A DNA stretch of 64,000 nt from Polytrichum commune (taxonomy: Eukaryota; Streptophyta; Polytrichopsida; Polytrichales; Polytrichaceae), in the NCBI GenBank assembly GCA_950295325.1, contig OX485803.1, forward strand, positions 72,677,554 to 72,741,553, read 5' to 3'. Position numbers and translations under genes: made by a program. Below, piece after piece: positions 1-64,000 of this stretch (position 1 is the first letter of the stretch; each line of letters starts with the position of its first letter). A model generated the notes under the pieces. The model was not told the origin of the DNA and searched no databases. It saw only the letters and a list, made by a program, of their open reading frames with translations.

Positions 1-639
1 TTTACCAAAAGTATCATACTTACCCAAATATCATAAGTAGTTAGTATCCGCACCAAAGAATATGATATAACTTAGTTGGTAAAAAAATGTTCTTGGATAT
101 AAAAGGAAAAAAAAAGTAGCAATACATAACTCCAAATGGTAACCCATACTAATAGGAAAATTTTATGTACTTAGCAATAGTACCATGCATTAATTTATTT
201 TATATATAGATAAATATAGTTATTTTTTGGGGCGGGGGAGAAGGGTAATAGTGTGGTGGAGGTGGAATTAGAATTATGGTATAAGTAAATTTTTTAATAT
301 ATATTTTTAATTTATTTTGTATGTAGCCACTAGTACGTGGGTCATAGGTGTGCTGTCATAGGTCATTATAGCTCTTAAACCAGTTAGGTAGCCGGCCCAA
401 CAACCAATTAAAAAAAATCAAAGTGTCTAGATTGGTGTCATTTTCATAACACCATCCATCGCAATTATGCGTCATGACTGCGTTTGCAATGCAATCATTC
501 CGCAATATTATGCTAACCTTGTGAAGGATTATTTTTATTCATTTATCAATTAATCTCGTTGTAGTGGTTAATAAAAGTTACATAGTAAAATATTGAGTCA
601 ATTGGAGAAATTTTGATTTACAAAGTTCCTTAATAAGTA
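1..639. other. AT-rich intergenic DNA, no gene seen
   Basis: No ORF of note, no RNA gene and no clear repeat was recognised on either strand. The stretch ends at the TA dinucleotide (638-639) that forms the left target site of the mariner-like element. Confidence 0.6.
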
Positions 640-670
640 CTCCCTCCGTTTCATATCAAAAGTTACGTTT
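640..670 (+). repeat. Left TIR of mariner-like element
   Basis: 31-bp inverted repeat, an exact reverse complement of 2540-2570, preceded by the TA target site. Confidence 0.95.
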
Positions 671-926
671 CACTAAATATGTGGGATTAAGGTCATTTTT
701 CGCATTTTTAGCACGAAATTGTGTGCGTTGTATAGCTCTCACTAAGCACTTTCCGGTGAGCTAGGGGTGTCCAAAAAAAAATCAAAATTTTTTTAACACC
801 AATTTCATTGGAAGCCCGTCATTTTGGGCGGATGGCACCGAAGCTCATTTGCTAATGAGTAGTGAGGTTGAGACTCGTGCTCCTTAAGGTTTGTGTTTAG
901 GGTTAGGGTTTTTGAGAAGAAACGGC

Positions 927-2329
927 ATGGCGATGTCCATTTCTGATGAAATCGATGTTGACGGTGATGCTCATGGAGTGGAGATGGAGCCCATTGTGAA
1001 CAACAAGAAAAAGCCCAACCTGGGTAATGAGAACCGCTAGTTGATCTACCAAAAGTTGTTCGCCAAGCAGCGAGACGATGGATCGCTCCCGAAAGGTGTT
1101 TTACTCAATGTTGGCAAGGAGTTCGGTGTCACACGTCAATCCATCTCGCAAATCTGGAATCGTGGAAAGCAATCACTTGCGGCTGGCGATCGGTTGGCCA
1201 ACATATTGAATCGTAAGCAAAAGACAGGTCGCAAGAAGAAAATCATCGACATGGATCGGATTAAGGCGGTTCCGCTAAGACAACGCGGAACTCTGCGGGC
1301 ATTAGCAGCTGCGCTTGGCGACGTGTCATCCACGACCAGTCATTGTCGCATTAAGGACAAGAGTCTCAGATTCCATTCAAGTGCGGTTAAGCCTTTCCTC
1401 ACCGATGTGAACAAGTTGGAGCGGTTGAAGTTTTGCCTGTCCATGTTGACGTACGACACCTTGCAGCACCGGGATTACGAGTTCGACAGCATGATGTGGC
1501 GTATCCATTTGGACAAAAAGTGGTTCCAGGTGACGAGAACCCAGACCGGATACATCCTTGCGCCAGACGAGACGGACCCTCATCGTACGTGCAAGAGCAA
1601 GCGCTTTATTGACAAGATCATGTTCCTCTATGTTGTCGCGCGACCTCGATGGGATACAGTTCGGAATCAATATTTCGACGGCAAGATCGGAATGTACCCA
1701 TTCATTAGGGTTGAGAAGGCCAAGAGGGCCAGCCGCAATCGCCCAAGAGGGCAGACATGATCAAGCCGGTGGATGTCGATCGGGAAATGTCGCGTCGGAT
1801 GCTGATCGAGAAGGTGCTCCCAGACATTCGTGCGAATTTCCCGAAAGGATGGGACGGGATGGGCCTTGAACGGGAGATTGAGCTTCAGCAAGACAACGCG
1901 ACACCCCATGTTAATGGCGATGATGAAGAGCTCGCTCCTGAGCTCGTCAAGGACGGCATCAAGATCGTGCTCGTCAATCAGCCGCCGAATTCGCCTGACA
2001 TGAACGTTCTAGACTTGGGATTCTTCCGCGCAATTCAATCGTTGCAACACACTCTGCCTCAAGAGGGGTACGCTGGGATCATCAATGCGACAACAAAGGC
2101 CTTCGAATTGATGTCGACGGACGCGTTGAACAATGTTTTTCTCACTTGGCAGTCGTGCATGATTGAGGCCATCATGACTGAGGGTTCGAATCACTATAAG
2201 ATTCCACACATGGGAAAGGCAGCGTTGCAGAGCAGGGGCGAACTTCTTCACACTTTGCGTTGTTTGGCAGAAATTGTTAGGAATGCTCGTGAATTTGTTG
2301 AAGGCAACACGCCCGTTCATCACCATTGA
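927..2329 (+). pseudogene. Mariner-like (DD39D) transposase, disrupted
   Basis: Transposase of the plant mariner type, which would cut and paste the surrounding element. The likely start is the ATG at 927. A TAG at 1038-1040 interrupts the frame, and a shift of frame near 1745-1757 separates an N-terminal half (open 1041-1760) from a C-terminal half (open 1757-2329). The N-terminal part has a helix-turn-helix-like segment (GVTRQSISQIWNRG). The catalytic triad is visible: D in HLDKKWF at 1512, D in QQDNATPH at 1892, and D in NVLDLGFF at 2012, with 39 residues between the second and third, as in the plant DD39D group. Other family motifs seen are PHRTCKSK, GKIGMYPF and PPNSPDMN. With one nonsense codon and one frameshift no intact product is expected. 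Identity is secure. Confidence 0.93.
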
Positions 2330-2539
2330 CGAATGATACACATAAAACCGTGTTGATGTTTGGGTTTAGGTTGAGTTCAAAAATCAATTGTTAAATAAGT
2401 GTAAATTGTTAGTTGATTGACTTGGTAGTTCATCAGCGACAACATTTACATTGTTTATAGCAACATTCCAATTCGTTTGACGAAGTTTGAAAGAACTTTC
2501 ACCAAACGTATCTTTTGTTTCGTAACGCAAATTATGTCC

Positions 2540-2570
2540 AAACGTAACTTTTGATATGAAACGGAGGGAG
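2540..2570 (-). repeat. Right TIR of mariner-like element
   Basis: 31-bp inverted repeat, exact partner of 640-670, followed by TA at 2571-2572. Confidence 0.95.
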
Positions 2571-2572
2571 TA

Positions 2573-3721
2573 ACATCCTAAGAGGATAAGTATTAAAAGA
2601 GTATTTGATGATTCTTTTAGGATTGACTAGGCCAAAGTCAATCAATAAGTAGTTGATAACGATAAGAGTTTAAAATACTTTAAGAATTCAAAGTAACTAT
2701 GCACCAAAACGATCAAATGAGTGTAGCAAATGATATTGACTAGCGAAAACGTCATTTTGATCCAACCAATTCACCTCGATAATGTAAGATCCAATTTGAC
2801 AAGTGTTTTTTAACACTATCAAATCAAAAATTGATAAAAAAAAAATTAAATGAAAAAAATCGACAGTAGCTAAAATGATCCAATGCAAGGGGGGGACGTG
2901 CTCAAGCAAGAGTCAACAAAATGACTCATTTAGAGCATTAAATTTTTATTGATGCATTTTTTATATTCTCCAATTTCAGTTGTTTTCTAAGTTTTAGACT
3001 TCAAAAAATACAAGCTTCTTCATTTTTACTTTTCAGGTTTTTTAATTCCAACCGTTTGCGACCTTAATTAACACCATCCTTGATTGAAGGACCCATTACT
3101 TAGTAACTTAATAGTTTTGAATGATAATGTTTTCTAAGAGGGAGTGAGGTTGTTGTCATCATTTCATAAAAAATTATTTGTAAAATTCATTAAATTCTTG
3201 TTCTCTTGTTTAAGGTTGCACTGTATTCTTTCTTTATATGTTGGTGAAGTATAATTAGAATCTATGGAATGTTGCATTAGTTAGTGATTTAAGGCCGAAA
3301 AGGACAACAAACTTTAGAAATTTACTAAATCTTACTCTAAGGTCCAATTCTACCATCTCGTATATGCATAGATAGCTATTAAAGTTTATTTCCAACAAAA
3401 TTAGATTTATAGAAATCCAAATGTCCATTTAGAAATAATAGGCATTTTTGTAAAATAACTTGTATTTTTATACTGTTGATTTTGTGACTTCAGCCCGACA
3501 CGCTAGAGTGTTTATTTTCTACGAATTTTATACTTCTAGGTAGATATTGAAGTTATATTTTTATTCTAACTGGTATTATTTCATTCTAAAAAATTTACTA
3601 GAAGTTATGAGCATTTTTATAAGATAGCTGAGAAAAACTTCTCATCTTCACCTTCTTTTTTAAATAATTTGAAATTTAAAAATATCATATTAATTTTACA
3701 ATTATCTTATATTTGAATTTT
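2573..3721. other. AT-rich DNA without recognisable gene
   Basis: Low-complexity AT-rich sequence. Only short chance ORFs such as 2697-2909 on the minus strand are present, and none has a recognisable motif. Confidence 0.5.
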
Positions 3722-3911
3722 AGTATGATAAGTACATTAAAAGGGTCTAAGTTGTTTATTCGACAGCATCTAAGTTTGTATGATACTAATTATAATATGT
3801 TTAGAAGGTCTTATTATGACATTTTCACTCACAAGACTTTAAAATATTAAAATGTATTATTTATGAACTAAGGAGAAGTCCAAACCAAGTCCTTGGTTTA
3901 AAAACCTAAAG
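3722..3911 (+). repeat. Left copy of a diverged ~190-bp direct repeat
   Basis: This segment resembles 5217-5407 in the same orientation. Shared words in the same order include aaaagggtctaag, actaaggaNaagtccaaacca and aacctaaagNg. The two copies lie about 1.5 kb apart and flank a decayed gag sequence, so they may be remains of the two LTRs of one old element. Divergence is high and the ends were not defined. Confidence 0.55.
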
Positions 3912-4654
3912 GGTTTTTTTTTTTTTTGATTTTACATTTTGGTGCGTCCGTCGGTAGTCTAAAGAATAATCTTGATTTTAGTAAGATAGTTTTAGTGTTT
4001 AGATGTTTATAGACAACAAAGATATATGTAGTATAGAGTAAATGTAGAAGTAGAGGTTCATCATAATTATATATAAAATAATAATAAATGATTGGTTAAA
4101 ACATATAGAATTAATTTATGGTCGATGTTTTTGTGTCCAATTCCGAATGCGTAGCGATTCAAACCATAAAACCTTCAAATGATGATACATTACCTCTACG
4201 ATATTTGAGGATAATACTATCTGGAAGCAACCGCTTTTTGAACTCATCTCACTACACAACTCTTGGCGTACGGGAATTAAGATGAAACGATGTATTAAAC
4301 TAGGAATATATATATATATTTAAATTTTTTTTTCACAGCTTTAAGGCGGTACATCGTTATAGATGGTGATAAAGTTTACAAAATTTCGACTCGTTGTTTG
4401 AACATAATTGATTGATTAATTTTTTTTTGTTTTTTTTTAAATTGGGTAAACATGAAATGTATTGTTCTTATTTGAGTAATTATAGAGTGACTAGATCACA
4501 ACTAAATACAAAATTCTATTTGTAATATGATAGAAAAAAATAATAAGATGAATGTAGGCTGTCGATACTTAGTATGGCTTTTCAAGCACCTTATCCATGG
4601 TGCAATCTTTGGGGCTTCCTCCCGCTATTTTTATGATTTAATTTTTCTCGTTTG

Positions 4655-4960
4655 ATGGAAGGTCTAACCAAGATCCATGGGCTGATATAAATGTTTTATG
4701 ATATAGTGCTTATATATTTGATCAATAATGACCATTATGGTTTACTTTGGTTTTCCTCTAGCTTGAAAGATAAAACACTAGAATGGTTTTGCTCTAATTC
4801 TACCTCATATTTTTTTATGTGATCTTCTTTTCGAGATGCGTTTTTACAAAAATTTGAGACCGTTGTAGATTAACGTGATACGCTTATTGTGTTGTCTCAA
4901 TTAAAGCAAATAGAACATAAGACTATCATGGAGTTTCGTGGTGTTTCAAATCGGTGAAGG
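4655..4960 (+). pseudogene. Decayed Ty3/gypsy gag relic
   Basis: Reading the plus strand with stops ignored gives FDGRSNQDPWADINVL, then SLKDKTLEWFCSNS, then FRDAFLQKFE and LSQLKQIEHKTIMEF. This order is that of the retrotransposon Gag domain: the DGxxDPxxW start, LxGxAxxWF, the FLxxF segment, and LxxLKQxxxxxxxEF. Several in-frame stops and frame changes show long inactivity. The relic sits between two similar 190-bp direct repeats, so it probably belongs to an old LTR element separate from the nested cluster downstream. No pol was found next to it. Confidence 0.65.
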
Positions 4961-5216
4961 ATGGGTGTGATGCGGCTTAGCTTAAAAAAAATTAATTTAA
5001 AAAAATTTGGTTTCTTCCTTGAGGCGTTATAATAGTGTGTGTTGTGGAAGGTAGTTATGTAAGATCCGACAACTGTGCAACAAACGATGAAACTCTTTTT
5101 GATGATTGAAAGAATAGATCCAAAAATGGATAAGGTAAGATATAAAAAGGTGTCAATGCTTCAATATTTTCCAGTATCTATGGATATGCCTCAATAGACC
5201 ATTTTGTATTTTAATT

Positions 5217-5407
5217 TTAATAGGATAACTATCATAAAAGGGTCTAAGCTATATATTACACGACAACTAAACTTGTATTAAATTAATCAAACATTTAGAA
5301 TGGTTAATTGGGACATTTTTATTCACAAGGCTTCTGAATCTTAAAAGAGGTCATTCGTGAACTAAGGATAAGTCCAAACCATCCCTTTGACTTGGAAACC
5401 TAAAGAG
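5217..5407 (+). repeat. Right copy of a diverged ~190-bp direct repeat
   Basis: Partner of 3722-3911, same orientation; see that entry. Confidence 0.55.
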
Positions 5408-5410
5408 TGT

Positions 5411-5897
5411 TTATTTTACCTCACAAACCTCATTTTTGTACTAGTGAGAGGTGGTCTATAAAATATTCATGACATGTATTTATTTTCGTATGGTTGGATC
5501 AAGTAAGTTGTTGGTGTTGGGGTGGTGGTTATTGGTAGGCTTATATGTGGTAATAATGGTTGATTGTGATGTGAATGTTAGTGTGGCTAGGAGCAATTAC
5601 TTACTTGGTTTGTTGAATGGCGTCTTTAATTAATTTTCAGGATGCTTTGTATTTTGTTTTAAGATTTATTTTAATGATATATTATTTGGATGGTTGGGTT
5701 TTAGACTTAATTGATAGTTGTATTGCTATACATGTAGAATTTGTTTAGATATTTATGGGCACTATTTTTTTGTTTAGTAGATAATAATACGTATCTAGGA
5801 GCTTTTCACTATGTTTTCTCTATTGATGTTTTTTTGTGTAAGACATTTTTGTTAATTTGCGTCAATGTGTAGTTCATATGTTCTTTCTAATAAGACA
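5411..5897. other. AT-rich DNA, no gene seen
   Basis: Short ORFs only (for example 5451-5633) with no family motif. Confidence 0.5.
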
Positions 5898-5974
5898 CCA
5901 CGGGCCTTGGCTTGGTTGTTAGGGCTCATGGCCCCCAATATGAGGAGGTTGTGGGTTCTATTCCCCATGCCGGC
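5898..5974 (+). mobile_element. Possible tRNA-derived SINE head
   Basis: The segment contains an A-box-like stretch (ggcttggttgttaggg) and a B-box-like stretch (gggttctattcccc, about 5953-5966) at the spacing of a tRNA-derived Pol III promoter, as in plant SINEs. The 3' part is cut by the retrotransposon that begins at 5981. No A tail or target duplication could be assigned. It could also be a decayed tRNA gene. Confidence 0.4.
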
Positions 5975-7197
5975 GTGGTGTGTGAGCCCAAAGTATGTGC
6001 CCACATGTGCTCTTAATCTCATAGAACATTAAAATGTAGATTTAGTTGCTACACTGAATATTCGAAAAGATAAAAAGAATTATGTTTTTTAGCATGAATT
6101 TGAATTAATTTAGAAGCTTGGTGGTGAGTTACTTAGTGCTAGAATTTTGGAGGAATTAAGTTAGGAGTTAGTTGTGGGTTGTTAAGTGTTTGTAGTATAG
6201 AAGGATTAAGTTAAGGGTAGTTGTAGGTAGTTAAGTACGTAGGGTTAAGGTTAAGGGAGGCCAAGCCTCCTTGCTTGGAATGGGACTTGTGGTTGTTCAT
6301 TTTAGGGGGGGACTCAGTGTGCCCTAGGGAAATCCGGATCACCGGACAGGTGAGGCAATTGGTGCAGCTGCCAAAAAACAGGACACTTGTCAGCCCTAAA
6401 CCCACACCCTTTACGCGTCCTAGTCTTGGTGAGAGCTAAGGCTAACATGCACCTGATTTGTATGTCTGACCTAGTGCCACTGAGTCACACTCTCTCTCCA
6501 ATGGAAGCATTTATAAATCTCACACTTTTATTTAGAGAGCACAAGGTAATCAGTGTTTAAAAACACTCTGGCACCTTGTGATCACTTAACACCCACATTC
6601 CTTTCATAAAACCAACATGAAATGCTACTTAGACCATTACACTTCCTACCTACTGTGAGGCCTAAACCCCCACCCTTATGCGTCTGAGTCCGGGTGAAGA
6701 TTCAGACCTCACACGAATTCAAGTGGCCTCACATGCACCATTGAGACTTACCTCCATAGCACCCACAAAATAAATGAAGATCACACAACTTTATTCAACA
6801 AGGACAAGGTCACTAGTATTTAGAAATACTTCTTGTCCTTGTGATTATTGCAACACCACTCCAAATTGAAACCTACAGCTATAGTTTACTAATCATCCTA
6901 ATTACTTGCCCATAGCCTTGTGCAACGCCAATCCCACAGTGGCATGCCAAGCCTTCCTCCCAACTAGCCTCTACCTAATTAACCCATAATTAAGTATGTC
7001 CCCCTTGGTACCCTAATTACTCTACCTACTACCTAATCACTAAGTGCTCCAACTTCCCAATTGCTGGAATCCACATATCTCTTGTCCATCCTTTAAATTA
7101 TTATCAGCTGCTTGACCATGTGATAACTTCAGTATGCACAAGGTGCCTCGAACCCACCAATATGGCAGCTGGATGCATTCAACCCCTCAACTACCTT

Positions 7198-8104
7198 TAT
7201 GAGCCCAAAATGGTTGCTCATATTTGTTTTATGTTTAAAACTTAGTTGAAGTTGCATTTGACGTCATTATTGAAACAACAAAAAGTATTAAAAAGAGTGA
7301 GGCTTGGTGTGGAGTTATGTTTTAGGGCTTAGGCTTATTTTGTGTGGTTAATTAGAAGCTTAGCGGCATTAGGGGGTGTTTTGGTTAATTGAGTGGTGTT
7401 TGATGAAGCAAGGGAAAGGTCCTTGGGTTTAAGTGTTTGAATTAGGACATGTCCATGTTGGTTTAAGGTTGGGGGTTTAGTGGATAAGCTTGAGTGTTCC
7501 TCTCCACAAAGGATTTATGACCTTGAGTTTTGGAGGTATCTCTCTCTCTCTCTCTTTCTCGTACTAGGAGAGAGGAGGAGCTGAGTTTTAGTAGAGGTGC
7601 AAGGCAGCTGGGATTCGGCCAGCAACATTCGGCCAAAGAGTTAGTTCTAGGTTCGAAGGCAGCTGGGATTCGGCCCAGCCAGCTGGGTTTCAAGCTCGAA
7701 GTTAGTCCCGGGTACACACTAGTTGCCACGGTTGAATTAAGGTGGGGATGGTAGTGGCATCCACCTTGTGACACAATATAGGCTAGTTAGCTAGGAGTAG
7801 CATATGGGGTTAGCCTAAGTAATTAGTTAATCAGTAAGTAGGAAAACCACAACATGCTAGGTGGTGGCATTAAGTATTCATTAGATGTGTGGGTTTTACG
7901 ATGGGATGCATTACGGGGGTGACATTAGAGAAGAGCGTTCTTCAACGCTTGTATCCTCGCCATGGAATAAATTGGAGTGCCAAAATTGATGTGAGCTATA
8001 ATGGAGGTTGATGATGTGGGAAGATCTAACTAGGCTAGCATGAATGTGATACCCATGCACTCACCCAGACTACGACGCATAAGGGTGGGTGGTTTGGCCT
8101 CACA
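7198..8104 (+). mobile_element. Solo LTR, plus orientation
   Basis: A 907-bp copy that starts TATGAGCCCAAAATGG and ends GTTTGGCCTCACA, with the perfect TSD acctt (7193-7197 and 8105-8109). The hairpin is at 7934-7949 (AGCGTT, loop CTTC, AACGCT). A TATA-like box (tattaaaaagagtg) lies near 7287. A TC microsatellite is at about 7539-7560, and short GCAGCTGGGATTCGGCC repeats lie at about 7607-7690. ORFs 7463-7774 (minus) and 7530-7754 (plus) fall in this LTR and are not considered genes. Confidence 0.92.
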
Positions 8105-8174
8105 ACCTTGCAACAGTAACAAACAGCTTCAATTTACCCACACATTCGGTAACTGCTGTCGATTGTAGCGTCCC

Positions 8175-8187
8175 CAGGGTTGTCTAT
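8175..8187 (+). repeat. Left TIR of giant hAT
   Basis: CAGGGTTGTCTAT, an exact inverse of 23152-23164, preceded by TSD agcgtccc. Confidence 0.93.
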
Positions 8188-8254
8188 CGCGACGTCATGA
8201 CGGTGTCGTGCCGTCATGTCAGGTCGTGTCGTGACGGACCCCTCCGTCACGACA
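8188..8254. promoter_or_regulatory. Left subterminal repeats, likely transposase binding sites
   Basis: Several copies of an imperfect palindromic word lie just inside the TIR: gacgtcatgacgg (8191), ccgtcatg (8211), cgtgtcgtgacgg (8225) and ccgtcacgacac (8243). Subterminal repeats of this kind are known transposase binding sites in hAT elements such as Ac; the role here is inferred. Confidence 0.65.
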
Positions 8255-8454
8255 CAATAGGGTCCACGTAGGGTCAACATAGGGGGAATGGACTAGGGTG
8301 GGTAAAATACTTACCTTCTTGCCAAGGTGGCGTCCTATGTGGCAGAAAACGCCGACGTGGATGTGCATATTTCCCTTGCCAAGTAAACCATTTTGCCATT
8401 GTGTTTAGGGTTCTGTTAAAATCAAAGTAGAAAAATATGACTAAGGAGGGTGTG

Positions 8455-9288
8455 GGGCGGCCGGGGGCGGACGGTGGGGCGGACGGGAGAGGGGGGTGGT
8501 GCGGACGGCGGAGGGGGGTGGTGCGGACGGCGGAGGGGGGTGGAGCGGACGGACGGGGGGTGGTGCGGACGGGGGAGGGGGGTGGTGCGGATGGACGGGG
8601 GGTGGAGCGGACGGGGGAGGGGGGTGGAGCGGACGGGGGTGGGGCGGATGGAGGGGGGTGGAGCGGACGGGGGAGGGGGTGGAGCGGACGGGGGTGGGGG
8701 TTGAGCGGACGGGGGTGGGGCGGAAGGGGGTTGGGAACGGGGGGGAGAACGCTGGAGCGGACGGGGGAACGCGGGGGCGGATGGGGGGAACGCGGAGGGC
8801 TCCGTCCGCCCCAAGTTCCCTCACGTCCGCCCCACGTTCCCCCGCCGTGCGTTCACGTTCCCACCCGTTTCCTAACGTCCGCACCCGTTCCCTACCGCGT
8901 TCCCCCTAGTCCGCACCCGTTCCCCCCCAGTCCGCACCCGTTCCCTTCCCGTCCGCCCCGCGTTCCCTTCCCGTCCGCCCCGCATTCCCTTCCTGTCCGC
9001 CCACGTTCCCTCCCGTCCGCCCACGTTCCCTCCCGTCCGCCCCACGTTCCCTCCCGTCCGCCCCATGTTCCCTCCCGTCCGCGCTACGTTCCCCTCCCGG
9101 CCGCGCTACGTTCCCCTCCCGTCCGCCCGCGTTCCCCTCCAGTCCGCCCCACGTTCCCCTCCCGTCCACCCCATGTTCCCGTACGTTCCCTCCCGTCCGC
9201 GCTCCGTTCCCTTCCGTCCGCTCGAGTTCCCCTACGTCCGCCCCCTCGTTCCCTCCGTCCGCCCCCGCGTTCCCACGTTCCCCATACG
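8455..9288. repeat. GC-rich minisatellite array 1 (with internal inversion)
   Basis: Tandem G-rich units such as gcggacgggggaggggggtg occupy about 8455-8800. Near 8800 the array flips, and from there to about 9288 the plus strand carries C-rich units such as cgttccctcccgtccgcc. The change lies at a palindrome-like junction (gggaacgcggagggc/tccgtccgcccc). The array ends about 60 bp before the TATA box at 9351. The long Pro/Arg- and Gly-rich ORFs here are by-products of the repeat. Confidence 0.92.
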
Positions 9289-9350
9289 TCCTTTTCGTGC
9301 CCCATGTCAAATCCGACCGGGATCCCATAATGATTGTGCTCCCCTTTGCC

Positions 9351-9358
9351 TATATAAA
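9351..9358 (+). promoter_or_regulatory. TATA box for the kinase-like gene
   Basis: TATATAAA, about 230 bp before the ATG at 9584, immediately after minisatellite array 1. A pyrimidine-rich leader with repeated ttcactcac words follows. A possible 3' splice site (tttttttcccag) lies near 9510. Confidence 0.6.
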
Positions 9359-9583
9359 GCCGTGGGGTTTTAGTTCCCCTCACTTTCCTCTCCTCCCACC
9401 ACAAAGGGACCCGAGACCTTGTTGCCGTCCCAAGGACAGTGGCACCGCGCGGGTCTCAGGGGGTTTGGGAGGGCAGGGCAAATTGTGGGGGAACCCTCGC
9501 AATTTTTTTCCCAGATTCACGCACTCATTTCTACATTCACTCACTCCTTTTTACATTCACTCACTCACGCGGTTTTTTTCACG

Positions 9584-11500
9584 ATGGAGGGGGAGGACAT
9601 TGCTCCTTACCAAGACGAGGATACGAGGCTGCACCGTGCTTGGCTCCAAAGCACTGCACTTGCGCATACTGGAGAGGGTACGGGAAGCGAGGCCGGAAGT
9701 GGAAGCACTGCAGCACGTCCCCCACGTCCAGATCCTTTTCGGTTTGACGAAGAGTTCTTTGCAGTTGGCCATTCAGGAGGCAACCAAACACGTGGAAGCC
9801 GTGGAACACGTGGGAGTCGGGGAAACAGTGGACATAGAGGGAGAACAGGAAGGGGACCAAGCTCAGGCAGTTCCACCGATATAAATGCAACCACTCATGG
9901 AGAGTCCGTGCCACCACGATCTCCAACACGGCGGACATCAAGACCGGAGAGCCCTGCACGTGATGTACCTCAGGGTTCGGAGCATGGTGAAAGACGGGGA
10001 CAAAAACGCCCAGCAATTTCGGAAGGGACGGAGGAGGGGTCCGGGGTTTCAGGTTTGCAATCGAGGAAAAGGAAAAATAGAGGCAAACGCGACCCGCGGA
10101 TCGATGAGGCTCGAAACCATTGTAGGGTCGTGCTGTTGGAGTGGTTTAGAAATAACAACATGGTTTATTTGGAAAAAAAATACCTCAATGATGGTACAAA
10201 GGGGTTGGATTTGGTGAGGAACGATTTGATTCTTATTCTCACGGAAGCCACGGCTGGAGCGGAGTTTGAAGATGCTAGGGGCATGAGCGATTGGGGCACC
10301 TGGATTGAACAACAAGCCGTGGAAGCAATCTACAATCCAACAATGGCATATGATGTTGTGCATCCTAGCGAGGGAAGTAGTAGTGGCAGGAAGTCCGAGC
10401 TGTACATGAAGCTAGAGAATTGGAAAAGAGGCGTAATAGCAGCAAAAGGAACATCCGCCCGCAACCTTCCCATTTTTATTGACAGGCAGATGGCAGACAA
10501 CATTGCCACTCAGGGCCGGCAGGGTGTCATATGGTTGCCTAGGAATGCGGAGATCAAAGCCTTGGATAAGGAAATCTTCTAAGGGACCTTCGGAGTGGTG
10601 CGGAAAGTCGCAATTCATGGAGCATCATTCATCCCTAGCTGGATAGAGTGGGCTGGGAAGACCATGAAGGCCACGAATAGTTTGGAGAATCGAAAGGAAC
10701 GTTCAGTTGAAGCATTGGCGTGTCCAGTAGATCATCCTGGGGTAATCAAGCTACAATACCTCAATATGAAAACATACGAATCCTATTCGATGTGGTGGAA
10801 TGGAGGCTCCTTGAAAAATATGAGGATCTATAACTTCAGCGTTCCGAAAACCCACGAGCGCACAATCCTTCACATGCATGGGCCAGACTTTGAAGCACGG
10901 AAACGGTTGGTTGTATATCGAAGGCATCGAGCTTATTTGGCATGGGCTCTAATGTGCATTGTGGATGTAGTGCACAAGCATGACGTGTTGCACAATGACC
11001 TTAATCCCAACAATGTCATGCTGCATTTCCCACAAGACCGTGAGAACACGGTTTACATTGGTGTGTGTGATTGGGGCATGGCATCCTGGGGAGGTGAAGA
11101 CGCACCCTCCAACTATGGAAAAGATTCAGTGGATGAGATGAACAAGCACAAAGCAAAATACAACTGTGCTGGTCCAGAATTATTCCATGTACGAGGGCAA
11201 CGTGGAACATCCACCTCTCCGGTGAGGATGGCTCGGAAACATAGGCACACGTTTCTATCGGAGTCTTTCTCAGTGGGTGCTTTGGCAAAGAAGATTTATG
11301 CCAGGGATGCGACTTCCCCCTTGTTTCACCTAAACAATGATCCAAATGGCTTGAATATGCGGTTTGAGTTAGCATTGGATTCATTGACGAAGACCAATCC
11401 AGCGGAAAGGTCAACCATCACACACGTAGTGAACATTTTGAAGTCCCCTCCATACAACATGGTTAACCCGACAATGTGCTTCCGTGACATTGCAAAATAG
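9584..11500 (+). pseudogene. Protein-kinase-like cargo gene with RGG-rich N-terminus, one in-frame stop
   Basis: The start chosen is the ATG at 9584 (MEGEDIAPYQDED), downstream of the TATA box. The same frame is open for 332 codons, has a single TAA at 10580-10582, and is open again to 11500. The N-terminal ~150 residues are low complexity with RG/GR repeats (TRGSRGTRGSRG) and Ser/Pro stretches, followed by a basic KRKNRGKR. After the stop comes a kinase fold: glycine loop GTFGVVRKV, a catalytic loop HNDLNPNNVM (D at 10997, usual HRDLKPEN), DWG in place of DFG (11069), and CAGPEL in place of the APE motif. The stop lies exactly at the glycine loop. It may be a nonsense mutation, or part of a missed intron, since TCTAAG could act as an acceptor. 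The missing catalytic-loop Lys makes activity doubtful; a pseudokinase is possible. Confidence 0.75.
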
Positions 11501-11563
11501 ATTTTTTTTGTTTTTTTTGCAGCAATTTTGAATCATACCAATTTTGTAACCGTTGGAGATGTA

Positions 11564-11569
11564 AATAAA
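11564..11569 (+). terminator. Polyadenylation signal of the kinase-like gene
   Basis: AATAAA 64 bp after the stop codon at 11498-11500, following T-rich sequence. Confidence 0.55.
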
Positions 11570-12189
11570 GCCATCATTTTTTCATACAAAACTTGTATAT
11601 TGTATGAGGTTTATGGATCTTAGTGCAATGTTCATACTACTCCATGAGGCCTTTGCTCCATAATCGAGAAGAAGTCTATGGGAGGCTAACCAAGGTTCTC
11701 GCCTCTCGTGAGGCCACATCCTTCTTTCACATCGTTGTTATCACATCCATGTGCTAAGTTCAAGTTAACTATAGTTGTTTGTAATATGTCTTGAAAAAAT
11801 GCAGTTACCTATATTTATTCTAATTTTAGTATGCCACAAAATGTAGTCAACTATAGTTATATCTAGTTAACTAAAGTTGAGCACAATATTGCAATAGTTA
11901 TATCGGTTGTACACGTGATCCAAAACATCTCTAAATGTTATCTTTCTTCTACTCCCCACATATTGCACACTATAAATGTTAAACGTGTTAACAGTTAAAA
12001 AAATGGTACTCCCTTCTTTGTAAATCTGACTCTATAAACGTTAACGGATGAAATACAACCATAATATGGATGATAAAAACTACACATCCAGTTACATTGA
12101 TTCATATTCACTCGTGATTTGTAAACTTGATATTGAATAAAGTTTTGATTGGGTGTGCAATTTTATGAATGGTATTCTCTCACAAGGAA
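11570..12189. other. Intergenic DNA inside the giant hAT, no gene seen
   Basis: AT-rich, with several diverged copies of the word gttaactatagttg/agttaactaaagttg (11763-11880). No coding signal was recognised. Confidence 0.5.
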
Positions 12190-12229
12190 TCTTCACAATT
12201 GCTTATATTTATATTTATATAATTCACAA

Positions 12230-12800
12230 TCACTTTTTTTTGGAAGTTTGGACATATTCTTGGCCGTCCAAGTTGAGAGGCCGTGCGATTGAGTGGCCCA
12301 ACTTTGTTGATAGTCCAAAGAAATGAACTGAAAATAGCCAAGAAAATATAGTAAGGGTAGCCTTAGTTGGGCATAGTGTGAAGCCTCCAAAGGCCAAGCG
12401 CAAAGTCCAAACCTTTGGCCATGAACTCCCACGGCCTCTCGGCTTGGATGGCCAAAGTGTGAAGCCTCCAAAGGCCAATCCCAAAGTCCAAACTCAAAGG
12501 AGCATGCCACTTTATTCCTTGCTCAAAATAATCCCTCCAATCTAACGGCCAAGATCTTGTCAATGATTGATTATTTTAATGAAAAAAAAGTTCGGCCTCT
12601 CGATGGAAGTTTGGGTTGAGCATTTTGCTATACCCAATCTTTGCTCGAGAGGCCGAACTCTTGGCGCCATAACTTCCTAAAAGTGTTGCCACCTAGGCTC
12701 TTTTGGAGGCCACGTCCTTTGGACTTCGGCCTCTAGTGTGAAGGCCGAGAGGACGGACTTTGGGCATTTCAGCATTTTCATTGGTCCAAATGTTGAACCT
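12230..12800. repeat. Internal repeat block rich in GGCCTCTCGG / AAGCCTCCAAAGGCC words
   Basis: The word agtgtgaagcctccaaagg occurs at about 12374 and 12458 as a tandem duplication. Related inverted words (ggccgagaggac, ttcggcctctcg) recur down to about 12760. The block includes the hairpin at 12590-12658. Minus-strand ORFs 12193-12563 and 12677-12871 fall here and are probably not genes. It may be a small foldback insertion whose borders could not be set. Confidence 0.5.
12590..12658. repeat. Perfect 13-bp hairpin
   Basis: gttcggcctctcg at 12590-12602 pairs exactly with cgagaggccgaac at 12646-12658, with gggt/accc able to extend pairing inside the loop. Confidence 0.75.
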
Positions 12801-12851
12801 CTCAAAGTTTGGCCATATTGTGAACCGGCCCTTATATTTGCAATACATGTC

Positions 12852-13196
12852 TTATTCTTTTTTTGGCACAAATTGAAAATTCAAATTGAAAATACAACCA
12901 ACCCAGCCGAAACAGCGCAGCCTAAGTGGAAATCTAGAAATAATGCTCATTTGAGGCCTATCCTTCCAAGTAGGGACTAAGTTGCTACGGGTCACAATAA
13001 GACCTTTGACCCCCCAAATCAAATCAAATTTGTTAAGAATGTCATGGTAGGCCACGTCCGGGGCTTTTTCCAAGTCCCTAAGCATCTGTTTCCATTCAAT
13101 CCTCCCATACTCTGATTTGTAATACATGTCATAAAAACTAATGCAATTATTGTTTTGAAGTCTACCATCAAATGATATGTAAGATCGTATGTTCAC
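12852..13196 (-). CDS. Unrecognised ORF, 114 codons
   Basis: This minus-strand ORF inside the giant hAT has a balanced composition (for example EWKQMLRDLEKAPDVAYHD and SIISRFPLRLRC), unlike the low-complexity ORFs around it. It could be an exon of a captured gene or a chance ORF. No domain was recognised. Neither a promoter nor a polyadenylation signal was assigned. It lies between the kinase-like gene and the acidic-protein gene, opposite to both. Confidence 0.25.
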   Translation of the reverse strand: MNIRSYISFDGRLQNNNCISFYDMYYKSEYGRIEWKQMLRDLEKAPDVAYHDILNKFDLIWGVKGLIVTRSNLVPTWKDRPQMSIISRFPLRLRCFGWVGCIFNLNFQFVPKKE

Positions 13197-13339
13197 TTGT
13201 GGTTGGTTCTTTTTATGTACCAGTTTAAGCCAATACTAAAATAAAATGAACCTTATTCTATAAAATCTAGTGACACTACCATACAAGTTAGTAGAGATGT
13301 TGTATATTTTTTTAAATTATTCTATATATTTACATAACT

Positions 13340-13460
13340 ACAACTTATAATTTTGTGAAGAATAATACATAATACAACAAAGTTCAAATCAATACCTCTT
13401 TTGTGCACTCACATATACTCATACGGATTTAGTATAGTGTACCCCCCCCCAAATGATCAC
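13340..13460. repeat. Possible end of a small CAGGGAGTGCAC-type MITE
   Basis: The stretch caataccTCTTTTGTGCACTCAC...cagtgtacccccc resembles the right end of the MITE at 25221-25716 (ccccttttgtgcacccacgtgtataaata). Only one end is recognisable, and a run of nine C (13441-13450 region) replaces the expected terminus. Confidence 0.35.
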
Positions 13461-13884
13461 TAATGTGGGCCACATTAAATTTAAGCCCACACCAAATCCC
13501 TAGTTTAATATCAATGTGGACCATATTAATTTGTTTTTCTAGAATGTTCTAATTTGTGTAAGGTGTTGGTAAGATATCTTTATGAAGCCTATAGGAACTC
13601 GGGGGATGCACTCTACATTATGTTTGAGAATCACGTGCGTTCATGATCCCTTCTAAAAACCCCAATGTATACCATAAGTTATATGTCTAAGTAGAGATTG
13701 TGCCAACTTGAAGTAGTCCTCGCGATTTGCGAACGTTTAACTTTCGTTGTAGGCATCGTAAAAAAAAGCGGGTGGGTTCGTTGGAAAGCTGGGAACCTAA
13801 ACCCTCAAACCATGTATAGAAACACTTCTACATGAGTGAGAGAACAAAACAACGGCACATATGTGGTAGCAATTTGGAATGACG

Positions 13885-13931
13885 TAGGGTTTAGGGTTTA
13901 GGGTTTAGGGTTTAGGGGTTTAGGGTTTAGG
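13885..13931. repeat. Interstitial plant telomere-type repeat (TTTAGGG)n
   Basis: About six TTTAGGG units with one slipped unit (tttaggggttt). This is the Arabidopsis-type telomere sequence. Short telo boxes also occur in plant promoters; this one lies about 500 bp before the TATA box of the 14483 gene. Confidence 0.9.
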
Positions 13932-13937
13932 ATTTAT

Positions 13938-14262
13938 GAACCACAAAGGTTGAAGCACAAATATGTGAATTGTCGAGTGAAAGGGCAAGGGGATGCGTGT
14001 GGGTTGTGAAACCATACGAACCACTAAGGTTGAAGCTCAAATATGTGAATTGTTGAATGAAGATGGCATTCGGATGCCTAATATGCGTTGTGAAACCATA
14101 TGGACCACAAAGGTTGAAGCACAAATATGTACTTTGTTGAATTAATATGACATTCGAATGCGTGTGGGTTGTGAAACTATACGAACCACTAAGGTTGAAG
14201 CTCAAATATGTGAATTGTTGAATGAAAGGACAACCCATCAAATATAGAAGCTTCAAAGAGGT
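13938..14262. repeat. Four-copy tandem repeat, ~80-84 bp unit
   Basis: Units begin gaaccac(a/t)aaggttgaag at 13938, 14018, 14102 (as ggaccac) and 14183. Copies 1 and 3 share caaaggttgaagcac; copies 2 and 4 share ctaaggttgaagctc, suggesting duplication of a dimer. The minus-strand ORF 13927-14268 is a by-product. Confidence 0.85.
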
Positions 14263-14433
14263 TTCCAATGCGGGTGTCGGGGGACTTTTTCAAAAAGTGC
14301 AACTAACTTTTTGACTTCACCAACTTTCTTTTTATTCCTATTGTGTTGTCTTTATCCTACCAACGAGAATTAGATCCTCTACATCTTGGATTACATCAAA
14401 TATTGTATATTTCATAAAGTCCTTTGAGCTCAA

Positions 14434-14440
14434 TATATAA
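14434..14440 (+). promoter_or_regulatory. TATA box for the acidic-protein gene
   Basis: TATATAA in the context caatatataagtagag, about 45 bp before the ATG at 14483. It resembles the TATA of the 17-kb gene (ggtatataagtggag). A second TATATATAA lies at about 14460. Confidence 0.5.
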
Positions 14441-14482
14441 GTAGAGCATTTAGACTCATATATATAACGAGGGTAGAGTATC

Positions 14483-15043
14483 ATGGATAGGATGGGAGAG
14501 AAGAGAGACATGTTTGAGGGTCTAGGATGTGATGAGGAGATAGAAAATTTAAATGAACCCGATATTCCATTCAATCCATCAACCGAGCGTGAGAGAGATG
14601 AGAGATGTGCTAGGGATCGATTTCGGGATGAGTATGTCATGACTCCCTTCTTACAATCTACACAAGCTTGGAGGATGAGGGCGGAGGAGGACCAACGACG
14701 ATATGCGTCCAACTTTGAGATCGATGCGGTGGAGGATGACAACACACAATGCGTGGGTGGAGATCTAAATGATCTGATTGATTTGTGTGCGGATATTTTG
14801 GAGAAGCCCGGGGATGTGGATGTGGAGGAGACTTCAATCGACATTGAAGATGTCAAGGTAGCGGGAGAATCTTCAAGGACTTTGCATTTTCGTAAGAAGA
14901 GGAGAGGATTATCGCCTCATCGGCTACCATTGAAGGAACGGATGAAAGACCGAACGATTAGCTATGTTGATTTACTTCGACCGAATCCTCTCCCAAAAAT
15001 GGACCCTCGACGGAAGCCACAAGCATCTACGAGGTTGCCATGA
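14483..15043 (+). CDS. Unrecognised acidic 186-residue cargo protein, intact ORF
   Basis: The only complete, uninterrupted ORF among the cargo genes of the giant hAT. It starts MDRMGEKRDMFEGLG, has an acidic and charged body (for example TERERDERCARDRFRDEY, DVDVEETSIDIEDVKV), a basic KKRRG stretch near residue 140 that could be a nuclear localisation signal, and a Pro/Arg-rich C-terminus. No transmembrane segment or known domain was recognised. A TATA box lies 45 bp before the start, and AATAAA lies 97 bp after the stop, so it has the layout of a short intron-less gene. Upstream are telomere-type and 82-bp tandem repeats. The overlapping minus-strand ORF 14338-14856 is rejected. It could be an accessory transposition protein or a captured host gene fragment; the sequence does not tell. 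Confidence 0.55.
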   Translation: MDRMGEKRDMFEGLGCDEEIENLNEPDIPFNPSTERERDERCARDRFRDEYVMTPFLQSTQAWRMRAEEDQRRYASNFEIDAVEDDNTQCVGGDLNDLIDLCADILEKPGDVDVEETSIDIEDVKVAGESSRTLHFRKKRRGLSPHRLPLKERMKDRTISYVDLLRPNPLPKMDPRRKPQASTRLP

Positions 15044-15139
15044 CGGAAGTCAAGTTGACGGAATGAAGTGGAATATTAAATCGTGCATGGTTTGTTCATA
15101 TATGTGATTTATAAAGGGCATTAGTACCGTCGTCGCAAT

Positions 15140-15145
15140 AATAAA
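15140..15145 (+). terminator. Polyadenylation signal of the acidic-protein gene
   Basis: AATAAA, 97 bp past the stop codon at 15041-15043. Confidence 0.5.
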
Positions 15146-15499
15146 GTCATTACTTGTACATCGTTGTCTCCATAGGGGTGATAATTTGTTGGTCATCATA
15201 CTACATTGGTTACTTTGTTGCTTGAGGGATCCTTCATTAGTTTTGTGTGGATAAGTACACCGGTAATGATATTTAGTGTCACATATATTATTTGCAAAGG
15301 ACCTAAGTTAGATGGGGTGCGGATGGGGGGACGCGGGAATGTGCAGTAGAAATATTATTGCATATTCATGTAGAGGACTTCATTACCTATCCATGGATAC
15401 CAAGAACTCATATTTTGGACTTCATATGAATTTTTGAGAGCCAAAAAACCGAGACTATGTCCAAACTTCCAAAAAAAATTAAAAAGTGCAGATTCAAAG

Positions 15500-16540
15500 G
15501 AACTCCGGAGCGGACGTATGGGAACGCTAGAGCGGACGCAGGGGAACTCTAAAGTGGACGTAGGGGAACATGAGGCGGACTTATAGGAACGTTGGAGCGG
15601 ACGTAAGGGAACATGGAGCGGATGGGGGGGGGGGGCGGGGGGGAGCGGACAGGGGGAACGCGGGAGTGGACGTAGGGGAACATGGGGCGGACTTATAGGA
15701 ACGTTGGAGCGGACGTAAGGGAACATGGAGCGGACGGGGGGGAGCGGAAGGGGGGGGGGGCGGGGGGAACGCGGGAGCGGACGTAGGGGAGCGGACGTAG
15801 GGAACGGAGGGGCGGACGTAGGGAACGAGGGGGCGGACGTAGGGAACGAGAGGGCGGACGTTTGGGAACGGGTGCGGACGGGAGCGGGAACGGGTGCGGA
15901 CTGGGGGGGAACGGGCGCGGAAGGGAGGGAACGGGTGCGGATTGGGGGGAACGCGGGGGGCGGACGGGGGCGGGAACGGGTGCGGACTGGGGGGGAACGG
16001 GCGCGGAAGGGAGGGAACGGGCGCGGAAGGGAGGGAACGGGTGCGGACTGGGGGGGAACGGGCGCGGAAGGGAGGGAACGGGTGCGGACTAGCGGGGAAC
16101 GGGCGCGGACGGGAGGGAACAGGTGCGGACTGGGGGGAACGCGGGCGTGGACGTAGGGGAACGGGCGCGGACTGGTAGGGAACGGGTGCGGACTGGAGGG
16201 GAACGCGGGGGGCGGACGTAGGGGAACGAGTGCGGACGGGGGCGGGAACGGGTGCGGACTGGGAGGGGAACGGGCGCGGACTGGGAGGGGAACGGGCGCG
16301 GACGGGAGGGAACGGGTGCGGACTGGGGGGAACGCGGGCGTGGACGTAGGGGAACGGGCGCGGACTGGTAGGGAACGGGTGCGGACTGGAGGGGAACGCG
16401 GGGGGCGGACGTAGGGGAACGAGTGCGGACGGGGGCGGGAACGGGTGCGGACTGGGAGGGGAACGGGCGCGGACTGGGAGGGGAACGGGCGCGGACGGGA
16501 GGGAACGGGTGCGAACAGGGTGGGAACGGGGAGCGGATGG
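15500..16540. repeat. GC-rich minisatellite array 2
   Basis: Units of roughly 20-24 bp such as gggaacgggtgcggactggg run G-rich on the plus strand throughout, ending directly before the TATA box at 16546. A 193-bp block (16141-16333) is repeated next to itself (16334 to about 16512) without a difference that I could see, a sign of recent unequal exchange. The left part (15510-15740) is made of longer, more diverged units containing gtaggggaacatgg(a/g)gcgga. Long ORFs on both strands in this array are compositional artefacts. Confidence 0.92.
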
Positions 16541-16545
16541 AAGGG

Positions 16546-16552
16546 TATATAA
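16546..16552 (+). promoter_or_regulatory. TATA box for the coiled-coil/RING gene
   Basis: TATATAA lies about 6 bp after the last unit of minisatellite array 2, roughly 560 bp before the main open frame. A first exon and intron between 16580 and about 16980 are likely; ttccacag near 16880 could be an acceptor. Confidence 0.55.
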
Positions 16553-17103
16553 GTGGAGGGGACCATTTACATACCCCACTCCACTCCTTGTGGGCGCCCG
16601 GACGACCCTCCTCTACTACAGAGTGCGGGGTTTAGCGGGGTGCTCGGAGGAGTTAAGGATCCTTTTTTTGGGATCCTTTTATACTTTTTTTACTGACCTG
16701 TTTGTGGGTGTGATCCACGTGGACCCGTTCCCTTGTGACGTGGCATATTGCCTTTTTGGCATATTCCTTGTGACACGCCAGTCAACTGGCCTCTGCGTGA
16801 GCGCTGGTAGCGGGGGGCTCGAAGGGTGTGCTGAATTTTTGTACTTTAATTTTTAACGACATTTTTTAACTAATTCCACAGCAACACTATTTTGAAGTGT
16901 ATGCTTGGATGTTTTGTAGCACTATTATGAAGTGCAATTAGTAATTTAAAAATTAGAGTTTTAGATTAGAATTAGAAACTACAATTTGGGTGGATCCGGC
17001 AAGTGAAGGATTTCCAGACATGGCAAGTGGAGGATCTGGAGACATGGCAAGTGGGGGATCAGGTTGTCACAGATCATATATACGCAAGGCCGCTGGGTTA
17101 TAG

Positions 17104-18684
17104 TGGGATGTTTATGATGACAACACCCAAAAAGCCAAGGCAGGTTGGGAGAATGTACCACAACCGTGGTCAGTGAAGACTGCAATGCAGTACGTGGGCT
17201 TCCTTCACTTTGATCGGTTGTGGCCAAGACCTTGTCACGAGCGACATCAGAAGGCCATCAGTGCGAGTTATATGCAGCTTGATGACGTGGAGGCAAAATG
17301 GAGATTCCTAACGATACTTAGAAGTATCTCCAATTTGGATAGATGGCCCAAGAGTGCAATTCCAAAGTCGGTGGCGTGTATGATGTATGCGGAGCACGTG
17401 TTGCGAGTTAGGGTGGATTGGTCAAGTTTGGCTACCCTGCATGGTCAAAAATTTGGGAGTATTGGAATTGCATTCACTAAATGCACAGTTCCAGATATTC
17501 CATACACTCCCGTTCCGGAGTGGTTCAGGAAGAATCCTCGACTAGTGGACGAGCCTGGGACCCCAATTCCAGAGGGTCGGGAACCAAAAAAACCACGTAA
17601 TCGTAAACGACCAGCCAATGACGTGGAGATGGCCATCGAGGAGGCGTTTGAGCATATGGATGAGGGCATGGAGGCAAATGTCGAGGTCAACAACCTGATC
17701 AACGACGTGGTTAACGAGGTCCTAGACGAGGTAAACCTTGGTGAACATGGAGCGGACCCGACGGAGAGCAGAATGGAGGAATTGCGTAAGCAACATGCGT
17801 TGGAAATTCCTGAGTATAAAACGATGATTTTCGAGTTGGAAAATCGAGTTGCAACACTTACGATGGGAGAGGCTAGCAGTTCAAGTAGTACACCAATTAA
17901 CCTTCAGTCTTTGAAAGCAGAGAGGGACGCAGCTTTACAAGAGGCCAAGATTGCAAAGTCACAAGCTCTGGAGGTATGTATGAGGAATGAAGTAATGCGA
18001 GGAAAGATGGAGGCTTTGCAAAAGGAGGTGGTGGACATGCAACAACAACTTCAAGTGGTCAATGAAGTGGTTGTTGATCACGAAGCCAAGATTGGCGGAC
18101 TGGAGGAGCAGAATGCAAGGTTGAAGAAATTTCTGTTGGATGCGATTGTGAAGCGCAAAAATATGAGGACAAGCACATTGCTTGCTATGGCCAAGGCTCA
18201 TCAATTTGAAGCTGAGTTTGAGAGCATCCAGAAAGAATGGAACCGCAATCAGAGAATGCGGAATATGATGCTCATGTCATGGCCAGAAGATGAGCAGATG
18301 TACCCTAGTAGGTGGGATAGGAATAATGAGTGGACAATGCCAAGCGGGAGCATCGATTGGCGTCAAGTGACTGACCCAGATCACCATTGGGATGTGACCC
18401 AAGTGCATGAATATCCATTCCGCATGAGGGGTGAGTTATTATGGCCAAATCCACATACAATGGTCTTCGACGGAACCGCATGTGCGATTCGCCAATGTCC
18501 ATTTGGCCCAGAGGGATGCTATCAAGTTGGATCATGTGGGGCCCAATTCCATCCACAATGTCTAATAGGAAATATGATCAAGAAACGCCAATGTCCTCAT
18601 TGCAGATCACCCTTCCACCCTCGTTTGTACCTCCAATTTGGCCTTCGGGATTACATACCTAACGACTGGGTATTAAAGCCATGA
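17104..18684 (+). pseudogene. Coiled-coil protein with C-terminal RING-like domain, cargo of the hAT
   Basis: The frame is open from 17104 to a TGA at 18682-18684, about 526 codons. It opens just after a TAG at 17101-17103, and upstream the frame continues with a Gly/Ser repeat (DMASGGSG twice, about 17015-17060), so the true start lies further 5' or in another exon. In order: an N-terminal globular part (WDVYDDNTQK, WPRPCHERHQKA), a basic patch KKPRNRKRP that may be a nuclear localisation signal, a long coiled coil (LKAERDAALQEAKIAKSQ to ARLKKFLLDAIVKR, about 17910-18150), then a Cys/His cluster ending CGAQFHPQC...CPHCRSPF (18480-18615), the pattern of a RING finger. RING proteins are commonly E3 ubiquitin ligases; that role is inference. 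Downstream homologous reading continues past the stop, so the gene is probably truncated. Confidence 0.65.
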
Positions 18685-19268
18685 GACTTTCCCTTCGATC
18701 TTCAAGAGTTTGATGGGGAGAATGTTGAGTGGAGTTGGTTATACAATTGTGCGAAGGTTGAGCTATGGCACGAGAACAGAGATGGCGACTGGACACGGAA
18801 TGCACGTCAAATTTTGTATGTTGCAGACGAGTTGTATCCCAACAAGCCCCCGATCATGGCTTGAAAAGATTTTTATACCAAACTCTTGAATGGCATTGGG
18901 ATTCAACCAGCAGACAATTAAAGAGAGGCATTCATCCTCCTTGGTACAATGCAGCAGGTCTCGAATCAGTATCGGAGCATGATTTGGAAGAAGATGCAGA
19001 TGACATGCCTACGGAACGGGATCCGAGATATGAATTGCAGTTAGAGGTGGGGTACCACAAGAACAGGCTGCAGTTGGCTGCAATTGATGCACTCTTGCAT
19101 AGAGTTGCGGATGATGCGGTATTGAGATGGCTAAATGGTGGGCCTAGACCACGTAATGCCGTTCCATTGTCTCCTGGTAGTCGTCCATACCTCACCCGTG
19201 GAACAACGCGAAGATGGAAGCGGGGGAATCATCACAAGCACGACGAGGATCTACTTCAGCTAGAATAG
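18685..19268 (+). pseudogene. Broken 3' continuation of the coiled-coil/RING gene
   Basis: Directly after the TGA at 18682-18684 the same frame reads sensibly for about 60 codons (FDLQEFDGENVEWSWLYNC, HENRDGDWTRNARQILYV), then meets further stops near 18862 and 18918. From about 18917 a different frame (open 18765-19268) reads coherent sequence (GIHPPWYNAAGLESVSEHD, LQLAAIDALLHRVADD) to a TAG at 19266. This pattern fits a once longer protein broken by nonsense mutations and a frameshift. No domain was recognised. An alternative is that some stops lie in an intron. Confidence 0.5.
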
Positions 19269-19827
19269 ACCTTGATTCAGATTCGGATTAGGCATTTTTG
19301 TACCATGTTTAGGAAGTTGTATAGGAACGGATGAAGACTTTGGACACAATGAACATATTTCATGTTCAAAGTATATATAATATAAAGAGGATTTACCGAC
19401 AAGTTGTCATTTCTAAGATCGTGTAAAAGATAACATATGGATGCCACATGTTTTAATGTTATTCGAAATTTTTAAAAACTTACTTGAATATTAGTAATTC
19501 ATATGATAGTCTAACCAAAAGTACTATTGACTACATAGTCAATATTGAATACCACATAAAGATATAATTATATAAAACGGATAGAAAGGTCCTCAAAAAG
19601 AGGATGTCACCAACGAAGCATGTACAATCGAGCAATAGGGGATTGCAATATTTATAAAAGCATATTCTTTAAGAAGCTCAATAAATAAACATAAAACTCC
19701 ATTCACAGTAAGAATTATACAAAATAGTAATTAATAAAGGCATAACATGTTATTGGAAATTAATTGCAATGCTAAGTTGACAACCATATTGTATTTTCAA
19801 AATTTTAAAAAACATGCAATAAATAAT
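19269..19827. other. AT-rich DNA inside the giant hAT, no gene seen
   Basis: This lies between the convergent 17-kb gene and the transposase. It contains the likely 3' ends of both. No other signal was recognised. Confidence 0.5.
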
Positions 19828-19833
19828 TTTATT
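19828..19833 (-). terminator. Candidate polyadenylation signal of the hAT transposase
   Basis: AATAAA on the minus strand, about 160 bp past the last stop of the transposase tail frame (19991). Confidence 0.4.
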
Positions 19834-19990
19834 ACTATAATAAAATGTTACAACTTCGAAGGTAACGTTCGCTTTGTGGTCTAAATGTCTTACCGAAGGC
19901 CCTAAGGTTGTAACTTGTATCAATTTTGACGTAAGTAATAAATTATGGGAGTACGTGGGAGTACCGAAATACCACATTTGTGCAAAACCA

Positions 19991-22303
19991 TTACGTTCGA
20001 ATCCGTACTGTGGGATCATTTGCTTCGACACATCTTGGGTCCTCTTCAGACTCGTCTGTGCTGCAATCATCATCCGTTTGGGGAGTCGCGCTCCGAAGAT
20101 GCAACTCTCGGTCACGTTGTGAGAAAATTATCTTCTTGGTCGGCCGGGAGCCCTCTGCATCTTGTATGCCATTTTCATCTAGATGTGGTCTACCCTCATC
20201 TTCATTGTAGTCTTCAGCAGTAAACGGAAGCGATCTTCCCTGATACCTCTTCCTAGTACGTTTGACACCTCTCGTAGTTCTCTGACGCCCTCCACCCGTA
20301 CCACGACTTGAGTGCACTTCATCTCTACTTCCATCTATAAAAACATCCCCCGTTGTACTTCCGCCTCCAACTCCAAGGCCACCTGTTCCATTGGATTGAC
20401 TGTGTGGAAGTGAAACTGATGCGGATGGAATTGCAATTGGTATGTTCTCAACAACATGTGGACGAACAGATTGACGACGTGGCGCCTCTGTAGTAACATT
20501 TCTTGAAACATTGTGTATAGCAACCAAAGTAGCACCCACCGCAGTTGCACGTGAAACACCCAATCTAGAAGTATTGGCAATACTTCGAGTGAGAGGACGA
20601 CGTTGACCTTGTGCATGCACTTGCACCGTAGAGGTTGATGCAGTTCTTTGAAGAGCACGGAATCGAGTTGTAGGTATTTCAGGAACATTGGGCGTTTGAT
20701 CTTCTATACGATGGTTGGATATGAGGGAGGCGTCCATGGATTCAGAATGTACTCGGGCTGGAAGTGGATCCTGTTGAACGTGCGTTGGCTCATTTGCGGG
20801 TAGTACATTGTCACCTTCACCAAAAGAAAGAGAATCGCTCCGAGGTTGCAAGGAATCTACTTCAATTCCTACATTCTCACTTGCCCCCATAGCAACATTA
20901 TGGGCAGGGCGAAACCCTTGTCCAGTGTGGAGAGTTTCAAAAGGCGGTCCTCCAATAGACCCCTCATGATCGTCATGCATTCCGTCGTTATGTTGGGGGA
21001 CATCCGGTTCATCAAAATCAAACACCCCAAGGTTTCCATCACTACCATTGCCATCCTCATCTTCTGAATCATGATTCTCGGAATCGAGGTCATCCAAATC
21101 AAAGTCGATGTCATCAACATTGTTGTCATCATCATTTCCGGCCCTATCATTTGGATCCACGTCATCTTCATCGTCATCTTCTTCGTCAAGGTCATCGTCA
21201 GAATGGACCTCATTCATTTGGACCATTGCGCAGGTCTTGGGCCCCTCCGATGTCGAATGAGCCTACTATTGGTATATATGTAGACGAGGTCCTCGGCACG
21301 ACTATGCTTCAAGCGATTGCGACTCTTGTTGTGAACATATGAGTACATGCTCCAATTGCGTTCACATGCGGATGCGGAACATACTTGTGCAAGGATACGT
21401 CTTGCTATTGTTTGGAGGGCTTTAGCTCCACCTCCCATTGCATCCCACCATTCATGGAGAGGTGTGGCATGCACGCTCGGGTCAGTAGAATCAGCAAAAG
21501 GCCCTCGATTTTCAAGGAAATCTTGGTACTGGTGGAGGATTTGGACATAAGTGTCCTCATCTTGAGCAAGCCTGCGAAGAACTCGATTTAGGATTGTCCT
21601 CGAATTCTCATCCTCATGGAGTGGGGCCCAACCACGTAGAAGCGGATTTAACATCGCTCCAGCCCAATGTAGATCATTCAACATCAACCTCCATCTATTT
21701 TGAAACGTTAGCATAGCATTTGCAGCAAGCTCAGGGCTTAAGCGAAATGGAGGTTTACTGAATCCATGAATATGGGTTTGTAAATCATGCATGACCCTCC
21801 AAGCCATTCCCATTGCAGGCGCCTTGCCATCAAATACACGAAGAGCTTTAACAACCGGGATCACCATATACAAGAAATTTTCGCACGTGTTCCAGAATCC
21901 ATCAGAACGTATAAAGCTTCGCACAGCAGAGCCCTTCAGAATGTTGAGTGGATTGGGACATAAGCAAAGGCTTTGTTTCACTAATTACGGAGTCCGCTAT
22001 AATAGGCTCCAGAGGTACAATATCTGGCACCGGAGAGTCCTCATTTACAATGCCTACATGTAAGGGCACAATGCCTCCGCAATGTTCAAACAAGACCCTA
22101 ATATGCGGGGGTACCATCCTACATGTGGAAACATCACAAGCACCCCCTACAGGAGGTCTATAACCAAGGTGGGCCAACATTCTATTTCCTCGGTAAGATA
22201 TGACGAACGGGCAAAACCTACATTTAACCTGCCTTTGTGATTTACCGGGAACCATCCCCTTATCCTCGTACCAATGATCCCATGCATCATTTCGGCGTGG
22301 CAT
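19991..22303 (-). pseudogene. hAT transposase, internally deleted and frameshifted
   Basis: Read on the minus strand. The start chosen is the ATG at 22303 (MPRRNDAWDHW), just after a good 3' splice site (tttgcag), which suggests an intron in the leader. The first block (22303-21902) is a BED-type zinc finger (WDHWYEDKG, CRFCPF, RMLAHLGY, CDVSTC). The second block (21981-21214) is in another frame and carries the hAT dimerisation domain (ARRILAQVCSASACERNWS, NRLKHSRAEDLVYIY). The third block (21226-19991) is a 411-codon tail, very acidic at first (DLDEEDDDEDDVD) and later basic. The part that should lie between the BED finger and hATC, with the RNase H-like core and its first two catalytic acidic residues, is missing. 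The protein is therefore not expected to catalyse transposition. Confidence 0.88.
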
Positions 22304-22533
22304 GACTTCAACAAAACCTGCAAATACAAACAAGTTAGAGCAAGTAACTTTGATCGCATACTAGGTCCTGTTCAAGAGTGCCACAAGGGCAACCCTAATT
22401 CACAGTCACTAGATTGGACAAAGTATCCTCTGCATTCGGGTCTCACGCATTCAATCCTCACTCCTCAAAGGAGAATCAAAAGACTTGAGACACACTATGT
22501 CAGTGGAGGCAAAAATGGCACCTTGAACCCTCA

Positions 22534-22540
22534 ATTTATA
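22534..22540 (-). promoter_or_regulatory. TATA box for the hAT transposase
   Basis: TATAAAT on the minus strand, 11 bp from the edge of minisatellite array 3, about 230 bp before the ATG at 22303. An intron ending at about 22334 would lie in the leader. Confidence 0.55.
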
Positions 22541-22550
22541 GTATTCGAAT

Positions 22551-22935
22551 CGGACGGGGGAGCGGACGGAAGGGAGGGGGGGGGGACCGGACGGGGAGCG
22601 GACGGACGGGGGGGGGGACCGGACGGGGGGGCGGACGGAGGGGGGGGAGCGGACGAGGGAGCGGACGGACGGGGGGGAGCGGACGGGGGAGCGGAAGGGG
22701 GAGCGAACGGACCGGGGGGAGCGGACGGGGGGGCGGACGGGGAAGCGGACGGAGGGGGGGGAGCGGACGGACGGGGGGGGGGGGGGACGGGAGAGGGGGG
22801 GAGCGGACGGGGTTGGGAACGGGAGCGGACGGGGGGGAACGGTGGCGAACGGGGATTGTGAACGGGAGCGGACGGGGGGGAACGGGGGCAAACGGGGGTT
22901 GGGAACGGAGGCGGACGGGGGGGCGGATGGGCTCT
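22551..22935. repeat. GC-rich minisatellite array 3
   Basis: Units such as gggagcggacggggg, G-rich on the plus strand and therefore C-rich on the coding strand of the transposase next to it. Same unit words as arrays 1 and 2. ORFs 22451-22982 on either strand are by-products. Confidence 0.92.
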
Positions 22936-23084
22936 AGTAAATTTTTCCCCACTTTACCTTTACTTTGCTGACATGTCATCACACGTGGACATTGTAAATC
23001 CTACGTGTCAGAAATGGGTTAATGTAATTACACAAAAAAATCGGTAAAATTCAAGTCCGTCAGGATAAAGACAGCATCCGGCAT

Positions 23085-23151
23085 AATGTCGTGACGGATA
23101 CGTGTCGTGACGGCACGACATTATGTCGGGATTACCCTCCGTCACGACACA
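23085..23151. promoter_or_regulatory. Right subterminal repeats, likely transposase binding sites
   Basis: Copies of tcgtgacgg occur near 23089 and 23104, with gcacgaca and ccgtcacgacac (about 23139-23150) closer to the TIR. They mirror the left end and are shared with the deletion derivative at 35034. Confidence 0.65.
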
Positions 23152-23164
23152 ATAGACAACCCTG
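23152..23164 (-). repeat. Right TIR of giant hAT
   Basis: Exact inverse of 8175-8187, followed by TSD agcgtccc at 23165-23172. Confidence 0.93.
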
Positions 23165-25220
23165 AGCGTCCCCTTTGCAGGCTTCTGAGTCCTGCCAGCC
23201 CTTCATTTGATCACACCACCTTTCTGCAACCCAGAGCTGAGGACTCGAGCAGTCGCCCCTGGCCCCTTCACCTATTGAGCAATCTCATTTCTCGTTCTCC
23301 TCTACTTTAGTGCTCAGAAGTTGAGCAGGAAGCCAAAACAAATGTGGCTCCCAAATGCCTGCTCAGTCTTACTGCATTCAGCTTTTTCCCCCATCCAACG
23401 ACCCAGTTCCGTGGTTCTGTGGCCAGATCCTTCAAACTAACCCCAACCAATACCCAACAACTGCAATCCACACTCTACCGCAACCGTTCCAGGCTTCTCT
23501 ATATCTCCCAACCGATTCCAATTTAGCAATTTGCCCTGCTCGCATTAGTTGCCCATTCCCACTCTCTGGTTCGCCTGGTCTGAGCCATTCAGCTGCTACT
23601 AGACTTGATTCCCGGTTGATAGATTTCAGTCGGCAAAGGGTAGCCGAGAAAAACTGCTAGCTTCCCTTAATTGACATTGACCACCCTGCTGTCGTTGAGA
23701 CTCAAAATCCAACTTTGTACCCTCTAGCCTCAATTTCTGTGGAAGAAGCTAAATTTCATCTCCCTCCGTTATCGCCTCAAGGCTGTGCAATTTGTTGGGT
23801 GAACCCTCATCTCTTTTGGTCATGCAACTTACTTTGACTGATTTCGAAGTCATCCAACTACCCCCATCCGATGTCACCACAGGCCACAACACTGAGCCTT
23901 TGGTGAGGTTGAATCTGCCATGTTCACCTCAGCTCTCGCACCTTCATCCCGCTTCTATCCCCTGGTGACTCCAGAGCTCCGCTCCAGAGCAGTAACCCAA
24001 CCTCATCCATTGTGCCTCATCAATGTGCCCACAACCCTGCGCTTCTTCGCTCAATCCCCATTCGGACAGAGCTTCTGCAAGGTTGCGGCTCTCTTCCCCT
24101 GCCCAACAGCCTTTGTGTTGAGAGAGCCCGAGTCCAGCAGCCTCTGTAACCGTCACAGTTCCGAGAGTCCGGAAAAAGCTAGGGTGAGCAGTGCTCCCCC
24201 CCTTAATGTGGATACCAACTAATCCCAATTCGAACACTTAAACACCAACCTTCTAACTTGACTTATAATTCTTACCATCCCATCAACTAAAACCTAATTA
24301 ACTCATTCCACCCTCTAAGCTACAAAGAACTAACTATCCATCCCAAAGCTAAAATCACAATCCCACCAAAGACTCCACTCTTTTTATGTTTAGATAAACT
24401 GATGCCACATCAAAGCCTAACTTTTAATAATTTTAAGGTTTCAAAAACCTATGTGTGCTCAACTTTGGGCTCACACCTACTCTGCTATTGCCCTACTTAC
24501 GTAAACAAGTTAACTAATGCCACTAATCAATCTAATTCCCTCTCTAATTCTAGCCATCTTTTAAATGAGAGCCCCCTACCCCCTAATGCACGACCACCTG
24601 CCCTTTGAGTTAAAACAGAACGGCTGCCTTCAATCACTCTCTTCGAGCTGTGAATCTACGATGTCCGCACTCAGACCGAGCCCGTCACTGCCCGTCACTG
24701 CCCGTCAAACAACCTCTCACTGCCCGTCAAGACAGCTTCCTTCCCAGTTAGTGTCTGCTTTGTCTGTAGGACCATTGGTCGAGCTTGTCCTCTGCTTCCG
24801 TGGGCCTCGCACTACCAGTCGCCAGTGCCTCAGAATCGCTCACCGGCTGCAACATGGCCCTCAAACCAACCTGCTTGCAGGTCAATTGCTCCCTGATTCC
24901 ACCCAATCTCCACATCCTGAACACTTCGAGCCAGCATTGAGCTGGGTCGCAATCAGGCCAACCTAAAACCTATTCTTCCATTCAATTGCAATATCATGTT
25001 CGACTCCTCCTGCAACAGTGTGGCTCTGCCCTATAGATTCATTTGATTTCATTCGGCAGCTCCCTCACATTACTCACCCCGCACACTACAACTCTTAGAT
25101 TAGCCACACTCCTCAGATTCTGTCCAACTCCTTGTGTGAGGCCAAACCACCCACCCTTAAGCGTCCTAGTCCGGGTGAGGGCGTGGGGATCACATTCATG
25201 TTCACATAGCTCCCTTTTAC

Positions 25221-25716
25221 CTCAGGGAGTGCACTATTCATTAAAACCAAGCATCACGTGCGTGCATGCCCCTTATTAAAATACCCCTGTATACATTTTA
25301 TTTTTGCTAAAATCAAGCAATATACTTACAAATCTCATTGCTTCAAAATACAATTCCATACGTACACAAGGGTCCAAAAACAAATACAAAAATTGTATAT
25401 AACATGTGTACAAATGTTTGGAAATGCAAAAATATGGCCCTATTATATGTATAATATCAAATCATGGATTTTTAGTTATAAAACCGTTACTTAGTGGATG
25501 AAAAAACACATGATTCTTGGTCTAGGTCTGACTGGAACGCGTAAACGCGTAAATGCGTACTTTACATATATTTTTCTATAGCCTCATGTATATCTACGTC
25601 TTGCTTAATAGCAATATGTCTCTTGTATGTACATTTTGTACATGTTTGTTTTAAATAATACCCCTTTTGTGCACCCACGTGTATAAATACAGTACTTGAA
25701 CAGTGCACTCCCTGGG
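25221..25716. mobile_element. Small MITE with CAGGGAGTGCAC termini
   Basis: The inverted ends cagggagtgcac (25223-25234) and gtgcactccctg (25703-25714) enclose AT-rich DNA with no coding potential. Flanks ccttttac / ccttttcc (7 of 8 identical) may be the 8-bp target duplication of a hAT-type MITE if the termini extend two bases further. The inserted block explains why the hairpin of this LTR lies about 660 bp, rather than about 160 bp, from the LTR end. Confidence 0.65.
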
Positions 25717-25929
25717 CCTTTTCCCAACTTCATAAAACTCCATTTCATTCCCCATCAACTCTTGCACACAAATTTATTCCATAATGAGAGTACAAGCATT
25801 GAAAAATGCTCTTCTCTATGTATCCCCTTCCCCCTACACTAATTCACACACCAATCCTCAACTCAATACCAAAACCCATTCCCCTAGGCAACCCTCTAAT
25901 GGTGGACCTAAATCCCCTAATCCCCTTGC

Positions 25930-26335
25930 CCTTGGCCATATCCGGTTCATACCCAGCTTATGCCCGGCTTCGTAACCGGGTCCTCGCCCCACAACTTCGG
26001 CCACAAATCTGTAACCAGTTGCCTCAGGCCTTCGGCCACAAACCAGCAGCAAGCTGCCTCAGGCCCTCGGCCGTAAATCAGTAGCCTTCGGCCACAACCC
26101 AGCAGCAAGCTGCTTCAGGCCCTCGGCCGTAAATCAATAGCCTTCGGCCACAAATCAATAACCAGTTGCCTCAGGCCCTCGGCCATAATTCAGTAGCCTT
26201 CGGCCATAACCCAACAGCAAGCTGCTTTAGGCCCTCGGCCATAAATCAGTAGCCTTCGGCCACAAATCAGTAACGAGTTGCCTCAGGCCTTCGGCCACAA
26301 ACAGTAGCAATTTTACCAAGGCCTCGGCCCACAAT
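25930..26335. repeat. Tandem repeat inside LTR (CCTTCGGCCACAAATCAGTA type)
   Basis: Repeated words gccttcggccacaaatcagta, ccagttgcctcagg and agcaagctgc(c/t)tcagg alternate in units of about 36-55 bp. Confidence 0.85.
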
Positions 26336-27532
26336 TTTGTAGCTTCGTGGAGCTCCTTGAGCTCCCCCCTTGCTCCACACACCAAAAGAGAGAGAACCAC
26401 AAAAGAACCAAGAAACTTAACCCCTCACCTCTCTCCTACTTAGTAGGACCTAATCTTATCCACTAAGCCCTCACCCCCTAAACCAACAAGATAGGTCCCA
26501 ATTCAAACACTTAACCCCAAGGTCCTTCCCCTTGCTTTATCAAACACCACTCAATTGCCCAAAGCACTCCCTAATGCCACTAAGCTTCTAATTAACCACA
26601 CAAAATAGGCTTAAGGCCTAAAACATAAATCCACACCAAGCCTCACTCTTTTTATACTTTTTGATATTTCAATAATGACCTCAAATGCAATTCTAAATAA
26701 GTTTTAAACATAAAACAAATATGAGCAACCATTTTGGGCTCATACCTTGCCACATTCTTCCGCATTCCCGTGTACACCTTCGGCCCTCTCATGTCGTCAG
26801 CCGCAATGTTTTTAAAATCCAACTCCCCTCATCACCTTCTGCCGAGGGTCCAGCCTTCTCTCCCTCGGGCGCTCCTCCCAGTAGTCATCAATTGACAGAC
26901 TGTGGCAAAAATCCCAGCTCAACTTGGCCAAACAGACTTCCACATTCGCCCACTTCAGTTCTTCGTGTTCGGAGCCTTTAATTTCTTGCCATCAGCCTAC
27001 GCTCTGCCCTCTTACCAACAAAAGTAACCATGTATGATCCACCATGGCTGCAAACCCGCAGTCAATCGATGCTCTCCTCCCTCAGATTTTGACAGGACTT
27101 GCCCTGCAGCCACACCACTGTTGCGCGAGAGAGAGAAAATTGAGCCTTGGGAGCTGGCTTCAACCGCCACCCAGTTCCTGGCTCCGGGAATAACTAGGTT
27201 ACAATGCACCCCCCCCCCCTCAATGTACATACCTATTGCTCCTAATTCGAACACTCAACTTCCAATCCCTTCCTAACCTGAACTCAAGGGCTTCTCAAGC
27301 CAACTTCACACAATCTAACTTACATCTAACCATCCTAGCTAATTAACTTGATGCAATCCCAACCTTTCACACACATCTAAAACACTACCCCTTACCATTA
27401 ACTCAACTAGAACTAAAGCCCTACCCTTGCACTTTTTTTATGTGTTTTGTGTAATTAATAATAATGTCTTAATATCCTAAATCTAATAGCTCCAGGCCTA
27501 AGACACATGTGAGCACCCATTTTGGGCTCACA

Positions 27533-28280
27533 ACACTCTCACTCTCACTCGCCGGAAGCCGAAGGAGGAGGATGACAGAAGGCTAAGAAATGGCGGAAAC
27601 ACCGAAGAATTTTTCTTGGGATTCTGTTGTTTCTTTCCCCATGAACACAATGCCGGGCAAGGAGAGGCCTGGTGATGGTGAGGGCCGCCGAAAGCCAACA
27701 TTCAACAGCTAATGCAATCTGGGAAGCAAAAAACTTGTTGGAGGAAGGATGAAGCCACCAAAGCAGGTGCCATATTCGAGTGCCGACAGAGGAGGTAGGT
27801 GAGGAAAACGGGGACCCACTAGACGCAGCCCTGCTGCATCGAAGACTGGAGGATTGCAATTTTAGGTGTGGCCGAATGCTTGCATTGGGAGGTATTACCG
27901 TAGGTTGGAATGGTCCAAAGCTGGGCAGGCTGGTGACTTCGGAGCATGCGGCTCAGAGGCAAGCAAGTTGCAGCCAACAATCACGAGTTGTAAGCATGGT
28001 CGTCTTCGGAAGCAACAGAGGTACGTAAGTAGCTGCAGATTGAATCATCAGCGGAAGGGGAGTGCCCGCATTCAGTGGGTTGCCATGGCGCCAAGGGATC
28101 TAGGAGCCAACGACATTCATGTGCCTCAGCAAGCGAGGCTATGTGTGTTAAGCCCGGACCAACAGAACCAAGGTGAAATACAGGGGGATAGATTTGCTAG
28201 TGGATTCATTGTCAAGGTCGAAGAGAGAGCTAGGGAGTCAGAAAGCAGGAGAATTCTGTGAGGGTAGGTTGCTGGTGCGG
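27533..28280 (+). other. Remainder of the old 5' LTR, no gene accepted
   Basis: GC-moderate sequence with several overlapping short ORFs (27545-28261, both strands) and no domain. It follows the TSD of the LTR ending at 27532 and is best read as the middle of the old element's 5' LTR. Confidence 0.45.
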
Positions 28281-29256
28281 TGTGAGCCCAAATCATGGCC
28301 CATAGGTGTTCTTAAACTCTAAACAACCATTAAAGCTTGGATTTTGATTTTTTTCATCATGTATTCAAAAACATAAAACAAGAATTGGATTTGAGTGGGG
28401 TGTATTTAAGTTAAGCTTAGAAGTTAGTATTTGATGTTTAGGTTAGGGACGGTCACTTTGAAATTGATTAAGAAGGCCACTAGTGAGGAAGGGCAAGAAA
28501 GAACTGAGTTGATTTATAGTTAAGAAGGGAAGATTAAGTGGGATTGGTTAAGCTATGATTGTTTAAGTGATGTGGAAGAGTTGGAACTACTGGGCCTTAG
28601 TCAAGGAAGAAAGGTTCTCTCAAGCGGGTTTAGGGTTGGTTTATGTTCGTTTTTAGGTTTAGGTTGGTTTTGTTTAGAGAGGGGGGCAGTTGCCTTCCCC
28701 GGGTCTAGATTAGGTGCTAGATTTCAGGTCAGCAGCGGAGGAGGTTCCAACAAGAACAATAGTGGAAAGGGGGTAAGGGGGTGAACCGAACAAGGGATCT
28801 TTATCTCTCTGTTACGTCTCTCCAGGGGGTTGAGAGGAGAATGCTCCTCGGCAGAGGTGCTGGGAAAGCTCGCCGACTCTAGGTAGTCCAGGGAACTGGT
28901 AAGGCCAGGGCTGAGATGCCTCAGGGTAGTGGAAGGAGGTCATTAGATCTGAGCTAAGCTGGGAAGAAGCGAGGGAGAGCGGTGGGTGAGGGCAGGCTGC
29001 CGCCCATCTGCCCAAGAAGAAATTGCCGAACACCGGACAACAACCTGGCTACAGAAATGGCGAGGGAAGAGGCCCATCCTAACTCGGCTGCAGAAAGGTT
29101 AGCTTCAGAGAAGGTGAAAGTTAAGTGTGGATGCCAGAAGTGCATCCAGACAGTAAATCTGAGCTGAGGGGGTGAGGAGTGGAGTTAGGATGAACAAGGA
29201 GACTGTGCTAAATGTCGACCAGCCTCACGGAGGGGGGGATTCCGTTTCATTGGCAG
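28281..29256 (+). mobile_element. Probable solo LTR, plus orientation, weak right end
   Basis: The left end TGTGAGCCCAAATCATGG and a downstream TATA-like region (ttcaaaaacataaaac) are clear. The right border is proposed from the word tgcgg repeated at 28276-28280 and 29257-29261, but the terminal sequence there (ttcattggca) is a poor match to the family. Removing this block makes the old 5' LTR about as long as its 3' LTR, which supports it. Confidence 0.4.
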
Positions 29257-29261
29257 TGCGG

Positions 29262-30146
29262 TTATAGGGGCAATGGCCACTGTGTCGAGGTCGGGCTCCT
29301 GAAGGAGGCCCAGGAAGGGGGTCAGCCGACTCGGAGCTGATAACCTCCGCCCTACAGTCGACGGGGCCAAGTTGGCTAGGCTTCTGATGTGTGAATAGCG
29401 CGGTGACAGGGGAACCGGCTAAGGGTGACTACTGCCGTACCAGGAAGGATAGAGGGGGGATTAGCACGGTAGCACAAACTTAGGAATGCACGTAGGCTTA
29501 GAGTCCATTTGGGATTAAATAGTGTGGGTGGTTTGGGGTTTAATGATGACCTAAGGGTCCTATAGTGGGTAGCATTTCATTGTGGTTAGGGATTGGCGTC
29601 TAAACCAAGCATTTGTAAATGCTCGGTTCAAAAATAAAAGAATAAAATAAAAACATGTTGGATTGACAATTCCTCAAGAGGCCATTCATGTGGCATTTTC
29701 ATTTGTTCATCACTAGAGAAAGGTGGACGGGAGATCCCTCATCCGTACTAGGATGCAATTAAGGGTGAGGGAGATCCTGGGTCACAAAGACTAGAGATGA
29801 AATTACACAAGCATATACACACAAAAGCATATGAATAATGCTTGGAGTGAGATAGTCTCATGCTCTCGGACAAGGGTTGTGGCCTTATTCTAACCTTGTT
29901 GTCTCTCATGCCTCTTTCATGACATTTCTATTGACTATGAGCAATCAAATGCTCGACCTTCTACAATTCTCTTTAGTAATACATTTTTATGATTACTAGC
30001 AATTTACTGCTCCACCTTCAAAAAGAACTTGTTGGGAGGATTGGATTTCTTGCGCTATGTCTATGGGGATCTATTAATATACTATTGTTTCTTAGCCTAA
30101 ATACATATAAAGGATAAGGTGTCGAATTGAGGATAAGGTTAGACAA
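29262..30146 (+). other. End of the old 5' LTR and its leader
   Basis: The LTR end at 29786 (tgggtcaca) is preceded by a diverged copy of the conserved tail (ccgtactaggatgcaattaagggtgagg) and by the hairpin at 29608-29623 (AGCATT, TGTA, AATGCT). No convincing tRNA primer-binding site follows. The 360 bp before the reverse transcriptase hold no gag or protease. Confidence 0.5.
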
Positions 30147-32023
30147 ATGAAGATGAGGTCTAAATTGGAGGAGAAAGAAATTAAGGAATATTACGACTTG
30201 GTGGATGAGTTTAGTGACACCTTTGCTTGGTCGTATGATGAGCTCAAGGGAATCCCTAGAGATATGGTGGAGCATTGTATTCCCTTGATTCCGGGTGCTA
30301 GGCCAATTAGACAAAAGGAGAGAAGAATGAACCCACAATTACAATTGTTGGTTAAGGCGGAATTAGAAAGGTTGTTGAAGGCCGGGTTTATTAAGCCGGT
30401 GGAGATTACAGATTGGGTCTCACCAATGGTCTTGGTGAAGAAAAAGAATGGGAAGTTGAAGGTGTGCGTCAATTATCGGAAGTTGAATGCAAGCACACAA
30501 AAAGATCATTTTCCACTACCATTCATCATACTATTGTTGGAGGAAATAGTAGGTCATGCAAGGTACACATTCATGGATGAATATGTAGGTTACAATCAAA
30601 TTTCTATCGCTCTTCAAGACGTCCATAAGACGGCCTTCACCACTCCTTGGGGCACCTTTGTTTGGGTTGTTATGTCTTTTGGTTTATATAATGCCCGGCG
30701 ACATTCCAAAGATTGGTCATGTACATCTTTACCGACTTGTTGTACAAGTCTATGACGGTGTTAGTGGATGATTTTAGCACCCAGTCTAGTGCTAGTTCAC
30801 ATTTAGAGTGTGTTAGGAAGGCTTTGATTAGGTGTAGGAAGATGCAACTCGCTTTTAATCTGGACAAGACATTCTTGGCTGTGCAAAAGAGAGTATTATT
30901 GGGCTATGTTGTAAGTGAGAAGGGAAGAGAGCCTAACCCTAAGAAGATAGCCGTGATAGATGGGTTGCCTACTCCCACGAATGCTAGGAAATTAGCCAAC
31001 TTATTAGGACATGTGGGTTGGTATAGAGAGTTGATTCTAAATTATTCTAAGATAGTTGTTCCCATTACTTAGTTGCTTAGGAAGGATTGTAGGTTTGAGT
31101 GGACGGAAGTTTGCCAAAGGGCATTTGAGGAGTTAAAGGATAAATTGAGCACCTATCCGGTATTGGTGCCACCGGACTGGGGAAAACCTTTTCATGTATT
31201 TTGTGATGCTAGCCCAGTAGCTGTAGGTAGTGCATTATGTCAAGCGACGGGATAAAAGGAGAAGGATCAACCAGTGGCGTATGCAAACCAGCAGTTGACA
31301 CCGGTAGAGAAAAACTATTCTACCACGGAGAGGGAGTGTTTGGCCATGGTCTTCTCAGTCAAGAAAATTCGCCATTACCTTATATGTAATCCGGTAGTTT
31401 TCTTTGTCGATCACATGGCAATCAAGTTCTTGGTCAACAAGGCGGAGTTGAATGGTAGGTTGGCTAGATGGGTCCTACTCTTGGAGGAGTTCGACTACAC
31501 CGTTGAGTATAAACTTGGGCATATGCACTTGCAAGCCGACCATTTGTCAAGGTTGTCCAATGAAGCAGGATCCAGTCCAGTGGATGACAGCTTGAGGGAC
31601 GACAACCTCTTTTTGGTGACAGCTAGGGCGGATTGGTATTCGGAATTGTGGAGTTTCTCACCACCCAACAGTTGACTGGGGATAGGACGAGAGAAGAAAG
31701 GAGAAAGGTTAGAGCTAATAGTCGGCACTACACAGTGATAGGCCATAGACTATTCAGGAGGAGAATGGATGGCATCCTACGGCGTTGCGTGTCCGAAATT
31801 GAGGCACCCTCCATATTAGCTGCTTGTCATGATACCGCATGCGGTGGGCATTTCTCAGGATTGCTCACTGGGCAAAAGGTGTTGCGAGCAGGTTACTTTT
31901 GGCCTGACTTGTTCAAAGATGCCAAGGAATATGTCAGAAAGTGTGATGCTTGCCAGAGGTACGCGAGGAATGATTTCCGCATGGAGATGCCTCTTCATAT
32001 ATCCTTACCCCTAGTTCCCTTTG
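30147..32023 (+). pseudogene. Ty3/gypsy pol: reverse transcriptase, RNase H, integrase zinc finger
   Basis: Reverse transcriptase motifs appear in order: FIKPVEITDWVSPMVLVKKK, VCVNYRKLNAST, FMDEYVGYNQI and a degraded SFGLYNA. A 1-bp loss near 30693 shifts the frame; the next frame gives MYIFTDLLYKS and the active-site box VLVDDF (30764-30775). An in-frame TAG at 31070-31072 and TAA at 31253-31255 follow. RNase H comes next (HVFCDASPVAVG, STTERECLAMV, ADHLSRL). A second frame shift near 31640-31675 leads to the integrase HHCC finger (CHDTACGGHFSG, YVRKCDACQRY). Reading stops where the LTR at 32024 is inserted and resumes at 43105. Domain order RT-RH-INT is that of Ty3/gypsy. Gag and protease are absent upstream. 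Several lesions show that it is dead. Confidence 0.93.
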
Positions 32024-33039
32024 TGTGAGCCCAATTTGGTGCCCACATGCACTCTTAATTCTTAAAAACTATTAGAAGCTAGACTTTGACGTTTTATGCT
32101 ATTATTCAAAAACATAAAAAGAGTGATGCTTTGCTTTCGGAACGTTGATTGAATATGAAGATTAGCGTAGTAATTATGTAAGACTTTCCTCGTTTAAAAG
32201 GAAGGGGGAGGTTAGATTGAAGTCGAATTCTTGCGTAGGTAGAATAGGCTGGAAGTTTAAATTGTTCTTGGAGGTCAGTCAGGGATTTTAGTTGTTAGAG
32301 CTTGGGCAGGGCACCTTGAACTTCTAAGTAGGCAGAATGGGAGTGGCCACTGTCCGTTTTGGGACTAGGGGCACTGCACCCCTAGTAATTTTTGGAGGTT
32401 CGCATCGGGGGACGTGCTGGCCACCGGTTAGCTGCGGGCAAGAGGAATTCGGCGGAGAGAGCTTGTGAGGCCAAACCACCCACCCTTAGGCGTCATAGTC
32501 CGGGTGGGGGCATGGGACTCACATTCCTTGCTTACATAACTCTATTTCTCCAACCTCATTATACCCCGTCACATTCCACATCAATCTTAGCACACCAATT
32601 TATTCCATGGTAAGAGTACAAGCGTTGAGAAACGCTCTTCTCTAGCCTCACTTTCTCTCCACACCATATCCCACACTCACAAACATTTCCCCACTCAAAA
32701 CCTTCTTTCTAACATCGTCACTTGTACTTAGCAACCCCCTATTTCACTAATAAACTAAGTTCCTAGTTTAACCCCTTGCCTATATCTTTAATTAACTAAT
32801 GCACCACCTAATATACTACTAAACCTACCCCCCACTACCCTAAATCAATCTCAGTTGCGGTACTAGCTCCACCATTTAATGTTGTTTGGGCTCCGGGCCC
32901 AGCCCATCATAGCCCGTCACCGGACAAGTGTCCTAGTTAAGGTTCTCCAGCTTGCCCTCGAAGTCTCAAGCCCCTTCGAATTAAATCCTAGCCACCCTCG
33001 CAATTTCAAGCTCCTTCGAACTCACCTTGGGTTGATAGT

Positions 33040-34440
33040 ATGGAAGCTAGACCTCAACGTGGAGCAACGAATGAGCTTAGGCCACCGAATTTGTATTACG
33101 ACCATGGTAATGCGAGACAAACTTCTCATCCACCGGCGGGATTGCAAACGGCGAATGGTTACATTCCGGTTCAAGGTAGGCAAGGAGGTCTACAAAACTT
33201 CGACAATAGGCGTCAACCTCTTCCCACGGATCCGGGTCTGTCTAATTCTCAAGATGTGAGGTTTATGGATGGTGTAATGGAGTCACCTCATGATGACACT
33301 TTTCCTCCTCACATGGATGGTGGAGAGGGACAAGGTCAATGGCCTCCACACACCAATGCCATCACCTATGAGTTGAAGAGTCTAGGGGATGAAATTACTC
33401 ATGAGGCACCGGCATTAGCGGTTACCACTAGAGCTAGGAGAGGGAAGACACCATTAGAGGTAGAGGAAGAAGGTCAAGAGGAGTATTCTTCGGATGAGGC
33501 TCCTAACCTTTCCGAATTGGATAGAGTAGCTAAAGTAGCTAGAAGGGCCACTAGGGAGTTAGAGGAGAAGAATGTGATTCTCCATGATAGGGAGAGGCCT
33601 AATGTCATCTATGAATTGGACGGTAATGAGATGGGAGAATAGGAAGGACCGGGAATTCCTTTGGATGAGTTTGATGGTGTTGGCAAAGCCAAAATGGAGA
33701 AGTCGAGTGACTACGATTTATGGGCCGATCTTAGCTCACTCAAGGCCGATATTACTCTTGGACAATTGTTGGAGATTTCACCGGTGGCGAGGAAGACTCT
33801 CAAGGAAAGAATGCCGGTGACTAGGAGGACTAGGAAGGTTAAACCTAGGATGTCGGCTATTGTTCAAACGAAAGGAGCAAGACGGGATGTCAAACCAATT
33901 AAGATTGAGGTTAAGGTGGAGGACAAGGTGGTTCCTAATGTGTTAGTGGATGGAGGTAGTGGCTTAAACATCTTACCGGAGCATACCATGAAGAGGTTGG
34001 GTCTTACTCTTACTGGTCCGTCACCTTTCATCATCAATATGGCGAATCAAAGTTCGACCGTGCCTTTGGGAATGATTAAGGATTGTAGGATTAGTACCGG
34101 AGGGGAAAAGTATGTGGTCATTTTTCATGTCATCAAGATGCATTCTAATAAGGATACATTTCTCATCTTGTTAGGAAGGCCTTGGTTGAGAATGGCGGAT
34201 GCCATGGTAGATTGGAGAGGAGCCAAACCATCCATTACTTATGGTCCGGAGGACAATAGGGTCAAAGTCCCTATAGGGTCGTTAGGTGGTTGGATTAGAC
34301 AAGAGATTGTTTTATCTTCCGATGATGAACGTGATGCCAAGGAGGATGGCAAGCATGATGAGACATTGGTAGGAGTAGTTCATTCGGGTAGTCTAGGTCC
34401 TAGTTTTTACAATTATGGGAATGATGGGGAGTATGTCTAA
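33040..34440 (+). pseudogene. Gypsy gag C-terminal region and aspartic protease
   Basis: One frame runs from the ATG at 33040 to 34440, broken only by a TAG at 33640-33642. The first 200 residues are hydrophilic, with Pro/Gln-rich and acidic stretches (EVEEEGQEEYSSDEAPN), and have no recognisable zinc knuckle. After the stop, DLWADLSSLKADITLGQLLE is the conserved segment that precedes protease in plant Tat/Athila-like elements. VLVDGGSGLNILP carries the retropepsin-type active Asp at 33949, and LLGRPWLRMADAMVDW is the C-terminal protease motif. The tail is acidic (SSDDERDAKEDGKHDE). The protease itself is uninterrupted. Full gag is missing at the N-terminus. Confidence 0.85.
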
Positions 34441-34593
34441 TGGTTGAGAGATTATCCGGAGTCGGAATTCGACATCATGACCACGTCCCACCATCCATGC
34501 TTGAGCGATGACATTCTTGAGTCACAAAGTGAAGAATATTCTTTGTTAGAACCATGTGAGGTGCTCACCGAGGAAGAGTAGATTTTAGGGGGA

Positions 34594-35025
34594 TTGACAC
34601 TTTGGGTTGATAGTATGGAAGAGTGTGACGTGAATTTAGTGCATGTGGATGAGACTCAAGATGAGGATGCTATCATAGAAATTGAGAAGTTGGAGGAGCC
34701 TCTCCATTTCAAAACTACGTTAACGGGAATTGTGGTTGGACACGATGTCAAGGATTATCCTCATGTACCAATGGATTGGTATGGACCCGAAAATGAGCAA
34801 GTTTGTGTACCCGCAGGAGATTGGAATTATGTAGATGTTCCGATTCAAATTGGACATTGGAAATTAGACTGGGCATCTCGCGATCCATATCAATGTTGGG
34901 GTGAAATTTGGATACTATGGGTAAAAGACGGAATTAGAGTTCAATTGGGGTACCAACAATGTTATATCGAAACGTCCGAGGAGAAGAGGACGACCAATGT
35001 GTTACTAGTTCCGAAAAAATGTTGC
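34594..35025 (+). CDS. Unknown ORF downstream of protease, truncated by a MITE
   Basis: This acidic, Trp/Tyr-rich stretch (LVHVDETQDEDAIIEIEKLE, MDWYGPENEQVCVPAGDWNY) is open to the hAT MITE target site. Codons after 35033 belong to the MITE. Beyond the MITE (35993 onward) sequence of the host element continues to the region just before the 3' LTR. A distant gag-pol spacer or an element-specific gene is possible; no domain was recognised. Confidence 0.4.
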
Positions 35026-35033
35026 CTAGACAT

Positions 35034-35984
35034 CAGGGTTGTCTATTGTGTCGTGACGGAGGGTAATCCCGACATAATGTCGTGCCGTCACGACACGTAT
35101 CCGTCACGACATTATGACGGATGATGTCTTTATCCTGCCGGACTTGAATTTTATCGAATTTTTTGTGTATTCACATTACCCCATTGCGGACACGTAAGAG
35201 TTACGATGTCCACGTGTGATGACATGTCAGCAAAGTAGAGGTAAAGTGGGGAATAAAATTACTAGCGCCCATCCGCCCTCCCGTCCGCCCCCGTTCCCCG
35301 TACCCTAACCCTGCTCCCTTAGCCCATTAACATGTTCCCTAACCCGTTCCCTACGTTCCCTCCCGTCCGACCCCCCCGTCCGACCTTTTCCCGTCCTCCC
35401 TTTTCCCGTCCGACCCTCCCCCCCGTCCGACCCCCCGTCCTCCCTCCCGTTCCCATCCATCCCGTCCTATCCAAACCTCCTAAACCCGCTCCCATCCCCC
35501 GCTCCCTACGTTCCCACACGCTCCCCGCGTTCCCCCCCGTCCCCCCCCCCCCCATTCCCACTTACCTTCCCGTCCTCCCCCCCGTCCGACCCATCCCCCC
35601 GCCCGACCCTCACCCCCATCCAACCCCATGTTCCCCCGCGTTCCCACACGTCCGCCCGCGCTCCCCACCCGTTCCCCCCGTCCGACCCTCTCCCCTGTCC
35701 AACCTACACCCTCCTTAGTAATATTTTATTACTTTGATTTTAACAAAATGGTAAACACAATGGCAAAATGGTTTACATGCCAAGGGAAATATGCACATCC
35801 ACGTCGGCATTTTTTGCCACATAGGATGCCACCTTGGCAAGAAGGTAAGTATTTTACCCACCCTACTAGGTTGACCCTAGTTTGACCCTACGAGGAGCCT
35901 ATTGTGTCATGACGGAGGGGTCCGACCCGACACGACGCGTCATGACGGCACGACCCCGTCATGACGTCGCGATAGACAACCTTG
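35034..35984 (-). mobile_element. 951-bp deletion derivative of the giant hAT
   Basis: The ends CAGGGTTGTCTAT (35034) and ATAGACAACCTTG (35972-35984, one mismatch) lie within the perfect 8-bp TSD ctagacat (35026-35033 and 35985-35992). The left ~240 bp match the inverted right end of the giant element, and the right ~280 bp match its inverted left end, including the subterminal tcgtgacgg words. The middle (about 35268-35700) is the same kind of GC-rich minisatellite, C-rich on the plus strand. It codes for nothing; ORFs 35319-35718 are repeat artefacts. It inserted in the gag-protease element. Confidence 0.93.
35268..35700. repeat. GC-rich minisatellite of the hAT derivative
   Basis: C-rich units such as cgttccctcccgtccgaccc, related to arrays 1-3 of the giant element, flanked directly by the shared terminal sequences. 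Confidence 0.9.
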
Positions 35985-36658
35985 CTAGACATCGATCTAG
36001 TTTGCAATGGAGTCTCTTAAGGAAGCAAGTTCACACCTTGTCACAAGCCAATCATCAACAAAGGTGCGAGGAGTATCGGGTTTGAAGACAACTTGCCTTC
36101 GAAGCAAGAAATTCGGGATCCATCCCCCGATGGTCGCCAATTATATGAGCCCAAAATGAATGCTCATATTTGTTTTATGGTTATAATTTATTTAGAATTG
36201 CATTTGGAGTGTTATTGAAACAATCAAAAGCATAAAAAAAGTGAGGCTTCGTGTGGATTTATGTTTTGGCCTTAAGCCATTTTGTGTGGGGAATTAGAAG
36301 CTTAGTAACATTAGGGAATGTTTTGATTAGAGGAGTAGTGCTTGACGAGGCAAGGGGAAGTGCCTTTGATTTAATTGTTTGAATTAGAACGTGTTCTTGT
36401 TGGTTTAGGGGTTGAAGGGTTAGCGGAGAGGATGAGGTCCTACTAAGGGGGAGAAGGTTAAGGGGTTGTGATTGGATGCCCTATCTCTCCTCTTCCTCCC
36501 TTATCCTCTCTTCTCCTTAAGTTCCCTCTCCTTACCTTTTCTTTTCTCTTCTCCAAAAACGCTCTCTCTCTCTCTCTCTCTCATTCTCTCTCTCTCCCTC
36601 TTAGAGGTGTGTGTGTGAGTGTGTGTGTGTGGTAGAAAATAATTTTGATTAGGGAGTA

Positions 36659-38185
36659 TGTGAGGCCAAATCCACCACCCTTAAGCGTCCTAGTCCGGGT
36701 GATGACTTTGAGAATCACATTTATCTATTACAACATTGAACCATGTGCAAGGTAATTTTCATGTCCAAATGAACATGTATTGTCTCACTCATTGTACTTT
36801 ATTAATGTTGGCCTCTTGGCTTGTGCTAGAGTTGGCTTTCTCAAGAGTCCAACCCGCGGCTTTAGCCGCACATGCCCTTACGGACATCCCCCTCACTCTT
36901 TTGATCTTCACCCCGTCTCTCTTGTCATTGCAAGAGTCCTTCACATTCTCCATTAATAATGCAAGTGAGTTATTTTGAACGATAGGTGCAAGTGTTGAAA
37001 AACACTTTACTCTATAGTCAATGTTACATTAGATCACATGAGACTTCCAAACCCTTGCCTACCTTATTAAGCTTAACACTTGTCTAAGAATTATTTTAGT
37101 CTACGATTGGTCCTCCACCCTATTGGGTGGTTTAGTGGTTCCCTCTACACAACTTTAACATTAACTTGCTAAACATGCCAACCATCTAATTAGCAGCTAA
37201 TCACCCAGTCGCAGCTGGGTTCCAGCAACTAAGCTCACCCAGTCGCAGCTAGTCCAGGAGCTAATCTCCCAGTCGCAGCTAGTCCAGCAGCTAATCACCT
37301 CGTCGCAGCTAGTCCAGCAGCTAATCTCCCAGTCGCAGCTGGGTTCCAGCAACTAAGCTCCCAGTCACAGCTGGGTTCCAACAACTAAGCTCCCAGTCGC
37401 AGCTGGGTTCCAGCAACTAAGCTCACCCAGTCCTAGTAATTGTATAGTAAATCCAGCTATTAGCTACCCTTAATACAACCCCTCTAATTCACTAATCAAA
37501 GATTTCTTTTTTTCTTTAAATCTTTTTTCTTTTTTTCTTTTTTTCTTTTCCTTTCTTTACTCCTAATTCATGAGCTAATCTAACACACTACTTTAACTAA
37601 CTACCACCTAATCACTACATGCAAACTTAAACTCTAGAGCTCCCTCCCTTGGGAGGCCTTGAGAGAGAGAGCTTGACTAATTAACTTCACTAAAAACTAA
37701 TGTCCCACACACGTGGCTCAAGCTCTTTAGAGCTTGCTCCCTTGAGAGCGCTTGATGGAGAGAGAGGCAAATGAGAGAAAAAACACCTTAAGTAGCAAAG
37801 AGGGAGAGAGGGAGAGAGAGGTGAGGATAGGGTGAGAGGATTAGCACCTCCAATCACAATCCTTTAACCTTCTCCTCCAAAGTAGGGACTAATCCCCATC
37901 CACCAAGCTTCCTTCTTCCTAAACTACCAAGGTGGATCCAAAAGTGGGCATTTAACCCGCGGAGCTCACCTTGCTTCACCTTACCCCCTACTCACATAAT
38001 CAAGGCATCCTCTTATTGAAATCAAACCTTGAAATAACTACACAACACATTCTAATGCCTAAACTTAAATCCACACCACACTTCACTCTTTTTATGTTTT
38101 GTGAATAATCATAACACATCAAAGTCAAACTAAAATTGGTTTCGAAGAGTTAATCACCACATGTGGGTACCATTTTGGGCTCACA
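36659..38185 (-). mobile_element. Solo LTR, minus orientation
   Basis: A 1,527-bp copy starting TGTGAGGCCAAATCCACC and ending TTTTGGGCTCACA, with the perfect TSD gagta (36654-36658 and 38186-38190). The hairpin is at 36991-37006 (AGTGTT, GAAA, AACACT). A TATA-like box (cactctttttatgtttt on the plus strand) lies near 38086. Short ORFs such as 36736-36978 are not accepted as genes. Confidence 0.95.
37195..37435. repeat. Tandem repeat inside LTR, 30-32 bp (AGTCGCAGCT unit)
   Basis: About eight units of agtcgcagctagtccagcag followed by ctaatc(t/a)cc, with variants containing gcagctgggttccagcaact. Confidence 0.9.
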
Positions 38186-38294
38186 GAGTAACTTAGAAAT
38201 ATAGTTGATTAAGGTGGGACTTACTTAATAGTTTATTAGGATTAGTAAGGCTTGGTTAGATTAATTAGCTAGGGGGGGATTGTTAGAGATTTAA

Positions 38295-38560
38295 TAGTAA
38301 AGTTGAGAGCTGGATATCAGGCTGCTGCCACCGCAGCTGAGAGCTGGGTATTATGTTGCTGCCACCGCAGCTGAGAGTTGGGTATCAGGTTGCTGCCACC
38401 GCAGCTGAGAGCTGGGTATTAAGTTGCTGCCACCGCAGCTGAGAGCTGGATATCAGGCTGCTGCCACCGCAGCTGAGAGCTGGGTATTAAGTTGTTGCCA
38501 CCGCAGCTGAGAGCTGGGTATTAAGCTGCTGCCACCACAATGCCGAGAGCTAGAGTATTA
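38295..38560. repeat. Tandem repeat inside LTR, 34 bp (GCAGCTGAGAGCTGGG unit)
   Basis: About eight units; gccacc recurs at 38361 and 38395, giving a 34-bp period. Units alternate between gtattaagttgctg and gtatcaggctgctg forms. Confidence 0.92.
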
Positions 38561-39605
38561 AGCGGCTGCTACCTAAGGTTAAAGGAGCCGAGGTTATAGT
38601 GGGGTTACATATTTTAGACTAGGGGGGTAGTTAAGCAATGGTTTAAGGGGGTGAGATAGCAATAGAATAGGGAAGAGTGTTCTTTAACACTTGTGTCCTT
38701 ATTATGGAAGAAATTGAAGTGCTAAGCTTGATGTGAAGTACCAGGGTGGGTTGTGTGGTTCCACACACAGAGAACGGCCTTGGGTTGACAATGGGGGATT
38801 AATACATTAGAAACTTAATTGCCACATGGAGTCTACAAGCCATAACCTCACGGAGGCTAAGATCACTAATGAGAGAGCCTTGGCCAAAGCTAAGGTTTCA
38901 AGAAGAATATCCTTAAGGGCGTGTGTAGCCAAGGCCGAGGGTTGGACCCTTGAGAAGGCCAACGCTCCACCCATTCATGAGGCTAGCATTAATAAAATGA
39001 CATGACTTTAAGTAAGGTGGGTGCCCAATGAGATGGAAGTTACATTTCACGCTACCACAAGTCCTATGGAGTGCATGTGATTCTCAAAACTATCACCCGG
39101 ACTAGGACGCTTAAGGGTGGGTGGTTTGGCCTCACATCAGCTCCAGGACCTCCGAACCAGAAAAGAAGAAGAAGAAAAACCCGTTAGCGGCTGCCGCCTC
39201 TACCTCCTCGCAGGTGATCCATTCCGAGGATTCAGCATTCTCTTCGCCCTGCATAGATGCCACTTGCCTACTCCGCACAATGCTACAACCTAATTCAAAC
39301 AGCCCTCAATCCCAAAGTAGGCAGCCTTCATGCCCAATTCAGACACTTGAACCAACCTTAAGCCCTAAGCTCTCATCCACTTACCTAATAACAAAAGTAC
39401 GAACTACAATTACTTTAACTAAATCTAATTAACACTAAACCTCCCTCAACACACAAATGACGTAAATCACTTGTTAACACAAAAACACACTAAACCCAAG
39501 GGTTACATTCTTTTTAGTTTTGAAATAACAATCACAATAAAAAAGGACCAACTCCTAATAACTTTTGATGTTAACCACACATGTGGGCACCATTTTGGGC
39601 TCACA

Positions 39606-40535
39606 GAGCTACACAGAGAAGGGGTTGCGGCAAGTGAAGGAAGGATGCGTGTAGCCAGAGAGCTGCGGCGAGTGAAATGATTTTGTGTGTGCTCCCAGGA
39701 GCAGAGTTGAGCTGGTGATGGGCGACCAGCAAGAGTTGGGTGTGTGTAAGTAGGGCGCATAATCAAATTACAGATTTTGAGCTAGAGGGAGGGGAGAAAT
39801 GGGAAGACATGAGACGGGGGGAAATGCCACATTGAGTGGCTAGGAATACCTGATGATGCTGGTCGCCTAAATGCCACATTGCTGTGCAGAGAGGTTTTCA
39901 AGGCAGCGGAAGATTGAGTGACTGGGGGATGATCTAGCAGGAGGAAATTCATGCCACACCTAATTTTGACGCGTTTGTTGAGGGGAAATCTGAATTCACT
40001 ATCCCAATGCAGCAACCAGGAGAGAATTCGAGCGGCCAAGGGGGTGAGATCAAGACGAGAGGAATCCATAAATTTGCGCAATCAGGGTAGTCGGAGGGTG
40101 GAAATGCCAACCCTACACTCACGACCTGATCTGGGTTCAAATCTTGCTGTTCGGCGACTGTGGGAAGTACTGGCGTATACCAGCCATTGGCAGAAGAAGG
40201 CCTGGGCTGGCTTGCGAGCTAAGGGACTTACCCTCCTAACTGGTGCCCACCTTGACGGGCATTGACGGGTGGCCATCCCGTGGAACAGCGTAGATCGGTG
40301 GTTTCCAAGGCTTGACTGAACCTTGAAGGCCGGGGTCTTAAGAGCAAGGAGGGTACTACACATGTGTTGGGGGACTCAAACAGAAAACTAGGGTAGACTA
40401 AGTAGGAGTTTGGGGAGAATTAGGTAGTTAATTCGTAAAGGAAGGGTGGGTCTTAGCCATGGTACTTAACACTTATGGGTTGATTATGTTCTTGGGTTAA
40501 GCTCGATGTGTGAGCCACCTTGTAGTTTAGGGGGG
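39606..40535 (+). other. Middle of the LTR 32024-43104, no gene accepted
   Basis: Overlapping short ORFs on both strands (39503-40363) carry no motif. The block is bounded by the TSD gagct on the left and ggggg on the right. Confidence 0.6.
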
Positions 40536-42909
40536 TGTGAGGCCAAACCACCCACCCTTAAGCGTCCTAGTCCGGGTGAGGGAATGGGTATCACACTCAT
40601 GTTCACATAACTTCCTCTTGCCAACTTCATAAAACTCCATTTGAGCTTCCATCAATTCTTGCACACCAGTTTATTCCATAATACGAGTACAAGCATTAAA
40701 AAATGCTATTCTCCAATAGTTCACTTCCTCCTACACTAATTCACAACCACACCCACATCCCTACTAAGAGCTTATTCCTTTGTGCCACCTTCTTGCTAAT
40801 TGGGATCTCTCCCCCTTAATGCAATAGGAGTTAAGCCCCCATTCACTCCTACCCTAAGCCTCCAAGTTTAGCCAGCTGCTAATTAGTCACGGGGGGATCA
40901 CACCCCCTTACATTTCATAACCACGTGCGATAAAAGTTTGCTACCCTATATTACATGCCATAGATAATTTTTAAAATTATGATATTTTTTTCTACATACA
41001 CATAACCATTGATAATATCTTTTGTATATTTTTTTGAAATTTTTAGTCATCTTCATTTTTTGTAGTAATTTGTTTAGTTCAATGTTGCGTCATTCTAGTT
41101 AGAAACGGTATGTTTTATAATAAAAAAAAATCATCAAATTTGGTTACCAATTTTTACTATGTAATAGATACTATGTATATCTACTCATGAAAAAAAAATC
41201 ATAAACTTTTGAACCATTTTGGTGATGCTTTATGTAAAAAGTAGATTTTGTTTTATCGCACGTGGTGTTCAACTTGACAATGAAGTGCACCCCCCGTGTA
41301 ATGAGTAGCCTTCTCTAAGTACCCAGCTGCTAATTCCAGTCTTCTCTAAGTGCCCAGCTGCTAATTCCAGCCTTCTCTAGTAACCAGCTACTAATTCCAG
41401 CCGCTTCTAAATACCCAGCTGCTAATTCCAGCCTTCTCTAGTAACCAACTACTAATTAGTAGCCTTCCCCAAGTAACTTGCTGATAATTCCAGCCTTCTC
41501 TAGTAACCCACTAACTAATTAGTAGCCTTCTCCTAGTAACCAGCTACTAATTCCAGCCTTCTCTAGTAACCAGCTACTAATTAGTAGCCTTCTCCAAGTA
41601 ACCAGCAACTAATTCCAGCCACCTCCAAGTAACCAGCTGATAATTCCCAGCCTTCTCTAGTAACCCACTACTAATTAGTAGCCTTCCCCAAGTACCCAGC
41701 TGATAATTCCAGCCTTCTCTAGTAACCCACTAACTAATTAGTAGCCTTCTCCTAGTAACCAACTACTAATTCCAGCCTTCTCTAGTAACCAGCTACTAAT
41801 TAGTAACCTTCTCCAAGTAACCAGCAACTAATTCCAGCCGCCTCCAAGTAACCAGTTGATAATTCCCAGCCTTCTCTAGTAACCCACTACTAATTAGTAG
41901 CCTTCCCCAAGTACCCAACTGCTAATTCCAGCCTTCTCTAGTAACCAGCTACTATTTAGTAGCCTTCTCCAAGTAACCAGCTGATAATTCCAGCCTTCTC
42001 TAGTAACCCACTAACTAATTAGTAGCCTTCTCCAAGTAACCGGCTGATAATTCCAGCCGCCTGTAAGTACCCAGCTGCTAATTCCAGCCTTCTTTAGTAA
42101 CCCACTAACTAATTAATAGCCTTCTCCAAGTAACCAGCTGATAATTCCAGCCGCCTCTAAGTACCCAACTGCTAATTCTAGCCTTCTCTAGTAACCCACT
42201 AACTAATTAGTAGCCTTCTCCAAGTAACCAGCTGATAATTCCCAGCCTTCTCTAAGTGACCAGCAACTAATTCCAGTCGCCTCCAAGTAACCAGCTGATA
42301 ATTCCCAGCCTTCTCTAAGTAACCAGCAACTAATTCCAACTATAAAAGTAACAAACTACCTAATAAGGTCACCCCCTTAACTAACTCTATCATCTAATCA
42401 TACTAACTTTTAACTAATCCCCTTATCTAATTCTAATAATTCCACTAAATCCCCTACTAATTCACTACTTAATTCCACTATTCTTCTAGTTCTAAGAGCT
42501 CCAAATCCGAGAGAGGAGAGAGAGAAAGGAGAGGGAGACAATGAAGAGAGAAGAGGAGGAGGAGGGGAGGGCACCCAAGGCCACAAGCCCCTTCACAATC
42601 CCCTACTTAGTAGGACCTTATCCTATCCATTAAACCTTCACCCTCTAAACCAACAAATGCATGTTCCAATTCAAACATTTAAATCAAAGGACCTTACCCT
42701 TGCTTCCTCAAATGCTACTCACTTAATCACAACACTCCCTAATATCACTAAGCTTCTAATTCACCACACAAAATGGCTTAAGGCCTAAACATAAATCCAC
42801 ATCAAGCCTCACTCTTTTTATACTTTTGATTGTTTTAATAACACTCCAATTGCAACTCTAATTAAATTCTAAACATAAAACAAATATGAGCACTCATTTT
42901 GGGCTCATA
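40536..42909 (-). mobile_element. Solo LTR, minus orientation, with large tandem array
   Basis: A 2,374-bp copy starting TGTGAGGCCAAACCACCC and ending TTTTGGGCTCATA, with the perfect TSD ggggg (40531-40535 and 42910-42914). The hairpin is at 40692-40707 (AGCATT, AAAA, AATGCT). A TATA-like box (minus strand gtataaaaagagtgagg) lies near 42808. An AT-rich stretch at 40930-41280 inside it is flanked by ccccccgtg and cacgtggt words and may be a further small insertion. Confidence 0.94.
41320..42345. repeat. Tandem repeat inside LTR, ~30-34 bp, about 30 copies
   Basis: Units such as agccttctctagtaaccagctactaattcc alternate with ccgcctccaagtaaccagctgataattcc. Higher-order repetition of four to six units is visible (for example 41460-41640 and 41675-41850). 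Confidence 0.93.
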
Positions 42910-43104
42910 GGGGGAGTGGCATTTAGGGTAGGAAAAACATTTGTTAATGCTTGTATTTGGTGATTATGTAATGAAAATTATGAGTTGTGTGACCCCAAAG
43001 CAATTACACACCTATCAGAGGGTCAAGGAATAATGAATAGTGAATGTTGGTCATGAGCTTCCACCCGGACTACGACGCACAAGGGTGGGGGTTTAGGGCT
43101 GACA

Positions 43105-43966
43105 CTTTGAGAAGTGGGGAATCGATTATATTGGCGAGGTTCACCCCCACTCTTCAAAAGGTATGGGTTACATTATAGTCGCAACCGAATACCTCACTAA
43201 GTGGGCGGAGGCTAAAGCTGTGAAGACAAACACCGCCGCCAATGCCGCCACTTTTATATATGAGAACATCGTCTCGAGGTTCGATTGTCCCAAGATTCTG
43301 ATTAGCGATAGGGGCACCCATTTCTTGAATGAGATGTTTGAAGAGCTGACAGCTAGGTTTAAGATAGACCATAGGAAGACTACTCTTTATCATCCGCAGA
43401 CTAATGGTCAAACGGAGCGTGTTAACGGGACCTTAGTGAGCATCCTTTGTAAAACAGTGTTGGATTCGAAGAGGGATTGGGACGTCAAGTTAACAGCGGC
43501 ATTATGGGCTTATCGCACAACCTTCAAGGTGACCACACAAGCGACTCCATTCTCTTTAGTGTATGGGTTGGAGGCCACACTACCCATTGAGTTCGAGGTA
43601 GAGTCTCTACGAGTTGCGGTGCAATCGCGTCTCACGGATAGCCAATCGTTGAGGAATAGGCTAACCACTTTGGAGGAGCTTGACGAAAGAAGGAGGAGAG
43701 CAACTCAACACATCGAGGCAATGCAAAGGCGACGAAAGATTACCTTCGACAAACGACACAATAAGAGGGCACTGAGGCCAGGTATGATGGTGATGATTCA
43801 GGATGCTAAGAAGCTTGACTTCCCGGGTAAGTTCGATGCAGTTTGGTTGGGGCCTTATCTTGTTCGCGAAGCATTTCCAAACAACTCGTTGCAATTGGAG
43901 ACATTGAACGGTGAGACCTTCCCGACTCGTACGGCGGGGAGTAGGTGGAGAGAGTACAGGGCTTGA
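43105..43966 (+). pseudogene. Gypsy integrase core and C-terminal domain (3' part of split pol)
   Basis: Continuation of the pol interrupted at 32023; the frame joins exactly across one copy of ctttg. The catalytic D,D,E residues are present in WGIDYIGEV, LISDRGTHF and HPQTNGQTERVNG. The C-terminal domain has the GPY/F-type motif VWLGPYLVREAF and ends GSRWREYRA with a TGA at 43964-43966. There is no chromodomain, so the element is of the non-chromovirus (Tat/Athila-like) group. This 3' part has no stop. It cannot be expressed as one protein because of the insertion and upstream lesions. Confidence 0.95.
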
Positions 43967-44004
43967 GGTGGCCACTTGCCTGTGGAGCAAGAAATTTTGA
44001 AGCC

Positions 44005-44026
44005 ATCCACCGATGGTCGCCAATTA
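44005..44026 (+). promoter_or_regulatory. Conserved sequence before the 3' LTR
   Basis: The words caccgatggtcgccaattat precede the LTR here and, nearly identical, at 36124-36143. Their position next to the LTR is that of the polypurine tract region, but they are not purine-rich, so the priming site itself is uncertain. Confidence 0.5.
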
Positions 44027-44708
44027 TGTGAGCCTGAAATTAAGGCCCACATGTGGTTTTAAGCTGGGGAGCTTTTAAAACTTTGGTTCGGAATTCCTTT
44101 TAATTATTCAAAACATAAAAAGAGTGCTACATTGAATTTTTTATTTATATTAAGTCGTAGGCTAAATTGCTAGTAGCTAGGCGCTAAAGCGTGAAGTGAA
44201 ACTTTAGGAACTAGTTAGTCGGTTAATGGGAGTTGGAACCTATGTCTTGTGAAAGGGTTGATTGCGTTAGTATGGGCATCAAAGGTGTTTGTTTTGGGGG
44301 AGGGGTCTGTTGGATGGATAACTCTTGGGATCGGAGGCCAGAAAGGGCAGGTAGTGCTTCAGGTTCTTGCTCTCTCTCTCTGAAGGGGACACAGTGCAAG
44401 AAGGGGCCCGGAGGCCGGTTGCGGCACCGCTGCTGGTCGAGGATCTCTGCTGAAAGGATTACGTCGACTACGGGTTCGCCATGGGCGAGTGAGCCTGGAA
44501 CTGAAGGGCAGTAGCAATGTAGAAGTCGGCATTTTTGTGGTGATATGGGATTGGAGGCAGAGGCATTGGATTCGAACGGAGGAAGGGCTGTCAAGAGCCG
44601 GAATCGGGAGAGGATCTCAGCTTGGTGGTTGATGTGTCGCTATCGGAGCACAAGGGCAGCGAGGACAGATCTGAACTAGAGAGAGGGCTGCCAGTTGGCT
44701 GGAGCCTG

Positions 44709-46214
44709 TGTGAGCCCAAATTGATGCCCACATGTGTTGTTAACACTTGTAAAACATTACAAGTGGTATTTTATTGATTTATGATTATTCACAAAAATAT
44801 AAAAAGAGTGAAGCTTGAAGAAAACTAAGTTTGGAGCATTAGGCTTGTGTGGAGTGGATTTAAGTAGTATGAGGACATACCTTGGTAAAGTGTGGTAGGT
44901 AAAAAGCCAAGGTTAGTTAAATGTTTGAATTAGGATCTTTGTTGATCATTTGAAGGAGGAAGGCTTAGGAGATAAGATGAGAGTCTACAAAGTAGAAGGA
45001 GATTTCAAAGGCTTATCGTGAGCCTTGAGGATGCTCACCCCCTCAAACTCATTATATAATCCCTCATTCTTCCCTCACTCCTCCTCTCTTTCCTTCGTGC
45101 TCCTTGGCACCCCACGTGTTATAAGTGTGGGTGTATGGAAGCAAAATAGGAGCACATGTGTGTGCATGGTTTTGAAGTTAGGAGCCAAGGCTAGTTGGCC
45201 TTGAAGAGGGCTTGACCTCTTGTTAGCATTAGTTTGGGTGTGAATGATTTTAAGATAATTTATGGCTTCAAGTTGTAGTACTTGAGTTCATATTTCTTGG
45301 GTATATGTGTTTGCTAAGTGTCATCATAACTATTCCACTCGGGCTAGGAGGAAATCGAAGGGTGGAGTACTTTTGGTGACACGTTGCCGGAACACGAGTT
45401 GGTAAATGAGAGGGTCCTTTGAGTAGTCTAGGTTGTAAGGGGCATAACTTCCGAGCAGAAGAAGATACTTCGTTAAAATTTAGAGGGTTAGTAAACAACT
45501 TGTTTATATGAACATGGTCAAAATCTGAGGATGTTTGGAGTACTAGAGCAGCAGTTATGACATTCTGAACTTTGCCTACATTTTCAAGCTGAAATGGGCA
45601 TAACTCCTGGACAGAGGCTTAGAAACACATGAAATTTTGAGGGCTGCTTTGTTCTTAGGTTTCCTAGTTGTGGTACAAATTTCAAGTCATTCCGAGTAGA
45701 TGAGAAGGAGATATATCATTCTGAAGTGTTTTCAAAAGTTGCAGACTAAAAAGGCCATAACGTTTTGGCAAAAAATGAAAATAGTTTGAAATTTCAGGAG
45801 GTCATAAATAATTAGTTTTTGTGATTGCTCCCAAAATTTGAAGTTCTTTGAAGCCCGTGGGAGGAAGTTATGACATTCTGAAATCTGGGTAGACTGACAC
45901 ACTAAAATGGTCATAACTGTCGAACAGAAAATGGGATAGGCTCACAAATTGGTGAGATGTTTTTTTTGCTTTGTCTCCCTAGTTACAGATAAAATTTCAG
46001 GACATTCCGATAAGTAATGGGAAAGTTACACTATTCTTAAATTTATTCTGGATGTAGCCTTGGGGGTTAAATTATAAGTCATTAATGTTGTGTATATTCC
46101 AAAGGCATATTGGAATGATACATTGAGTTACTAAGGAAGGAGTTTGCTAAGTGTCATCAATACTATTCCACTCGGGCTAGGACGAAATCGAAGGGTGGAG
46201 TACTTTTGGTGACA
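44709..46214 (+). mobile_element. Solo LTR, plus orientation, subfamily with different 3' tail
   Basis: A 1,506-bp copy starting TGTGAGCCCAAATTGATGCC and ending TACTTTTGGTGACA, with the perfect TSD gcctg (44704-44708 and 46215-46219). A good TATA-like box (aaaatataaaaagagtg) lies near 44794. The tail ccactcgggctaggacgaaa differs from the other copies. A second copy of the last ~70 bp lies at about 45310-45380, so the repeat block 45383-46140 sits between two copies of the LTR end. Confidence 0.93.
45435..46060. repeat. Four-copy ~156-bp tandem repeat inside LTR
   Basis: Units begin with g(g/t)cataac at about 45440, 45597, 45753 and 45909, a period of about 156 bp. Each has a later a(t/g)ttctgaa-type word. 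The copies are strongly diverged. Confidence 0.65.
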
Positions 46215-47242
46215 GCCTGTTAGAACCTTTGAAGGTTAGCGGGGAGGGAAGAATTTTGATTCAATTTTGATCCAGAATGCTGAATTGAATTGGATGGTCG
46301 CTAGGTTGGTTGACAAGTGGGATTGTTCCCAGGAATCAGTCATGTAAAGCACAGTCAATTCCACAGGAGGTAAAACAAGGCCGCATTGTAATTTGGAAAT
46401 TGGTTTCACCCTGCTTTCTGCAATGTGATAAAAGAGTAATCTCCGAGCTGGGGCAAAGGCACTGGATCAGTGTTGAGGCCGTGGTCGAATGTCGAAGTCC
46501 TCGGAAAGATGTTGTGGTTGAACAAATGGTTGTGGGCTAACCTGCTTCCTCTGCCGCTAAGTGAAAACTGTCTACAATTCACGAGGTCGTTGGGAGTGAA
46601 TGCGGTCACATCATCAGCTACATTTTCCCAGCATTCGATCCCCTAGTCAATCCCGACTCGCTGCAACTCTGACCATGAATTACAGGGGGGCCAACAGAAT
46701 TCTTGGGGTCCGAGGTCCTCAGGCTCTTCCAGCTGGCTGCTAATCGGAGCACAACTCTGCTGGGAAAGGGTCTAAGAGAGAAGTTGCATGAATTTGGGGC
46801 AGGTGTGGCTGTAAAGGGAGAAGGGAGGTTAAATCTTCAAACGGCAGGCAAGGATGGTTGAGGCAGCTTCGGAAGGATTAACCAGCAGGTGACTACTGGA
46901 TGGAGAGTGAAGGCATAGTGCTGCTAAGTAGGACATTAGTGGGTGGTTAGATGTGTGATTAGGGGATTGAGATCATGATCATTGCCTAGCCCATTGTCAC
47001 TCGGTGGGTATGCAATCCAATTCTAGGATAATTAGGGTGGGGGTTTAGGGTTTAAGAATAGTGTGTGAGGATTTGACATGTAGGCATGGGTTGCCTCATG
47101 CAATTGGATGAGGGTGGTTGTGCAAGTATGTGCAAACCATAAGCCTTCACCCGGACTATGACGCAAAAGGGTGGGGGTTTTGGGTTCACAGTGGTTTAAC
47201 CTTCAATCATTTCTACCATTCGGCTTATACAACCAAGGATGG

Positions 47243-48512
47243 TGTGAGACCAAACCACCAACCCTTATGCGTCCTAGTCCGGGTGAGGGCATGGGGATCA
47301 CATTCATGTTCACATAACTCCAATTCTTTCTACGTAATTAAACTCCCTTACATTCCACATCAATCTTGGCACACCAATCCATTCCACGATAAGATTACAA
47401 GCGTTGACAAACGCTCTTCTCTATTATCACAATCCTAACACACCCTATTGCGACCCCAATATCACTCACATCCAAGTTCACCCACTAATCCTACCATCTA
47501 ACGCCTCGTGTTCCCCTAACTTGCTAATGAACTAATTATCTAAATTAATATTATGTAATAACCTAATTAACTAACTATAACATAATCTAGTGTAGCACTA
47601 TTGCCCCCCCCCCCCCTTATACCACTTCGGCCTCAACCCCTTAGGCAGCTGCCTAAATCCTACAAACACCCATATTCTCCATTTGGTCAGCTACTCAAAG
47701 CCCAGCAGTCTCAATTCGGCCAGCTGCCTCAAAGCCAACATTCTCAATTCGGCTAGCTCCTCAAGGCACAGCGTTCTAACTTCGGTCAGCTGCTCAAAGC
47801 CCAGCATTCTCAATTCGGCCAGCTCCTCAAAGCACCGTTCTAACTTCGGTCAGCTGCTCAAAGCCCAACATTCTCAATTCGGCCAGCTCCTCAAAGCACC
47901 GTTCTAACTTCGGTCAGCTGCTCAAAGCCCAACATTCTCAATTCGGCCAGCTCCTCAAAGCACCGTTCTAACTTCGGTCAACTGCTCAAAGCCCAACACT
48001 CTCAATTCGGCCAGCTACCTCAAAGCCAGCATTCTCAATTCGGCCAGCTCCTCAAAGCCAGCATTCTCAATTCGACCAGCTGCCTCAAGGCACCGTGTTC
48101 TCTATTTGGCCAGCTGCCTCAAGGCACCGTAGAGAGGGAGCAAGGGGAGGGGGAGAAGAGAGAGAGCACCCCAAAGCCACACACCCCTTAACCTTTTCCC
48201 AACTAAAAATAACTCAAGCCTATCCACTAAACCCTCAACCCCTAAACCACGCGGGAAGGCCTTAATTCAAACAATTAAACCCCAAGGCCCTTCCCCTTTC
48301 TTAACACACAAACTCTCAACTTAATTCAACCAACCCCCTAATGCCACTAATCCTTTAATTAACCACACAAAATAAGCCTAAGGCCTAAAACATAAATCCA
48401 CACCAAGCCTCACTCTTTTTAATCCTTTTTGTTGTTTCAATAACGACATCAATTGCAACTTCAAGTAAGTTTTAAACATAAAACAAATATGAGCAACCAT
48501 TTTGGGCTCATA
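47243..48512 (-). mobile_element. Solo LTR, minus orientation
   Basis: A 1,270-bp copy starting TGTGAGACCAAACCACCA and ending TTTTGGGCTCATA, with the perfect TSD gatgg (47238-47242 and 48513-48517). The hairpin is at 47400-47415 (AGCGTT, GACA, AACGCT). The TATA-like region is cactctttttaatcc near 48411. It lies outside the old gypsy element, about 50 bp beyond its end. Confidence 0.94.
47690..48130. repeat. Tandem repeat inside LTR, 31-33 bp (CAATTCGGCCAGCT unit)
   Basis: A dimeric array of cagctgctcaaagcccaaca with ttctcaattcggc (33 bp) and cagctcctcaaagcaccgtt with ctaacttcggt (31 bp). ORF 47683-47907 is a by-product. Confidence 0.92.
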
Positions 48513-49042
48513 GATGGCCAATATGGAAATTGGTTGAAGTTATGTATCTTGAGCCAACCCTCCTTTTTGATAGCATGTATATCGCAAATCTTCAAATAAT
48601 TTTACAAAGTGTTAGTAATTTAATTAGATATTGTACTTTGATAGCTTTCCGCCGACATCTTACACGCCTAATTTGGAGCTAGAATGAATTAAGTAGGAAA
48701 ATCTAAAGTTTGTCTAAGAATTGTCACTGACAACCGTAGTATTTATCTACAGTCCAACCCTCACATATTATTTCCAAGGTTTTTGGATTATTTTTGTATT
48801 TTTTTAGCAGCCTTTGTCAATAACTTTCCTATGATAAATAACACATTCAATTCAAATTAATAAAAAAGGAAATATAAATTTATAACTGAAATTACTATAG
48901 GTTGTAATATATTCTCTAAATGTAACCCGACAATTAAAAATTGAAAGATGATGATGTGAAAAAATTGATTAATTTTTATGGTCTATTGGATAAATGTACT
49001 AAATATGATGGATGAAATTTAGATGAAGTTAGGATGATTAAG

Positions 49043-51558
49043 TGTGAGCCCTAAACTGTCACCCTTATGCGTCGTAATCCGGGTGAAGGCCCATGGCCCA
49101 CGTGAACTCTAATAACTCATTTCAACCGTAGACAATTGAAGCACAACCATTTTATTCAAATTTTGTATTAGAACCAAGTGATCATAAGCATTCAATAATG
49201 CTCTCAACCCTTACAATTGTTAATAAACATTGTGCTCAAATCATTCAATCACTACAAGAGAAACAAGGGTTTTTAGTACAGTGTTTTAGCATGCATGTGC
49301 TAATTGGACCAACACTTCATGAAAAAAAAGGAAATCGACATGTTTCTAGTATAAGTGTTGGAAAATAGTCATTGTGGACACATTGACGTCCCAATATTGT
49401 TTATAGGACGACTCACATCGTCCTATAAACAATCAGACAATTTGCCCAATAGATTGTATGAATTATGGTCGGTAATTTTGAAGACATATGTGGAAAATCA
49501 TGTACACAGTAAATAGTAGACAATTTCTAATATATTATAAATAGAAGTCCATTAATAGTAATAGTAATATAATAGTAAATGGTAAATAAGAATGGCACAC
49601 CATTAATAGAACTAAATAATAATATAACTAAATAATAAATATCAGACTATAAATAGTAAATAGTATACTATATACAGTAGATAAAAATAACATACTATCA
49701 ATAATATACTATATACTATATAAAATAGATAATAATAAAATACTATAAATAATAAACAGAAGACCGTTAATAGTACTAATATACTATATACAGTAGATAA
49801 TAATAACATACTGAAAATAATAAAGAATAAAGACAATAAAATAATAATAAAATAGAAAAACATCACTATTAATAGTAATAGTAAACTATAAACTATAAAT
49901 AGTAAATAGTATACTATATACAATAGATAATAATAAAAAACTGAAAACTGAAAATAATAAATAATAAAGATAATAATAAATAATAAACATCATACCATTA
50001 ATAGTAATAATATACTATAAATATTACATATTACATATCATACCATAAATAATAAATAATATACTATATACAATAGATAATAATAACATACTGAAAATAA
50101 TAAATAATACTATAATAAATAATACTATAAACTATAAACTATAAACTATAAACTATAAACTATAAACTATAAACAATGAATATTAGGCAGTACATAGTAA
50201 ATATAATAATATAAACAATAAATACGAGACAGTTAATAATAAATAATAGGCAGTATACAACAAATACTGGATAATAAATTATAAGCAGTAAATAATAGAC
50301 AATAAATAATATATGCCGTATATATGTACACTAATCAATTCACGCTCACTACCCTAGTGAAGTCCTATTATCAACCCTAACTACCCACTGTTCTCATGAA
50401 TCGCCTCCCTCTAGTACCCGGCTTCGGTGCACAATTTGACTCCCTAGCTTGACTCCACACCCTGCACACACTGCCCCCGTCCAACGTGGTAGCCACATGG
50501 CCTGTTGGTAGCCAGTCTTGGCCCTTGCTTCTCCCGGCCATGGCAGCAGCCTCAACCCCAATGTCACACTCTGCCTTCGCTTCCCAACAACAATCTAGCC
50601 CCTCTCGGTAGAGGTAAGGTTGCGACCACCTCCCCCTTTCACCACAATAGCAACATGAGAGGCAGAATTCCGGCAATCAATCCAGCAAGAAATCAATCCA
50701 GCACCTCAAATCCAGAAAATTTAATCCAGCAATCGATCGAGCACCTTTGCCAGATTTCGATTGACCCAAGCAACCATTTGACTCCCGAGTTTAACTCTTC
50801 CCTAGTAGGTTGTGCATTCGCTCCCCTTAGTATTACTGCTGCTCTTAGGAGCAGCATAGTCACCATGCCTCCTTCGCACCAATTTCCCACCACCTCGCCT
50901 TCGATTGCCACTTGCCGGATGTCTCAGTGTATTATCAACGTCTCCCCGTCGGCATCAGACTTGGAAATATGCAATCCGAGGTAAAATGTGTACCTTCCCA
51001 AGTGTTGCCGTGCCTTGGACTCGCATTGCCGATCTAAGTCATGACTCTCTCCAGCACCACCTGCCCACTCGCCCTTGATCAACCAAGGGCCTTAGTTGGA
51101 TGCAGCTCCAAAAACTTTGAAATTGCGGTAGGGACTTGCCCTTCAGGTCCCGGCACCCAATTGCCAGATGCTTCCCCTTTCTCAGAGGAGAGACGATAGA
51201 ATGAGAGTACCAGCCGAGCGTTCCAGGGACCTCCCCGGCCCTGGATGCGAGAATCCAATGCCTCATCCACAATGTGGAGGCCCCTCCCATCCTAAAACAA
51301 ACAATGAATTAAGCCTAAACGGCTAAGACCGTTAGCATCAAGCCACTTGAGTTTGGCATTAACTAACTTCAATCAACTAATTAACTCATTTTTTATTTTT
51401 CTCACTTAATAACCTAGGTTTAACATCTTAACTCAACTAAGGTCTAAATTCTGAACTCCAATCCAATCTAACTCTCAACTAACTCAACAATTGCTAATTC
51501 TAATGTATTGGTCTTTTTAAAGTTTAAATTGAATGTTGGGCACGAAATCAGGCTCACA
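49043..51558 (-). mobile_element. Solo LTR, minus orientation, AT-expanded
   Basis: A 2,516-bp copy starting TGTGAGCCCTAAACTGTCACC and ending TCAGGCTCACA, with the perfect TSD ttaag (49038-49042 and 51559-51563). The hairpin is at 49187-49202 (AGCATT, CAAT, AATGCT). The middle carries the AT-rich array 49500-50330. Short ORFs at 50377-51290 on both strands show no domain. Confidence 0.92.
49500..50330. repeat. AT-rich tandem array inside LTR
   Basis: Irregular repeats of aataataaatagtaaatag / tatactatatacagtagata, with six or more perfect ctataaa units near 50115-50172. The hydrophobic minus-strand ORF 49642-49923 is a by-product of the repeat. Confidence 0.9.
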
Positions 51559-51563
51559 TTAAG

Positions 51564-53640
51564 CTTGAATGAAGAGCGGTTTTGTGAGGAATAAAGAAAT
51601 GGATTTAAGATGAAATTAGGGTGGTTTGCATGGATGATGAATGGTTATATGAATATAATGCATTTAGATGACTATATGAATATAAAAGGTGTGAGGTAAA
51701 GTAGGCACCCTTTGGATTTCCAAGCCAAGAGTGTTTTTGTACCTACCTTTGAATCACAAATAAACTAAGATTATGATTTGGAAGTCTTGGTGAGGGAAAT
51801 GGATCTAGATAGTCCTATTAAATGTCTAAAAGTCCAATCCAAGCTTAGTTTCCGTGAAATAAGAAATTTAGACATCTCTCGTATATCTTAGGTACAAAAA
51901 TGAAAACCACTGTGCCCTAAAATCTATTATGATCATTTATAAGTCTTAAAATTTTTATAAAAAAATAAGGTCATAAAGTTGTTTAATGGAAACGTCAATA
52001 ACTTAATACTAGGATTCTAGAATGAATTGAAACTACTTAGACTAAACAAAACTTCAATAACTATTTCTACATATAATATTAAAAAGAAATGACAGCTTCA
52101 AAAAATTGTGGCAAGCCTTGAAAGTCAAATGTTCCTAGACAAGTAATTTTTTAAGTAGTCTCAAAAAAAACTTCTATAATTTCTATAATTAAAAAAAAAA
52201 CAAATTTGGCTATAAATATAAATTAAAAACCTATATGTAAATATAAAGTTTGTAGAAAACGAGCACTCTAAGAGCCTGTGGTGAACCTTTGAAGTTAGTT
52301 GTATTTAACATACTTCAGGCTCCAAACTACTCACTACTATTCAAAGACTTCCTCTTTCTTTTGTATTCATTCAAGACCTTCTAGTACTCAATCTTTCAGG
52401 AGCTAACTACCAACTAATAACCCAAGAATATTAGTAACAAGTCAGACAAACTTAAAACAAATAGTAAGCTGAAGAAATTAAATTTTTATTTAATAGAAAG
52501 AGTTTACTTTCTTATTTTCTATAGTATTAAATTATTACTCAATTACATGACACTAATTAATGTTAAATAATCTAAAACTAAATAATATCATATTTTGGTA
52601 TAAAAACTAGTTTTTATGTCCTTCGTTTAAGTGAAAGTCGACTGGAAGTAAAATGAAAGTTGAAAGAGAGAAGATGAAAAAGCTAACCTTCGGAAATGCG
52701 AATCATTTGAAGGCCAAAGTCGCACAAGGTAAATAAAGACGTAATTAAGGGAAGTGATGTTGAAATCCCCCATAGAGTTAAAGGTGAATCATTTTCTAAG
52801 ATTGTTACAGGGGTGGGGGGTGAACCTCTTCATTGACTTGGGCCTCGGTTAACTTGGTGGAGAATTGCTCACCGTCTATTTGCTTAGCATTTCAATCTAG
52901 AAGTTTTAGATCCCTCGAACTTTCGTCCGATTAATATTCATCTATACGTTGGCTTATTAGTGTCAAAAGCCACTTGTCAGTAAGATCCTTTATCGTCAAG
53001 AGAACCTATACTAAATCAAAATAAGGATCCGATTATATCTATTAAAGTCAACTTGCCATCTGTTTCATTCTATCACCGTAGATACCTCCCTTTGGATCTT
53101 AATCGTCGTAGATACCTCCTTTTGGATCTTTTTGGAATGACGTTTGGAATAACAAGGAATATCTATTCATTCAATATTTATCCAATCCAACTAAGTATCT
53201 TATTATTAATTATGTAATTTATTTTAGCCACCTTAAATAACCCATTAATAAATCGCTAAAATCCTTTATTTAGAGTTTCCAAGCTAATTTCTATTATTAA
53301 AACCTTGTAATTAAACATATTATTCTCTTAATAACCCAAATAATGATAATGTAAAGGTCATTTTATAAAAATTCAAATCAATTCTCACATATGTATTTAT
53401 TGCTATTTTGTCACTCTTCGCAAATTCATCCTTAAACAGAACAACCAAACACAATTTAACAATAAGGTTATACTATACTTGTACAAACTATGCTCACATG
53501 CTTTCATTTTTTTTGTAATTTACAAAAGGGCCTAAGAACTCACATAGAGAAAGTATTACAATAGGCACTTGTGATCAATGTAAACCACTTCTTTTTTGTA
53601 GGTTCATTTTCCAAACACTTCTTGTAGTGGTTTGCATGAA
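51564..53640. other. AT-rich DNA, no gene seen
   Basis: No ORF above about 60 codons and no motif was recognised. A near-duplicate cgtagatacctcc(c/t)tttggatctt occurs at 53077 and 53105. Confidence 0.5.
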
Positions 53641-53664
53641 AAAATATCTTAATTTGTTTCACAG

Positions 53665-53765
53665 CCTGGAGGGTGCACTCATTATTAGAACTGAGAACCA
53701 CGTGCTTGCATAAAATTGAGAACCCTAATTTAAGAATTTTCACTTCATAAAATGATATACATACA
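53665..53765. repeat. Diverged relative of the CAGGGAGTGCAC MITE end
   Basis: The stretch gcctggagggtgcactcattattagaac...ccacgtgcttgcat resembles the left end of the MITE at 25221 (cagggagtgcactattcatt...tcacgtgcgtgcat). The other end was not found. Confidence 0.35.
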
Positions 53766-55842
53766 AATATCTAGCTAGAAAATTCCCACGTGAAAACTAA
53801 ATAATTTGTTTAAACTCCAACCACATGTATACGCCAAAAAAGCATGTGAAAAATATGGCTAAAATACTCATTTATCAAAGACAAATTCATTTATCATTTA
53901 TTCATTTAGCAAAACAAAATTCTTTATCATTTATGAATTCCATTGTATGTAATTCATACAAATCTTACAAATAGAACCCAAACAACCTTTGACTCTACAA
54001 ACTTCTTGAATCTTTGATTGTGTTGCCATGTAGTGCATGCAACTCAATGAAAGCCTCAAAGAAATATGGAGGATTATGGTTGCCTTCTCATAAATTCCAG
54101 GCATTTGGATTTTTGGGACAACCCACATTGCTTTGTTGGTTCATCAAGCAACTACCTAACTAAAAGAGCAATTTTAGGCAACGAATGAAATCTTGCTCTA
54201 GATAATCATGTCAAATCACATGTCAGTCAAACTTCATGTCAAAATGCAAATTATCACAAATTTCATAGTATTGACTTAATGATTTAAAAAATAAAATTAC
54301 TAGGTCTTTTGAATATCAAACTAAGAGTTATTTACAATGATTTAGTGTATTAAAAAAATTAAACCCATGATCATCTAAAGCTGTTGTTTTATAAATTTGA
54401 ATGTATAGAATGCATAAAACAATGGTACAGAAAGTATGAGGTAAATGGCAAGTTGAGTTGACATTTGTTGTGTATTTAAAAATGCATTTTTAAGCTTCAA
54501 TTTTATTTCATCTACTAAGATATTATTATCAATATATTTTTACATAATTAATTATAATTCATAAGTTATGTTTTTATCTAGTCTTGTCATATTGGAAGTA
54601 CAATACATTGCGGTTGCTTATGAATCTAATATGGATTAAATACTTATATTAGTATGACATTTGTTTGATATAGTTTTGTCGAAAACATTTGTACATACCT
54701 TAGAAATCATACATTTTAGTAATACTTGTGGTCTTTATAATTATTTTTGTAAACACATCATATAACTTAATCGATTTATTTCAATTTGACCTAAAGTCAC
54801 TAAATGTCATTTCTATTTTTGTACCTAGTTCTTTAGTGAATTTTTATTTTTATTTTTATTTGTTTAAAAGTAAATTTTTAATTATGATTTAAAGGTTCTT
54901 AAACCAAATGTGTAGTCCATTGGCAGAAGTGGATAATGAAATCTACAAACAACTTTTTTTTTTATGTGTATTTTTGATGTTTATGAGTTTGAGCTTCTTT
55001 CAATGATTTGAGAACAAATGTTTGGTCACTAAAAAAGTATTTATCTACAAAAGATACAATTTCTTCATTGGTCTTAATTTGAAATATAAGAGCATTTTTT
55101 ATCTATGTCAAGAAATGATCATGTTCATTGCATCGCGTTTGAAATTTAGTAACAAAAAAATTTGTAACTTCTCTTATTATAGAATATTATTTTAAAAATA
55201 AAATTTCAAATATTATGAAACAATAATTACAATACAATAGACAAGTCACTGGATCATATTTAATCAATTTTGTTATATGAGCAGATTCAAGTAAATAAAA
55301 ATCAGAAATTTTTAAAGCATTGGCAATCAATTCATATAAAATTCCATAAACATTTTGCACTGATTAATATGATTAAATAACGTTTGGGGGGAGGGGCTAG
55401 TTGTCTTCTCATTACCAAAAAAAAAATTTCAACCTTTTGTGTAGTCTAGAGATGAGCGGAGTCATTTTAAATCACAAAACCAATGATAGTCGCAAAATTT
55501 TATCCAAATTAGGTTCTTGTACAATTTAACTAGGTGTTAATAATCTTCCACTCAACTTTATTTTTGATGCGAATCCTTTTACTTCTCGAATGTAAATATT
55601 AATTGCTTCAAAAATCATATTTTGAGCAAAATCATGATTTTTATATAAAAGTTCTCACTTTGAATAGATTTGATCATTTCATTTCTAAGTATATTATTTA
55701 ATACATAAAATATTGGATTTCTTTTTATCTCCATCATTTTCAAACAATGTTTAAATACATACAAACATCCTTTTGAAATTCAAGCACGCTCACATTTTAA
55801 TACAATGGATATTTGTTTTTGTAATATATTATTTAATATTAT
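53766..55842. other. AT-rich DNA with faint minus-strand coding traces
   Basis: No intact ORF. On the minus strand around 55490-55650 a stretch reads FAQNMIFEAINIYIREVKGF and KIKLSGRLLTPS between stops, suggesting an old coding sequence that continues from the relics further right. Family unknown. Confidence 0.3.
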
Positions 55843-56038
55843 ACATTGTTTTTAAAAACATAATCTTTTATACAAATAACATCCATATATTGGTATATCA
55901 TTGATCTTTCCATCAAAATTATTGAAAAATATTTGTTTCCCTCAGTTACACTCATAACTTTATTTTTAATTTTCACCGATGTCAATGTAAGATTCATATT
56001 CTTATTTACATATTTAAAATGTTCTAATGTTTGGAATG
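55843..56038 (-). pseudogene. Unrecognised minus-strand coding relic
   Basis: Sixty-five codons read openly (PFQTLEHFKYVNKNMNLTL, ILMERSMIYQYMDVICIKD) in a region where chance stops are dense, and the composition is protein-like. It lies downstream, on the same strand, of the OTU-like relics. No domain was recognised. Confidence 0.35.
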
Positions 56039-56964
56039 GCGGTTTTTGAAGATGAATGTTGTTTCATTTTGAATTTTTAAAATAATTTATTATAAATTCT
56101 CTATTCTTTCAATACTATATTGATTATTCAATTTTTTAATTTTTAATTTTTATTCAAGATATTTGTATAAAATTTTAAATATTGTGTATTATGTGCTTTC
56201 TTGTTATTAATATATTTCAAACGTCTGTTCAATTGTAGGTTGACAATCAGGAAAATTCTCAAAAACACATTCACTTTGCTTTGAATATTATCATATTCAT
56301 GATTCTCAACTATTCTTTTAATACAAACATCATGATATTTTCAATCAAATGGTCGCTTTTCTAATTTTTGAATTTTTTTGTAGATGTTGTAATTTATTTG
56401 ATAATTCATGATTTATGATTCCCTATTTTATTTTTATTCAATTAATTTAATATGTTTGAATATTTATGGAATTATAACATGTAATCATTGATTTAATGAA
56501 ATGGATTTCATAGCTTTAACTTTGTAATCTAAATGTGAATTCGATATTGCATTTCTCAATTATTCATTCATTTGTGTCAACCAATTTATTTTTATTTTTT
56601 TGTCTAAAATTGATAGGACCATACTAATTGTTGTGACTAAGGTTGTCATAATAGAGAAGCATAATGTCATTTTGAGTAATTAATTGTAATGAAACCAGTC
56701 GGATATCTTCTATTTAGAAGAATATGTAAACACACTCTGTATTGGTTCCAAGATCGGTTTATTTATTAGATCTTTTTTTTTTTAATTTTTTCTATTTCAC
56801 TAAAGTAGATTGATTCAAATATTTCTACATTTATAAAATCTATGGTGTGGTGTTGTTGTTCTTTTTTTCTTTTTTTCTTTTTTCTTTTATTGAAGTTAAT
56901 GAATTTGGTTAAAGTATTGATTCTTCATCTAAATGTCTGTTTTTATAATTTAATGATTTTATAG

Positions 56965-57430
56965 ATACATTAATAGGATTCAATCCACATATTATTTCAA
57001 TTGGTTCAAAATATTATATTTTTGAATGAATTGGTACGTCCATAATGTTGTTGTCAAATTTCACACCAAAAGTAATTAATATGTTATCATTGTTTAATGT
57101 TCATATCATAATTGGTGTAGATTAATAATCAGTGATCTAATTGATAGCAGTAAAATCACCCCAAATTCCTCCAATACCTGCACTTATTGATATTTTGTTA
57201 AAATTTTATTATTGTGTAAATCAACAAAAAAGACTTTTATCAATTCCTTATAACGAGTTTCTTTACCTTATGGTGTATACTTTTTAAAAACAAATTTTAA
57301 ATGATACATTGTATTAATTCTTAACATTGTTAATGATTTCTTGTAGTATAATAAATAAACTATCGACTCAAATAAACAATCTCATACATTATATCAATAG
57401 GTTGTAACTTATTGTAGGTTATATTTCTTT
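56965..57430 (-). pseudogene. OTU-peptidase-like relic, copy 1
   Basis: On the minus strand with stops ignored it reads KETRYKELIKVFFVDLHN, then GGIWGDFTAIN, then a hydrophobic strand and ITFGVKFDNNIMDVPIH, ending YFEPIE. The order of a WGD box, a hydrophobic strand and a terminal (H)FEP motif is like the C-terminal half of OTU cysteine peptidases, with Tyr where the catalytic His is expected. It aligns by eye with the copy at 57690-58100. Several stops show long decay. OTU domains occur in some mobile elements as well as in host genes; the source is not known. Confidence 0.4.
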
Positions 57431-57689
57431 TAACACCTCAATATATTTATGAGGATTTATATTGTTGAAGTCTATATTTGATCATTGAAAAAAAAGTTAT
57501 GTAAATGTATAATTATTTTGTATATTTTATCAATATATTCTTTTGAATTTGAATTTATGAAATTGATTTTTGTGAACTTTGTATACTTATCATTATTATT
57601 GTTTGGAAAATATTTACTTATTGAATCTATAATTTTGCCTTGTGTTGTTTTTGTTGGGATATATACAGTTTTAAATCTAGAAATTGCAT

Positions 57690-58100
57690 AGGTTGGTTCA
57701 ATTTTTTTAATAAAATAATATATTAATTCATTCAGTATTGAATTTAATACCTAAAATTCTACCACTATGTACATTCCACACATTAATTGGGTTTCTTAAG
57801 TAATTTGAAAGCCACTTAATTGTAGTAAAATCACCCCACACAACTCCATTAATTGAACTAAGAGATTTTTTTTAATATATTCATTTTCATTTAAGACTTC
57901 TCCGTTATGTAGATCAATTTAAAAATATTTATTTAATTTCATAATATGTGGCTCACGACCTTTTGGTGTGTTATTTACTACACAAATTTTCAAATATTAC
58001 ATAGAATTGAATCTTAACGATACAAATGTTTCTTTATACTTTAATAAATAAGAAATATAATCAAACAAACAATCACGAACATTATAAATATATGGTGGTT
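57690..58100 (-). pseudogene. OTU-peptidase-like relic, copy 2
   Basis: On the minus strand it reads NVRDCLFDYISYLLKYK (a DCLF box like the catalytic Asp-Cys region of OTU peptidases), LRFNSM, NNTPKGREPHIMKLNKYF, IDLHNGEVLNENEYI, then VVWGDFTTIKWLSNYLRNPI and VWNVHSGRILGI, ending near KKIEPT. Stops occur after SM and YF. Copy 1 follows about 680 bp further along the same strand, so this is a head-to-tail duplication. Between the copies the minus strand stays open for about 60 codons (57490-57685). Confidence 0.45.
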
Positions 58101-58229
58101 ATTTCGTTCAAGTTTTAAATGCTTTAATACATATTCTAACTTTAACATAATGTTAAAATATATGTCAACAAAGTAAATTATATAATAGAATATACTAATA
58201 TACAATGTAAAATGAGCTTGCAAATTGTA

Positions 58230-58500
58230 TGATATAATATAATTCTATATATGGTATAATTCAATATATGTAGTTGGGAACAGATAATATTAGAATATAT
58301 ATTATTCAGAATATATGCAAAATACACAAAATATATCAGATTATATTATATGCAGAATATATCAGATTTTATTATATGCAGATATATCAGAATATATATT
58401 ATGCAAAATATATTATAATATATTATATACAGAATATATCAGATTATATTATATGCAGATTATATTATAATATCATATACTTAAATATATGTGGTAATGG
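58230..58500. repeat. AT-rich tandem repeat (TATATTATATGCAGAATATATCAGA type)
   Basis: Units of about 30-45 bp sharing tatatgcaga and atatatcaga. The plus ORF 58274-58504 is a by-product. Confidence 0.8.
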
Positions 58501-61500
58501 ATAATATGATTTCAAAATAGAATAAAATATAAAATTGATGATAAAATAGAATACAATACAATACAATACAATTTCATAGATTCTACAATTTGAACAGCTG
58601 GTGATGCATAACATTATTCAACCATGTAGGTTCAATCCATAACCGACATATGCCAAATATGTGGGTCCAAATATGTGGATTATATTATGTGGGCCCCACA
58701 ACAGAATTGATTTTATACTATTCATGTATTCAAGCTGAATTTGGAATTTGAATAAACCTATATTCCGGGCACTACGCGTAGGAATGATTGTTCATCCATG
58801 AATATTTGCAAACAAAAATGTTCGTATGCAATTATTCCTTTGAGCTACTATCAAAAAATACCGATACTATCCATAATATTCTTAATATTCAAACCGACAC
58901 TATTCATTATTTATACTAGCGTCAGTTTCTTCTCATGAAGGTAAGATAGTGGAGGCCCATGTCAAATGCTAAATATAGAATGGAACACAACCATGCAGTT
59001 GAATAATGTTGTTTGTCATGTAATGTGAATTTTGAGAGTGATAAGTTAATCCCAATTCTATTGAAACTAATGATTCAAGTAGCATGTGATAGAATAACAT
59101 GATCACTTTAATAGTGACGTCTTGAGTAGTTTTTAAATGTGATTAAAATTTATTAATCATAACATTATCAAGAGCTTTGTTCTCTTTCTCTTCAAAGGGC
59201 CAACCTTTCTTATTTACACCTAACATTTATGGCTCATTTAACGTTATCAATTGCTATCAACTATTCCATTCTAATAATATTTAGTGACAGTGCTTCACTT
59301 TAGCTTATTAGGCTAAATCTCAAATAGCCGTGCTAGTCAAAAAATGACCACGGAATAGTTCCCATGTAGTATGTGTCTTATTCCTAGTCCTATCGCCCTC
59401 CATACTTAGCAAGATAATGTTATGCAACTTCATGGAACCTATAAATACAAATGTAGCCTCATTGTAGCCATGACAATGACAATTGTCACTTCTCCTCAAT
59501 GTTTGGAAAATGTTTTGGACATAGTTGGTCAAGATCCTAGAATTTTCATGTCCAACCAGTTGAATGTTGACATCTTTTGGTTTCTCTTTATTTCTTGAAG
59601 GTATATTCTCTAAATTCCTAAAAAATGATCAATAATTTTCCTGAAGTCTTGAGCTTCAACCAATTATTTCTCACAGGCAACTGGTTCATTTGTAAATACT
59701 CAGTTACTATTTGGAGTTACACAATGCTATATCTTTTCACTATTAATTTGTAAATTTTGTTAATGTTAATGTTAAAATGCAAATGTTCATGTTCTATAAT
59801 GATTAGACAACCAGTTTGACCTTTGTTGGAAATATGTGAGATATATTGTAAATAGGTAAAGCATTGCATAATTAAAAATTCAGTCTTAATCTGTTGCTTT
59901 GGAACCTCCATATTAAATTGTCCCGGCACAACTTTGGATATCTTCATGGGCCCACCAAAATATCAACGAAAGCTGAATAGTGTTATGCCCAATACATAGC
60001 ATAGCCAAGACCTAATGTATCTAAGGTAGTCGGCCCCTATCTGACCAGTTATGCAAGTAAGCATATTTGCGCTTTATAATTGTTAAAAATAAAAAGAAGA
60101 AACAATTTGTATTTTCATAGTTCATAAAAACTAAATTATTATGAAATTTTAAAGTGGATATTTTCTTTGACTTATACTTGTGATGTATGCTACCTTATTT
60201 TCAATTACCAATTGGTCATAAAACAAAGAACACTTGATTCCATGATCAATAATGTGGCATCTAGATAAGCTTGCAATACAAAACCTAGTTGTCAACTTAG
60301 CCATTGACAATTGGCTAAGTTGGATTCCAAACATGACATGTAAGCAATGATTAGAAATTGATATTGTGTTGCACAAAAATCATAGAGAGGTCAATCTATG
60401 TATTTTTAGTGGCACCACACAAGAACATATGGTATTACAATAAGTGGTACTTTCCTAAGTTAGGGCATTTATTGGCACTTTCTAATTCTTTAATTCACTA
60501 AACCAACCAACTAAAATCAAGTCATTGTCCATTTTAATGGTTTAGCATCTGCATTTGCAACACCCTTATTTGAAAAAGATGAATTACCTAATTCCAACTT
60601 GAATAACAACATATACAAACAATTTTCCTATATGATCGCACACACATATGATTTGGTATATTTAGAAGTACATGCTCCAACCAAATGCATAACTAAGACT
60701 ATAACATAACAACATTCAAACTCACATACATACAATGCACACGGTAAGGATCCTAATGCACAATAATACAAACTAAAATTGATGAAAGACCAATTTTGTA
60801 TTCAGTTTTGAGCTAGAAGTTTTTTTTCATAGTGTTCAACTCAACATAATCATATGGACGACCAAAAAACACCATCTAATGTATATCCAAAGCACAAAAT
60901 AAACACACAAAACCAACTTAAAAATCATTAAAAAACGGGGTGCAACAATTTTGTTTAGAGTGTATGGGCTAAAGCCATGTAAAATAATGGTGGAGCATTG
61001 ACTTCATAGCGTTCAAAGAGCATTGTAAGTTCCAAAATGCTCACTTAGTCTTCCTCTATCCCTATGTACTATATGTACAAAAAAACATCAAAAGTAACAT
61101 CTTTGAACCTAAGACAAAACCTAGGATATTCTATAAGGAAGTTCGGGCAACTATGAGCCTCATATTTGTCCCCAACGGCAAAGAGGCTCATAATAAAGGG
61201 TTTTAAGCAAAAACATTAAATTACTAATAATTTTTTTAGCCAAAGAACCATTTAGATTAAGAAAAGACCGGCTTTAAAAAAAAGACCCTACGAGGTTGAT
61301 TATATATGTTTTATCCTTGGAGTAAGAATCTTGAACAAGAAGAGAATTATGAACCAAAGGGATAAAAGAAAAATGCCCTTTATCCGAATCGGAAATATCA
61401 AGGAGTGAGATAGCAACTAATTCAAGCAGGTATTTCATTGACAAAAATCAAGCAGTGGCCAAAAATGAGTATTTCCAGAAGCGGCCAAGAAAAAAAAATG

Positions 61501-62700
61501 AACATGACAACCACGTGCATAAAGAATTTACCAACTAGAGTACGGGGACCATGTTGCCACCATTGCCAATCAAAATTCAAATTCAAATTAAATTGACCAA
61601 GCCTTTATTGAGGCTTGGGCAAGTGGTTGCGAGGTCACTTTATTCCCCCTCAATTCACCACTCAGGGATTTGTTCCTACCTTTGAAGGGGATAAAAATCC
61701 TTTTTCCCGTCACAATTATCACTTCGCATGGCGAACATCTTTAAAATTCTAGTTAAGAAGAACAAACATTTTCCCCCTAATTTTTTTTTTAAAAAAAAAA
61801 AAAAAACCATCCCATTTCATCTTCTATTGTGGACATAAGCCATATTCCTTGTAATTAGAATTTTTATAAAAGAGGTAATATGTTTTTAAATACACCCTTA
61901 AGTTGCTGCCCCATTTTCATTTGAGTGTAGAAGACGCAAAGTTTGCAATTTAGTTCTTAGATTTTATTTGAATCTTGCCCTTTAAGTTAACTTTCCAACA
62001 ATCCTTAGCTTGTTAAAATCAAAGTTAGAAAATAGTAGTTATGAGTGTTTGAATGAAAGTATCTCAGCTGCCTCCCAAGAAACATTGACTTTATAGGCTC
62101 ATATCTATAAGATGAAACATAAATTTGCTTCAATATGTAGAAGAATTGAGGTTCTTAAAAAAATATAAGTTTGTTGAAATCAAAGTTAATGAGGAGCAAT
62201 TATGAAGGTTTGAGTGAAGGTGTTTGAGTTGCCTTTCAATTTGTAAGCACTGATTTTGTAAACTCATATCTTACAAAGGGAATATGCAGTAGCTTTGATA
62301 TTTTAAGAAAACTTGTTGTTAAATTTTCAGAAATATAAAATTTATTTCATTTGCAGCTTGTAGGTAAAAATTGTGGGTATTCAATTGGAAGGGTGTCTAC
62401 ACGTTTAAAGTCGCCAAGGCCGGAGTCCCAAAACCCTTGAATATTTAAATTGCATTTCTCTCAATATATTTTCTTATGAGTTTTTTATTGTCCAAAAAAT
62501 AAAGAAATAAGTAGACGAGTAAGTAATGAATGAATGAAGATGTAGGCAAAATAACGCCTATTGCCAATCAGGTATATATTCACTGAGTTATTCTGACAAC
62601 TAATCCAATATTCGATATTTAAGGGATATGTGTACTCTCCATCCATCCAATGAAGAAGATGTTCGTCCATTCAAGGTTGGAAGAGACAAGTAGATATTGT
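58501..62700. other. AT-rich DNA; three short minus-strand ORFs of unknown value
   Basis: Minus-strand ORFs 59320-59532, 59717-59947 and 60149-60376 read with protein-like composition and could be pieces of one decayed gene, but no domain was recognised and no splice pattern was established. The remainder shows no gene. A poly-A/T-rich tract lies at 61779-61808. Confidence 0.35.
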
Positions 62701-62763
62701 GGGTGGCCAAGAGTTGAAGTGGCGGTCGACACTCGTGGCTTGGATTAGGGTTCCGCGCCGACT

Positions 62764-62789
62764 AAGGTAGAGGGGCCCTTTCCCGCTCG
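62764..62789 (+). repeat. Left arm of a 26-bp perfect inverted repeat
   Basis: It reads aaggtagaggggccctttcc then cgctcg, an exact inverse of 63015-63040. The arms are GC-rich in an AT-rich surrounding and enclose 225 bp of AT-rich DNA without coding capacity. Confidence 0.85.
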
Positions 62790-63014
62790 AATTTCAGATT
62801 CGCATGTTCATTGGGGAGTTATTAAGGGGGAATCAATCTTGGAAGATGTGCAAATTACATTGGAAATTGGACCAATTGGAATAATTAAATTTGGATTAAT
62901 ATTGAATTAGTTATGAATTTTGGAAGGAGAACTCATAGGGGTACCCAAAACCACTCACCCCAAAAATGTACACCATGATTACATAGAAATTTGAGGTTGA
63001 GCGGTTTAAGGACC

Positions 63015-63040
63015 CGAGCGGGAAAGGGCCCCTCTACCTT
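63015..63040 (-). repeat. Right arm of a 26-bp perfect inverted repeat
   Basis: Exact inverse of 62764-62789. No flanking target duplication was found, so a MITE is possible but unproven. Confidence 0.85.
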
Positions 63041-64000
63041 ATCGCCAACCCAAGATGGAAGTCAACCAGTAAATTTTTTAACCCTACACTCTTCAATTTA
63101 GGAATGTAGGGAGCGCGGCAAAGATAAATCCTAACCCAACTCAATTTTTTATGCAAGACTAGGAGGTTAGTACCCATCTAGCTCCCTGAGGGGGTTTCCA
63201 ATTCTCATGTGTATGGAGCCACTCAGTTAAGTGTTGTGATAGTAATTTTCTCATTCATAGTTCCTTCATGTGTAGTGAAGTCGGGTTGATCTCCGGGATG
63301 ACCACTCTGTATGTTGTAGGTAATAAGGTTAACGTACTGACTCATGGAACCACCATCATGTTTTTGGCACAAGGGTTGGAGGTGATGGCCCCAACGTTTG
63401 AAAACTATGCAACATGTTGAGCATACATGTTGCCTTATTCCCCGGTCTCATTAAATTGAAAGTTCGTGGTCAAACCGTGTTAAATGAATTAATAACCATC
63501 AAAATTTGTATAACTCATGTGGACAAAAATCTAACCTAGAACTTTACTCGGATGATTGATACTACCCCTCCGGCACCAAAGATCAGAGGGTGTGCGTGTT
63601 AATCAACCTTCAAGAAACCCGCACATGGCCTTGAAGGGTTCGGGGTAGGGTGTGCATCAAACAAGTAGGTGGTGATGCCATAATTTATGAACTTAGTAAT
63701 ATAGGCTTTATTGAATCAATCATAAACTAAGAATGAAGGTTGAGACTTATATACGGTCCCCCCGTTTAGAGGATTCAATTAATAAGAGGTAAGGAATTAG
63801 ATGTGGCCCAATTCATCAAGCAAATTCATTCGTTATTCCGGCAATTTGGGCAAAAAATAACTAAAAACCACACACAGAAGGTGTAGGCTAGGTTATTTCA
63901 TTCATTAGGTTTGGGTTGCCTTGATCCCAAGGCTGGTGCGTTTGTACGTAGAGTATGATAGATTAGACATTAGATTAAAGAAATTGATGTAGCTCAGATC
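63041..64000. other. Terminal stretch of the window, no gene accepted
   Basis: Base composition becomes more balanced. On the plus strand near 63275-63415 about 45 codons read openly (GLISGMTTLYVVGNKVNVL), followed by stops. No family was recognised. Confidence 0.3.

Follow-up and report, generated by a model that had tools for sequence, protein, structure and literature searches.

What is a hAT transposon of about 15 kb doing with genes for a protein kinase, a small acidic protein and a coiled-coil/RING protein? To our knowledge, hAT elements are normally one-gene transposons, and an earlier note on this DNA had offered two explanations, namely that the element captures genes, or that it belongs to a family whose multi-gene cargo is stable. 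Our analysis of the window, i.e., the whole stretch of 64,000 nt within which all positions are counted, favors the second. We interpret the element as a decayed, non-autonomous member of an ancient family of large hAT elements. That this family has a stable multi-gene content is very probable, and its complete members probably encode four proteins, namely a hAT transposase that ends in a long acidic tail and the three proteins named at the outset.

Ends and internal repeats of the element

The large element spans positions 8175 to 23164 (14,990 bp; Table 1). Its short TIRs match perfectly over 13 bp and are of the CAGGG type, a start that is typical of hAT TIRs, and 8-bp TSDs were found around both the large element (AGCGTCCC) and a 951-bp non-autonomous copy (CTAGACAT). 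Of the subterminal motif GTCRTGACGG, 12 copies were counted in the 64-kb window. Each end of the large element and of the 951-bp copy has three of them, and none of the 12 lies more than 78 bp from such an end; 200 order-1 Markov copies of the window gave a mean of 0.085 occurrences and a maximum of 3. At the right end, the 21-mer CTATTGTGTCGTGACGGAGGG overlaps the inner end of the TIR. Thus, the hAT-type element of about 15 kb described earlier, with its 13-bp TIRs, 8-bp TSD, subterminal repeats and transposase relic, is confirmed.

The 951-bp copy is the sole match of the large element in the rest of the window. It lies in the opposite orientation, its TIRs have 0 and 1 mismatches, and it matches the large element at either end with 78-80% identity. 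Because this second family member stands in the same window, a chance origin of the TIR/TSD pair is very unlikely. Comparing the flanks, joined in silico, with the window gave short repeat matches only and no uninterrupted empty site, and no Rfam family was found in the window at gathering scores.

A TATA-like box precedes all four element genes, and an element-specific array lies ahead of the kinase, RING and transposase genes, with the array on the kinase side changing orientation at about 8800. The fold-back repeat in the spacer behind the kinase gene is possibly a nested insertion, with no TSD established.

Table 1. Features of the large element and of its 951-bp relative, by position in the window.
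Feature	Position	Strand	Remarks
Left TSD AGCGTCCC	8167-8174	.	Same letters as 23165-23172
Left TIR CAGGGTTGTCTAT	8175-8187	+	13 bp, exact match
Left subterminal motifs	8194-8260	.	GTCRTGACGG x3 and exact inverted copy of 21-mer CTATTGTGTCGTGACGGAGGG
GC-rich array	8448-9290	.	20-22-bp unit (GTTCCC...GTCCGC); upstream of kinase gene
TATA-like box, kinase gene	9351-9357	+	
Protein-kinase-like gene	9584-11500	+	638 codons, one in-frame TAA at 10580
Fold-back (MITE-like) repeat	12250-12820	.	3' of kinase gene; inverted repeats I1, I2, I3, I14
Telomere-like TTTAGGG run	13885-13936	.	Upstream of ORF2
84-bp tandem repeat x3.6 with telomere-like run	13885-14227	.	Upstream of ORF2
TATA-like box, ORF2	14434-14440	+	Second at 14459; AT-rich stretch
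ORF2	14483-15043	+	186-aa acidic protein
GC-rich array	15499-16545	.	20-22-bp unit as at kinase; abuts RING gene TATA-like box
TATA-like box, RING gene	16546-16552	+	
Coiled-coil/RING gene, decayed	17020-19291	+	TAG at 17101, TGA at 18682, frameshifts near 18852 and 19211
hAT transposase relic	19991-22303	-	BED-like finger, core deletion (near 21975), PF05699, frameshift (near 21220), acidic tail
TATA-like box, transposase gene	22534-22540	-	
GC-rich array	22551-22925	.	Related unit, spacing less regular; just upstream of transposase TATA-like box
Right subterminal motifs	23088-23155	.	GTCRTGACGG x3 and 21-mer CTATTGTGTCGTGACGGAGGG
Right TIR CAGGGTTGTCTAT	23152-23164	-	13 bp, exact match
Right TSD AGCGTCCC	23165-23172	.	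Perfect pair with left TSD
TSD CTAGACAT of 951-bp copy	35026-35033 and 35985-35992		Perfect
951-bp non-autonomous family member	35034-35984	-	Both ends and an array

The four genes and their relatives

All three plus-strand cargo genes proposed in the earlier note are real, as is the transposase relic, while several of the gene models had to be revised. The kinase-like gene turned out to be a single 1.9-kb frame, and its one stop codon falls in the glycine-rich loop. The Pfam kinase score of 26.8 lies below the cut-off of 31.7. Protein searches covered the kinase, RING and transposase proteins. The kinase gave 49 matches, the best full-length one with 84% identity, and in an alignment of 36 of these with the window protein (A1; a further alignment, A5, holds 29 of the 49), the glycine loop, K, E, HxD, N and DxG expected of a eukaryotic protein kinase are conserved in 35-37 of the 37 rows. 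At the APE-like site, the later P is present in 33 and the E in 30 of the 37. The window row retains the kinase residues, yet has the stop in its glycine loop. The structure model of relative P0001 reached a mean pLDDT of 69 and a pTM of 0.56, with a pLDDT of at least 70 in every block of 10 within residues 341-660. A scan of genome contigs with the kinase alignment returned no DNA relative, and constraint on the kinase is therefore judged from protein alone.

The acidic gene, ORF2, stands as proposed: its in-frame codon score is 0.259, compared with 0.098 and 0.107 in the off-frames of the same strand, and none of 672 spacer windows scored above 0.016. It has no Pfam match.

The coiled-coil/RING gene extends further than had been modeled, to about 19291, and is decayed by two stops, two frameshifts and the replacement of the second RING cysteine by arginine. 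It has 24 protein matches (best 94% identity, 769 aa; alignment A4 contains all 24, A2 contains 11 and the window). A RING profile matches the RING fingers of RNF38, RNF24 and ZNRF3, and with PF13639 (cut-off 27.3) relative P0060 scores 37.0 and P0050 just misses with 25.6. Since the relatives nearest to the window protein have A or G at the fourth zinc ligand position, where more distant ones have a ligand, RING E3 activity is not certain. An acidic C-terminus is present in 11 of the 24 relatives; the remaining 13 stop short of it and are judged truncated from their ends alone. In 10 of the 11, hydrophobic residues fit a loose pattern based on the consensus for SUMO-interacting motifs, which makes this region a putative SUMO-interaction-like segment. 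The structure model of the RING protein is poor (mean pLDDT 50). Among both kinase and RING relatives, uninterrupted frames were found; many other matches are fragments.

For the transposase, the identification as a hAT relic was correct and its extent was not: the gene runs over the whole interval given in Table 1, includes an acidic tail frame of 411 codons and has lost about 295 residues of its core. The dimerization domain PF05699 is recognized with 42.3 bits (cut-off 21.4), the BED-like finger matches PF02892 weakly (E 0.042; 14.3 bits, below the cut-off of 20.6), and the RNase-H-like catalytic core is deleted here but retained by relatives P0074 and P0078, which match PF04937. Because the window copy is a decayed member, the missing core represents lost activity rather than another family. 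Uninterrupted relatives exist for the transposase as well; the best of 75 protein matches (19 of them in alignment A3) is 90% identical and, at 1020 aa, contains both PF04937 and PF05699.

Linkage and selection

Scanning genome contigs with the transposase alignment identified three loci. Of these, L002 was viewed as a list of ORFs, and L001, a foreign contig of 6.3 kb from a distant relative, is informative. Here, a transposase (41-2083) adjoins a RING gene (2828-5395) whose protein is 50% identical to that of the window, and an array of the unit known from the window follows at 6142-6291. L001 also has a GCGGAC unit 6 bp upstream of a TATAAAA box spotted by eye. The two genes are co-oriented on L001, whereas they converge in the window; no TIR was found on this contig. 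Between window and L001, pN/pS is 0.43 (0.39-0.50) for the RING gene, at a pS of 0.79 and thus with synonymous change saturated, and 0.18 (0.13-0.24) for the transposase C-terminus, so that both genes evolve under purifying selection.

The RING gene on L001 is the only DNA relative of the kinase or RING genes that was found. Further linkage is suggested by equal longest-contig values, compared across 49 kinase, 24 RING and 74 of 75 transposase matches (one had no value), rather than by DNA: kinase P0025 and RING P0064 share a longest contig of 476,656 bp, and kinase P0021 and transposase P0078 one of 15,563 bp. Named relatives include one from the moss Ceratodon purpureus and another from a Gyalolechia bin; queries with P0001 and alignments A3, A5 and A2 found no relative on viral contigs. 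No DNA record was found that combines two TIRs with intact versions of all four genes.

Element machinery or cargo

Since their relatives suggest that the kinase and RING genes have long traveled with the transposase, these genes look like element machinery and not like accidental cargo. That the RING gene, and apparently the kinase gene, was kept beside the transposase to synonymous saturation implies that it aids the spread of the element or its survival of silencing. The kinase and the RING protein, and perhaps also ORF2, are likely to assist the element as accessory factors. An intact copy would supply the transposase in trans, and its binding to TIRs and subterminal motifs would allow the element to move by cut and paste. 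The most plausible role of the accessory proteins would be to keep element promoters active or remove host silencing proteins, the RING protein as an E3 ligase on SUMO-marked targets and the kinase as a regulator. By analogy to VANC and VANDAL elements, the promoter arrays may serve as binding sites. Such a role in anti-silencing is a tentative proposal. Somewhat more doubtful still is its widest form, in which a moss-lineage clade of giant hAT elements carries a kinase, a SUMO-directed RING ligase and an acidic cofactor as a toolkit directed at host silencing proteins as well as at the elements' own array promoters, a virus-like host-manipulation set that would have stayed linked to a transposase across deep divergence.

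Purifying selection alone is silent on whose benefit is selected, and hosts commonly use kinases and RING E3 ligases as regulators. The family could be stable while its cargo serves the host or has no effect on transposition, as in Starship-like cargo, instead of being accessory machinery. However, pairs from the gene set recur together over great divergence and the genes stand behind element-specific arrays, and we consider this explanation unlikely. Far less probable is a one-off, Pack-TYPE-style capture of host genes, i.e., the first of the two alternatives raised earlier. While Pack-hAT elements are known in maize (passages of PMC8903248) and the cargo has host-like domains, whole cargo genes recur uninterrupted, with full-length open frames among kinase and RING relatives; the transposase-RING pair with its array is found again on the foreign contig L001, where protein identity is down to 50%; and kinase-RING and kinase-transposase matches agree in longest contig. 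These observations, together with the pN/pS values, support a stable multi-gene family. An equally improbable composite or assembly artefact, with two elements or later-inserted cargo between unrelated ends, might be entertained on account of the single source assembly and the fold-back repeat, but conflicts with the perfect TIR and TSD pair, the 3+3 subterminal motifs and the like ends of the 951-bp copy, with the recurrence of one array unit close to each end, midway along the element and in that copy, and with the transposase-RING adjacency on L001.

Comparison with known systems

As a multi-gene hAT family, the elements described here share with their superfamily, to which Ac, hobo and Tam3 belong, the 13-bp CAGGG TIR, the 8-bp TSD, subterminal motifs, PF05699, a short derivative and, in relatives, the PF04937 core, and differ from it in a size of about 15 kb, four genes instead of one, an acidic transposase tail of about 400 residues and promoter arrays. 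Starship elements of fungi possess a tyrosine recombinase captain; no Pfam match to it (DUF3435) was found in 7 translated pieces of the element, and membership was rejected. The likeness lies in large size and many genes, as given for Starships in passages of PMC12506042, which also assign hAT elements TIRs of 5-27 bp and TSDs of 8 bp. The same passages describe the 14-kb fungal ToxhAT/ToxTA, likewise a large Class II element with cargo that was formerly placed among the hATs, as having the TSD TA and as reclassified to Tc1/mariner-like, in contrast to the 8-bp TSD and hAT transposase found here. Pack-hAT elements, in which hAT ends also flank host-like coding sequence, contain fragments of captured genes and arise as non-autonomous elements (passages of PMC8903248), whereas in the family described here whole genes recur with the transposase; given these whole genes with uninterrupted relatives and the transposase linkage, Pack-TYPE membership was rejected.

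Judged by title and abstract opening, none of the open PMC papers listed describes a hAT element with kinase and RING genes, an absence that carries little weight because the search was limited to such papers, and the word "kinase" does not occur in the main text of a Physcomitrium transposon paper (PMC7466625). Among the kinase and RING genes of current moss annotations, some may in fact belong to transposons. If our interpretation is correct, mosses, with their easy laboratory genetics, would offer a test system for how transposons counter silencing.

MULEs have TSDs of 9 bp, and membership in the MULE/VANDAL group is ruled out by the 8-bp TSD and the hAT transposase. The VANDAL/MULE elements of Arabidopsis, which carry vanA, vanB and vanC (passages of PMC5735166), are nevertheless comparable as plant DNA transposons with accessory genes, the difference being a hAT element with a kinase and a RING protein as accessory proteins in place of VANC. 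The hAT superfamily would thereby be added to the short list of plant DNA transposons in which accessory genes are known.

Element ends and a second family member

The 13-bp terminal inverted repeats (TIRs) and perfect 8-bp target site duplication (TSD) claimed in the earlier note were confirmed at both ends of the large element, a hAT transposon, and a second family member, the small copy, is flanked by its own perfect 8-bp TSD, CTAGACAT. Both ends of the large element match the small copy at 78-80% identity. The subterminal repeats, also claimed, were recovered as the motif GTCRTGACGG, whose 12 occurrences in the window all lie at most 78 bp from an element end, with three at each of the four ends; 200 Markov versions of the window had 0.085 on average and at most 3. 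Furthermore, the right TIR shares its inner end with the 21-mer CTATTGTGTCGTGACGGAGGG, an exact inverted copy of which lies near the left end. This anatomy is as expected for putative transposase binding sites.

Positions of the features of the large element and the small copy
Feature	Position	Strand or orientation	Detail
Large element	8175-23164		14,990 bp
TIRs of large element	both ends	inverted	perfect 13 bp, CAGGGTTGTCTAT
TSD of large element	flanking		perfect 8 bp, AGCGTCCC
Kinase-like frame	9584-11500	plus	one in-frame TAA
ORF2 (small acidic ORF)	14483-15043	plus	186 aa
Coiled-coil/RING gene	17020-19291	plus	two stops, two frameshifts, one RING cysteine lost
hAT transposase relic	22303-19991	minus	PF05699, 42.3 bits
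TATA-like boxes (putative)	9351, 14434, 16546; 22540	22540 minus	one per gene
Small copy	35034-35984	reversed relative to large element	951 bp

Elsewhere, the window holds a Tc1/mariner-like transposase relic in two overlapping frames (1041-2329; first frame with a DUF7769 match and HTH_Tnp_Tc3_2 below cut-off, second without a Pfam match), LTR-retrotransposon pieces (30111-30755, 33643-34437 and 43103-43963) with a reverse-transcriptase-like frame (by eye), an aspartyl protease and an integrase core, and long tandem arrays of ~33-94-bp units outside the large element (41307-42338, 38304-38573 and 47674-48122).

Gene content and putative promoter arrays

The three plus-strand cargo genes and the hAT transposase relic that had been proposed were all found. 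The relic carries a frameshift, a long acidic tail and a ~295-residue deletion; lost with the deleted part are CDGWDN and CTDNAP, two motifs that the relative P0074 has and that we take to hold catalytic aspartates. Because of this core deletion and the frameshift, the large element should be unable to move itself. The best of 75 transposase relatives in the protein collection (90%, 1020 aa) has a PF04937 core absent from the window copy, and a moss accounts for at least one of the 75: P0092, on a contig of 112 Mb, is named Ceratodon purpureus M758_UG198100. Scoring in the kinase and transposase searches was confined to the 8000 candidates with the most words in common, and many relatives of all three proteins are shorter than the full protein.

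The kinase-like frame scores 26.8 bits against PF00069, under the Pfam cut-off of 31.7. In an alignment of the window with 36 of its 49 relatives (best full-length 84%, 662 aa), 35-37 of the 37 rows retain the kinase loop, K, E, HxD, N and DxG; 33 rows have the later P and 30 the later E. Confidence in the model of relative P0001 (pLDDT 69 and pTM 0.56 over the whole protein) is fair for its kinase half. One relative, P0033, is named from a bin of Gyalolechia, a lichen-forming fungus. Another, P0004 (567 aa; longest contig 2,609 bp), fuses the transposase's acidic tail in frame with the kinase, through either a deletion inside an element of this kind or a join made in assembly.

In-frame codon scores are 0.187 for the kinase (other plus frames 0.084 and 0.092) and 0.259 for ORF2 (0.098 and 0.107), against at most 0.016 in 672 spacer windows, which doubled as scoring background. 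ORF2 has no Pfam match; among 500 Markov copies of 11501-15500, 2 contained an open frame as long. Just 5' of ORF2, ~7 telomere-like, plant-type TTTAGGG units adjoin an 84-bp tandem repeat (13885-14227), and a GGCC/GGCCTCTC-motif-rich fold-back repeat, possibly a nested MITE, lies between it and the kinase gene (12250-12820).

Matches to the RING profile include the RING fingers of RNF38, RNF24 and ZNRF3, and 24 relatives were found (best 94%, 769 aa); structure prediction was poor. E3 ligase activity is uncertain, because the closest relatives have A or G at the usual fourth zinc ligand. They carry an extra cysteine nearby (C512; of the 17 rows with a residue at this position, 15 have it and two have F), and the usual histidine is kept in the distant members P0058, P0060 and P0061; a zinc-ligand swap among P0050-P0061 is possible. 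Eleven of the 24 end in an acidic D/S run, preceded in 10 by hydrophobic residues under a loose pattern, and the other 13 stop earlier and were called truncated from their ends only. This tail resembles the SUMO-interacting motif consensus.

An array of a GC-rich 20-22-bp unit (GTTCCC...GTCCGC) ends 0 to ~75 bp upstream of the TATA-like box in three of the four genes, with less regular spacing at the transposase gene; the box of ORF2 lies in an AT-rich stretch. Of 88 GTCCGC occurrences in the window, the large element contains 84, the small copy 3 and the remaining sequence 1; for GTTCCC (99), the counts are 79, 10 and 10.

Linkage and selection in relatives

The public contig L001 (6,291 bp), found with the transposase alignment, carries the transposase C-terminus with its acidic tail at 41-2083, followed on the same strand by an intact RING gene of 855 aa (2828-5395), whereas the two genes are convergent in the window. 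A GCGGAC unit lies 6 bp before a TATAAAA (seen by eye) upstream of this RING gene, and positions 6142-6291 hold an array of the window's unit at up to 84% identity. No TIR was found across the 6,291 bp, and none of the DNA records examined contained a complete element with four genes and two ends. L001 is filed in a cyanobacterial genome bin, most simply as eukaryotic contamination; the hAT-like sequences L002 and L003 occur in public bins named Halorubrum and Lachnospiraceae, probably likewise eukaryotic contamination of prokaryote assemblies.

Equal longest contigs, rather than DNA, suggest kinase-RING linkage (P0025 and P0064, 476,656 bp) and kinase-transposase linkage (P0021 and P0078, 15,563 bp), the sole cross-list equalities among 49 kinase, 24 RING and 74 transposase values. 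In a 30-row kinase tree (midpoint-rooted for display), the first-branching pairs of the 20-row clade with the window, whose relative order the tree does not settle, include the one with P0021; the association may therefore date to the root of this clade. The tandem rather than convergent genes of L001, its lack of a TIR and the indirect nature of the contig-length matches weigh against this.

Between the window and L001, pN/pS (RING and transposase only, stop codons skipped) was 0.43 for RING (575 codons; bootstrap 0.39-0.50; 49.7% amino-acid identity, pS 0.79, pN 0.34), 0.48 for its C-terminus (117 codons; 0.37-0.59), 0.18 for the transposase C-terminal region (220 codons; 0.13-0.24; 78.6% identity) and 0.53 for the acidic tail (396 codons; 0.47-0.61), values that overstate true dN/dS because of saturation, or near saturation, at synonymous sites (pS 0.72-0.79).

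Possible mechanism and known systems

By analogy with hAT biology, transposase from an intact copy would bind the subterminal motifs and TIRs, excise the large element and insert it with an 8-bp duplication, and the small copy would have moved in trans with its ends alone. Of the putative accessory genes, the RING gene might encode a SUMO-directed ubiquitin ligase with the kinase as partner, together protecting or activating the element.

The large element shows the hAT features looked for, except the catalytic core, deleted here, and a possible BED finger (PF02892 below cut-off). What sets it apart from typical hAT elements is its size, its number of genes and its putative promoter arrays. 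Among the open PMC papers listed, a weak sample, no title or abstract opening describes such a family. Pack-hAT elements carry captured fragments (PMC8903248), and ToxhAT has a TA duplication (PMC12506042), in contrast to the 8-bp TSD of the large element.
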